From Verrucomicrobiaceae bacterium (lineage in GTDB: Bacteria; Verrucomicrobiota; Verrucomicrobiia; Verrucomicrobiales; V1-33): DNA of 40,647 nt. The DNA lies in the NCBI GenBank assembly GCA_027483175.1, contig JAIXVE010000311.1, positions 1-40,647 on the forward strand. Reading direction: 5' to 3'. Of this stretch, positions 1-40,647 are shown piece by piece. Within the stretch, counting starts at the first letter, position 1. Each line of letters starts with the position of its first letter. Under the pieces are notes generated by a model. That model saw nothing but the letters and a program-made list of their open reading frames with translations. It made no database searches and was not told the DNA's origin. Position numbers and translations under genes: made by a program.

Positions 1-651
1 ACCCGCACCATCCTCCTCGTCGAACAAGCCCTCGCCTCCGTCCGCTTCTCCCCGCAGGACATCGACCACGTCGCCCTCGTCGGCGGCGGCACCCGCATGC
101 CAGGCGTCCGCCGCATGCTCAAGGATTACTTCGGCACCGAACCCAAAACCTGCGGCAATGTCGACGAGTGCGTCGCCCTCGGTGCCGCCCTCTTCGCCAT
201 GAAAGGCGCAGACGTCGAAGAAGTCTGCAACCACAGCTACGGCACCCTCGCCCTCGTCGAAGACGCTGCCACCGGCGCAGAAACCTACGCCAATACCATC
301 GTCATCCCCAAAAACACGCCCATCCCCTGCGAGCAGAGCCAGACCTACGTCACCTCCGAAGACAACGAAAACCTCATCGAGGTCGAAATCACCCAGGGCG
401 AAGACTCCGACCCCAAATACGTCGACATCATCGGCCGCATCGCCCTCAAAGTCCCTCCCAACCGCCCGGCCGGCTGCGAAGTCACCGTCACCTACCGCTA
501 CGACGAAAATCAGCGCGTCAAAGCCACCGTTCGCGACGAACGCTCCGGCAAAACCACCGAGGTCGCCATCTCCTACGAAGGAGCCGGTGTCCTCAGCGAC
601 AGCGAAGTCGAAGCCCGCCGCGAGGCCTTCGACTCCCTCCGCATCGAGTGA
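1..651 (+). CDS. Hsp70-family chaperone, C-terminal part (5' end outside window)
   Basis: The reading frame is open from base 1 and ends at the TGA at 649-651, giving 216 residues. The start lies left of the window. The segment carries the end of the Hsp70 ATPase domain: LVGGGTRMPGV at about residues 27-37 is the phosphate/adenosine loop, and the following NVDECVALGAALFA segment is the usual last motif of that domain. A beta-sandwich substrate-binding domain follows. The protein stops shortly after it at DSLRIE, so the long helical lid of true DnaK is missing or very short. This makes it a short Hsp70 paralogue rather than housekeeping DnaK. The next gene starts 23 bases downstream on the same strand, so co-transcription is likely. 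Family assignment is firm; the client and role are unknown. Confidence 0.9.
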   Translation, partial: TRTILLVEQALASVRFSPQDIDHVALVGGGTRMPGVRRMLKDYFGTEPKTCGNVDECVALGAALFAMKGADVEEVCNHSYGTLALVEDAATGAETYANTIVIPKNTPIPCEQSQTYVTSEDNENLIEVEITQGEDSDPKYVDIIGRIALKVPPNRPAGCEVTVTYRYDENQRVKATVRDERSGKTTEVAISYEGAGVLSDSEVEARREAFDSLRIE

Positions 652-674
652 ACCGTCCCTCCTGCATCCCTCGC

Positions 675-1043
675 ATGATCGAATTCCTCAAACGCCTCTT
701 CGGGCTCTCCAAGCCCGCCGCTTCCCGGAACCAGCCGACCGGAACCGCTCCGCGTCGCCCCTCCGCCGCACCCGGCCGCTCCAGTGCCCCAGACCCCAAA
801 CCTCAGGGTGCCCGCGAACGCTGGGCCGAAGCCGCCGCCAAACCCATCGACGCCACCGCCTCCCCGGAAGCCCTCTGCGGCATCACCGAAGGCATGTCGC
901 CCCTCGAAATCGATCAGCGGCTCGCCGAACTCCACCGCCGCCACAACCGCGCCGCCACCAGCCTCGACGCCAAACTCCGCGACGAAGCCGCCATCATGCT
1001 CGACGCCATCGCCGCCGTGAAGGAAAAACTCCCTCCCTCCTGA
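675..1043 (+). CDS. small charged hypothetical protein next to the Hsp70 gene
   Basis: This is a 122-residue protein starting at the ATG at 675, 23 bases after the Hsp70 stop. I do not recognise a family. The N-terminus (MIEFLKRLFGL) is a short amphipathic helix that could touch a membrane. A Pro/Ala/Arg-rich linker follows at about residues 15-50. The C-terminal half is predicted helical and charged, with many Glu, Arg and Ala. There is no signal peptide or membrane span. Its tight position behind the Hsp70 gene suggests a co-expressed accessory or co-chaperone role, but that is inference from position only. The frame is open further upstream inside the Hsp70 gene, and I treat that extension as a shadow. 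Confidence 0.55.
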   Translation: MIEFLKRLFGLSKPAASRNQPTGTAPRRPSAAPGRSSAPDPKPQGARERWAEAAAKPIDATASPEALCGITEGMSPLEIDQRLAELHRRHNRAATSLDAKLRDEAAIMLDAIAAVKEKLPPS

Positions 1044-1113
1044 TCTCCCTCCCACCCGACATCCGAGGCATCCTCCATTGATTCACCCCCGTTTCCCGTT
1101 TAACACTCTCCGC

Positions 1114-1983
1114 ATGAAAGCTTCCCTCCTCCTTTCCGCCGGCCTGACGCTCTCGTTCCTGCCCAACCTCGGCGCTCAGGTGACCAATCCCGCCAAACCT
1201 GCCGCTCCAGCCGGCAGCGCCAAACTCCAGCTCGACGCCGGCGGCACCGAAGAAGAAGCCCCGCTCAAACTCGACGCGCCACCCGACGCCCCGGCACCAG
1301 CCGCCGCTCCCGCTGCCCCACAGCCGCCCCCCAATATCCAGATCCCCGGCCTCGAAAAACTCTCCGCCGCTCAACGCACCGCCGTCATCAAGGACCTCGG
1401 CGACGTCGGCACCTACATCCGCGGCGTCCGCTGGCAGGAAGCACTCGAAAAACTCACCGAAATCGCCAAAATCACCGGCCCGTCCCACTACGTCGAAAAT
1501 CTCCGCGGCGCCGTCTTCACCCGCATGCGCGACTTCAAATCCGCCCGCGAACACTTCACCAAAGCCGCCGAACTCTCCAAAGGCATCGCCGGCGAATTGT
1601 TCCACCCGCGCTTCAATCTCGCCGAAATCAGCTTCGTCGAAAAAGACTGGGACGCCGCCCGCTCCGGCTTCCAGGCCCTCCTCAAGGAAAAGGCCACCAC
1701 CGACAAGTCCAGCATCACGCTCATGAATTTCAAAATCATGATCTGTGACTTCCAGCAGAAGAAAACCGCCGACGCCGAGGCCATCCTCAAAACCTTCGAC
1801 CAGTACGACGACGTCACCCCGGCCTTCTACTTCGCCCAGGCCGCCCAATGCTTCGTCAATGAAAAGAAGGAAGAAGCCGCCGAATGGCTCGACTCCGCCA
1901 AGAAAATCTACCCCGCTGAACTCAACGAGGTCTACAACGATTCCCTCGTCGAGGTCGGCTGGCTCGAAACGCTCGGTCAGTAA
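1114..1983 (+). CDS. exported tetratricopeptide-repeat protein
   Basis: The protein has 289 residues. The ATG at 1114 was chosen because it begins a clean signal peptide (MKASLLLSAGLTLSFLP, with likely cleavage after LGAQ near residue 22). A TTG further upstream would put non-signal residues in front. A Pro/Ala-rich linker occupies about residues 30-75. Helical hairpin repeats of TPR type follow, for example WQEALEKLTEIAKI, SAREHFTKAAEL and DAEAILKTFDQYD. TPR proteins are scaffolds; a periplasmic or outer-envelope site is inferred from the signal peptide. The hydantoinase gene begins 5 to 44 bases downstream depending on its start, so the two probably share a transcript. The partner is unknown. 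Confidence 0.75.
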   Translation: MKASLLLSAGLTLSFLPNLGAQVTNPAKPAAPAGSAKLQLDAGGTEEEAPLKLDAPPDAPAPAAAPAAPQPPPNIQIPGLEKLSAAQRTAVIKDLGDVGTYIRGVRWQEALEKLTEIAKITGPSHYVENLRGAVFTRMRDFKSAREHFTKAAELSKGIAGELFHPRFNLAEISFVEKDWDAARSGFQALLKEKATTDKSSITLMNFKIMICDFQQKKTADAEAILKTFDQYDDVTPAFYFAQAAQCFVNEKKEEAAEWLDSAKKIYPAELNEVYNDSLVEVGWLETLGQ

Positions 1984-2027
1984 GGCCCATGACGGCTCCG
2001 CGCCGCGCCACCGCGGCTCCGTCCGCC

Positions 2028-5000
2028 ATGTCTGAACCCCAGCAACCGTCGCCATGGAGGCTCGCCGCCGACCGCGGCGGCACCTTCACCGACTGCGCCG
2101 CCGTTTCTCCGACAGGAGAATTCAAACGCTGCAAGGTCCTCTCCTCAGGCATCCTCCGCGCCCGAGTCGCCGCCCTCACCGGCCCGCAATCCTGTCGACC
2201 CGACCGCCCATGGGACGTCCCGGACGGTTGCTTCGTCGGCTGGGCCATCCGCTTCGCTGATGGTGCCCCGGCCACCATAACAAGCTGGCAGAACGGCACC
2301 CTCTCATGGGACCGCTCAGACCTCACGCCCGCCCCCGGCGACGTCCTCGAACTCTCCACCGGTGAACCCGCCCCAGTCGTCGGAGCACGCCTGCTCACCG
2401 GCACGCCCCTCGGATCGGCCTTCCCATCCATGGAATACCGGCTCGCCACCACGCTCGCCACGAACGCTCTCCTCGAAGGCACCAGCGCCCGCCCCGTCCT
2501 CTTCATCACCGCCGGATTCCCCGATCTCCTCATCATCGGCGACCAGCGCCGCGCCGATCTCTTCGCCCTCGGCCACCACCGCGACGCCCCGCTCCACGGC
2601 GAGGTCGTCGAGGTCGCCGAACGTCTCGACGCCAGCGGCAAGGTCCTCGTGCCCCTCGACCGCGACGCCCTTGCTAGCAAAGCCGCTGCGCTCGCCGCCG
2701 CCGGCTGCCGCACCGCCGCCATCGCCCTCGTCCACAGCGATGTGAATCCCGCGCACGAACGCGCCGTCGCCGCCATTCTCCAATCCGCCGGATTCACCGC
2801 CATCTCCATCAGCAGTGAACTCGCCCCAGTCATCCGCCTCCTGCCGCGCGCCCAGACCGCCGTCGTCAACGCCGCCCTCGCCCCCGTCATGGCCCGCTTC
2901 GTCGCCGATATCCGCCGCGCCATGGGCCCTGACGTCTCACTGCGTTTCCTCACCAGCGCCGGTGGCCTCGCTCCCGCCGACTCCTTCCGGCCCTGCGATA
3001 GTCTCCTCAGCGGTCCCGCCGGCGGGGTCGCCGGAGCCGCCGCCCTCGCCAACTCCTGCCGCGAACCCCGCGTCCTCACCCTCGACATGGGCGGCACCAG
3101 CACCGATGTCGCCCGCTCGGAAGGCCGCCCGATCTATCAATTCGAACAGCGCACCGGCCGCTCCGTCATCCTCGCCCCGGCCCTCAGCATCGAAACCGTC
3201 GCCGCCGGCGGTGGCTCCATCTGCGATGTCACCGCCGAAGGCCTCACCGTTGGCCCCCGCAGCGCCGGAGCCAACCCCGGCCCCGCCTGCTACGGCCGCG
3301 GCGGCCCGCTCACCCTCACCGATGTCAATCTCCTCCTCGGTCGGCTCGACCCGGACAGGGCAGGGCTCCCGCTCGACCCCGAACCCGCCCGGCTCCGACT
3401 AGCCGAATTGCGCGCCAGCATGGCCGCCCACGGTCTCCCGCCCGCGCCCTCCGACGAAGCCCTCCTCCGCGGTCTCCTCGATGTCGCCGTCTCCCGCATG
3501 GCCGAAGCCGTCCGCCGGATCTCCGTCCGCGACGGCTGCGATCCCGCCGAGTACTCGCTCGTCGCCTTCGGTGGCGCCGGTCCGCAGCACGCCTGCGCCG
3601 TCGCTGACCAGTTAGGCATCCGGCGCGTCCTCGTCTCCCGCCACGCCGGGCTGCTCTCCGCCTGCGGTGCCCTCTCCGCTTCCCGCGAGGCCTTCGCCGT
3701 CCGCCAGATTCTCCAGCCGCTTCAGGATTCCCTGACTCTAGCCGATCAAGCTCTCGCCGATCTCCGCGCCGAAGCGCTCGCCAGTCTCGCCGCCCCCGGC
3801 TCCGCCACCTGCTTCGCGCAACTTCGCCTCGCCGGGCAGGATTCCGCCCTCACCATCCCCATCACCGCCGCCGCCGATTGCGCCCCGGCCTTCACCGCGG
3901 AATACACGCGCCTCTACGGCTCGCCGCCCCCATCCGGCCGCGCTGTCGAACTCGTCAGTCTCCGCGCCGCTGCCGCCACATTGCCCACGCCGCTGCCGCC
4001 CGAATCCTTCGCCGCCGCTCCCGTCCGCCCCGGACCCGACATCATTCAGGACGGCTTCAGCACGCTCGTCATCGAACCCGGCTGGGAAGCCCGCAAGGGC
4101 TCCGCCGGATCATGGCAGCTCACCCGATCCGCTAACGATTCCCCCGCCGCCAGCCCGGAAGCCGAAGCCGCCGCCGCCGAATTGTTCCGCGCCCGTCTCC
4201 AGGGCATCGCCGATGCCATGGGCGAACTGCTCCGCCGCACCGCCGTCTCCACCAACGTCAAGGAACGGCTCGATTACTCCTGCGCCGTCCTCGACGCCGC
4301 CGGCCGTCTCGTCGTCAACGCCCCGCACATCCCCGTCCACCTCGGCGCCCTCGGCGAATGCGTCCGCCGCACCGCCGCCCTCCTCTCCCCGCAGCCCGGC
4401 GACATCTTCATCACCAACGACCCCGCCTGCGGCGGTTCCCACCTCCCGGATGTCACCGTCATCTGCCCGGTCTTCACCACCGACGGCACCCTCGCAGGCT
4501 ACACCGCCAACCGCGCCCATCACGCCGAAATCGGCGGCATCACTCCCGGTTCAATGCCGCCCGCCGCGCGCTCGCTCGCCGAAGAAGGCGTTGTCATCCC
4601 GCCGCAGCGACTAACCGAATCCACCATCGCCGATCTGCTCCGCCACCACCCGTGGCCGTCACGCGCCATCCCCGACAATCTCGCCGACCTCCGCGCCCAG
4701 GTCGCCGCCGCCCGCCACGGAGCCGCCTCTTTCCTCGACCTCTGTTCCCAACACGGTCTACCCGCCGCCACCCGCCGTCTCCACGACATCACCTCCGCCG
4801 CCGCCCGCGCCATGGCCCGCCGTCTCGCGGCGTTCCCAGAGGGCAGGGAATGGCACGCCGCCAGCACCATGGACGACGGCACGCCCCTCTGCGTCCGCCT
4901 AACGATCCACCGCGGCCGTCTCTCCGTCGACTTCTCCGGCAGCGGCCCGGTCCACCCCGGCAACCGCAACGCCACTCCCGCCATCGTCCGCAGCGCTCTC

Positions 5001-5678
5001 CTCTACGTCCTCCGTCTCTGGATCGGTGAACCGCTCCCGCTCAACGAGGGGCTCTTCGATCCCGTCGATCTCATCCTCCCTGAAGGTCTCCTCAATCCTC
5101 CCTTCGCTCCCGATCCCGCCGCTTCCCCAGCCGTCGTCGGCGGCAATGTCGAAACCAGTCAGCGGGTCGTCGAACTCCTCATCACCGCCCTCGGCCTCGA
5201 AGCCGCCAGTCAGGGCACCATGAACAATGTCATCTTCGGCAACGCCTCCTTCGGCCACTACGAAACCATCGGCGGCGGCACCGGCGCTGGCCCCGCCTAC
5301 GACGGTCTCGACGGGGTCCACTCGCACATGACCAACACCGCCATCACCGACGTCGAAATCATCGAACGCCGCTACCCGGTCCGCATCTCCGCCTTCAAAC
5401 TCCGTCACGGCTCCGGCGGCACCGGTCTCCATCGCGGCGGCGATGGCCTCATCCGGTCATGGCACTTCCTCGCGCCCCTGACCGTCTCGCTCCTAACCGA
5501 ACACCGCACCTCCGGCCCTCAAGGCCTCCACGGCGGCACCGACGGCGCACCCGGCCGTCAGTGGCTCACCCGCGCCGACGGTCACATCGAACTTCTCCCA
5601 GCCACCACCGCCGTTCTCGTCCAGCCCGGCGATACCCTCACCATGGAAACCCCCGGCGGCGGCGCGTGGGGCGTCTGA
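2028..5678 (+). CDS. fused hydantoinase A/B (5-oxoprolinase-type) enzyme
   Basis: This single 1216-residue chain joins the HyuA-like and HyuB-like subunits, the architecture of eukaryotic OPLAH and some bacterial 5-oxoprolinases. The family performs ATP-dependent ring opening of 5-oxo-L-proline, hydantoins or related cyclic amides. The N-terminal half carries the acetate-kinase/Hsp70-type phosphate loops DRGGTFTD (about residue 17) and LDMGGTSTDV, plus FGGAGPQHACA. The C-terminal half has the HyuB signatures GTMNNVIFGN and GGGTGAGPAYDG, followed by HMTNT. The start at 2028 was chosen because it sits close to the first ATPase motif; an in-frame ATG at 1989 would add a low-complexity Ala/Arg/Pro leader. 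Substrate cannot be told from sequence. It ends 4 bases before the end of the opposing gene. Confidence 0.88.
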   Translation: MSEPQQPSPWRLAADRGGTFTDCAAVSPTGEFKRCKVLSSGILRARVAALTGPQSCRPDRPWDVPDGCFVGWAIRFADGAPATITSWQNGTLSWDRSDLTPAPGDVLELSTGEPAPVVGARLLTGTPLGSAFPSMEYRLATTLATNALLEGTSARPVLFITAGFPDLLIIGDQRRADLFALGHHRDAPLHGEVVEVAERLDASGKVLVPLDRDALASKAAALAAAGCRTAAIALVHSDVNPAHERAVAAILQSAGFTAISISSELAPVIRLLPRAQTAVVNAALAPVMARFVADIRRAMGPDVSLRFLTSAGGLAPADSFRPCDSLLSGPAGGVAGAAALANSCREPRVLTLDMGGTSTDVARSEGRPIYQFEQRTGRSVILAPALSIETVAAGGGSICDVTAEGLTVGPRSAGANPGPACYGRGGPLTLTDVNLLLGRLDPDRAGLPLDPEPARLRLAELRASMAAHGLPPAPSDEALLRGLLDVAVSRMAEAVRRISVRDGCDPAEYSLVAFGGAGPQHACAVADQLGIRRVLVSRHAGLLSACGALSASREAFAVRQILQPLQDSLTLADQALADLRAEALASLAAPGSATCFAQLRLAGQDSALTIPITAAADCAPAFTAEYTRLYGSPPPSGRAVELVSLRAAAATLPTPLPPESFAAAPVRPGPDIIQDGFSTLVIEPGWEARKGSAGSWQLTRSANDSPAASPEAEAAAAELFRARLQGIADAMGELLRRTAVSTNVKERLDYSCAVLDAAGRLVVNAPHIPVHLGALGECVRRTAALLSPQPGDIFITNDPACGGSHLPDVTVICPVFTTDGTLAGYTANRAHHAEIGGITPGSMPPAARSLAEEGVVIPPQRLTESTIADLLRHHPWPSRAIPDNLADLRAQVAAARHGAASFLDLCSQHGLPAATRRLHDITSAAARAMARRLAAFPEGREWHAASTMDDGTPLCVRLTIHRGRLSVDFSGSGPVHPGNRNATPAIVRSALLYVLRLWIGEPLPLNEGLFDPVDLILPEGLLNPPFAPDPAASPAVVGGNVETSQRVVELLITALGLEAASQGTMNNVIFGNASFGHYETIGGGTGAGPAYDGLDGVHSHMTNTAITDVEIIERRYPVRISAFKLRHGSGGTGLHRGGDGLIRSWHFLAPLTVSLLTEHRTSGPQGLHGGTDGAPGRQWLTRADGHIELLPATTAVLVQPGDTLTMETPGGGAWGV

Positions 5679-5682
5679 TCTC

Positions 5683-7647
5683 TCACGGTGTCTCCGCAGG
5701 CACCGGCACCGGCGCACTGCTCCGCTTCGCCTCCGCCATGCAGTAGTTGATCTTCGCCTGCAGTTCCATCCTGTCTAACGACTCCCGAGGATACCGGTGC
5801 ATCGCCGCCACAAAGTGAGGCAGCGCTTCCGCCGGCCGCTTCGTGAACACAAGGTGGTCGCCATACTTGTGGTGCACTTCCCGCGACCCATTCCCCCAGC
5901 GCAGCGCCGTCTCAAACCACCGCCCCGCTTCCTCATACCGCTGCAGCGCATCGCACGACCTCCCCAGCCACATCGCCATGTACGGATGCGGTGGATAAAG
6001 CCGGATGCCCTGCTCGAAATGCTCGATCGCCTTCTCCACATACTGACGGCTGATCGCCGGCATCTCGTCCGCCGCCTTCAGATCCGTCATCCCCCAATAG
6101 AAGTAAATATTCGGATCCTCAGGGTTCGCCTCCGCCGCCTTCGCAAATCCCGCCGCCGCCTGCAGATAACCCCCAAGGCCATCCGCACGCGAGAACACAT
6201 TCACCGACCGCCGGAAATGATAGTCGCCCACCGCCCGGTGCGGCGCAGACACCAGCAGCATCAGCGCCACCGCCGCCGTCCCTAGCAGCGCCAACCCACC
6301 CGCCGCCCGCTGCCCGCGTTCGCCAGCCGCGCCCGACTGCCGTTCATCAGGTTCCCCCGGATTCGCCAGAATCCCCAGCAGCATCGCCGCCGTCACCACA
6401 TTCACTCCCACGTGCATCTGAAAATCCCCCGCACAGTGCACCGCAAACGCACACAATCCCGCCAGCGCCCCCACCACCAGCGACCCGCGGTAATCCGGAA
6501 ACAACCCGCGGTGCATCCGCTCATGCCCGGTCTCCCCTAGCAGAAAACTCAGCGCGTTCCACGCATGCGCCAGCAGCATCACCACCACCAGCACCAGCCC
6601 GATCATCCCGTAATCCGCCAGCACCTGCAGCCAGTCATTGTGCGCAAACACCGCGTCAATCTCCGTGTCGCTCCAGAAAACCCAGTTCGTCTTCAAGTCC
6701 CGGAAGTACCGCTCATAATACTCATACGACCGCGCCCCGGTCCCCGTGATCGGACTCAACTGCCATTGCTCGATCGCCCGTTCCCACATCCCCCCGCGCC
6801 CATTCAGATTCTCAAACACCCGGCCCTCGCCGAACTTCGCCTCCAGCACCCGCAGCGCCACCACGCCGCCACCCGCTCCCAGCAGCAGCAACCCCGTCAG
6901 CACCGCCATGCCCGCCCGACTGTTCGTCCGCCGCCCCGTCGACCGCCCCGCCCGCAGCACAAACAACATCCCCGCCAGCGCCACCACACCCACCCCGAAC
7001 GCCAGCCCGCCACGGCTCGTCGACATCACCACACACGTCACCGCCGCCGCAAACACGATCCAGCACACCATCCGCACAAAACTGTGCACCCGGGAAAAAC
7101 ACGCGAGCGCCAGCAGCGGAAACGCCGCCAGTTCCATGAACCCGCACAGGTGATTCGAATTCGGAAACAACCCGCCGAACACCGCATCCTGCACCGGCCG
7201 CCGCTGCCCGATGAACCACAGCGGATTCGCCGACGCATGCCCCGCCCACTGATACAACCCCAGCCCGAGATTCAGCATGATCAAGGCCCCCCACACGCTC
7301 ACCACCGAAAACCGCTGCCACGGCCGATCAAACCGCACCGCCATCAGATAATACGCCACCGCCCCGGTCCCCGCAAAATACACGTCCTCCAGCGCCAGCG
7401 CCCGAACCCCGTGCGTCAGCGCCCGAAACCCGATCCACCCCGCAAACACCAGCATCGCCCCCGCAGGCACCGTCGCCAGTCGCCCCCGAATCCCCCAACC
7501 CGCCGTCGCCACCACCAAGACCGCCGACGCCCAGATCAGCGGCGCTCCCAGCCACATCGGCGCCATCACCGTCCAGGTGCCGAACACCCCGGTCAGCAGC
7601 ACCCCGGCAAGAAAAAGAAAGAAGGCAATGGATTCAAATGCACGCAT
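5683..7647 (-). CDS. O-antigen ligase/polymerase-like membrane protein with C-terminal TPRs
   Basis: The protein has 654 residues. The start at 7647 (MRAFESIAFFLFLAG) begins directly with a membrane segment; the longer frame adds 19 unlikely residues. About ten or more hydrophobic segments fill residues 5-470. The Wzy_C/WaaL-like core includes STSRGGLAFG, GRGGMWERAIEQW, GTGARSYEYY and AHNDWLQVLADYG, the last being a typical periplasmic-loop motif of O-antigen ligases. After the final membrane span, residues about 510-640 contain TPR units (for example NPEDPNIYFYWGMTDL and AGRWFETALRWG). Such proteins ligate or polymerise glycans on lipid carriers at the periplasmic face of the inner membrane. 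No glycosyltransferase genes lie nearby, so it is an orphan here. It converges tail to tail with the hydantoinase gene, 4 bases apart. Confidence 0.82.
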   Translation of the reverse strand: MRAFESIAFFLFLAGVLLTGVFGTWTVMAPMWLGAPLIWASAVLVVATAGWGIRGRLATVPAGAMLVFAGWIGFRALTHGVRALALEDVYFAGTGAVAYYLMAVRFDRPWQRFSVVSVWGALIMLNLGLGLYQWAGHASANPLWFIGQRRPVQDAVFGGLFPNSNHLCGFMELAAFPLLALACFSRVHSFVRMVCWIVFAAAVTCVVMSTSRGGLAFGVGVVALAGMLFVLRAGRSTGRRTNSRAGMAVLTGLLLLGAGGGVVALRVLEAKFGEGRVFENLNGRGGMWERAIEQWQLSPITGTGARSYEYYERYFRDLKTNWVFWSDTEIDAVFAHNDWLQVLADYGMIGLVLVVVMLLAHAWNALSFLLGETGHERMHRGLFPDYRGSLVVGALAGLCAFAVHCAGDFQMHVGVNVVTAAMLLGILANPGEPDERQSGAAGERGQRAAGGLALLGTAAVALMLLVSAPHRAVGDYHFRRSVNVFSRADGLGGYLQAAAGFAKAAEANPEDPNIYFYWGMTDLKAADEMPAISRQYVEKAIEHFEQGIRLYPPHPYMAMWLGRSCDALQRYEEAGRWFETALRWGNGSREVHHKYGDHLVFTKRPAEALPHFVAAMHRYPRESLDRMELQAKINYCMAEAKRSSAPVPVPAETP

Positions 7648-7712
7648 GCAAACCCACCCTAATGGCTCCCAGCCACCGCAGCAAGCACGTCCGAACCTGT
7701 GCAACTCCCGGT

Positions 7713-7740
7713 TTGACTCGCCCGCGCCTGTGCATAACTT
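7713..7740 (+). promoter_or_regulatory. possible sigma-70 promoter for ppdK
   Basis: The intergenic stretch between the divergent membrane-protein gene and ppdK contains TTGACT at 7713-7718. After 16 bases comes TAACTT at 7735-7740, about 100 bases before the ppdK start. The -35 match is good and the -10 match weak. Promoter consensus in this phylum is poorly known, so this is only a candidate. Confidence 0.25.
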
Positions 7741-7839
7741 CCGCCCCTCTTTCCCGGACCGGGGTGATCCGTGCCTGTTCTCTACGGCCCAGTCTCGCCG
7801 TCCGTTTCTACACCAACCATAAACAAACTAGCACACATC

Positions 7840-10650
7840 ATGCCTGCCAAGAAAGCCGCCGCGAAATCCTCCGGCAAAGCCGCCAAATACGTTTACACAT
7901 GGGGAGCCGGTAAAGCCGACGGCGACGGTTCCATGAAGGCCCTCCTCGGCGGAAAAGGCGCCAATCTCGCGGAAATGACCCGCATCAGCCTCCCAGTGCC
8001 TCCAGGATTCACCATCACCACCGAGGTCTGCACCTACTTCTACGCCAACAAGAAGACCTACCCATCCGTCCTCCAGTCCCAGATGGAAGCCGGTGTCAAA
8101 AACATGGAGAAAATCATGGGCTGCAAGTTCGGTGACGCCAAGGGCATGCCCCTCCTCGTCGCCGTCCGCTCCGGCGCCCGCGACTCCATGCCAGGCATGA
8201 TGGACACCATCCTCAACCTCGGTCTCAACGACCAGACGGTCCTCTCCCTCAGCTCCGCCACCAAAAACGAACGCTTCGCATGGGACTGCTACCGCCGCTT
8301 CATCCAGATGTACGGCGACGTCGTCCTCGGCGTCCAGAAGCGCGAAGGTGAAGACCACGAACCATTCGAAGTCGTCATCGAAAGCTTCAAACACCACAAG
8401 TACGGCAAGGACATCCTCGACTCCGACCTCACCGCCGACGACCAGAAGGAACTCGTCAAGCAATTCAAGGCCCTCGTCAAGGAACGCACCGGCAAGGTCT
8501 TCCCGAACGACCCATGGGACCAGCTCCGCGGTGCCGCCGGCGCCGTCTTCGGCTCGTGGATGAACGACCGCGCCATCGTCTATCGCCGCAAATACAACAT
8601 CCCCTCCGAGTGGGGCACCGCCGTCAACGTCCAGGCCATGGTCTACGGCAACACCGGCAATGACTCCGGTTCCGGCGTCGCTTTCACCCGTAACCCAGCC
8701 AACGGGGTCAATGAATTCTACGGCGAATTCCTCATCAACGCCCAGGGCGAAGACGTCGTCGCCGGTGTCCGTACCCCGGAACCCGTCGCCCAGCTCAAAA
8801 ACGAAATGCCCAAGGCCTACGCGGAACTCCTCAAGGTCCGCGCCACGCTCGAAAAGCACTTCAAAGACGTTCAGGACGTCGAGTTCACCATCCAGTCCGG
8901 CAAGCTCTTCATGCTCCAGACCCGGAACGGCAAGCGCACCGCCGCCGCCGCCCTCAAGTTCGCCTCCGACATGGTGAAGGAAAAACTCATCGACTGGGAA
9001 ACCGCCATCCTGCGCAACCCAGCCGATCAGCTCGAGCAACTCCTCGCTCCTGACTTCGACCTCGCCGAACTCAAAAAGGCCAAGATCCTCGCCTCCGGTC
9101 TCCCCGCAGGTCCAGGCGCAGCTTCCGGCGTCATCTACCTCAATGCCGACCGCGCTGCCGCCGCCGCCGAAAAAGGCGCCGACGTCCTCCTCGTCCGCAA
9201 CGAAACCTCCCCGGAAGACCTCCGCGGCATGATCGCCGCCGTCGGGATCCTCACCGCCAAAGGCGGGGTCTCCTCCCACGCCGCGCTCGTCGCCCGTCAG
9301 ATGGGTAAGGTCTGTATCTGCGGCGCCAGCGCCGTCGAAATCGACTACGACAAGAAGACGGTCACCATCGCCGGCCAGACGTTCCACGAAGGCAAAGACA
9401 GCCTCAGCATCGACGGCACCGCCGGCACGATCTACGGCGGTAAGCTCAAGACCGGTCCATCCTCCATCGTCATGGGCCTCCTCTTCGGCGACAAGGCCGC
9501 TCAGAAGACGGAGAAATTCGCCGCCTTCAAGGAACTCATGGACTGGTGCTCCAAGGCCACCCGCCTCGCCGTCCGCACCAACGCCGACAACCCGGAACAA
9601 ACCGCCCAGGCCATCGCCTTCGGCGCTCAGGGCATCGGCCTCACCCGCACGGAACACATGTTCTTCGAAGGCGACCGCATCGACGCGGTCCGCGAAATGA
9701 TCCTCGCGGAAACCCTCGAAGCCCGCAAGGCCGCTCTCGCCAAGCTCCTCCCCTATCAACGCGAGGACTTCACCGGCATCTTCACAGCCCTCAAGGGCCT
9801 CCCTGCCACCATCCGTCTCCTCGACCCACCGCTGCACGAATTCGTGCCGCATGAGGCCAAGGCCCAGGCGGACCTCGCCAAGAAGATGGGCGTCTCTGCC
9901 GACAAGGTGAAACACCGCGTCGAACAACTCCACGAGTTCAACCCGATGCTCGGTCACCGCGGCTGCCGTCTCGGCATCGCCTACCCCGAAATCACCGAAA
10001 TGCAGGCCCGCGCCATCTTCGAAGCCGCCGCCGACGTGGCCAAGAAGAAAATCCCCGTGAAGCCTGAAGTCATGATCCCGCTTGTCGGGTTCAAAAAGGA
10101 ATTCGACCTCCAGGCCGAAATCGTCCACCGCGTCGCCGCTGAAGTCATGGCCGAGAAGAAGATCAAATTCTCCTATCAGGTCGGCACCATGATCGAAGTC
10201 CCCCGCGGCGCCCTCACCGCCGACGAAATCGCCGTCAATGCCGAGTTCTTCAGCTTCGGCACGAACGACCTCACGCAGACCGCCCTCGGCATCAGCCGCG
10301 ACGACATGGGTTCCTTCCTCATGCCGTACACCGAAAACGAGATCTTCAAAAAGAACCCGTTCGCCACCCTCGACACCACCGGCGTCGGTCAGCTCATGCA
10401 GACCGCCGTCACCAAAGGCCGCTCCGTCCGCCCGGACATCAAGCTCGGCATCTGCGGTGAACACGGCGGTGACCCGGACAGCGTCAAGTTCTGTCACAAG
10501 ATCGGTCTCGCCTACGTCAGCTGCTCGCCTTACCGCGTCCCAGTCGCTCGCCTCGCCGCCGCCCAGGCCGCCATCGAGGAAAAACGCGCCTCCGGCTCCA
10601 AAGCCGCCCCAGCCAAAAAGGCCGCTAAGAAGGCCGCGAAGAAGAAGTAA
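7840..10650 (+). CDS. ppdK: pyruvate, phosphate dikinase with Lys/Ala-rich terminal tails
   Basis: The enzyme interconverts pyruvate, ATP and phosphate with phosphoenolpyruvate, AMP and pyrophosphate in the cytoplasm. The chain is 936 residues, longer than the usual roughly 875. The ATG at 7840 starts [16 protein letters not shown], ahead of the normal N-terminus KYVYTWGAG. In order it has the nucleotide-binding domain ([10 protein letters not shown] near residue 35), the swivelling phosphohistidine domain with catalytic His480 in [15 protein letters not shown], and the PEP/pyruvate barrel with [10 protein letters not shown] and catalytic Cys895 in [15 protein letters not shown]. The residue before the Ser-His pair, the Thr phosphorylated by PPDK regulatory proteins in plants and some bacteria, is Ser here. 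The C-terminus ends in [15 protein letters not shown] strong terminator follows 37 bases downstream. Confidence 0.96.
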
Positions 10651-10686
10651 TCCAAAGCGCTCCGGCGCCTGACATTGCCCGAACAT

Positions 10687-10725
10687 CAACCGCCCCGGTC
10701 AGCAATGGCCGGGGCGGTTGCTTTT
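10687..10725 (+). terminator. intrinsic terminator after ppdK (GCAA-loop hairpin, copy A)
   Basis: The arms 10687-10701 and 10706-10720 pair over 15 positions, with one G-U wobble, around a GCAA tetraloop at 10702-10705. Four T residues follow at 10722-10725. The hairpin starts 37 bases after the ppdK stop, so it is a textbook Rho-independent terminator for that gene. The wobble pairs only in the plus-strand transcript. The apical 14 bases GGTCAGCAATGGCC recur exactly at 11643 and 28788. Confidence 0.88.
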
Positions 10726-10752
10726 GATGCCGATCATGGCATTCCTCCAGCA

Positions 10753-11301
10753 GTGAATCAGCCCGCCACCACTCTCGGCCGCGACGAATGGTTCGCCGTC
10801 TTGGAACGGCTGGCGGATGCTTTGGGCGATGGTACGGAAGTGAAACTCTGCCTCATCGGCTCCGCCGCCTGCATCCTCGGCGGCATGGACGGGCGCACTT
10901 CCCGCGACCTCGACGTCTGGAAGCCAGCCAGCGACTACGACCGCCGGGAACTCGCCCGCGCAGCAGAAGCTGCCGGACTTCTTTTCGACCCCATCGCCGA
11001 GAACCTTCCCGCCGGCCCCTATCTCCAACTGATTGATCCCATCCCTGCCGAACTGGGCAGCTTTGAACCCGTCTTCCTTGAGCGCATCGGGCGCCTCCGC
11101 CTCTACCGCCCGCCCATCGAAAACCTCATCGTCTCCAAGCTCATCCGTTGCGAACCACGAGACTTGAGCGACATCCGATTCCTCATCAGCCGCTACCATC
11201 CTAGCGCCGAACTCATCCGGCAAATCATCGCCGGCATCTCCCCGCGAAACCGTGAGCAAGCCGCAGAAAACCTCATCTATCTCACCGCCATTCAGCCATG
11301 A
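10753..11301 (+). CDS. nucleotidyltransferase-like protein (DUF6036-type)
   Basis: The protein has 182 residues if started at the GTG at 10753. Earlier in-frame starts (TTG 10675, ATG 10705) lie before or inside the terminator hairpin and would translate through it. A later GTG at 10839 would cut into the fold. The segment CLIGSAACILGG followed by SRDLDVW resembles the nucleotidyltransferase-fold signature (Gly-Ser, then Asp-x-Asp) of DUF6036/AbiEii-like proteins. The C-terminal part is helical. The gene overlaps the next small gene by four bases (ATGA), so the two are translationally coupled. Nucleotidyltransferase-like genes paired with a small partner are often mobile toxin-antitoxin or defence modules; that role is inference here. 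I am fairly sure of the fold and unsure of the function. Confidence 0.68.
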   Translation: MNQPATTLGRDEWFAVLERLADALGDGTEVKLCLIGSAACILGGMDGRTSRDLDVWKPASDYDRRELARAAEAAGLLFDPIAENLPAGPYLQLIDPIPAELGSFEPVFLERIGRLRLYRPPIENLIVSKLIRCEPRDLSDIRFLISRYHPSAELIRQIIAGISPRNREQAAENLIYLTAIQP

Positions 11302-11549
11302 CCGCACGTGAAGAAGAACTGATCGCCCGCCACCTCCTAGAGCACCAGGACGAGATAGACGTCTGCTTCAAGAACAAGGAGTGGGCCAAACTCGCCGCCC
11401 TCGTCCGCTACGCCCGCAACGACGCGCCCAAGTCCCTCATCCACACCGATCCCGCCCTCTACCGCCACCTCCGCGAGTGCATCACCCGCTTCTTCCTCCG
11501 CGGCGGTGATGCCTTCTCCCTGGAGAAACTGGAAGCACTCGCCAACTGA
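11298..11549 (+). CDS. small helical protein coupled to the nucleotidyltransferase-like gene
   Basis: This is an 83-residue acidic/basic helical protein (starting MTAREEELIARHLLEHQDE). The family is not recognised. Its ATG at 11298 overlaps the stop of the upstream gene in an ATGA arrangement, the classic sign of translational coupling and of a physical or functional partner. There is no signal peptide, membrane span or DNA-binding motif that I can name. It could be the binding partner or neutralising component of the upstream nucleotidyltransferase-like protein. About 90 bases downstream lies the second copy of the GCAA-loop hairpin, which would end a two-gene transcript. Confidence 0.65.
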   Translation: MTAREEELIARHLLEHQDEIDVCFKNKEWAKLAALVRYARNDAPKSLIHTDPALYRHLRECITRFFLRGGDAFSLEKLEALAN

Positions 11550-11635
11550 CTAGCAATTCATCCGCGAGCCGAACCCGCGCCTGCGCTTCGGCGGATGATT
11601 GCCTCCGGCAGGTGCCCGCCGCCGTCCGCGCCCAT

Positions 11636-11672
11636 CGTGCCGGGTCAGCAATGGCCGGCGCGTCTCTCTTTG
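11636..11672 (+). terminator. GCAA-loop hairpin, copy B (probable terminator of the two-gene unit)
   Basis: Arms 11636-11647 and 11652-11662 form 11 pairs (two of them G-U) with one bulged G at 11642, capped by GCAA at 11648-11651. A pyrimidine-rich stretch (TCTCTCTTT) follows from 11663. The apical 14-mer GGTCAGCAATGGCC (11643-11656) is identical to copies at 10697 and 28788, while the lower stem differs. Confidence 0.65.
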
Positions 11673-11734
11673 GATTTGTAGTGTTCGACATCCTCGAGGA
11701 TTCTGAGAACATTGGGCCTGAGCTACCATCCACC

Positions 11735-13135
11735 ATGACAAACCTTGATCCCTTTGTTCCAGCTATCACGCGGTTCCTCGGCGATAGTCTTCAACGTTGC
11801 CTTGGGGCGCATTCCGATCACGAGTTCACATCCGCCGGATTGCTCTGCTGCGAGTGGACCGGTGTTCTGGGGTTTGGGATGAACACGGGAGACTCAGACG
11901 ATGTGCTGATGTGTCGGGGTGTCCCGGACTTCGTTGTCCTCGACGACGAGGAACTCACTTTTGATGAATGGGAGGAGGAGTTCAGAGGAGATCAGCCGCA
12001 ATTCAGCTATCTCGGGCAGACCCTCGAGGGGACAGATCAGGCGATTTTCGAATTTCTGATCACAGTATCGAAGGGATGGCTCGCAAGCAATCCCCTGCCG
12101 CCAGGCGTGAGGTGGTTTGGTGTCGACCTGCGCGACGGAAACGGCACAGAGTTCTGGGAGGTGAATCGCGATCATCCGCAAAGTCCTTCCGCGCCAGCCA
12201 GTTCCTGGCCCGATCCTCTGAAGGTCGGCCCGGGAATCCCGGTTTTCGTTCCGTCCGGGGATCAACTGCTTCAGTTCGGAGACCCGGCTTCCCTATGGAA
12301 TCTGACTGCGCGTGCCAAGGCTTGGACAAGGCGGTTAATGCGCAAAGGGCGACGCTGCGTCTTCTCCCCGGATGGAAGCATGATCGCAGTATCGACGGAA
12401 CGGAACGGGGTGGCTGTGCTGGCGTTTCCTGACATGTCGGAGATCGCCCGGTGGGATCACCCGGATGGAACATCCAGCACATCGAATTTGGCGTTCTCGC
12501 CTTGCGGGAAGTATGTGGTTCAAGGAACAGGCTCATCCACTGGTGGGGCAGTGCTGGAGGTTCACGCAGCGTCCAGCGGAGAACTGATCATGGAGGAACG
12601 GTATGAAGACGCGACCATCCAGAACCTGCATGCCTGCGATAGTGGGTCCACGATTCTGTGGAGCTACTTCGCGCGGGCTGAGCGTAATCACCACTGGTAC
12701 ATGCGGACATGGCCGTTTGAATGCGGGTGTCCTGGAACGAGGCTTCCTGTGGACTTTCCCTCCAAGATCGACGGCATCAGCCCATCGGGCAGATTGGTTC
12801 TGGTCAGAAGGTTTGAGCGCGAGGCGGTCGATGGCAGGAACTACTGGCTTGATATCCTCACAGCTCCTGATCTTGTGCCCGCTATCCAAGGAGGTTCCAG
12901 TATCGGTGGATTCAAAAACCTTCGTATTTCATCAATTGATCCGGCAGAACGAGTGCTGATCATTCCTGCGGAAGGTCAATTCGAGATTCGTGATCTCAAG
13001 ACGCTGAGCCTCATCAGGAGCATCCGCGCCAAGTATCCCGAAACCGCGATCTTTTCCGCCGACGGTCAGTATGTGGCACTGGTGGCCACTACGGTCGAAA
13101 TTCTGCGGACATCGTCTCTGCTCGCAGGCGATTGA
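11735..13135 (+). CDS. WD40-like beta-propeller protein of atypical composition
   Basis: The protein has 466 residues. The ATG at 11735 was preferred because the 41 codons before it include the copy-B hairpin. Residues 1 to about 190 form an unrecognised N-terminal domain rich in Asp and Glu. From about residue 200 there are repeating blade-like units marked by FSPDGSMIAV, FSPCGKYVV, ISPSGRLVL and FSADGQYVAL, typical of WD40/PD40-type propellers, which are protein-interaction platforms. There is no signal peptide, so a cytosolic site is likely. Sampled 60-base lines inside it have roughly 53-55% G+C against about 75% in a sampled line of the following hen1 gene, and its codons are mixed, which suggests recent acquisition. 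It precedes the RNA-repair genes on the same strand, but a 243-base gap separates them. Confidence 0.7.
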   Translation: MTNLDPFVPAITRFLGDSLQRCLGAHSDHEFTSAGLLCCEWTGVLGFGMNTGDSDDVLMCRGVPDFVVLDDEELTFDEWEEEFRGDQPQFSYLGQTLEGTDQAIFEFLITVSKGWLASNPLPPGVRWFGVDLRDGNGTEFWEVNRDHPQSPSAPASSWPDPLKVGPGIPVFVPSGDQLLQFGDPASLWNLTARAKAWTRRLMRKGRRCVFSPDGSMIAVSTERNGVAVLAFPDMSEIARWDHPDGTSSTSNLAFSPCGKYVVQGTGSSTGGAVLEVHAASSGELIMEERYEDATIQNLHACDSGSTILWSYFARAERNHHWYMRTWPFECGCPGTRLPVDFPSKIDGISPSGRLVLVRRFEREAVDGRNYWLDILTAPDLVPAIQGGSSIGGFKNLRISSIDPAERVLIIPAEGQFEIRDLKTLSLIRSIRAKYPETAIFSADGQYVALVATTVEILRTSSLLAGD

Positions 13136-13378
13136 AACGACCTAAGTCACGCACATCCTCTTCTGCGGCAGATCCCACCCCAAGCATCAGTCTGCCGACC
13201 GAAAATGCGTTCAGAGAAAACCTGAAGCAAACAGCTAGGACGCAAGCACCGCCGCAAACACCCGGAAGGCCCGTGGAACTGTGATGGACGACGCCGAATT
13301 CGTCGCTCTCCGGTGGCGGGAATCGTCAATCCACCTCATTTTTCCCTGACTCCAGCCCGCACGAGGAAAGGCCCCGCC

Positions 13379-14779
13379 ATGCTGATGACCATCACTTCAA
13401 CCCACGAGAACGCCACGGATCTCGGATTCCTGCTCCGCAAGAATCCCGCCCGCGCGCAGTCGTTCAGCCTTTCCTTCGGCACCGCGCACGTCTTCTACCC
13501 GGTCGCCTCGCCGGAATGCTGCACGGTCGCGCTGCTCGTCGAGGTCGATCCCATCGGTCTGGTCCGCGGACGTCGAGGATCGGCTGATAACGGCCGTCCG
13601 CTCGAACAGTACGTCAATGACCGCCCGTACGTCCCCTCGTCGTTCCTCAGCGTCGCCATCGCGGACGTTTTCAGCAGCGCCCTCGCTGGTGGCTGCAAGG
13701 AAAAGCCCGAACTCGCCGACCTGCCGCTGCCGCTGACCGTCGAATTGCCCGCTCTGCCGTGCCGCGGGGGCGAAGGCTTCCTCCGCAGTCTCTTCGAGCC
13801 GCTCGGCTACACAGTGACCGCCCGACGGCTCCCACTCGACGAACACTTTCCTGACTGGGGAGGCAGTCCGTACTCCCACGTCACGCTCGCCGCCACCCTG
13901 CCGCTTCACGCACTCCTCTCGCATCTCTACGTGCTCATGCCCGTCCTCGACAACGACAAGCATTACTGGGTCGGCGAAGAGGAAGTCCTCAAGCTCCTGC
14001 GCCACGGCGAGGGCTGGCTCCCCGCCCATCCCGAGCGGAACCAGATCACTCGTCGTTATCTCAAACACCGTCCCAGTCTCGTCGACGACGCCCTCCTCCG
14101 TCTCGCCGCCGAGGACGGCATGGCTCCCGAAGAAGTCGCCGACCCGCTAGCCGAACCTGATGAACCCAGCGGGCCGCGCCACCGTCTCAACGATCAGCGG
14201 CTCGGTTCTGTCATGGCCGTGCTCAAAACCTCCGGGGCCTCCAGGGTACTCGACCTCGGCTGCGGAGAAGGCCGCCTGTTAGGACTGCTCCTGAAGGAAC
14301 GGCAGTTCACCTCCATCCTCGGCATGGATGTCTCCCATCGCGCCCTCGAAATCGCCAGCAACCGGCTCCATCTCGACCGGCTGCCGCCGCCGCAGCGCGA
14401 ACGCCTCCGTCTCATCCAGGGCTCGCTCATCTACCGCGACGAACGCCTCGCAGGCTTCGACGCCGCCGCCGTCGTCGAAGTCATCGAGCACCTCGACGCC
14501 CCGCGGCTCGCCGCCTTCGAACGCGTTCTCTTCGAGTTCGCCCGCCCGGGAACCGTCGTCATCACCACTCCTAACCGCGAGTACAACGTGAAATGGGAAT
14601 CGCTTCCCGCCGGCCGCTTCCGGCATCGCGACCACCGCTTCGAATGGACGCGCGCCGAGTTCCGCGCATGGGCCGACGCCGTCGCCGCACGCTTCGGCTA
14701 TGAAGCCCGCTTCCTCCCGGTCGGCCCCGAGGACGCCGAAGTCGGTTCACCAACACAAATGGGGGTCTTCACCCGATGA
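13379..14779 (+). CDS. hen1: bacterial Hen1, RNA 3'-terminal 2'-O-methyltransferase
   Basis: The protein has 466 residues. The ATG at 13379 is preceded by a purine-rich GAGGAAAG about ten bases upstream and matches the usual Hen1 N-terminus (MLMTITSTHENATDLGFLL). Bacterial Hen1 methylates the ribose 2'-OH at the 3' end of ribotoxin-cleaved RNA during repair. The N-terminal half is the Pnkp-partner domain with the long conserved run around VNDRPYVPSSFLS. The C-terminal SAM-dependent methyltransferase carries VLDLGCGEGRLL (about residue 290), the metal-binding EVIEH (Glu367, Glu370, His371) and a second His in RHRDHRFEW (residues 415-423). The stop overlaps the pnkp start by four bases (ATGA), so the two are translationally coupled, as in other Hen1-Pnkp cassettes. 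Confidence 0.95.
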   Translation: MLMTITSTHENATDLGFLLRKNPARAQSFSLSFGTAHVFYPVASPECCTVALLVEVDPIGLVRGRRGSADNGRPLEQYVNDRPYVPSSFLSVAIADVFSSALAGGCKEKPELADLPLPLTVELPALPCRGGEGFLRSLFEPLGYTVTARRLPLDEHFPDWGGSPYSHVTLAATLPLHALLSHLYVLMPVLDNDKHYWVGEEEVLKLLRHGEGWLPAHPERNQITRRYLKHRPSLVDDALLRLAAEDGMAPEEVADPLAEPDEPSGPRHRLNDQRLGSVMAVLKTSGASRVLDLGCGEGRLLGLLLKERQFTSILGMDVSHRALEIASNRLHLDRLPPPQRERLRLIQGSLIYRDERLAGFDAAAVVEVIEHLDAPRLAAFERVLFEFARPGTVVITTPNREYNVKWESLPAGRFRHRDHRFEWTRAEFRAWADAVAARFGYEARFLPVGPEDAEVGSPTQMGVFTR

Positions 14780-17319
14780 ATCTAATCATTCCAGATCTCT
14801 CGCTCGTCGTCCTCGTCGGTGTCTCCGGCGCAGGCAAAAGCACGTTCGCACGCCGCCACTTCAAACCCACCGAAATCCTCTCCTCGGACTATTGCCGCGG
14901 GCTCGTCTCCGATGACGAAAACTCGCAGGCCGCCACCCGCGACGCCTTCGACGTGCTCCACTTCATCGCGCGGAAACGCCTCGCCGCAGGCAAGCTCGTC
15001 GTGGTCGATGCCACCAATGTCCAGCCGGATGCCCGCAAATCGCTCGTGCAGCTCGCCCGCGAGTTTCACTGTCTTCCCGTCGCCATCGTGCTCGACCTCC
15101 CCGAGCGCATCGCCGAGGACCGCAACAAAGCTAGGCCCGATCGCGACTTCGGCGCACATGTCGTCCGCCAGCAGGCACAGCAGCTCAAACGTTCGCTCCG
15201 CGGGCTCCAGCGCGAGGGCTTCCGCACTGTCCACGTCATCAAGACGCCGGAAGAAGTCGACGCCGCCGTCATCGAACGCCAGCCGCTCTGGAACAACCGG
15301 CGCGACGACCACGGCCCATTCGACATCATCGGCGATGTCCACGGCTGCTACGATGAACTCGTCGCGCTCCTCCGGAATCTCGGCCACGAGGTCGATGCCG
15401 CCGCCGCCACTGTCAGGATCACCTCCGGCCGCAAACTCCTCTTCCTCGGCGATCTCGTCGACCGCGGTCCGAAAACCCCCGACGTCCTCCGTCTCGTCAT
15501 GAACGCCGTCGCCAGCGGCTCCGCACTCTGCGTGCCCGGCAATCACGACGTCAAACTCATGCGCAAACTCCGCGGTCGCGATGTCCAGGTCACTCACGGA
15601 CTAGCCGAATCCCTCGAACAGCTGGCCGCCGAATCCGATGCCTTCCGCCGCGACGTCGCCGACTTCATCGACCGTCTCGTCAGTCACTACGTGCTCGATG
15701 ACGGCAAGCTCGTCGTCGCTCACGCCGGCATGAAGGAAAGCATGCAGGGAAGGGGCTCCGGCGCCGTCCGCGAGTTCGCCCTCTACGGCGAAACCACCGG
15801 CGAAACCGATGAACTCGGTCTGCCCGTGCGCCACAACTGGGCCGCCGAATACCGAGGCCAGGCCATGGTCGTCTACGGCCACACCCCAGTCCCCGAGCCC
15901 GAATGGCTCAACCGCACGGTCGACATCGACACCGGCTGCGTTTTCGGCGGTCGTCTCACCGCCCTCCGTTACCCGGAAAGAGAATTCGTTTCGGTCGACG
16001 CCCTCCGCATCTACGCGCAACCTAGCCGTCCTTTCCTCGCCCCCGAGGTTCCCGGGCCCGTCGCAACAGCCCAGCAGCAGCACGACGACGTGCTCGATAT
16101 CGAGGACGTCATCGGCAAGCGGATCGTTAGCACCAAATGGCACGGCAATATCACCATCCGCGAGGAGAACGCCGCCGCCGCCCTCGAAGTCATGAGCCGC
16201 TTCGCCGCCAATCCGAAATGGCTCATCTACCTCCCGCCCACCATGTCGCCGTGCGCCACCAGCAGCAGCGACGGCTTGCTGGAACACCCCGCGGAAGCCT
16301 TCGCCTACTACCGCCAGGAAGGCGTCGCCCGCGTGATCTGTGAGGAAAAACACATGGGGTCCCGCGCCGTGGTCGTGGTCTGCCGCGACGAAGAAGCCGC
16401 CCTCCGGAGCTTCGGCGTCACGGGCGAGGGCATCGGCACCTGCTTCACCCGCACCGGCCGACGCTTCTTCGACGACGCCAGGGTCGAAGCGGACTTCCTG
16501 ACCAGAATCCGCGATGCCGCTTCCGCCGCCGGCTTCTGGGACGAATTCGAAACGGATTGGCTCTGCCTCGATTGCGAACTGATGCCGTGGTCCGCCAAAG
16601 CCCAGGAACTCCTCAAGCAGCAGTATGCCGCAGTCGGCACCGCCGCGCGCTCGACCCTCGCCTGCCAGGCTTCCGCACTCGAATCCGCCGCCGCCCGCGG
16701 CATCGATGTCGCCAACCTCCTCGCCCGCACCACCGCCCGCAAGGACATGGTCGCCGCCTACACCGATGCCTACCGCCGCTACTGCTGGACGGTCGATTCC
16801 GTCGACGATCTCAAGCTCGCTCCCTTCCACCTCCTCGCCACCGCCGGAAAGGTCCACACCGATCAACCGCACGAATGGCACCTCCAGACGCTCGCCCGTC
16901 TCGCCGGCGGTATCATTATCACCACTCCCTACCTCATCGTCGACCTCACCGATCCTGACAGCGAAGCCAAGGGCTGCGCATGGTGGGAATCCCTCACCGC
17001 TCGCGGCGGCGAAGGCATGGTCGTGAAACCGTCCGACTTCATCGTCAAAGGCAAGCGCGGCCTCATCCAGCCAGCCGTCAAATGCCGCGGCCGCGAATAC
17101 CTCCGCATCATCTACGGCCCGGAATACTCCGCCGAGGAACACCTCAGCCGTCTCCGCTCCCGCAACCTCAGCACCAAACGCTCCCTCGCCCTCCGCGAAT
17201 TCGCCCTCGGCATCGAATCCCTCGACCGCTTCGTCCGCCACGAACCCCTCCGCCGCGTCCACGAACCCGTCTTCGGCGTCCTCGCCCTAGAAAGCGAACC
17301 CGTCGACCCTCGCCTCTGA
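14776..17319 (+). CDS. pnkp: bacterial Pnkp: polynucleotide kinase-phosphatase-ligase
   Basis: This 847-residue three-domain RNA end-healing and sealing enzyme is close to the usual length for the family. Domain one is a 5'-OH polynucleotide kinase with P-loop GVSGAGKST (residues 15-23) and SSDYCR, with Asp38 and Arg41. Domain two is a metallophosphoesterase that removes 2',3'-cyclic phosphates: FDIIGDVHGCYDE (Asp187, His189), FLGDLVDRGP, PGNHD, VVAHAGM and YGHTPVPEP. Domain three is an adenylyltransferase/ligase with nucleotidyl Lys525 in EEKHMGSRA. All key residues I know are present, so the enzyme should be active. It forms a heterotetramer with Hen1 in characterised species. It overlaps hen1 by four bases and has no obvious hairpin terminator right after it. 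Confidence 0.95.
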   Translation: MNLIIPDLSLVVLVGVSGAGKSTFARRHFKPTEILSSDYCRGLVSDDENSQAATRDAFDVLHFIARKRLAAGKLVVVDATNVQPDARKSLVQLAREFHCLPVAIVLDLPERIAEDRNKARPDRDFGAHVVRQQAQQLKRSLRGLQREGFRTVHVIKTPEEVDAAVIERQPLWNNRRDDHGPFDIIGDVHGCYDELVALLRNLGHEVDAAAATVRITSGRKLLFLGDLVDRGPKTPDVLRLVMNAVASGSALCVPGNHDVKLMRKLRGRDVQVTHGLAESLEQLAAESDAFRRDVADFIDRLVSHYVLDDGKLVVAHAGMKESMQGRGSGAVREFALYGETTGETDELGLPVRHNWAAEYRGQAMVVYGHTPVPEPEWLNRTVDIDTGCVFGGRLTALRYPEREFVSVDALRIYAQPSRPFLAPEVPGPVATAQQQHDDVLDIEDVIGKRIVSTKWHGNITIREENAAAALEVMSRFAANPKWLIYLPPTMSPCATSSSDGLLEHPAEAFAYYRQEGVARVICEEKHMGSRAVVVVCRDEEAALRSFGVTGEGIGTCFTRTGRRFFDDARVEADFLTRIRDAASAAGFWDEFETDWLCLDCELMPWSAKAQELLKQQYAAVGTAARSTLACQASALESAAARGIDVANLLARTTARKDMVAAYTDAYRRYCWTVDSVDDLKLAPFHLLATAGKVHTDQPHEWHLQTLARLAGGIIITTPYLIVDLTDPDSEAKGCAWWESLTARGGEGMVVKPSDFIVKGKRGLIQPAVKCRGREYLRIIYGPEYSAEEHLSRLRSRNLSTKRSLALREFALGIESLDRFVRHEPLRRVHEPVFGVLALESEPVDPRL

Positions 17320-17397
17320 CCCCACCCGCCAGACCGGCGACCGGGAAGCGTCAGGCCACGGATGGGCGTGCCCAGTCAGCGGCATCCACGATGAAAA

Positions 17398-17442
17398 TGA
17401 TATGGTATCAAAAACGATGTACGTCGATTCTGATATGGAATC
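17398..17442. repeat. paired octamer with short inverted repeats (possible operator or small origin element)
   Basis: TGATATGG occurs at 17398-17405 and again at 17431-17438, 33 bases apart, close to three helical turns. The first copy sits in the inverted repeat TGATA-TGG-TATCA (17398-17410). The second sits in GATTC-TGATATG-GAATC (17426-17442). The patch is AT-rich in an otherwise very GC-rich region. This looks like a protein-binding site, but no protein can be named. Confidence 0.4.
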
Positions 17443-17554
17443 CATCATCCCCGCTGCCACCCCGCGGCCCCAGCTGCGGCGCTCGTATCACGTTCGTGTT
17501 CTGGCGGTTAGAAGCGGTCCCGACCGCCCTTCACCGGAACATCCCCCAAGCTGA
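17402..17554 (+). CDS. possible 50-residue protein
   Basis: A short frame starts at the ATG at 17402 and ends at TGA 17552-17554. It begins MVSKTMYVDSDMESIIP and continues with an Arg/Pro-rich tail. The opening resembles the start of small antitoxins or regulators only superficially. There is no homology I can recognise, and the start codon lies inside an inverted repeat. It is listed because the region is otherwise empty; it may well be non-coding. Confidence 0.15.
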   Translation: MVSKTMYVDSDMESIIPAATPRPQLRRSYHVRVLAVRSGPDRPSPEHPPS

Positions 17555-17936
17555 CGCCCACACCCCACGCCACGGAGCATGGCCGCGATCTGTTAGCTGA
17601 TGTGATTTGGGGTGCCCGCTCTACCGAGTGAATTGTGCTAATGCACCGAGCCCAAAGACGTGGATACGGTGGGGCGGGGCGAAGTGCAAATCAGTCGGCT
17701 TAGCACTGACCTCCGGGGCGGGTGTGGAGCATCGAGACGAGATGGCGGGTCAACGTGGCGGAAACCAGCGCCGACACCGGAGTGTTCCCGAGGGCTCTCC
17801 GGCCGCTGTTTGATGCCGTGCGCGGTGGTTGATGGTGGCTGCTCATCTTGTTGACTCGGATGGGGAGGGGGTTGTGTGAGGTGCCAAAACTGGAATCCGG
17901 AACACCGTCATCTGCAGATCCTTGCCAACAGCCTCC

Positions 17937-18431
17937 TCATGGCGAAGTGCTGGAGCTGCATGATTCATGCGGTCGAACCTCGTTCCGCTGAAGGCGCAGG
18001 AACGCTAGCGATCTCTGAATCACCAGCAGAGGAATCGCGATGACCGCCATTGAAACGAAAGTGATCGGAAGCTGGCCGGTCGAGGCAACCATGATGATGG
18101 CGTAAAAAAGTGCCAATGCTGTCGAAGCGATCCAGCCGGCGATGACCCCCGGGCGGGACGCGCCGAGCATGATCAATGCTCCGGCCACCCCATATGCCAG
18201 AGCGATGGCGAGCGTGGGTGCACCCAACGCCACGTTCCGCGCCAAACCCCAGATTGGCCGCTCGCGGCCTGCATCGCCAACGAACAGCCAGTACCCCGCG
18301 GCACACAGTACTAGGGCGAGAACAAAAAAGAAGACGACCAACTCCCTCTTGAGCTTCGCGCTGCTTTCCTTGGTTGATAGCGGTGGTTGCGGTGGTTGCG
18401 GTGGTTGCGGTGGTTGCGGTGGCGCTGACAT
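17937..18431 (-). CDS. small membrane protein with proline-repeat N-terminus
   Basis: The protein has 164 residues. The start at 18431 gives MSAPPQPPQPPQPPQPP, a cytoplasmic Pro-Gln repeat encoded by four full copies of a nine-base repeat. Four hydrophobic segments follow: VVFFFVLALVLCAAGYWLF, a stretch around LGAPTLAIALAYGVAGALIM, one around AGWIASTALALFYAIIMV, and PITFVSMAVIAIPLLVI. The longer frame upstream of this Met lacks coding character. No family is recognised. A similar four-span protein is encoded about 400 bases further upstream on the same strand, though the two do not look alike in sequence. It may be an integral inner-membrane protein of unknown role. Confidence 0.62.
   Translation of the reverse strand: MSAPPQPPQPPQPPQPPLSTKESSAKLKRELVVFFFVLALVLCAAGYWLFVGDAGRERPIWGLARNVALGAPTLAIALAYGVAGALIMLGASRPGVIAGWIASTALALFYAIIMVASTGQLPITFVSMAVIAIPLLVIQRSLAFLRLQRNEVRPHESCSSSTSP
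18382..18422. repeat. nine-base tandem repeat encoding Pro-Pro-Gln
   Basis: GGTGGTTGC is repeated four times in a row (18382-18417), followed by GGTGG. On the minus strand it encodes PPQ units at the start of the small membrane protein. The unit length is a multiple of three, so copy-number slippage would lengthen or shorten the proline tract without a frameshift. Confidence 0.85.
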
Positions 18432-18819
18432 GGCGATTTGATTTTCGTGTTGGCGGAATGAATAGCACATGCGCAATGGGAAGTGAAGCCGGAATTCCAA
18501 CCGGGCGCTAGCCGGGGAAGGTGCGTTGTGGATCTGGCGACTGGCACTATGGGTTGGGCAACAAAGGTGTACCAATCGCCGGGCCGCTCGTGGCCTAGGA
18601 GACGGGGGCAGTTTCATGCTACAGAAAGCATCTCCGATGGAAATGCCCTGTCCGCAGGCGCGAGTGTATTGCTGAAACTTGCTGCCATGCGCCATGGTTG
18701 GAGGAGAGCGCGTGGAGTTGCTGGATGTTTGACCAATGTCGGCGACCGTGATCACCCGAATGAACGGTCATGAATCAAGACCTCGATTGCAGAGTGAGGT
18801 TGCGAATCAAGAAAGTCAG
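18432..18819 (-). other. intergenic region upstream of the proline-repeat membrane protein
   Basis: 388 bases between the start of one small membrane-protein gene and the end of the other, both on the minus strand. I see no gene, hairpin with a T-run or recognisable repeat. It should contain the promoter of the downstream minus-strand gene, but no clear -35/-10 pair was found. Confidence 0.4.
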
Positions 18820-19293
18820 TCAAGTCATAACGTCATCAGGATTTGAAGCCTCGGCTAGTTCGCCGCGGGTTCCGACAGGGCGGGGTGGAAGCACCGGTAA
18901 GGCGATAAACAAGGACGCAAAGCCGCAAATCACACCAAGCATAGGCATCAAAAACTCTCCCCACGATAAGCGTGGCATGAATAGAAGGCCGAGGACAACA
19001 GACCCGAGAGCTGGGATGAGAAATGACAGCAGTGCGTAAAGGCATGTCCCTTTGGCATTCTCAATCGTGAATCTCCGCGTCTTCCAGAAGAGCCTCCGCC
19101 GCAAGACGTATGATCCAATTGCCATGGTGGCCGCGACAAAGGCTGTCGCGATAATCCAATACCGCAATGTTTCCAAGGGTTCGCCCGCCTCAGTCACTTT
19201 CGGTCCGAAGAACAGTACCAAAGCCGCAGCGAAAACAAGATAGACTAGGATGAGCCAAAGGCTCCAGAGAATGAAGTGGAGAAAAACACGCAT
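18820..19293 (-). CDS. four-span membrane protein of unknown function
   Basis: The protein has 157 residues from the ATG at 19293 (MRVFLHFILWSLWLILVYL). Hydrophobic segments lie at about residues 5-30, 45-65, 85-110 and 115-140, separated by short charged loops (for example RRRLFWKTRRF after the second span). The tail is short and polar, ending NPDDVMT. No family is recognised and no catalytic motif is visible. It is probably an inner-membrane protein. The surroundings are other orphan minus-strand genes, with no operon partner closer than 239 bases. Confidence 0.6.
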   Translation of the reverse strand: MRVFLHFILWSLWLILVYLVFAAALVLFFGPKVTEAGEPLETLRYWIIATAFVAATMAIGSYVLRRRLFWKTRRFTIENAKGTCLYALLSFLIPALGSVVLGLLFMPRLSWGEFLMPMLGVICGFASLFIALPVLPPRPVGTRGELAEASNPDDVMT

Positions 19294-19532
19294 GTCGGCT
19301 TGGCGAAGAGCAAAATCATGACATTAAATCGCGGCCGATGCCTTAGTATCCGATCGCCGCGAAGCTCTCGTATGTTGTCATCAGGAGAAGTTGCTGTCAA
19401 ACCGGAAATCCGAGAAGAGCTAGCGATCACGCGTGGCATCCTGCTCGTGGATGATGCGAGCTTCTATCTGCGGATTTGCCCGCTGCTGCGCCGGTTTGTG
19501 AGACGCTTCGGCTGCTGAGATGGAACTGTCCA

Positions 19533-19970
19533 TCAGTCGCCACCGCCTCCATCACCGCCGCCGCCGGAGTCACCGCCACCGGAATCGCTGGAGCTGCCGG
19601 AATCGGAATGGCTGTCGCCGCCGCTGAACCAGCCGCCTCCGGAGTCGTTGTGCGAGGATCCGGCGTCGATGGCGGTCTCCGCGCTGAAGCTCGTGTCGCC
19701 GCCGAACTGGGTCTCGGCGACTTCCGCGCGCATTGAGGCGTAATCACAGTGCTCGCCCGTCTGCCGGTGATGGTGGTCGAAGTCGTGTTGTGAGCAGTAA
19801 ATGCAGTAGGCGTAGCAGAAGTGACCAGGTTGAGCCCCGACATCACGGCCTGCGTGCCGCACCTCTTCGGGTGAATAATGACGTTTGCGACCGAAGCGGC
19901 GCTCGAGCGCCGGGCCAATTTTCCGGATGAACGACCTGATTGCTCGACGCTTGCGGATGGTTGCGAACAT
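19533..19970 (-). CDS. small basic protein with Cys/His cluster and Gly/Ser/Asp tail (possibly DUF6559-like)
   Basis: The protein has 145 residues if started at the Met at 19970 (MFATIRKRRAIRSFIRKIG), preferred because it begins a basic helix; the longer frame adds 38 low-complexity residues. The middle part holds YSPEEV, then CYAYCIYCSQHDFDHHH and GEHCDYASMRAEV, a cluster of four Cys and several His that could bind metal. The C-terminal 50 residues are almost only Gly, Ser and Asp (ending GGGGDGGGGD). The overall layout (basic helix, YxPxxV, a Tyr-Ala-Tyr stretch, xCDYxxMR, Gly/Ser/Asp tail) reminds me of small DUF6559-type proteins. That is recall, not a search result. Function unknown. Confidence 0.55.
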   Translation of the reverse strand: MFATIRKRRAIRSFIRKIGPALERRFGRKRHYSPEEVRHAGRDVGAQPGHFCYAYCIYCSQHDFDHHHRQTGEHCDYASMRAEVAETQFGGDTSFSAETAIDAGSSHNDSGGGWFSGGDSHSDSGSSSDSGGGDSGGGGDGGGGD

Positions 19971-20083
19971 AGGGTGGGGGTAGGGTGGGTTAGTTGAAAC
20001 GGCGCAGGGCGGCCTCGATCCTCGCGGCCATACACTCCTGAACGTTCGGCGTTTCGTCCATTCCGGAATTGAGGATGCCGCCA

Positions 20084-20302
20084 CTACTCCACAACGACGC
20101 TGCCCGATGGAATCCCGCCAATCACACGACCACTTGGGGAAAGATGCACGGGAGCCTGATTCATGGTCGTCGTCGTCGAGGTGGCATTTCCGACCGAGTA
20201 ACTGCGCTCAGTCTCAGTACTGAATGATGGATTCGATGAGGACCGTCTTGAGGGGAAGCTGGCGAGGTTGCCGGAGATCATCCGTGAGGCGCGCGCAGCC
20301 AT
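20084..20302 (-). CDS. possible small Ser/Thr-rich protein
   Basis: This is a 72-residue frame ending HLSPSGRVIGGIPSGSVVVE, with a Ser/Thr-rich middle. The end looks protein-like, while the start is weak and runs over the region in front of the plus-strand ATP-grasp gene. It has no recognised family, no signal peptide and no clear ribosome site. It may be a remnant or a chance frame. The rest of 19971-20373 (403 bases between genes) shows nothing else that I can support. Confidence 0.28.
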   Translation of the reverse strand: MAARASRMISGNLASFPSRRSSSNPSFSTETERSYSVGNATSTTTTMNQAPVHLSPSGRVIGGIPSGSVVVE

Positions 20303-20373
20303 TCGTCATGGACAGCCATTGCTTTAGCGGCGCAGGACGCCAAGGTTGAGGGGAACAAGACGATAGAAATCGG

Positions 20374-21264
20374 ATGCACCTCCTCTTCTGCGATGACTTC
20401 TTCAATCCCCGCGAGCCGGACGAGGTGTACGCGGCGGAATTTGCGGCGGCGCGGGCTGCGGGGTTTTCGTGCGGGCTGGTGAGTTTTGAGCGGCTGACGG
20501 GCGGTGAGGAGTTTGCCCGATGGGCCGGCGGACCGGTGGCGGGTGAACGGGTTGCAGGATGGTATCGCGGGTGGATGTTGAGAGGGGAGCAGTATGCGCG
20601 GCTGTTTGCGGTGATGGCGGAGCGGGGGATAGATCTTGTGGTGACGCCGGAGGCTTATGCGCAGGCGCATTATCTGCCGGAGGCGTTTCCAATGTTGGCG
20701 GAGGAGTCGCCGCGGACGGTGTGGATGGAGGGGACGGATATGGATCGGGCGTGGGAAGTTTCGCGACCACTGTCGGGCGGGGCCATGATCGTGAAGGACT
20801 GGGTGAAGTCGGCCAAGCACCGGTGGGAGGAGGCGTGTTTCATTCCGGCAGGGTCGACGCGGGAGAGGTTCGCGGCGGTGGTGGACGCATGTGTGAGGCT
20901 TCGCGGGGAGGCGCTGAATCGTGGTCTCGTGTTCCGGGAGTTCGTGGATCTGATGCCTGCAGAGCGCGACATTGCGGGCGGTCGCACAGTGTTTGAGGAA
21001 TACCGGTTGTTCTTCTGGAAGGGAAAGCTGTTCACAGCGGGCGCGCACGATGATGGCAGCGGCGTGTGGCATGAGTTTGCGCGCTGGGAACAGTATGCGC
21101 AGAGGTTTGCGAGTCCGTTGATCACGATCGATGTGGCGCGGCGCTTGGACGGGAGTTGGATGATCGTCGAATCGGGCGATGCTGGGGTGAGTGGTCTGCC
21201 GGCAGTGATTGAGCCGGGAGATTTCTATGCTGCGCTGATGGCGGCGGCTGGCAGCGGGCGTTGA
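20374..21264 (+). CDS. ATP-grasp domain protein (DUF4343-like)
   Basis: The protein has 296 residues from the ATG at 20374 (MHLLFCDDFFNPREPDE). The C-terminal two-thirds match ATP-grasp proteins of the DUF4343 type. These show a Lys in an IVKDWVKSAKHRW-like segment (about residues 139-151), a following FREFVDL, EYRLFFWKGKLFTAG, and a terminal IDVARRLDGSWMIVESGDA, where Asp and Glu would bind magnesium. ATP-grasp enzymes ligate a carboxylate to an amine through an acyl-phosphate; the substrate here is unknown. It stands alone, convergent with the DUF3160 gene 38 bases away. Its codons are strongly G-ending, matching the right-hand part of the window. Confidence 0.75.
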   Translation: MHLLFCDDFFNPREPDEVYAAEFAAARAAGFSCGLVSFERLTGGEEFARWAGGPVAGERVAGWYRGWMLRGEQYARLFAVMAERGIDLVVTPEAYAQAHYLPEAFPMLAEESPRTVWMEGTDMDRAWEVSRPLSGGAMIVKDWVKSAKHRWEEACFIPAGSTRERFAAVVDACVRLRGEALNRGLVFREFVDLMPAERDIAGGRTVFEEYRLFFWKGKLFTAGAHDDGSGVWHEFARWEQYAQRFASPLITIDVARRLDGSWMIVESGDAGVSGLPAVIEPGDFYAALMAAAGSGR

Positions 21265-21302
21265 TCAAGGCCGGCCGGCGCCGCACGAAATGATAGGCAT
21301 GG

Positions 21303-23414
21303 CTACTCCTTCGGCGGTTTGGCGGGGGCGTCGGGGGAGAGGATGGGGCGGAGCCAGTCGGGGGTGGCGGGTGGTGTGGGGGCGTCGAGGCGGGTGCGCC
21401 ATTCTTTGTCGGTCAGGTGGGTGTCGGAAAGCTGGGAATGGAAGGGGATGATCGCGCCGCGGCAGAGGATTTCCCTGCCCTTCCATGGGTAGAGCACGCG
21501 GATTTCGCGGGGCCTGCCGGTGCCGGCGATTAGAAACTGGCCGCCGGCATGGTTGAAGACCGAGGTGGCGAGGGGCGCGTCGTCACGGGGTGAGTGATAG
21601 GAATTGCCTTCGTAGAAGAGGATGCCTCCGAGGATCTCTCCGTAGGCCACGATGAAATGTTTTTCGCCGTCGTCTGGCTCGATGCCGCGGAGCTGGCGGT
21701 GGGCGCGGTTCTCCAGTTTCATGGTGAGGGAAAGCAATTCCTCCCACCGCTTGCGCAGCGTGGGTGTTTGTCGTTCGCGATGCAGGTTGAGGAAGGCTGC
21801 TTCGTGCTTGCCGGCAGCGATCTCCCGCAGGCTGGAAAGGAGCTTATCCACATCGAACACCGCGGTGACGACATCCCCAGGGACAAAGTACGACACGCCT
21901 TCCACGAATGTTGCGACAGGCCTGAGCGCGGTTGAGAGTTCCTCAGAGATCTCAAAGTCCTTTTGAAGTTGAGCCGTCTCCGTCTCGGTGAAATCACCAG
22001 CGGTGGGGGGGCGGTTCAGCCATGGTTGCATGCGGCGGCGCAGGCCGTCGGCTTCGCGCTCAACCATGGGGATGAGCGCGGCAGCATCCGAGGCAAACAG
22101 TTGCGGCGAAGGTGCCAGGGCGTCCAGTTCGTCAAAGCGATCCACGGTCTCCAGGATCAGCTGACCGAGCGCATGGAAGAATGTCGGCGTCGGTTCGACA
22201 AAGCCTGGATACGGCGTGCCTGCGGGTAAGAAAAAGGCATCCTCCTTCGTCTGGAGCGCCCACGTGTGGCGCATGAGTGCCCAGCCGGAGAGGGCGGCAT
22301 TCAGTGATTTCCGCTCCCATGTGGGGGCGCTCATAAACGGGGGGGCGTCGGGTTCTGGAGCCTCAAGGAGTCGGGCGAGGCAGCCCAAGTAATCCCCGTA
22401 GAGTGTGTCAGAGTTTTCCCGTTCCGGTTTCGCGGTGATCGCCTTGAGCACGGCGTCCTCTTCGGTTTTCAGCAGTCGGAGAGCGAGCGGGGAACCCAGC
22501 CATGCAGCGACATCCAGGGGGTCTGGATAGGGCCGTTGGGGGCTTGTGGTGCGCTCCATCAGTTTCGCGTCCGGAAGGGCAGCGGACGGGAAGATGAAGA
22601 CCTTGTCGACCTCGCCATCGACCTCTCGGTTCGCGGCTTCGACGAGTTGTTCTGACGACCAGTTGGGTGCGTACATGTGGGTTAGCGCGGGAGCAGCGGC
22701 CGCACCGCTCAAGCTAATCCACTGAGAAGCGAGAACTGGGAGCGAGCCCTCTTCACTCAAAGCCGCGCCCAGCACTCGTGCAGCCGCGAGTTCTGTGGGA
22801 TCATTCAATCGCAGCGGCACCGTCTGCAACCAGCGGAGTGCCCGGAAATAGCGATGGAGTGACGCGCTGCGGGTGTAGAAGCCCGCGGGTTTGAAGACCC
22901 GGTAGTCGAGTGAGAGGAGCCCGTGTCCGGGTTTCATCCATGCGGGCAGATGGAGCCCTTCCGCGGCATCGATTCGCTTCACCTCAGTCGCGATGGCCGC
23001 GTCGAGGGCGGTGCCTTCTCCCCAATGGCTGCCGGCGAGTCGGGCGGCGGTGCCTAGCAGTAACTGCGCGTGCTCGATCGCTTCGGGAGGCACCCCGTCC
23101 ACAGTGTCCGGTTTGATTTGGGCGAGAACGCCCTCAAGCACCGCGGGCATGCGGAGCGCCTGCTGCGATTCCATCTGCGCGACCGATTCCTCCAGCAGGA
23201 CATGGTAGGCATGGAGCACGGAATCGGAGGTGATGAACACTGGCTGACTGGCAAAGATGTACGGGGTGAAGATCTGCCGCCATGTGTTGTCGGTGACGAT
23301 GATCTTGTCCTGATCTAGCTGCTTCCGCTGCTCAGGGGTGAGATCGTCCGGCTTCGCCGAGAGGACCACGGCGGTGGCGGAGAGAGCGATCAGGGAGAGC
23401 AGCAGGGATCTCAT
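21303..23414 (-). CDS. exported DUF3160-family protein
   Basis: The protein has 703 residues. The start at 23414 (MRSLLLSLIALSATAVVLSAKP) gives a signal peptide with likely cleavage after about residue 20; the longer frame adds 18 residues before it. The mature N-terminus carries FASQPVFITSDSVLHAYHVLLE, a hallmark of DUF3160 proteins. Near the C-terminus lie SVFNHAGGQFLIAGTGRPREIRVLYPW segments typical of the same family. DUF3160 proteins are large helical extracytoplasmic proteins of unknown biochemical function, widespread in Verrucomicrobia and relatives. It is transcribed divergently from the giant protease gene with 168 bases between them, which include a palindrome. The last residues are Pro/Ala/Lys-rich. 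Confidence 0.85.
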   Translation of the reverse strand: MRSLLLSLIALSATAVVLSAKPDDLTPEQRKQLDQDKIIVTDNTWRQIFTPYIFASQPVFITSDSVLHAYHVLLEESVAQMESQQALRMPAVLEGVLAQIKPDTVDGVPPEAIEHAQLLLGTAARLAGSHWGEGTALDAAIATEVKRIDAAEGLHLPAWMKPGHGLLSLDYRVFKPAGFYTRSASLHRYFRALRWLQTVPLRLNDPTELAAARVLGAALSEEGSLPVLASQWISLSGAAAAPALTHMYAPNWSSEQLVEAANREVDGEVDKVFIFPSAALPDAKLMERTTSPQRPYPDPLDVAAWLGSPLALRLLKTEEDAVLKAITAKPERENSDTLYGDYLGCLARLLEAPEPDAPPFMSAPTWERKSLNAALSGWALMRHTWALQTKEDAFFLPAGTPYPGFVEPTPTFFHALGQLILETVDRFDELDALAPSPQLFASDAAALIPMVEREADGLRRRMQPWLNRPPTAGDFTETETAQLQKDFEISEELSTALRPVATFVEGVSYFVPGDVVTAVFDVDKLLSSLREIAAGKHEAAFLNLHRERQTPTLRKRWEELLSLTMKLENRAHRQLRGIEPDDGEKHFIVAYGEILGGILFYEGNSYHSPRDDAPLATSVFNHAGGQFLIAGTGRPREIRVLYPWKGREILCRGAIIPFHSQLSDTHLTDKEWRTRLDAPTPPATPDWLRPILSPDAPAKPPKE

Positions 23415-23508
23415 GGCACTGGTGATAACTGCCAGTCCAGGGTGTTTCCTGGGGGAATCCGATGGCATCGGGGATTCGCTGGCTGAGCGCGGTGAATTCG
23501 TGCCGGAC

Positions 23509-23524
23509 TAGGACTCTAGTCCTA
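23509..23524. promoter_or_regulatory. palindrome in the divergent promoter region (possible operator)
   Basis: TAGGACT and AGTCCTA (23509-23515 and 23518-23524) form a perfect seven-base inverted repeat with a two-base centre. It lies about 95 bases upstream of the DUF3160 start and about 60 bases upstream of the protease start. An overlapping GGACT direct repeat starts at 23505. The position suits a regulator controlling both divergent genes; the regulator is unknown. Confidence 0.45.
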
Positions 23525-23582
23525 TCGCGGATCGGGCGGGTGGCGGCGATGAGAGAGCGAAAACCGCAATCTCCATTCCCAG

Positions 23583-26500
23583 ATGAATCGCAACCTGAGT
23601 CTTATTTCCTTCCTGCTGCTGACAGCCGCTATGGTCTGGCGGTATTGGCCGGGTAGTTCCACTGAACCTTCGGGGCGACCGCCGTCCGGTGTGGCGCGGG
23701 CTTCGACCGAGGCTGCCGCGGCTGAGGAATTGCCGCCATGCTGCCGGGAGGCTGCGGAGGCAGAGAAGGCGGCGGAATCCAAGGCGGGAGCGGAAGCGGT
23801 GGCGCTGGATCCGGATGGTCCGCTCCCGCAGAACGTGCTTTGGGAAAAGGTGGAGGCACCCGCGCCCATGGCGGCCTTCCGCCAGTGGGCGAAGCATTAC
23901 GTGGCCGCCCCGTCGGCCGACATGGTCGCAGAAGGGGTGAAGCTCGCCACCGATCGCCGCGCGGCGATGGTCGATCTGATTGAGCAGAATCCGGAGAAGG
24001 CCCTTGAGAATGGTGTGCCCGTGTCCGTGCGCCGGGCCTTGCCTTCCGAGGTTCTCAGCCTCCTTGAAGAAAAGGTCGATGGCGTCGGCGATCTGGTGGC
24101 GACGGCCTATCACTATCCGGACCAGCGGGTTCCGGCCGGGAAGCGGTTGGTGGAACGCTCGGTCGAAATGGAAGACGGGCGCAGTTTCGAGGGCTTTGTG
24201 TACGGAAACCGCGAGTACCAGCCGTCGCGTGAAGCGATTCCGGTACACGGCATTTCCATCGATGGCAAGATGGCCCTCAGCCAGTGGCCCGGGCGCGTGC
24301 TGGAACCCGTGGAGCTAGCCGAAGCGCGGCAGGCGGTCGCCGAGGAACCGGTCTGCCCGGTTTCGGAAACCCCGATTGCCGCGACGGGAACCGCCACCGG
24401 TGTGGTGGTCGGAAAGAAGTTTGAATTCTACTGCGGTCCCCGCCACGCTCAGGGGTCGTTGCAGCAAAGAGCGGCCGGGGAAGCGATCCGTCCGCCGGGG
24501 CTCGGCGTCAGTGCCATCGTGCAGGCGGCGTCCAGTGGTGAAGGGACGCCAGGTGCTCCTTTTGCCGGTCAGGGCGAGGCATCATGGACCACGGGGACAA
24601 AGCGCATCATGATGGCGCGGATCAAATTCAGCGATGGGATGGACTATCAGAACCTGTCTGCTAGCGACTGCGGCGCCATTGTCAGCGGCATCAGCGATGC
24701 TTTCTACTCGTGGTCTTTTGGGCGGCTCATCGTCCGTGGTGTCGGCACAGACGGTTCTTCGATCAGCCCGGTGCTGACCATGAAGAAGACGGCCGACAAG
24801 TATACGAACATGGGAGATGTTTGGAAGGAAGTGGCGGCGGAACTCAAGCGCCGCGGAATCGGCTCCGGATTCGATTACCTCATGGTGATGGCCGGCAATG
24901 CGCCATTCCCGGATGCCGATGAAGACGACGGCATCGTCACGTGGGGCGGGATGGCAGTCATCGGCTCTGGTCAAGCCGTCATCCGCAACAATGGAACCGA
25001 CTGGACCGACGAAGACCGCATCGCGAGCGGCATCGGCATCGGCCTTCACGAGCTCGGCCACAATCTTGGTCTCTATCATGCCTCCAACTTCGATAGCTCT
25101 TCCAGCGGTGGCATCTTCGCTCCCGGGGGGGGCCTTGAATACGGAGACCGCTACGACCGGATGGGAAGCGGCGGTCTGGATTTCAATGCCCGCTACAAGC
25201 AGTGGCTCGGATGGATGGAGCTGGGAAGCATCCCCCTGGCGAACACCGCAGGCAGCTACACGATCAACGAATTTGACCAGGACCTGAACAGCGGCACCCG
25301 AGGGCTGCAGGTCATGGCCGGAAAGTACAGTCTGCTGAATACCTTTCACTTGTTCGCCGAATACCGCATCCGTGGGGTGGAACCGTCCACGGACGATCTG
25401 CCGTACGTCCCGTACAACGATACCCTGCTGGCATACGGTGCGCAGATCCGTCTGGGCAATCCATTCTCGCCGAAGACATGGCTCCTTGATGCCACGCCGG
25501 AGACAGCGAATGACGAGGCTGTGGATCCAGTGACGGAGAAAGCCTACCGCGAAGGCAATCTTGATAGTCCGCTGCTCCCCGGCCGAACGCTGGAGTTCAA
25601 GCGCGATGGCATCACGACGTATGTCACCAACAGCGAGGCTGATCCGGTGACCGGTCAGCTTAAGCTCGAGGTGCAGTTCGGTCCGGTTCCTGGCAACAAG
25701 CCGCCGGTCGGCAGCATCAAGGCGAACACTCCAGGCAGTCTGGTTTCAGTCGACCAGACCGTGCTGTTCACGGCCGATGTCACTGATCCCGAAGATACTG
25801 AGTTTGCCTGTTACTGGACGGTTCCCTCATTCGATGCCAGCCCAGTGAGGCCGGCGATTTTCCCGAATGAGCGGACCATTGCGGTGAAGTTCCCCGCCCA
25901 GGGTATCTGGCGGGTGAATTGCAAGGTTTCCGACATGCATGGCGGAACCACCGACCTTTTCATTCAGGTGATGGTTGGGGGCAATGAGGCCCCGTCGATC
26001 TCGGCCATCAGCGACCGCGTCCTCGATGAGGATACCAGTCACGCCGTGCACTTCACCGTGAATGATCCGATTGCCCCGCCGGAGTCTCTGACGGTGTCTG
26101 CGGAAAGTACGAATCCGGATCTTTTCCCGGCTGGATCATTCGCCTTCAGCGGAACTGGAGCCAACCGCATGCTGGTCCTGACTCCGGCACCCAACCGTCA
26201 TGGCAATGCCCGGATTGCGGTTTCAGTGTTCGACGGTGGCCTGACGGAGGTGGAACAGTTTGATGTGATTGTCCGTCCGGTCACTCCGGGAGTGATTCTC
26301 AGTGCCGCGGGCAGCGATGGCTGGCGTTACTGGGCGGAGACGGCGGCCCCGCCTGCGGGTTGGTTCGCCCCGGGATTCAGCGACGGGGCATGGACCATGG
26401 ACCGGGCGCGCTTTGTGAATCCTGCACCGTCACCGAATTTCCTCGACTGGACCATCCTCCCGGGAAGGCCCACGAGGTTCACCACTTATTATCGCCGCAC

Positions 26501-28721
26501 CGTCAATGTGCCGGCAATCCTCGACGGAGCGCCGATGGTCCGCGTGCTGTGCGACGACGGAGCGGTCATTTACGTCAACGGAACGGAGATCCACCGCCAC
26601 AACATGCCGGAAGGACCGATTGATCACGGCACCAAAGCGCTGACGGCGATTGAAGGGGCGCTTGAGGGCAAATGGTTCACCGTGCCAGTGAGTGCGGCTA
26701 ACTTGATCCTCGGCGGCGTCAACTCCATCGCGGTAGAGGTGCACGATGCCGGTGCCCTCCGCGGGTCGGGCGATATCGATTTCGATCTCGAGTTCAGCAC
26801 GCGCCCGGCACCGATTGTCAGCAACCTGCCAAACAGGATGAGCCTTGAGGACGAAGTAGCCGGGCCATACAGCTTCACCGCTACGGACGGGGAGTCGCCT
26901 CCGGGGCCGCTCTCGATCACTGGCTTCTCATCGGATCAGTCGATCGTGCGCAACAACAGGATCACTTTCACATACAATGCGGCGACCGGGACGCGGACGG
27001 TCACCTGTGTGCCCCAGCCCGACGCCACTGGTGTCACGATCATTACTGTTCGCGTCAGTGATGGAGTGGCGGCGACATGGCGCAGTTTTGCGCTGACAAT
27101 TTCCCCGGCGATTGATCTGCCGGAGATGATGCCGCTGGCTGATGTGACCACGACGATGAACGAGGCGGTGTCTGATCTGATCATTAAGGTCGGTGACCGG
27201 GACCTTGATTCGGCGCTGCTCGAGGTGACGGCTTCCAGCCGCGGCCTTCTGTCGTTCCGGAGCATTCAGGTGCTGCCGGGGCCGACGCCTGACACCCGGC
27301 GTCTACGGATTGTTCCGACGCCGGGAGTGGCGGCCCAGAGCACTGTGAATGTCAGTGTCAGTGACGGTACCCACACAGTTTCGCGGTCGTTCAATCTCAG
27401 GGTGACGGCACCTATGGCGACGAACAGCGTGGATGTCGGGCTGATTCGGAGCCGGACGGATCCATGGCGCGTGCTGGAACGCGATCTTCCGGAGAAGGAT
27501 GGGTTGCCGCTGGATTTCACGGCGGTCGATTTCGACGACAGCGCATGGACTCTCCTGACAACACCGTGCAGCTTCGGTGAACGGGACGCGGCGGCCAATC
27601 TCTCGCCGACTGCCTATCGCATGACGACGTATTTCCGGCGATCCTTCAATGTGCCGGATCCTGCGGTGGTGGGCGGATTGCAGATGCGCCTCCAGCGGGA
27701 CGACGGTGCGGTAGTTTACTTGAACGGAAGCCTTGTCTGGTCCAGCAACATGCCGGAACGGTTCGATGCGCAGACGCCCGCGAGTGCTGCGATCGAAGGC
27801 AGCGACGAGGCGGAGTGGCACTTCATGGAACTGCCATCGGGCCTGCTGTTGCCCGGCAAGAATGTGGTCGCCGTCGAACTCCACCAGAGCGACAAGCCGA
27901 CGCCTGCGGAGCCGGGAGATCTGCGCTTTGATCTGGAATTGTCGGGCGTGGCCGCGCCGCCTCCGCCGCAGGATGTGCTCATCGCCGCGGGGGATTCGTG
28001 GGCTTACTGGGATGGCGACAGCAGCACGGATGTCAGGGAAGCATGGACGAAGACCAACTTTGTCGATTCGTCATGGAAGCAGGGGCTCGCCCGTTACGGT
28101 TATGGAGTTGACCGGCCGGCGACTGGCCTCAATGCCGGGACCAGCGGCGATCCATCGGTGGCGAATCCATCGGTCGTGTTCCGCAAGTGGTTCGACATCG
28201 CCGATCCGGCAGCCTACGGCGTGCTGCATTGCTTCCTGCAGGTGGACGACGGGGCGGCGGTCTTCATCAACGGCAATCGGGTCTTCGAACACAACCTCGC
28301 GAAGGGTGCGCGCACCGACAGCCCTGCGCTCAGCGAGATTCCGGCGTCGGATCAGGACCAGTGGCGGCATTTCGTGATCGATTCGAGCCGCCTGATCCCG
28401 GGAAGAAATCTCATCGCGGTCTCGGTGCATCAGTATTCGCCATTGGTGGCCCGCAGCGATCTTCAGTTTGATCTCCAGCTCACCGCCGACCTCAAGACCG
28501 AGCCGCAACTCTTTCTGCGCCCGGTCGGTGAGAACATGGAACTGAGCTGGTCCGGGGCCTTCAACGGCTGGAAACTGATGACGAGCACCGACCTTGAACG
28601 GTGGACGGCGGCCGATGCCGACCCGGTGCTTCAGGATGGCTGGCTCTATGTGGTCCGGCCCGCCATCACTCGCGAGTTTTTCAGACTGCAGCCGGCGGCA
28701 GACGATCGCGCTGGGCCATGA
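23583..28721 (+). CDS. giant secreted metzincin-type zinc metalloprotease with jelly-roll and Ig/cadherin-like domains
   Basis: The protein has 1712 residues. An N-terminal hydrophobic segment (MNRNLSLISFLLLTAAMVW) acts as signal or anchor. Residues to about 330 form a propeptide-like region. The catalytic domain has HELGHNLGLYH with zinc ligands His489, His493 and His499, and a Met-turn in YDRMGSG (Met527), the metzincin layout seen in gametolysin-like (M11) enzymes. Cadherin/Ig-like domains follow at about 705-900 and 1080-1280. Three copies of a carbohydrate-binding-like jelly-roll unit, each with DDGA(V/A)V(Y/F)(V/L/I)NG, lie at about 905-1075, 1285-1456 and 1464-1636. The end (ELSWSGAFNGWKLMTSTDLERW to EFFRL) resembles the C-terminal module of many exported Verrucomicrobia proteins. 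It probably degrades extracellular protein or glycoprotein. The copy-C hairpin follows 59 bases downstream. Confidence 0.85.
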   Translation: MNRNLSLISFLLLTAAMVWRYWPGSSTEPSGRPPSGVARASTEAAAAEELPPCCREAAEAEKAAESKAGAEAVALDPDGPLPQNVLWEKVEAPAPMAAFRQWAKHYVAAPSADMVAEGVKLATDRRAAMVDLIEQNPEKALENGVPVSVRRALPSEVLSLLEEKVDGVGDLVATAYHYPDQRVPAGKRLVERSVEMEDGRSFEGFVYGNREYQPSREAIPVHGISIDGKMALSQWPGRVLEPVELAEARQAVAEEPVCPVSETPIAATGTATGVVVGKKFEFYCGPRHAQGSLQQRAAGEAIRPPGLGVSAIVQAASSGEGTPGAPFAGQGEASWTTGTKRIMMARIKFSDGMDYQNLSASDCGAIVSGISDAFYSWSFGRLIVRGVGTDGSSISPVLTMKKTADKYTNMGDVWKEVAAELKRRGIGSGFDYLMVMAGNAPFPDADEDDGIVTWGGMAVIGSGQAVIRNNGTDWTDEDRIASGIGIGLHELGHNLGLYHASNFDSSSSGGIFAPGGGLEYGDRYDRMGSGGLDFNARYKQWLGWMELGSIPLANTAGSYTINEFDQDLNSGTRGLQVMAGKYSLLNTFHLFAEYRIRGVEPSTDDLPYVPYNDTLLAYGAQIRLGNPFSPKTWLLDATPETANDEAVDPVTEKAYREGNLDSPLLPGRTLEFKRDGITTYVTNSEADPVTGQLKLEVQFGPVPGNKPPVGSIKANTPGSLVSVDQTVLFTADVTDPEDTEFACYWTVPSFDASPVRPAIFPNERTIAVKFPAQGIWRVNCKVSDMHGGTTDLFIQVMVGGNEAPSISAISDRVLDEDTSHAVHFTVNDPIAPPESLTVSAESTNPDLFPAGSFAFSGTGANRMLVLTPAPNRHGNARIAVSVFDGGLTEVEQFDVIVRPVTPGVILSAAGSDGWRYWAETAAPPAGWFAPGFSDGAWTMDRARFVNPAPSPNFLDWTILPGRPTRFTTYYRRTVNVPAILDGAPMVRVLCDDGAVIYVNGTEIHRHNMPEGPIDHGTKALTAIEGALEGKWFTVPVSAANLILGGVNSIAVEVHDAGALRGSGDIDFDLEFSTRPAPIVSNLPNRMSLEDEVAGPYSFTATDGESPPGPLSITGFSSDQSIVRNNRITFTYNAATGTRTVTCVPQPDATGVTIITVRVSDGVAATWRSFALTISPAIDLPEMMPLADVTTTMNEAVSDLIIKVGDRDLDSALLEVTASSRGLLSFRSIQVLPGPTPDTRRLRIVPTPGVAAQSTVNVSVSDGTHTVSRSFNLRVTAPMATNSVDVGLIRSRTDPWRVLERDLPEKDGLPLDFTAVDFDDSAWTLLTTPCSFGERDAAANLSPTAYRMTTYFRRSFNVPDPAVVGGLQMRLQRDDGAVVYLNGSLVWSSNMPERFDAQTPASAAIEGSDEAEWHFMELPSGLLLPGKNVVAVELHQSDKPTPAEPGDLRFDLELSGVAAPPPPQDVLIAAGDSWAYWDGDSSTDVREAWTKTNFVDSSWKQGLARYGYGVDRPATGLNAGTSGDPSVANPSVVFRKWFDIADPAAYGVLHCFLQVDDGAAVFINGNRVFEHNLAKGARTDSPALSEIPASDQDQWRHFVIDSSRLIPGRNLIAVSVHQYSPLVARSDLQFDLQLTADLKTEPQLFLRPVGENMELSWSGAFNGWKLMTSTDLERWTAADADPVLQDGWLYVVRPAITREFFRLQPAADDRAGP

Positions 28722-28780
28722 CGCCGTCCCGGCGATGTCGCCGGTGACGACTTGCCACGGTGCGCAGTCTGAAATTGATG

Positions 28781-28808
28781 CCGCCCCGGTCAGCAATGGC
28801 CGGGGCGG
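28781..28808 (+). terminator. GCAA-loop hairpin, copy C, after the metalloprotease gene
   Basis: Arms 28781-28792 and 28797-28808 form 12 pairs with one G-U wobble around GCAA at 28793-28796. The core 14-mer at 28788-28801 is identical to copies A and B, and the GC stem matches copy A. The T-run after it is poor (AATTT at 28813-28817), so it may act as a terminator, a 3'-end stabiliser, or both. Confidence 0.65.
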
Positions 28809-28816
28809 TGCCAATT

Positions 28817-28851
28817 TGTGGGGATGTGAAAATTTCCGCGGAGAGAATGTC
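28817..28851 (+). promoter_or_regulatory. putative ECF-type promoter of sigma-factor gene 1
   Basis: This 35-base stretch aligns without gaps to 32347-32381 in front of the second sigma gene, with 25 identical positions. It contains GAAAATTT, a CGCGGA block and TGTC at 28848-28851, about 16 bases after the GAAA, which suits an ECF -35 (GGAA-like) and -10 (CGTC-like) pair. It begins 68 bases before the start codon. Autoregulation by one or both encoded sigma factors is inferred. Confidence 0.55.
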
Positions 28852-28884
28852 CAAAGTCAGAGGCCTGCGGCATAGAATGAATTG

Positions 28885-29430
28885 ATGGATCCGGCGAACG
28901 GCGAGCCAACTTCTCTGAGCGCGACTGATGAACAGTTCATGCGGCTGTTTCTCGAGTCCGAGCGCGAGCTGTTGCGTTATGTGATGGTGCTGATCCCGAA
29001 TGTTCACGATGCCCGGGATGTGCTGCAGGAAGCGGCGGTGGCGTTGTGGCGGGCGGCGGAGAAGTACGATCCGGCGCGGCCGTTTGTCCCTTGGGCCTGC
29101 CGGTTTGTGCTCAATGAGGCGCGGATGTTTCTGCGCAGTGCGGCGCGGCGTCGGCGGTTCATGGAAGAGGATGTGGCTGTGCTGCTGGAATCCCAGCGGC
29201 TGGAGATGGCTGAGGGGCTCAAGGCGCGGCGCGAGCATCTGCGGGAATGCCTGAGGGAGTTGCCGGAGCAGCACCGGGACCTGGTTCGTGGGTACTATTT
29301 TGACGATGAAACGGTCGAGTCACTCGCCCGACGTCAGGGTCGCGGACCTGAGGCCGTCTACAAGGCCCTGCAGCGCATCCGGCAGACCCTGCACCACTGC
29401 ATGCAGCGCAAACAACAAGCCAATTCCTGA
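28885..29430 (+). CDS. ECF-like sigma-70 factor, Rhodopirellula/Verrucomicrobium type (module 1)
   Basis: The protein has 181 residues. ATG 28885 was chosen over the TTG directly before it. Region 2 is visible as LLRYVMVLIPNVHDARDVLQ and AEKYDPARPFVPWACRF (about residues 30-75), the latter a hallmark of this sigma subfamily. Region 4 is LRELPEQHRDLVRGYYF followed by SLARRQGRGPEAVYKALQRIRQTLHHC, the helix-turn-helix that reads the -35 element. It directs RNA polymerase to a small regulon and is presumably held by the membrane protein encoded three bases downstream. Its promoter closely resembles that of the second sigma gene at 32414. Confidence 0.92.
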   Translation: MDPANGEPTSLSATDEQFMRLFLESERELLRYVMVLIPNVHDARDVLQEAAVALWRAAEKYDPARPFVPWACRFVLNEARMFLRSAARRRRFMEEDVAVLLESQRLEMAEGLKARREHLRECLRELPEQHRDLVRGYYFDDETVESLARRQGRGPEAVYKALQRIRQTLHHCMQRKQQANS

Positions 29431-29433
29431 CTG

Positions 29434-30423
29434 ATGTCCCATTGTGATGATGAACTGACTGCACTCATCCATGCCTTCCTGGACGGCGCGGCCAGCGATG
29501 CCGACGTCACGCGTCTCAATGACCGGCTTCGCGCGGACCCGGAGGCACGGACCTTGTATCTGGAGCTAGCGGATCTGCACGCCAGTCTGGCGGTGGACGA
29601 GGCTCACTGGCTGGCCGCTGCACCGGCAGTGGAGTTGCCGGCGGCATCTTCCGGCCGCAGGCGGCCACAGTGGCGGCCGCTTGGAGCGGCGGCTGCCGGG
29701 TTGGTGATCGGCGTGGGCACCGCGACGCTGGTCTGGGGATTCGCTGCGGAGCGACCGGTTTCCACAGCGTCCGCCGTGGTGGCGCTGGCCGACGGCGGAT
29801 TTGAAATGAACGCCGGTCCGGTGGCCGCAGGGTTTCCGGCGCAGGCATCGGTCTGGAGCGGCGATGCGCTCGAAATCATCGGCACGGCGAAGAACGCACA
29901 AGGCACGATCATCAAGCCATCTGCGGGCCGTCACATGCTGCGATTCGTGAGAACGGCGAACGATGCCAGCGATCCCGGCGGGCGGGCGATTTCGTGCGAT
30001 GTCTTCCAGATCGTTGATTTGCGGCCTCTGCGCGAATCGATTCCGTCCGGCAGCGATGCCGTGCTGGAGTTAGCCGTCGATGTGCTGGACGCCCGCCTGT
30101 TCCCGAAAGTGACTGCGACATTTCTATGTAAGGTGTACACGTTTCAGGGTGACTCCGCATCGTTGCGGGACGTCTGGCCGGCCCCAGCGGACACGGCGCT
30201 TAGTCTTGGCACCACCCTGCGAAGCAGCGCGGGCGGACTTCCGGACGCATGGAAGACGATGACAACCCGCTGCCTGCTGTCGGCCGAGGCTGATTTTGCG
30301 GTCATTCATCTCGGAGCCCGCCGCGATGGCCCGATGGAATCGTTCGATGCCCTCTACGCCGACAACGTTCGTCTCACCCTGAAAACCCAGCCTCGCCTGC
30401 CGGTCCGCAGCCCGTCCCGCTGA
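29434..30423 (+). CDS. membrane anti-sigma factor (FecR-like layout, module 1)
   Basis: The protein has 329 residues and starts three bases after the sigma gene. Residues 1 to about 60 form a helical cytoplasmic domain (ELTALIHAFLDGAASDADV, then LNDRLRADPEARTLYLELADLHASL), the anti-sigma part typical of this sigma subfamily. It has no His-x3-Cys-x2-Cys zinc motif. One transmembrane helix lies near residues 80-105 (LGAAAAGLVIGVGTATLVWGF). The remaining roughly 220 residues are extracytoplasmic and beta-rich and could sense a ligand or envelope state. The layout matches the partner of the second sigma factor. It is followed 20 bases later by the SGNH esterase gene, so a three-gene operon is likely. 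Confidence 0.8.
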   Translation: MSHCDDELTALIHAFLDGAASDADVTRLNDRLRADPEARTLYLELADLHASLAVDEAHWLAAAPAVELPAASSGRRRPQWRPLGAAAAGLVIGVGTATLVWGFAAERPVSTASAVVALADGGFEMNAGPVAAGFPAQASVWSGDALEIIGTAKNAQGTIIKPSAGRHMLRFVRTANDASDPGGRAISCDVFQIVDLRPLRESIPSGSDAVLELAVDVLDARLFPKVTATFLCKVYTFQGDSASLRDVWPAPADTALSLGTTLRSSAGGLPDAWKTMTTRCLLSAEADFAVIHLGARRDGPMESFDALYADNVRLTLKTQPRLPVRSPSR

Positions 30424-30443
30424 CCATTTTCGCGAATCTATCC

Positions 30444-32342
30444 ATGAAGACAAGACTCACCGTCACTCTCCTAGCCATCTGGCTGTCGCTTTCCGCGCAG
30501 GCCGTGGATTATCCGTACGAGCCTTACAACGAGGGGAAAATGGACCCTCAGAAGACAGGCTGGCCACTCACTGCTGAAGAACGCGCATGGGTTCTCAAAG
30601 CGGAGCATGATCGCCGCCCGGGCCGTGAATCGAGCAAGCATCTGCCGCCATTCTGGCCGGTGGTTCCGAGTGCCGGATTCTGGGGCGGGACGTCATGGCT
30701 CGATACGCACGAGAAGCTCGTTGATTATGTGAGGGCGAATCCGGGTCCGTGCGATGTGCTGCTGGTGGGCGACAGCATCACCCAGCAATGGGGCAGCCCG
30801 CTCGACACGGGCGTGCTCAATGCCGCATGGCAGAAGCATTTCGCCAGCTACCGGACGATCAACCTCGGAATCGGTGGCGACAAGTCGCAGAATGTTCTGT
30901 GGCGTCTCGATCACGGCGGCGTGGAGGGATTGCAGCCGAAGGTGGTGGTCGTGATGATCGGCAATAACAACATGTTCTTCGTGCCGGAGACCGGTGTGGA
31001 GGCGGCTGCCAAGGGCGTGCAGATGTGTGTGACGAACCTCCGCGAAAGATTCCCCGACGCGGAAATCATCGCGGCGAAGATTCTTCCGTGCCATGCGCCG
31101 GGCGTCGATTTTTACGAGAACATCAGGAAGACGAATGCCGCAATCGAGACGCTCAAGCTCGGGAGCGACCCGAAGGTGCATGTGCTGGATCTATGGGGTG
31201 ATTTCACGAATGCCGATGGCAGCATCCGGAAGCCGCTCTTCGGATCGGACAGCATTCACCTCTCGCTTGATGGCTACGCCGTTTATGCCGCGCGATTGAA
31301 GCCGCTGCTCGATCAGTTTCTCGGCGGGAAAGGACTCGGGGGCAAAGTCAACCTACCCGCGAAGCGCACGAGCGCTGCTGCGCCGGTCCCGGCATCCGCG
31401 CCGGTGCCGACGGACACATCCGTTCCTGATGCTGTTAGCGATGCGGTGCTCAAGCCGACCGCAAGGACGGCCGATGGCAAAGCGCTCGTCTATCCCTATG
31501 CGCCGTACAACGAGGGCCGCATGGACCCTCAGCTTGTCGGATGGCCGTTGACGGCTGCCGAGACCGAGTGGGTCACGAAAGGCGAGTTTCTCCGGAAGCC
31601 CGGGCACGAGGTACAGAAGCATCTTCCTGACATGTGGTTTGTGACGCCCACCGCCGGTCACTGGCCCGCGAAGGACGGCAGTACGGGGAACGATTGGCTG
31701 AAGCATCACGGCACGTGCATCGCGAAGGTGAAGGCCGCTGGCGGCGTCGACATTGCGCTGATCGGAGACAGCATCACGCAGGGCTGGGGTGGAGGATGGG
31801 ACGGAGCGCCGTTCAATCCCGCATGGCAGAAGCACTTTGGCGAGCAGCAGACCGTGAACCTCGGCATCGGCGGCGATCGCATGGAGCACATCCTCTGGCG
31901 GCTCGACCACGGGGCGCTTGATGGCGCCTCACCGAAGGTCATCGTGCTGATGATCGGTGTCAACAATGCCAACGGAGTGCAGGCCAACGGCGTTCCCGTG
32001 GCAGCTGCCGCCCATGGCATCAAACTCTGCATCGAGAACCTCCGGCTCCGCTGCCCGCAGTCGAAGATCGTGCTCGTGAAGATCCTTCCCGCATTCGATC
32101 CAGGAAAGGACGTCGGCAGACAAGTCGTCCGGATCAACGGGTTGATCGATGCGCTGAAGGTTGACGCCGATCCCAATGTCCGAGTTCTGGACCTCTGGAA
32201 GGACTTTACGAATCCCGAAGGGACGCTGAAGACCGAGCTGTATGCGGACAAGCACCTGCATCTCGGACCGGAAGGCTACGCGGTGTACGCGTCGCGTTTG
32301 AAGGAGGTATTGCAGCCGCTGCTGGAGAAGGCAGGCCGGTGA
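30444..32342 (+). CDS. exported protein with two tandem SGNH/GDSL hydrolase domains
   Basis: The protein has 632 residues with a signal peptide (MKTRLTVTLLAIWLSLSAQA). Two homologous halves each start with a (Y/A)PYNEG(K/R)MDPQ(K/L)xGWPLTA segment. A GDS nucleophile block (Ser111 and Ser443), NLGIGGD, an Asn-containing MIG(N/V)NN block and a C-terminal Asp/His block ending in GYAVYA follow. They resemble the PAF-acetylhydrolase-like SGNH branch, which removes acetyl or acyl groups from sugars or lipids. In half one the last block is the normal Asp269-x-x-His272. In half two it is Asp602-x-x-x-His606, with another His at 604. A linker rich in Pro, Ala and Val joins the halves at about residues 305-350. 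It closes the first sigma/anti-sigma module. Confidence 0.88.
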   Translation: MKTRLTVTLLAIWLSLSAQAVDYPYEPYNEGKMDPQKTGWPLTAEERAWVLKAEHDRRPGRESSKHLPPFWPVVPSAGFWGGTSWLDTHEKLVDYVRANPGPCDVLLVGDSITQQWGSPLDTGVLNAAWQKHFASYRTINLGIGGDKSQNVLWRLDHGGVEGLQPKVVVVMIGNNNMFFVPETGVEAAAKGVQMCVTNLRERFPDAEIIAAKILPCHAPGVDFYENIRKTNAAIETLKLGSDPKVHVLDLWGDFTNADGSIRKPLFGSDSIHLSLDGYAVYAARLKPLLDQFLGGKGLGGKVNLPAKRTSAAAPVPASAPVPTDTSVPDAVSDAVLKPTARTADGKALVYPYAPYNEGRMDPQLVGWPLTAAETEWVTKGEFLRKPGHEVQKHLPDMWFVTPTAGHWPAKDGSTGNDWLKHHGTCIAKVKAAGGVDIALIGDSITQGWGGGWDGAPFNPAWQKHFGEQQTVNLGIGGDRMEHILWRLDHGALDGASPKVIVLMIGVNNANGVQANGVPVAAAAHGIKLCIENLRLRCPQSKIVLVKILPAFDPGKDVGRQVVRINGLIDALKVDADPNVRVLDLWKDFTNPEGTLKTELYADKHLHLGPEGYAVYASRLKEVLQPLLEKAGR

Positions 32343-32346
32343 TGGC

Positions 32347-32381
32347 TGTGGGGGGGCGGAAATTTTCGCGGAAACGGCGTC
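32347..32381 (+). promoter_or_regulatory. putative ECF-type promoter of sigma-factor gene 2
   Basis: This element aligns without gaps to 28817-28851 (25 of 35 positions identical). It shows GGAAATTTT from 32358, then CGCGGA, and CGTC at 32378-32381. The 16 bases between GGAA and CGTC fit the usual ECF -35/-10 spacing. It begins 67 bases before the start codon, against 68 for the first sigma gene. Confidence 0.58.
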
Positions 32382-32413
32382 ATATCCGGGCTGGTCCGGC
32401 TTAAGCATGGTTG

Positions 32414-32944
32414 ATGTCCGATGTTCCGAAGGTTCCGATCGAATTTGTGCAGCGGCTGACCGCGGCACAGAGCGCGCTGTATGCGTTCATCTGCGGGCTC
32501 ATGGGTGGACTGGAGCAGGCCGCGGACGTGCTTCAGGAAACCAACCTAGTGCTGTGGAATCGCGCGGGCGAATACGACCCGGAGCGTCCGTTCATGCCGT
32601 GGGCCTATACGCTAGCCCGGTGGCAGGTGATGGCGTGGCGTAAGACGCAGCAGCGTTCCCGTCTGGTGTTAGATGACGACCTTGTCGCGAAGGTAGCGAC
32701 AGAAATGGAATCCGGGGCGGGCGCGGCCGAAGCGGAATTGCGCGCGCTCGAGCGCTGCCTCGCCGCCTTGCCGGGAAGGCAGCGGGAATTGATCGCGGCG
32801 CGCTATGAACGAGGCGAGACGGTTCGCGCCATGGCCTCACGGCTGGGCCAGCCGGAGAATGCGCTCGCGGCGGTGTTCTACCGCATCCGGCGCGCGCTGC
32901 ACCATTGTATCACGACTAGCATGGCGACGGAGGAAACCGCATGA
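32414..32944 (+). CDS. ECF-like sigma-70 factor, Rhodopirellula/Verrucomicrobium type (module 2)
   Basis: The protein has 176 residues. ATG 32414 follows an in-frame TTG, exactly as in the first sigma gene. Region 2 is LYAFICGLMGGLEQAADVLQ and AGEYDPERPFMPWAYTLARW; region 4 is LAALPGRQRELIAARYERG followed by RAMASRLGQPENALAAVFYRIRRALHHC. It is clearly a paralogue of the module-1 factor. The stop overlaps the anti-sigma start by four bases (ATGA), so the two are made in a fixed ratio. It is transcribed from an element resembling the first module's promoter, so cross-regulation between the two modules is possible. Confidence 0.92.
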   Translation: MSDVPKVPIEFVQRLTAAQSALYAFICGLMGGLEQAADVLQETNLVLWNRAGEYDPERPFMPWAYTLARWQVMAWRKTQQRSRLVLDDDLVAKVATEMESGAGAAEAELRALERCLAALPGRQRELIAARYERGETVRAMASRLGQPENALAAVFYRIRRALHHCITTSMATEETA

Positions 32945-33828
32945 GTGAGCAGATACCGGAGCTGGAGGCCCTGATCGATGGCGGCTTCGATGGGGATGCG
33001 GCCGCGGCATCCCGGCTGCGTGAGCGATTGCGCGACGACCCTGCGGCGATTGCCGAGTACGCGGCGCAGATGCGAATGCACGCATTGCTCACATGGAAAC
33101 ACGGCGGCGCGTCGGTCAAACCCGTGCGCCCGGCGGTGGCGGCGCGGCGCTGGATGGGAATTGCCGCGGCGGCGGCGGCGATCATCGGCCTTTTTGTAGT
33201 CATGATGCCCCGGTCTGCTCCGGCGGCGGCTGCCGCAGCGCTTGACCGCATGCTCGCAGTGGCCCGACGCGGCGGCGACCGGACGTATGTGTTTTCGGTC
33301 CTAGCGGGTTCGCGCGGCATCGTGGTGAAGGGTGGCTTAGTGTCATTTGTCGATGGAGCCAGGCTGCATCTGGGTCCTCGGGGCGAGTTTTTGTATGACA
33401 GTCCGCTGTCCGATGGCACGCGGCGGCTGACTGGGTCGGATGGGCGGAGTTCGTGGGAACAATGGGGAGATGGCGCGGCTCGAGTCAGCAGCGATCCGGG
33501 TTATTTCCGACATCACATTCCTGGCGAGCGGGAACACTTCACGCTGCTGGATCCTGCGGCGGGTCTAGCGCTGCTGCGGGATGGTTATGAAGTGACCCTT
33601 GATGAATCCGGCGGCAGCATTCAGCGGCTGACCGCGGTGAAACGCCGCCGGGAGTTCCGGGGGCCGCGCGAGGCACGCGTTGCGTTCGAGAAAGATTCCG
33701 GAACGATTGTGGAGATGGAGTTTGATGGCTTGCCGCAGGCGCGCGGCGGGCCCTCCGCGGTCCGACTAACGCTTGAGTCGCGGGAGCCGCATCCACCCGG
33801 ATTCTTCAGCCCGGAACATCATCACTGA
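32941..33828 (+). CDS. membrane anti-sigma factor (module 2)
   Basis: The protein has 295 residues. The start overlaps the sigma stop (ATGA). Residues 1 to about 60 are the helical cytoplasmic anti-sigma domain (LEALIDGGFDGDAAAASRLRERL, then LLTWKHGG), alignable with the module-1 protein. A single membrane span lies at about residues 70-92 (MGIAAAAAAIIGLFVVMMP). The outer part has a beta-rich domain (from about TYVFSVLAGSRGIVVKGG) and ends with Pro and three His residues. There is no zinc-binding anti-sigma motif. How the signal releases the sigma factor is unknown. The sulfatase gene starts 53 bases downstream and may belong to the same transcript. Confidence 0.8.
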   Translation: MSEQIPELEALIDGGFDGDAAAASRLRERLRDDPAAIAEYAAQMRMHALLTWKHGGASVKPVRPAVAARRWMGIAAAAAAIIGLFVVMMPRSAPAAAAAALDRMLAVARRGGDRTYVFSVLAGSRGIVVKGGLVSFVDGARLHLGPRGEFLYDSPLSDGTRRLTGSDGRSSWEQWGDGAARVSSDPGYFRHHIPGEREHFTLLDPAAGLALLRDGYEVTLDESGGSIQRLTAVKRRREFRGPREARVAFEKDSGTIVEMEFDGLPQARGGPSAVRLTLESREPHPPGFFSPEHHH

Positions 33829-33881
33829 GACCGCGCCGCCGATCTTAACTGTTTCCCGTCAATCAACCCGTCATCACTGTC

Positions 33882-35201
33882 ATGCACCTGTTCCGAACTC
33901 TGATTCTGCTGATCGCCTGTAATGCCCTGCCCGTCCGGGCGGAAGCCGCAGCACCACTCAACGTTGTGACCATCGTGGCCGATGATGTCGGATGGGGCGA
34001 CATGGGGTTTCACGGCTCGAAGATCCGGACGCCCAGCCTTGATCGGTTGGCAGCGGAAGGCGTGCGGCTGGATCGGTTCTATGTGAATCCCATCTGCAGT
34101 CTGACGCGCGCGGCGTTGATGACGGGACAGTTCACGAGGCGCACGGGCGTCAACAACCGGAGCGGCCTGCCGCTGGCTTACCGCACGCTGCCGCAGGATT
34201 TCCACGAGGCTGGATGGCAGACGTGGATGTGCGGCAAGTGGCACCTTGGCGGCACTTCGGACAACGCCTTCACCGGCCGCGAGTATCACCCTGACAAACG
34301 CGGGTTCGATCACTTCTACGGGCTGCTCGGCGGGGCCGTTGATTATTACGAGCACATCAATCATCAGACCGGAGAACTGGATTGGTGGCGCGACGGAGCG
34401 CCGGCGAAGGACGAAGGTTACTCGACCGATCTGCTTGCGGATGAAGCCATCAAACGTCTCAGGGGCCGTGACCGGGACAAGCCCTTCCTGCTGCATCTCG
34501 CTTTCAATGCGGCGCACGGACCGCTGAACCTGCCGCCCGGGAAGTCGGCGTCGCGCGGCGCGGCGACGTACGCAGCGGTGGTCGAGTCGATGGACGCCGC
34601 GATCGGGCGTATAATGACGGCCCTTGCGGAAGAGAAGCTAGCGGAATCGACCGTGGTGCTCTTCTTCTGCGACAACGGGGCGCAGGAAGGACGGGGCGGC
34701 AGCAATGCGCCGCTCCGCGGGGCGAAGGGCGGGGCCTACGAGGGAGGAGTCCGTTCGGCGGCGGTGGTCCGAGGGCCCGGATTGAAGGCCGGGACCGTAT
34801 CGCAGCAATGGATGTTCGCAGGCGATGTCTGGCCGACTCTTGCGGCGGCTGCGGGAGTGACTCCGAAACCCGCAAAGCCTTTCGACGGCGTCAATGTCTG
34901 GGCCGCCCTGACAAAAAGCGAAGTCATGCCGCGTCCAGGATTTGAAGTCGGTGCTCGGGATCTCGCGTGGCTTTCGTCGCCATGGAAACTCGTCCAGCAG
35001 GCGGACGGCACCCGCGAACTGTATGACCTGACCAAAGACCCGAGCGAAACGAAGAATCTTGCCGCGGAGAAGCAGGACATTGTGGCGAAACTCGCGGCCG
35101 AATGGGAGAAGACCATGGCTGGGGTGAAGGTCAGAGGCGGCGGCGGTCCTGGCAGACCGGGACCGGGCGGGAAGGGGAAGAGGCCGAAGGGCAATCCCTG
35201 A
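33882..35201 (+). CDS. exported formylglycine-type sulfatase with altered CxPxR motif
   Basis: The protein has 439 residues with a signal peptide (MHLFRTLILLIACNALPVRA). Sulfatase hallmarks are VADDVGWGDMGFHG (metal-binding Asp pair near residues 34-35), the active-site segment NPICSLTRAALMTG with Cys72, CGKWHLGG, and FFCDNGA with a downstream Lys in APLRGAKGGAYEGG. The canonical modification motif is Cys-x-Pro-x-Arg; here the third position is Leu74 (C-S-L-T-R), which could affect formylglycine formation. The length is usual for bacterial arylsulfatase-like enzymes. The tail is rich in Gly, Pro and Lys. It probably removes sulfate esters from glycans outside the cytoplasm. It follows the second sigma/anti-sigma pair. 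Confidence 0.9.
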   Translation: MHLFRTLILLIACNALPVRAEAAAPLNVVTIVADDVGWGDMGFHGSKIRTPSLDRLAAEGVRLDRFYVNPICSLTRAALMTGQFTRRTGVNNRSGLPLAYRTLPQDFHEAGWQTWMCGKWHLGGTSDNAFTGREYHPDKRGFDHFYGLLGGAVDYYEHINHQTGELDWWRDGAPAKDEGYSTDLLADEAIKRLRGRDRDKPFLLHLAFNAAHGPLNLPPGKSASRGAATYAAVVESMDAAIGRIMTALAEEKLAESTVVLFFCDNGAQEGRGGSNAPLRGAKGGAYEGGVRSAAVVRGPGLKAGTVSQQWMFAGDVWPTLAAAAGVTPKPAKPFDGVNVWAALTKSEVMPRPGFEVGARDLAWLSSPWKLVQQADGTRELYDLTKDPSETKNLAAEKQDIVAKLAAEWEKTMAGVKVRGGGGPGRPGPGGKGKRPKGNP

Positions 35202-35204
35202 CCT

Positions 35205-35277
35205 CGGGCAGCGATTTCATTGCGGCTGAAACTCACCGCCGCCATTGAATTCAAGCGCAGCCGTTACACGCTGCCCG
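35205..35277 (+). repeat. nine-base inverted repeat in the sulfatase-DUF1553 gap
   Basis: CGGGCAGCG (35205-35213) and CGCTGCCCG (35269-35277) are perfectly complementary and enclose 55 bases, just after the sulfatase stop. A second small pairing, GCCAA with TTGGC, lies right behind it. It could be a structured 3' end of the sulfatase transcript or a leader for the next gene. There is no T-run of terminator type. Confidence 0.4.
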
Positions 35278-35329
35278 CCAAAGCATTTCCTTGGCAATGG
35301 TTCGGTGAATCCATTGCGTGTATCGCAGA

Positions 35330-38257
35330 ATGAATCCGTACCTTCCAGCCTTGCTCGCCTTTGCTGCCGTTTCGGTCGCGCCTGGTGCGGGCTTGTATCC
35401 GGACGAGGTCCTCAAGGACGGGCCGGTTGGGTATTATCGATTCGAAGCTGAGGAGACGGAAGGAAGGACGGTTTGCAATGCTGCTGACGCGGCGGTCCGA
35501 GGGGCCGACGGGGTGATTGGTCAGGGTGTGAGAATCGGGGCGGGCGGAGTTGTCGGGAAGGCGGCGTCGTTCGACGGGCATGGGGTCATGGAGATTCCGT
35601 CGGATCCCGCCTTCAATGCCGAGAACGTTTCGGTGGAGCTGTGGTTTCGGAGCACACAAGCGTTTGAGCGGCCCTACTGGCCTGGGAGTGCGTCGCTGGT
35701 TTCCAAGGTGACGCCTGGCAATGGTTCGGGCGACTGGTGCATTCTGGGCGGGAGTAAAGGCGGCGGGAGGAATGACGGGCAGATTCTGGCTGCGAGCGGT
35801 CCGAAAGGCGGAAACGATCACGTTCTCGAGTCGGCGACGGGCCTCAATGACGGGCAGTTTCATCATGTGGTCTGGACGCGCAGCGAGGATGGACAAAACC
35901 GGCTCTATGTGGATGGCATGCTCAAGGTTTCGCTGCGGGATGGCGGCGGGAAGATCGGCAATACGAGGGCCATCCAGATTGGCGGCGAGACAGTGGAGAC
36001 CGGGGGGAGTTTCTTTAAGGGAGAAATTGATGAGCTGGCCATCTATGCGGGCGTGCTTCCCGAGGATCGTGTGAAGGCGCATTTCGCTGCCGGCAAGGTT
36101 GATCCGCGCCTGCCGAAACCGGCAACCGCGGTAGTGGATTTTGTCAGGGACATCAAGCCGATCTTTCGGGACGCGTGCTTCAAGTGCCATGGTCCCGAAA
36201 AGGAGAAGGGTGGGCTTTCGCTCGTTGCTAAGGCCCGGGCCATGGAGGGGGGCGACACGGGCGCGGATATCCTTGCTGGAAACAGTGCGGCGAGCGCGCT
36301 GGTGCACCGAATTGCGGCGCTGGATGAGGATGCTGTTATGCCGCCAGAAGGCGAGCGGTTGAGCGCGACGCAGGTCGGGCTCGTTCGTGCGTGGATCGAT
36401 CAGGGCGCGGTCTGGCCTGCTGGTGCGGACGAGTTGGATCCGCGCCTTGCGAAAGTGGCGAGCCATTGGTCGTTCAAGCCGCTGAAGCGACCGCCGGTGC
36501 CGAAACGTGAGGATGCGTGGATCACCTCGCCAGTGGACGCCTTCGTTCTCGGGAAACTCGACGCCGCAAAGCTGAGTCCCGCTCCACCTGCGGACAAAGA
36601 GGCGCTGCTGCGGCGTGTCTCTTTTGACCTAGCCGGGCTGCCGCCGTCGCCGGAGGAGATCTCTGCGTTTGCCGCTGACACGAGCACGGATGCCTTTGCG
36701 ACGGTTGTGGATCGTCTGCTGGCGTCGACGGCGTATGGCGAGCGATGGGCGCGGCACTGGCTCGATGTCGTGCGTTATGCGGACTCCGGCGGTTATGAGA
36801 CGGACATTTTTTACGAGCAGGCTTGGCGCTTCCGGGATTACGTCATCCGGAGCTTCAACGTCGATAAGCCGTTTGACCGATTCCTGATGGAGCAGGTGGC
36901 GGGCGACGAAACTTGGCCCGGGCAGGCCGATATGCAGGACGCCGTGGCGGTGTGGACGCTGGGCGAATGGCAGAACGCGCTGGATGCCTTTCCTGACATG
37001 CTGGAGTACGTGCGGCGGACGGATCAGGTGAGCCTGCTCAGCGAGGCGGCGCTGGGACTCACGGTCGGTTGTGCGAACTGTCACAATCACAAGTTCGATC
37101 CGATTACGCAGCGCGATTATTTCGGGATGGAGGCGATCTTTGCGGCCAGTGAAACGTGGAACCGGAACACGGGTGAGAAGGCATGGGGCAAGGGTGAGCG
37201 GACGGCGTATCGGGCGGTGCGCCACGCGGAGAGACCTCTTGCGATTCATCTGCTGACGCGCGGTGAGTTGACCAAGCCGACGCGGCTCATTGCGCCCGCA
37301 CTGCCTGCGTTTCTGCCCGGGGGCGGTGCGCTGCCGGGCGGGTCGGGCGAAGCGAAACAGCGCCGAGCCTTGCTGGCGCGCTGGCTCGTATCGCCTGAGA
37401 ATCCCCTAACGGCGCGCGTCATCGCCAATCGGATCTGGCAGTGGCACTTCGGGCAGGCGATCGTGTCTACGCCGAACGATTTCGGCACACAGGGCGCACC
37501 ACCATCGCATCCGGAACTGCTCGACTGGCTCGCGTCCGAGTTGCGCGAGAATGGCTGGAGCATGAAGAGCCTGCATCGGCGGATTCTGCTGTCTTCCGCC
37601 TATCAGCAATCGGCGATTCGCGACCCGAGGGCCACCGAGGAGGATCCGCAGAATCGATGGCTGGCGGGGTTTCCCCGACGACGCCTTGAGGCAGAGGAAG
37701 TGTGGGATCACCTCCATGCGGCAGCCGGGACGCTTGATCTGAAGGGATTTGGACCGCCCTTTGTGCCCAAGCTTTCGCCTGAGGAACTGCAGGGAATGTA
37801 TGATCTCGAGAACAAGCCGGAACTGAAATGGCCTGTCACGCATGAGCAGGACCGCCGGGCGATTTACATTCTGAATCGCCGCTCGTTCCGGTTCCCTTTT
37901 TTTGAGGCGTTCGATCCGCCGAACACAGCGACAAGCTGTCCGGTCCGCCAGACGACCACGGTGCCCACACAAGCGCTCACGCTGTTGAACAACCGGATCG
38001 TCGGCGAACAGGCGCGAGCCATGGCGGGGCGGTTGACTCGCGAGGCGGGGAGCAGTGTGGTATCGTTTGTGAAGCGGGCGTGGCTGCTTGCCTACAGCCG
38101 CAATGCTAGCGAAAGCGAGTTGAAGCTCGCTGTACAGTTCATTAAGGAGGCAGAAGCCGCGCGCGCGAAGTCGGGAGCGACAGATGCTCACGCGGCTGCG
38201 CTGGTGGAGTTCTGCATAGGCATCATGAACACCACTGAATTCATCTACACCAACTGA
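35330..38257 (+). CDS. LamG - PSCyt1 - DUF1549 - DUF1553 exported cytochrome-like protein
   Basis: The protein has 975 residues. ATG 35330 starts a signal peptide (MNPYLPALLAFAAVSVAPGAG); a GTG at 35318 is also in frame. Residues about 20-245 are a LamG/concanavalin-like domain (YYRFEAEETEG, VSVELWFRS, LYVDGMLKVS). Next comes the Planctomycete cytochrome C domain with a CxxCH haem site at residues 283-287 (CFKCH). DUF1549 follows (HWSFKPLKRPPVP, RWARHWLDVVRYADSGGYE) with a second CxxCH at 581-585 (CANCHNHKFDP). The C-terminal DUF1553 has NPLTARVIANRIWQWHFG and LHRRILLSSAYQQS. The family is large in Planctomycetes and Verrucomicrobia, and its reaction is unknown; a redox role on carbohydrates is often suspected. 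Its stop overlaps the next start by one base. Confidence 0.93.
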   Translation: MNPYLPALLAFAAVSVAPGAGLYPDEVLKDGPVGYYRFEAEETEGRTVCNAADAAVRGADGVIGQGVRIGAGGVVGKAASFDGHGVMEIPSDPAFNAENVSVELWFRSTQAFERPYWPGSASLVSKVTPGNGSGDWCILGGSKGGGRNDGQILAASGPKGGNDHVLESATGLNDGQFHHVVWTRSEDGQNRLYVDGMLKVSLRDGGGKIGNTRAIQIGGETVETGGSFFKGEIDELAIYAGVLPEDRVKAHFAAGKVDPRLPKPATAVVDFVRDIKPIFRDACFKCHGPEKEKGGLSLVAKARAMEGGDTGADILAGNSAASALVHRIAALDEDAVMPPEGERLSATQVGLVRAWIDQGAVWPAGADELDPRLAKVASHWSFKPLKRPPVPKREDAWITSPVDAFVLGKLDAAKLSPAPPADKEALLRRVSFDLAGLPPSPEEISAFAADTSTDAFATVVDRLLASTAYGERWARHWLDVVRYADSGGYETDIFYEQAWRFRDYVIRSFNVDKPFDRFLMEQVAGDETWPGQADMQDAVAVWTLGEWQNALDAFPDMLEYVRRTDQVSLLSEAALGLTVGCANCHNHKFDPITQRDYFGMEAIFAASETWNRNTGEKAWGKGERTAYRAVRHAERPLAIHLLTRGELTKPTRLIAPALPAFLPGGGALPGGSGEAKQRRALLARWLVSPENPLTARVIANRIWQWHFGQAIVSTPNDFGTQGAPPSHPELLDWLASELRENGWSMKSLHRRILLSSAYQQSAIRDPRATEEDPQNRWLAGFPRRRLEAEEVWDHLHAAAGTLDLKGFGPPFVPKLSPEELQGMYDLENKPELKWPVTHEQDRRAIYILNRRSFRFPFFEAFDPPNTATSCPVRQTTTVPTQALTLLNNRIVGEQARAMAGRLTREAGSSVVSFVKRAWLLAYSRNASESELKLAVQFIKEAEAARAKSGATDAHAAALVEFCIGIMNTTEFIYTN

Positions 38258-39681
38258 TGTCTCCGCACTTCACCAACAGCTGCGCGTTCTCTCGTCGGGA
38301 GCTTCTGAGAAAAGCCGGCATGGGGATTGGCTCGCTGGCGTTGCTGGATCTGATGAGTCGGGAAGCGACTGCCGCGACGAATCCACTGGCTCCGAATCCC
38401 CTGCATCATGCACCCCGGGCGCGTGCAGTCATCTCGCTCTTCATGCATGGCGGCCCCAGCCAGGTGGACACCTTTGATCCCAAACCATTGCTGGCGAAGT
38501 ATGCCGGGCAGACCCTTCCGGAGAGCTTTTCGAATCTGGATCTGGAGTTCACAAAGACGAGCACGGCGAAGGTGCTGGCGAGCCAGCGGACCTTCAGGAA
38601 GTGTGGGCAATCCGGCGTGGAGATTTCGGACATTTTCGAGCACCTCCCGAAGGTCGCCGACGAACTGGCGATCGTCCGGAGTTGCTATCACACGGAGTTC
38701 AACCACGCGCCCGCCCTCTACATGGCGCATTCCGGAACGCGCCTGATGGGGCGTCCGAGTCTCGGCGCATGGGCCATGTATGGCCTCGGGTCGGACTCGG
38801 AGAATCTCCCGGGCTACGTGGTGATGCGCGACGGACCGCTGAAGGGCGGACCGATGACCTACGGCAATGGCTTTCTTCCCGCGGTCTACTCGGCCACCGA
38901 ATTGCGCTCGAGCGGCGCCCCGATCCTCTATCTCGACAGACCTGATGCGATGAGCGGGGACGATCAGCGGCGCATCCTTGACTTTTCGCAGCGGATCAAC
39001 CGCCAGTATCTCGCCGCGCAGAATGACGATAGCAATCTCGCCGCACGGATCGCTGCCTACGAACTGGCCTATCGGATGCAGACAGCTGCGCCGGAGGCGG
39101 TGGACCTCCGTAAAGAGCCGGACAGCGTGAAGTCGCTCTACGGTCTGGACAACGACATCACGCGTCCGTTTGGAACGCAGTGTCTCAATGCCCGGCGGCT
39201 CGTCGAACGCGGTGTGCGTTTCATTCAACTCTATCACGGTGGCGGTGGCGATGGCTGGGACACGCATGGTGGCAATGACGCGAAGCACCTGCGCAATGGC
39301 AGGCAGATCGATAAACCGATCGCCGGGTTGATCATGGATCTGAAGGCGCGTGGACTGCTTGATTCCACGCTCATCCTCTGGGGTGGGGAATTCGGGCGCA
39401 CGCCGACGTCGGAAGGCTCCGATGGTCGGGACCACAGCCCTTATGGTTATTCCGTGTGGATGGCCGGAGGTGGCATCAAAGGCGGGACGGTGTATGGTGC
39501 GACGGACGACTTTGGATTCAAAGCGGTCGAAAGCCCTGTCCAGGTGCGTGACTTGCACGCGACGATTCTGCACCTGCTTGGGCTGCAGCACGATAAGCTG
39601 AGTTATTACTTTCAGGGCATCCAGCAACGGCTCACGCAGATTGATGGCGAGAGCCGCGTCATCCGGGAAATTCTCGCATGA
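38257..39681 (+). CDS. Tat-exported DUF1501 protein, partner of the DUF1553 protein
   Basis: The protein has 474 residues. The N-terminus carries a twin-arginine signal (SRRELLRKAGMGIGSLALLDL, near residues 12-32), so it is exported folded. Family motifs are ISLFMHGGPSQVDTFDPKP, DGWDTHGGNDAKHL, LWGGEFGRTP and DGRDHSPYGYSVWMAGGGI, which follow the alkaline-phosphatase/sulfatase superfamily plan of metal-binding Asp and His residues. The biochemical activity of DUF1501 is not established. The ATG overlaps the TGA of the DUF1553 gene by one base, a sign of strict coupling. This pairing is the standard one in Planctomycetes and Verrucomicrobia. Confidence 0.94.
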   Translation: MSPHFTNSCAFSRRELLRKAGMGIGSLALLDLMSREATAATNPLAPNPLHHAPRARAVISLFMHGGPSQVDTFDPKPLLAKYAGQTLPESFSNLDLEFTKTSTAKVLASQRTFRKCGQSGVEISDIFEHLPKVADELAIVRSCYHTEFNHAPALYMAHSGTRLMGRPSLGAWAMYGLGSDSENLPGYVVMRDGPLKGGPMTYGNGFLPAVYSATELRSSGAPILYLDRPDAMSGDDQRRILDFSQRINRQYLAAQNDDSNLAARIAAYELAYRMQTAAPEAVDLRKEPDSVKSLYGLDNDITRPFGTQCLNARRLVERGVRFIQLYHGGGGDGWDTHGGNDAKHLRNGRQIDKPIAGLIMDLKARGLLDSTLILWGGEFGRTPTSEGSDGRDHSPYGYSVWMAGGGIKGGTVYGATDDFGFKAVESPVQVRDLHATILHLLGLQHDKLSYYFQGIQQRLTQIDGESRVIREILA

Positions 39682-39707
39682 CTGACGCCTGACACGATCC
39701 GGATTCT

Positions 39708-39745
39708 CAGTGCTGTGCTGGCTGCGATCGGTCCTGGCAGCACTG
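39708..39745. terminator. hairpin between convergent genes (possible bidirectional terminator)
   Basis: CAGTGCTG (39708-39715) and CAGCACTG (39738-39745) are perfect complements around 22 bases. They lie between the DUF1501 stop and the stop of the minus-strand autotransporter-type gene. There is no long T-run, so confidence is modest. Confidence 0.4.
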
Positions 39746-39747
39746 GT

Positions 39748-40647
39748 TCAATTCCTCAGCGCCCCTGATCCCTTGATGAACTTAGGGGCGTTACTCGCAT
39801 CATAAATGCCGGGAGGTTGCGGCTTCCCGTCGAAACTCAGCTTCCCGATGCGCATCTCACCGTTGAAGTCCAGGTGCAGCATCGCGCCTTCAGAGACATC
39901 AGTCTCGGTTTTGGCGCTCAAACCATTGACGTTATTGACCGCTAGGGTGCCTTGCGTCACCTTGGTCGGGCCGGTGAAGGTGTTTGCGCCTGAGAGGATC
40001 CATGTGCCGCTGCCGGATTTGGTGAGGGAGGTTCTCGCTTTGCCAGTGCGGTCGTGAGGGTCCGTGACTGCGCCGGCGAGTTCGCCGGTTCCGGAGGTGT
40101 CGCCTTTGAGCGAGATGGTTTTGTCTGCGCCGTAGCCGGAGATGAGGATGGGGCTGGTGAATTTCAATGACCCGGTGCCGGATTGCTCGAAAGTCACGGT
40201 GTCGTTTTTTCCGGCAAGATTGATGACGCGGTCGGTGGTCTCGCCGATGCCAGTGTAGATGAGCGCGCAGTTGCCATCCTTGCCATCCTCGCCGATGACG
40301 ATCTCGGCGCTTTCAATGTCCATTGGCGCGCCGAGGCTGCTGCTGGCGTTGCGGTTCGCAGGAGCGAAACTGTTGAGCGACGCGACGCTGAGGCTGCCGC
40401 TCTCGAGGATCGTCTGTCCTGTGTAGGTGTTATTGCCGGAAAGCCGCATGGCACCGCTGCCGCACTTCTTCATAAGGAAGGCACCGCCGCCGGGGCCGTT
40501 GGAATCTTGGAGGTTGGCCGCGATTGTGACAAGTTCAGTCGCGTTCGCCGTGTCGAGACAGAGGAACGATCCGCCCATCATGCCGTTGTCGTTCACCGCG
40601 TGCGTGAGGTTTCCCAGCAACGTGCCGATTTGTTCGCCTGTGAATTC
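39748..40647 (-). CDS. autotransporter-associated-repeat surface protein, C-terminal part (5' end outside window)
   Basis: The frame is open from the right edge of the window to the TGA at 39748-39750, giving 299 residues. Two copies of the passenger-associated repeat are visible: CGSGAMRLSGNNTYTGQTILESGSL and SGSGTWILSGANTFTGPTKVTQGTL (each written here as overlapping parts: GSGAMRLSGNNTYTGQT and GSGTWILSGANTFTGPT). These build a beta-helix. The C-terminus (MRIGKLSFDGKPQPPGIYDA to KGSGALRN) matches the usual end of such Verrucomicrobia proteins and has no beta-barrel domain, so it is a secreted or surface beta-helix rather than a classical type V autotransporter. The start and signal peptide lie beyond the window. 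Confidence 0.85.
   Translation of the reverse strand, partial: EFTGEQIGTLLGNLTHAVNDNGMMGGSFLCLDTANATELVTIAANLQDSNGPGGGAFLMKKCGSGAMRLSGNNTYTGQTILESGSLSVASLNSFAPANRNASSSLGAPMDIESAEIVIGEDGKDGNCALIYTGIGETTDRVINLAGKNDTVTFEQSGTGSLKFTSPILISGYGADKTISLKGDTSGTGELAGAVTDPHDRTGKARTSLTKSGSGTWILSGANTFTGPTKVTQGTLAVNNVNGLSAKTETDVSEGAMLHLDFNGEMRIGKLSFDGKPQPPGIYDASNAPKFIKGSGALRN

Follow-up and report, generated by a model that had tools for sequence, protein, structure and literature searches.

The 40,647-nt stretch of DNA from a Verrucomicrobiaceae bacterium analyzed here (the window) carries two adjoining cassettes, A and B. We are fairly confident that they are two separately assembled, self-contained surface-sensing systems built on ECF sigma factors of the TIGR02989 family, with chimeric anti-sigma factors, their own promoter codes and probable mutual insulation. 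The genes concerned are:

28885..29430, + strand: sigma A, an ECF-type sigma factor of the TIGR02989 family, 181 aa (with a set of orthologues).
29434..30423, + strand: putative anti-sigma A, 329 aa, with a predicted N-terminal three-helix domain (aa 1-62), a span (~86-103) and a jelly-roll sensor (~115-319).
30444..32342, + strand: exported SGNH/GDSL hydrolase of 632 aa with a tandem domain (PF13472 matched in two stretches, E 4e-52).
32414..32944, + strand: sigma B, an ECF-type sigma factor of the TIGR02989 family, 176 aa (with a set of orthologues).
32941..33828, + strand: putative anti-sigma B, 295 aa, with a predicted N-terminal three-helix domain (aa 5-53), a span (~69-88) and a LolA/RseB-like sensor (~92-295).
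33882..35201, + strand: exported sulfatase, 439 aa (PF00884, E 2e-51).

The first-pass annotation had assigned to each unit a sigma factor, an anti-sigma factor with one membrane span and an exported hydrolase; this content was borne out by the TIGR02989, PF13472 and PF00884 matches and by the AF2 models. Based on gene spacing, we have taken the sigma, anti-sigma and hydrolase genes of each cassette as one operon. Both sigma factors matched the TIGR02989 profile (Rhodopirellula/Verrucomicrobium family, regions 2-4) over its full length and scored above its curated cut-off of 124.55 bits, with 144.7 bits for sigma A and 158.7 bits for sigma B. The two proteins are 30.6% identical and fell into separate clades of the sigma tree. 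Some joins in this tree involve long branches.

The same annotation had regarded the units as copies of one cassette that share a promoter element (GAAA -35, YGTC -10), with autoregulation and possible cross-talk of the two sigmas. The gene order is identical in both units, GGAAA-N16-CGTC at promoter B fits the general (canonical) ECF consensus, and the 35-mers at 28817 and 32347, which start 68 (A) and 67 (B) bases ahead of the respective ATG codons, agree at exactly 25 positions in matched register. This likeness is real and above chance: at least 25 matches were found at any register in ~1% (5/490) of random 200-bp windows of the contig and, at matched register (±2), in 2 of 2414 other pairs of sigma upstream regions of the order. 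However, this model appears quite unlikely and a duplication of the units was not supported, since the sigmas are only ~31% identical and belong to separate clades and since the sensor folds differ (below); in addition, the distant orthologues lack GAAA/CGCGGA and keep distinct YGTC elements, each with a downstream partner at 13 nt. The upstream regions were parsed as follows:

28817..28847, + strand: upstream block of promoter A, TGTGGGG..GAAAATTTCCGCGGA, common to B.
28848..28854, + strand: probable -35 of promoter A, TGTCCAA, kept in sigma-A orthologues.
28868..28874, + strand: putative -10 of promoter A, CGGCATA, 13 nt past TGTCCAA.
32347..32376, + strand: upstream block of promoter B, TGTGGGG..GGAAATTTTCGCGGA, common to A.
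32377..32383, + strand: probable -35 of promoter B, GCGTCAT, kept in sigma-B orthologues.
32397..32403, + strand: putative -10 of promoter B, CGGCTTA, 13 nt past GCGTCAT.

TGTCCAA was present upstream of 26 of the 30 sigma-A orthologues (0.2 expected) and of none of 30 sigma-B relatives. Conversely, CGTCA[TCG] preceded all eight sigma-B orthologues with identities of 50% or more (0.9 expected) and occurred once in the A set of 30. Most sigma-A orthologues carried a CGTGGAC/CGGCAGA/CCGGAAG-like element 13 nt past TGTCCAA, giving promoters of the form TGTCCAA-N13-CGgcatA-like. The sigma-B promoters took the form CGTCA(T/C/G)-N13-CGGCTTA-like, and in all seven orthologues the second element followed at an unchanged distance. 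A de novo motif, aaaTTTTtcGtcAAAa, was recovered throughout the order ahead of genes for this sigma family, with a log-likelihood of 293 (136-166 in shuffled sets). The original parse (GAAA -35, CGCGGA, TGTC/CGTC -10) thus seems to have been shifted, the conserved pair being TGTCCAA or GCGTCAT and the element 13 bases on, so that the former "-10" is more likely a -35. Of the element that had been expected before orthologous sigma genes, the CGCGGA part was absent there and did not stand, whereas the YGTC part was present and did. The retention of each cassette's own element among orthologues also supported the predicted autoregulation, each sigma likely reading its own promoter. Our first single- and two-block motif models had found the family motif but aligned A and B over the A/T block upstream; they were overruled by the orthologue sets. 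Covariation between sigma residues and promoter positions pointed partly to region 4.2 and was inseparable from relatedness.

The shared upstream block could instead be the site of a third regulator, or of a third sigma, co-controlling both cassettes on top of their separate autoregulation. The block lies in register in both cassettes, upstream of the probable -35s, its TTYCGCGGAA is near-palindromic in B, and genome G002, which has lost sigma A and anti-sigma A, still keeps it. On the other hand, CGCGGA, located upstream of the YGTC element, is poorly conserved and varies even inside the genus (CTGCGGA, CCGTGGA), and the short pattern GAAANTTNCGCGGA, not itself unusual, gave 31 genome sites, only about twice the 14 of the reversed control (6 sites in the window, with up to 2 mismatches, for 4.9 expected). 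A third regulator seems unlikely. The block of promoter A, which is not kept in distant sigma-A orthologues, may be a distal A/T tract.

The separate promoter codes of our preferred reading bear on cross-talk as well. The regulon scans of the genome were based on patterns only: the short pattern gave no clear regulon, the full promoters A and B occurred once each, and their near-matches were not above the reversed control. As the codes differ (TGTCCAA vs GCGTCAT), each being rare or absent in the other orthologue set, the cassettes should be insulated. This spoke against the cross-talk that had been suggested, and A and B probably work side by side without interference.

The anti-sigma A and B ORFs had no Pfam or NCBIfam match at E ≤ 0.01, and their RsiW sequence matches were weak (E 0.02-0.045). 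Each of their AF2 models (pLDDT 81.7 for A and 79.5 for B) begins with a bundle of helices, followed by a single span and a domain rich in beta strands. Both genes adjoin sigma genes, and the predicted three-helix N-terminus fits the position and fold of class I (ASDI) proteins. Together, gene position, the predicted domain and the RsiW matches suggest an anti-sigma role, and the co-inheritance of the N-terminal domain with the sigma (below) lends indirect support to a putative binding and inhibition of the cognate sigma. A search for a plasmid origin of anti-sigma A gave no match.

Foldseek on the AF2 models placed the two sensors in unrelated folds. Sensor A was predicted to be a CBM-like beta jelly roll (Fbs1, HpiC1, CBM22/61/27/16), with E values of 1e-6 to 1e-3 against Fbs1, CBM22 and CBM16 and of ~1e-3 against CBM61 and CBM27. 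A Pfam search found no CBM family match by sequence; the fold would be compatible with a carbohydrate ligand. Sensor B was predicted to be a LolA-like half-barrel (E range 1e-8 to 1e-5), with the LolA-family structure 4mxt at E 1.2e-8 and RseB (2v43) at E 1.9e-6. No Pfam RseB/LolA-type family was matched at E ≤ 1, and its putative tie to the RseB/LolA superfamily is one of fold likeness only. Whole-protein fold matches had modest TM-scores, 0.3-0.4 of the query and ~0.5-0.6 of the target.

Sequence comparison showed that the anti-sigma genes are chimeras, in which the sigma-binding domain goes with the sigma, and the span and sensor go, often, with the hydrolase. Sensor A was 39-48% identical to that of most homologues, whose sigmas were 23-30% and sigma-binding domains 17-37% identical. 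For the pair G108/G074, the sensors were 76% identical, the sigmas 22% and the sigma-binding domains 19%; DNA homology began at ~codon 85, at the span, and ran at 81% through the SGNH gene. The reverse case was found in G029, with a sigma-A orthologue (47%), an N-terminal domain match (E 9e-5) and an unrelated tail. Sensor B (41%) and a sulfatase accompanied a 28% identical sigma in G229, and in G033 the sigma (58%) and sensor (41%) had no sulfatase alongside. In the sigma tree, sensor-A partners were spread over at least five branches and sensor-B partners over four.

Unequal identities could also arise if the sigma and N-terminal domain evolved faster than the sensor, with no exchange of halves, and the sigma identities of distant members do approach the lowest values of the family, a range in which rates are difficult to infer. 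Yet among pairs with sensors at least 40% identical, sigma identity was bimodal (at least 45% in 235, below 32% in 165 and between in only 6), and the DNA junction in G108/G074 is abrupt, which makes faster evolution very improbable. Returning to half exchange, a broader proposal, to which we give even chances, is that Verrucomicrobiota, and probably Planctomycetes, have a preferred anti-sigma recombination junction just before the span. Many different halves made of a sensor and hydrolase could then be joined to many halves made of a sigma and its binding domain, yielding new insulated circuits with their own codes in one step.

In 14 of 44 genomes, an SGNH gene adjoined a homologue of anti-sigma A, and the SGNH protein of cassette A had relatives of 75-76% identity in G087/G068. 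The idea of hydrolases plugged behind a regulator pair was supported. Sensor and hydrolase are not strictly linked, because sensor A also precedes other exported proteins (DUF1552, F5/8C-kinase, PSD). DUF1549/DUF1553 genes were also found behind such cassettes here.

We propose that each sigma would read its cassette promoter, leading to transcription of the sigma, anti-sigma and exported hydrolase genes, and that the anti-sigma N-terminal domain would keep the sigma at the membrane. Sensing by the periplasmic domain, carbohydrate-binding-like beside the SGNH esterase in A and LolA/RseB-like beside the sulfatase in B, would trigger proteolysis and sigma release. The exchangeable halves are the sigma with the sigma-binding domain, and the span with the sensor and, often, the hydrolase.

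Verrucomicrobial genomes can hold dozens of such sigma factors. For these, a promoter code specific to the lineage, together with a sensor half that can be exchanged, gives direct predictions of the promoter recognized by a given sigma and of the class of ligand sensed by its circuit. Both features also suggest a way for insulated signaling pairs to multiply without cross-talk, and the natural junction at the span offers a design rule for laboratory chimeras.

In R. baltica, the ECF sigma RB10049 occurs with RB10051, and PSCyt/PSD genes neighbor TIGR02989 (Sig-70_gvs1) sigmas of Planctomycetes/Verrucomicrobia (PMC2754498). As in these systems, the ECF sigma here adjoins exported proteins, the presumed targets; the present cassettes differ in that their targets would be a hydrolase of the SGNH type and a sulfatase. 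We found no description of a promoter code or of anti-sigma half exchange for TIGR02989 systems in the searchable literature. Clostridium thermocellum SigI/RsgI comprises many paralogous sigma/anti-sigma pairs with enzyme targets, autoregulation, -35-based specificity and limited cross-talk (PMC6056542, PMC12203970). The present cassettes would work like it in these respects, and also in the extracellular substrate-sensing domain on a one-span anti-sigma. They differ from it in sigma family and anti-sigma N-terminus, and their enzyme gene usually lies within the operon itself. RpoE/RseA/RseB and AlgU/MucA/MucB likewise combine a three-helix sigma-binding domain and span (RseA/MucA) with a LolA-fold sensor (RseB/MucB), whereas cassette B appears to hold both in one polypeptide, with no separate RseB and with a sulfatase as the adjoining target.

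The window, an entire contig (G000:C35) of a verrucomicrobial draft genome, contains two consecutive units. Each is composed of a TIGR02989 sigma factor, an exported hydrolase and, between them, a one-span protein in the anti-sigma position. The hydrolase is a tandem SGNH hydrolase in the first unit (cassette A) and a sulfatase in the second (cassette B):

28885-29430, + strand, sigma A
29434-30423, + strand, anti-sigma A
30444-32342, + strand, tandem SGNH hydrolase
32414-32944, + strand, sigma B
32941-33828, + strand, anti-sigma B
33882-35201, + strand, sulfatase

The gene gaps in cassette A are 3 and 20 bp, and cassette B has a 4-bp overlap followed by a 53-bp gap. Given these short distances, each cassette is probably one operon. 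The SGNH stop and sigma B are 71 bp apart, and this interval contains promoter B. A GC-rich terminator-like hairpin separates promoter A from the preceding gene (23583-28721), which encodes a protein of 1712 aa that contains Big_9-like repeats and matches metallopeptidases weakly. The second SGNH domain (31364-32251) is missing in the same-genus genomes G002 and G003, whose SGNH is single-domain; G087 and G068 have the tandem form. In the active-site stretch of the sulfatase, CSLTR stands in place of the usual CxPSR. Immediately 3' of this gene lies that of a PSCyt1/DUF1549/DUF1553 protein with a LamG domain (35330-38254); genes of this type also follow related cassettes in G027 and G125.

The first-pass annotation had described the cassettes as apparently duplicated, which was not borne out. 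Sigma A and sigma B share 30.6% identity and, in a 99-row sigma tree, the former fell in a starred 31-row clade and the latter in a separate group beside its own orthologues. The AF2 models of both anti-sigmas displayed three N-terminal helices, one span and beta domains unlike each other: the domain beyond the span (sensor) of A resembled sugar-binding jelly rolls (Fbs1, CBM22, CBM61, CBM27, CBM16), and that of B resembled LolA, LprG and RseB. For the N-terminus, RsiW was the best relevant PDB sequence in both alignments, with a weak match.

The annotated likeness between the 35-mers upstream of the two sigma genes was confirmed. They share 25 identical positions and begin 68 and 67 bases ahead of the ATGs; such likeness in matched register was seen in 2 of 2414 other sigma-upstream pairs and is thus not attributable to chance. 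The bare pattern GAAANTTNCGCGGA was common in pattern scans. The block common to both promoters (28817-28842 and 32347-32372) is displaced upstream by about one helical turn relative to the T tract in other promoters of the family. It resembles a third promoter type, AAATTTCCGCGAAAGAT...GGTAA, found at four sigma-B-like genes (L325, L330, L337 and L341; 44-48% identity).

An EM search over 72 non-redundant regions lying upstream of sigma genes in the order returned the motif aaaTTTTtcGtcAAAa. Because its log-likelihood (293) was well over that of shuffled sets (136-166), the promoter element is, on sequence grounds, a trait of the sigma family. Of 30 sigma-A orthologues, counting the one in the window, 26 are preceded by TGTCCAA, mostly behind a T tract; this heptamer was absent upstream of all 30 sigma-B relatives. 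CGTCA(T/C/G) preceded all eight sigma-B orthologues with at least 50% identity. Both are followed 13 bases later by a second element (CGTGGAC, CGGCATA or CCGGAAG for A; CGGCTTA, GGGTTCA or CGTGGAC for B). The two predicted codes hardly overlap between the sets.

It is possible that the promoters have a GAAA-type -35 and a TGTC/CGTC -10, as initially annotated, and GGAAA-N16-CGTC at promoter B does match the general ECF consensus. However, in orthologue upstream regions the TGTC/CGTC part and its 13-base partner were kept, whereas GAAA and CGCGGA were not conserved outside the genus, CGCGGA varying even within it. The orthologue sets decided the parse for the most part, the simplest reading being that TGTC/CGTC would form the -35 core, with start sites near the ATG. 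In a genome scan, the full-length promoters A and B occurred once each, without an excess of near-matches, which suggests that the cassettes are single-target.

In G002, sigma A and anti-sigma A are absent (locus L091 on G002:C3, ~5582-6002 of the L091 reverse complement): the promoter-A region is retained through TGTCCAAAGTCAGGGGCCGGCGGTA, and the SGNH gene follows at once. The rest of this assembly (75% complete) yielded no sigma-A orthologue. SGNH expression may there be orphaned or under another regulator.

Within the order, 132 of 240 genomes carry an anti-sigma A homologue. In most, the sensor shares 39-48% identity with sensor A, and the sigma just 23-30% with sigma A. For pairs whose sensors are at least 40% identical, the distribution of sigma identity was bimodal: 235 pairs reached at least 45%, 165 stayed under 32% and 6 lay in between. 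The anti-sigma N-terminal domain tracked the sigma (mean identity 63% vs 25%). Between G108 and G074, for instance, the sensors are 76% identical, the sigmas 22% and the N-terminal domains 19%; DNA homology sets in at the span, ~85 codons from the start of the anti-sigma gene, and picks up again at 81% across the SGNH gene. The converse was seen in G029, where a sigma-A orthologue (47%) and the N-terminal domain (E 9e-5) are kept and the tail is unrelated, and likewise for B in G026. Sensor B and a sulfatase are coupled to a 28% sigma in G229, and G033 and G122 retain a sigma 55-58% identical to sigma B with different genes directly downstream. Sensor-A partners spread across at least five sigma branches of the 99-row tree and sensor-B partners across four. 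A strong SGNH homologue occurred in 44 genomes and adjoined an anti-sigma A homologue in 14 of them (counted by hand from match lists); sensor A also precedes DUF1552, PSD/PSCyt and F5/8C-kinase proteins. Its association with the hydrolase is a preference, not a strict rule. Anti-sigma A homologues (31-38%) also appeared in records titled Gemmataceae, Planctomyces and Planctomycetaceae (L376, L399, L409).

We found no account of TGTCCAA/CGTCA promoter codes or of anti-sigma half exchange in the literature; as the search did not cover key ECF classification papers, the novelty of both is not certain.

Each cassette is most likely an autoregulated ECF circuit. The anti-sigma would hold its sigma in check until an envelope or glycan signal, the putative ligand, reaches the sensor; the sigma, presumably freed by proteolysis, would then boost sigma, anti-sigma and hydrolase jointly. 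Autoregulation with anti-sigma partners is general among ECFs (PMC8103513), and sigma/PSD-PSCyt neighbourhoods are already known in Rhodopirellula (PMC2754498). The same kind of autoregulated circuit operates in SigI/RsgI of Clostridium thermocellum, where specificity is -35-based and cross-talk is limited (PMC6056542); RseP processes RsgI within its span (PMC12203970).
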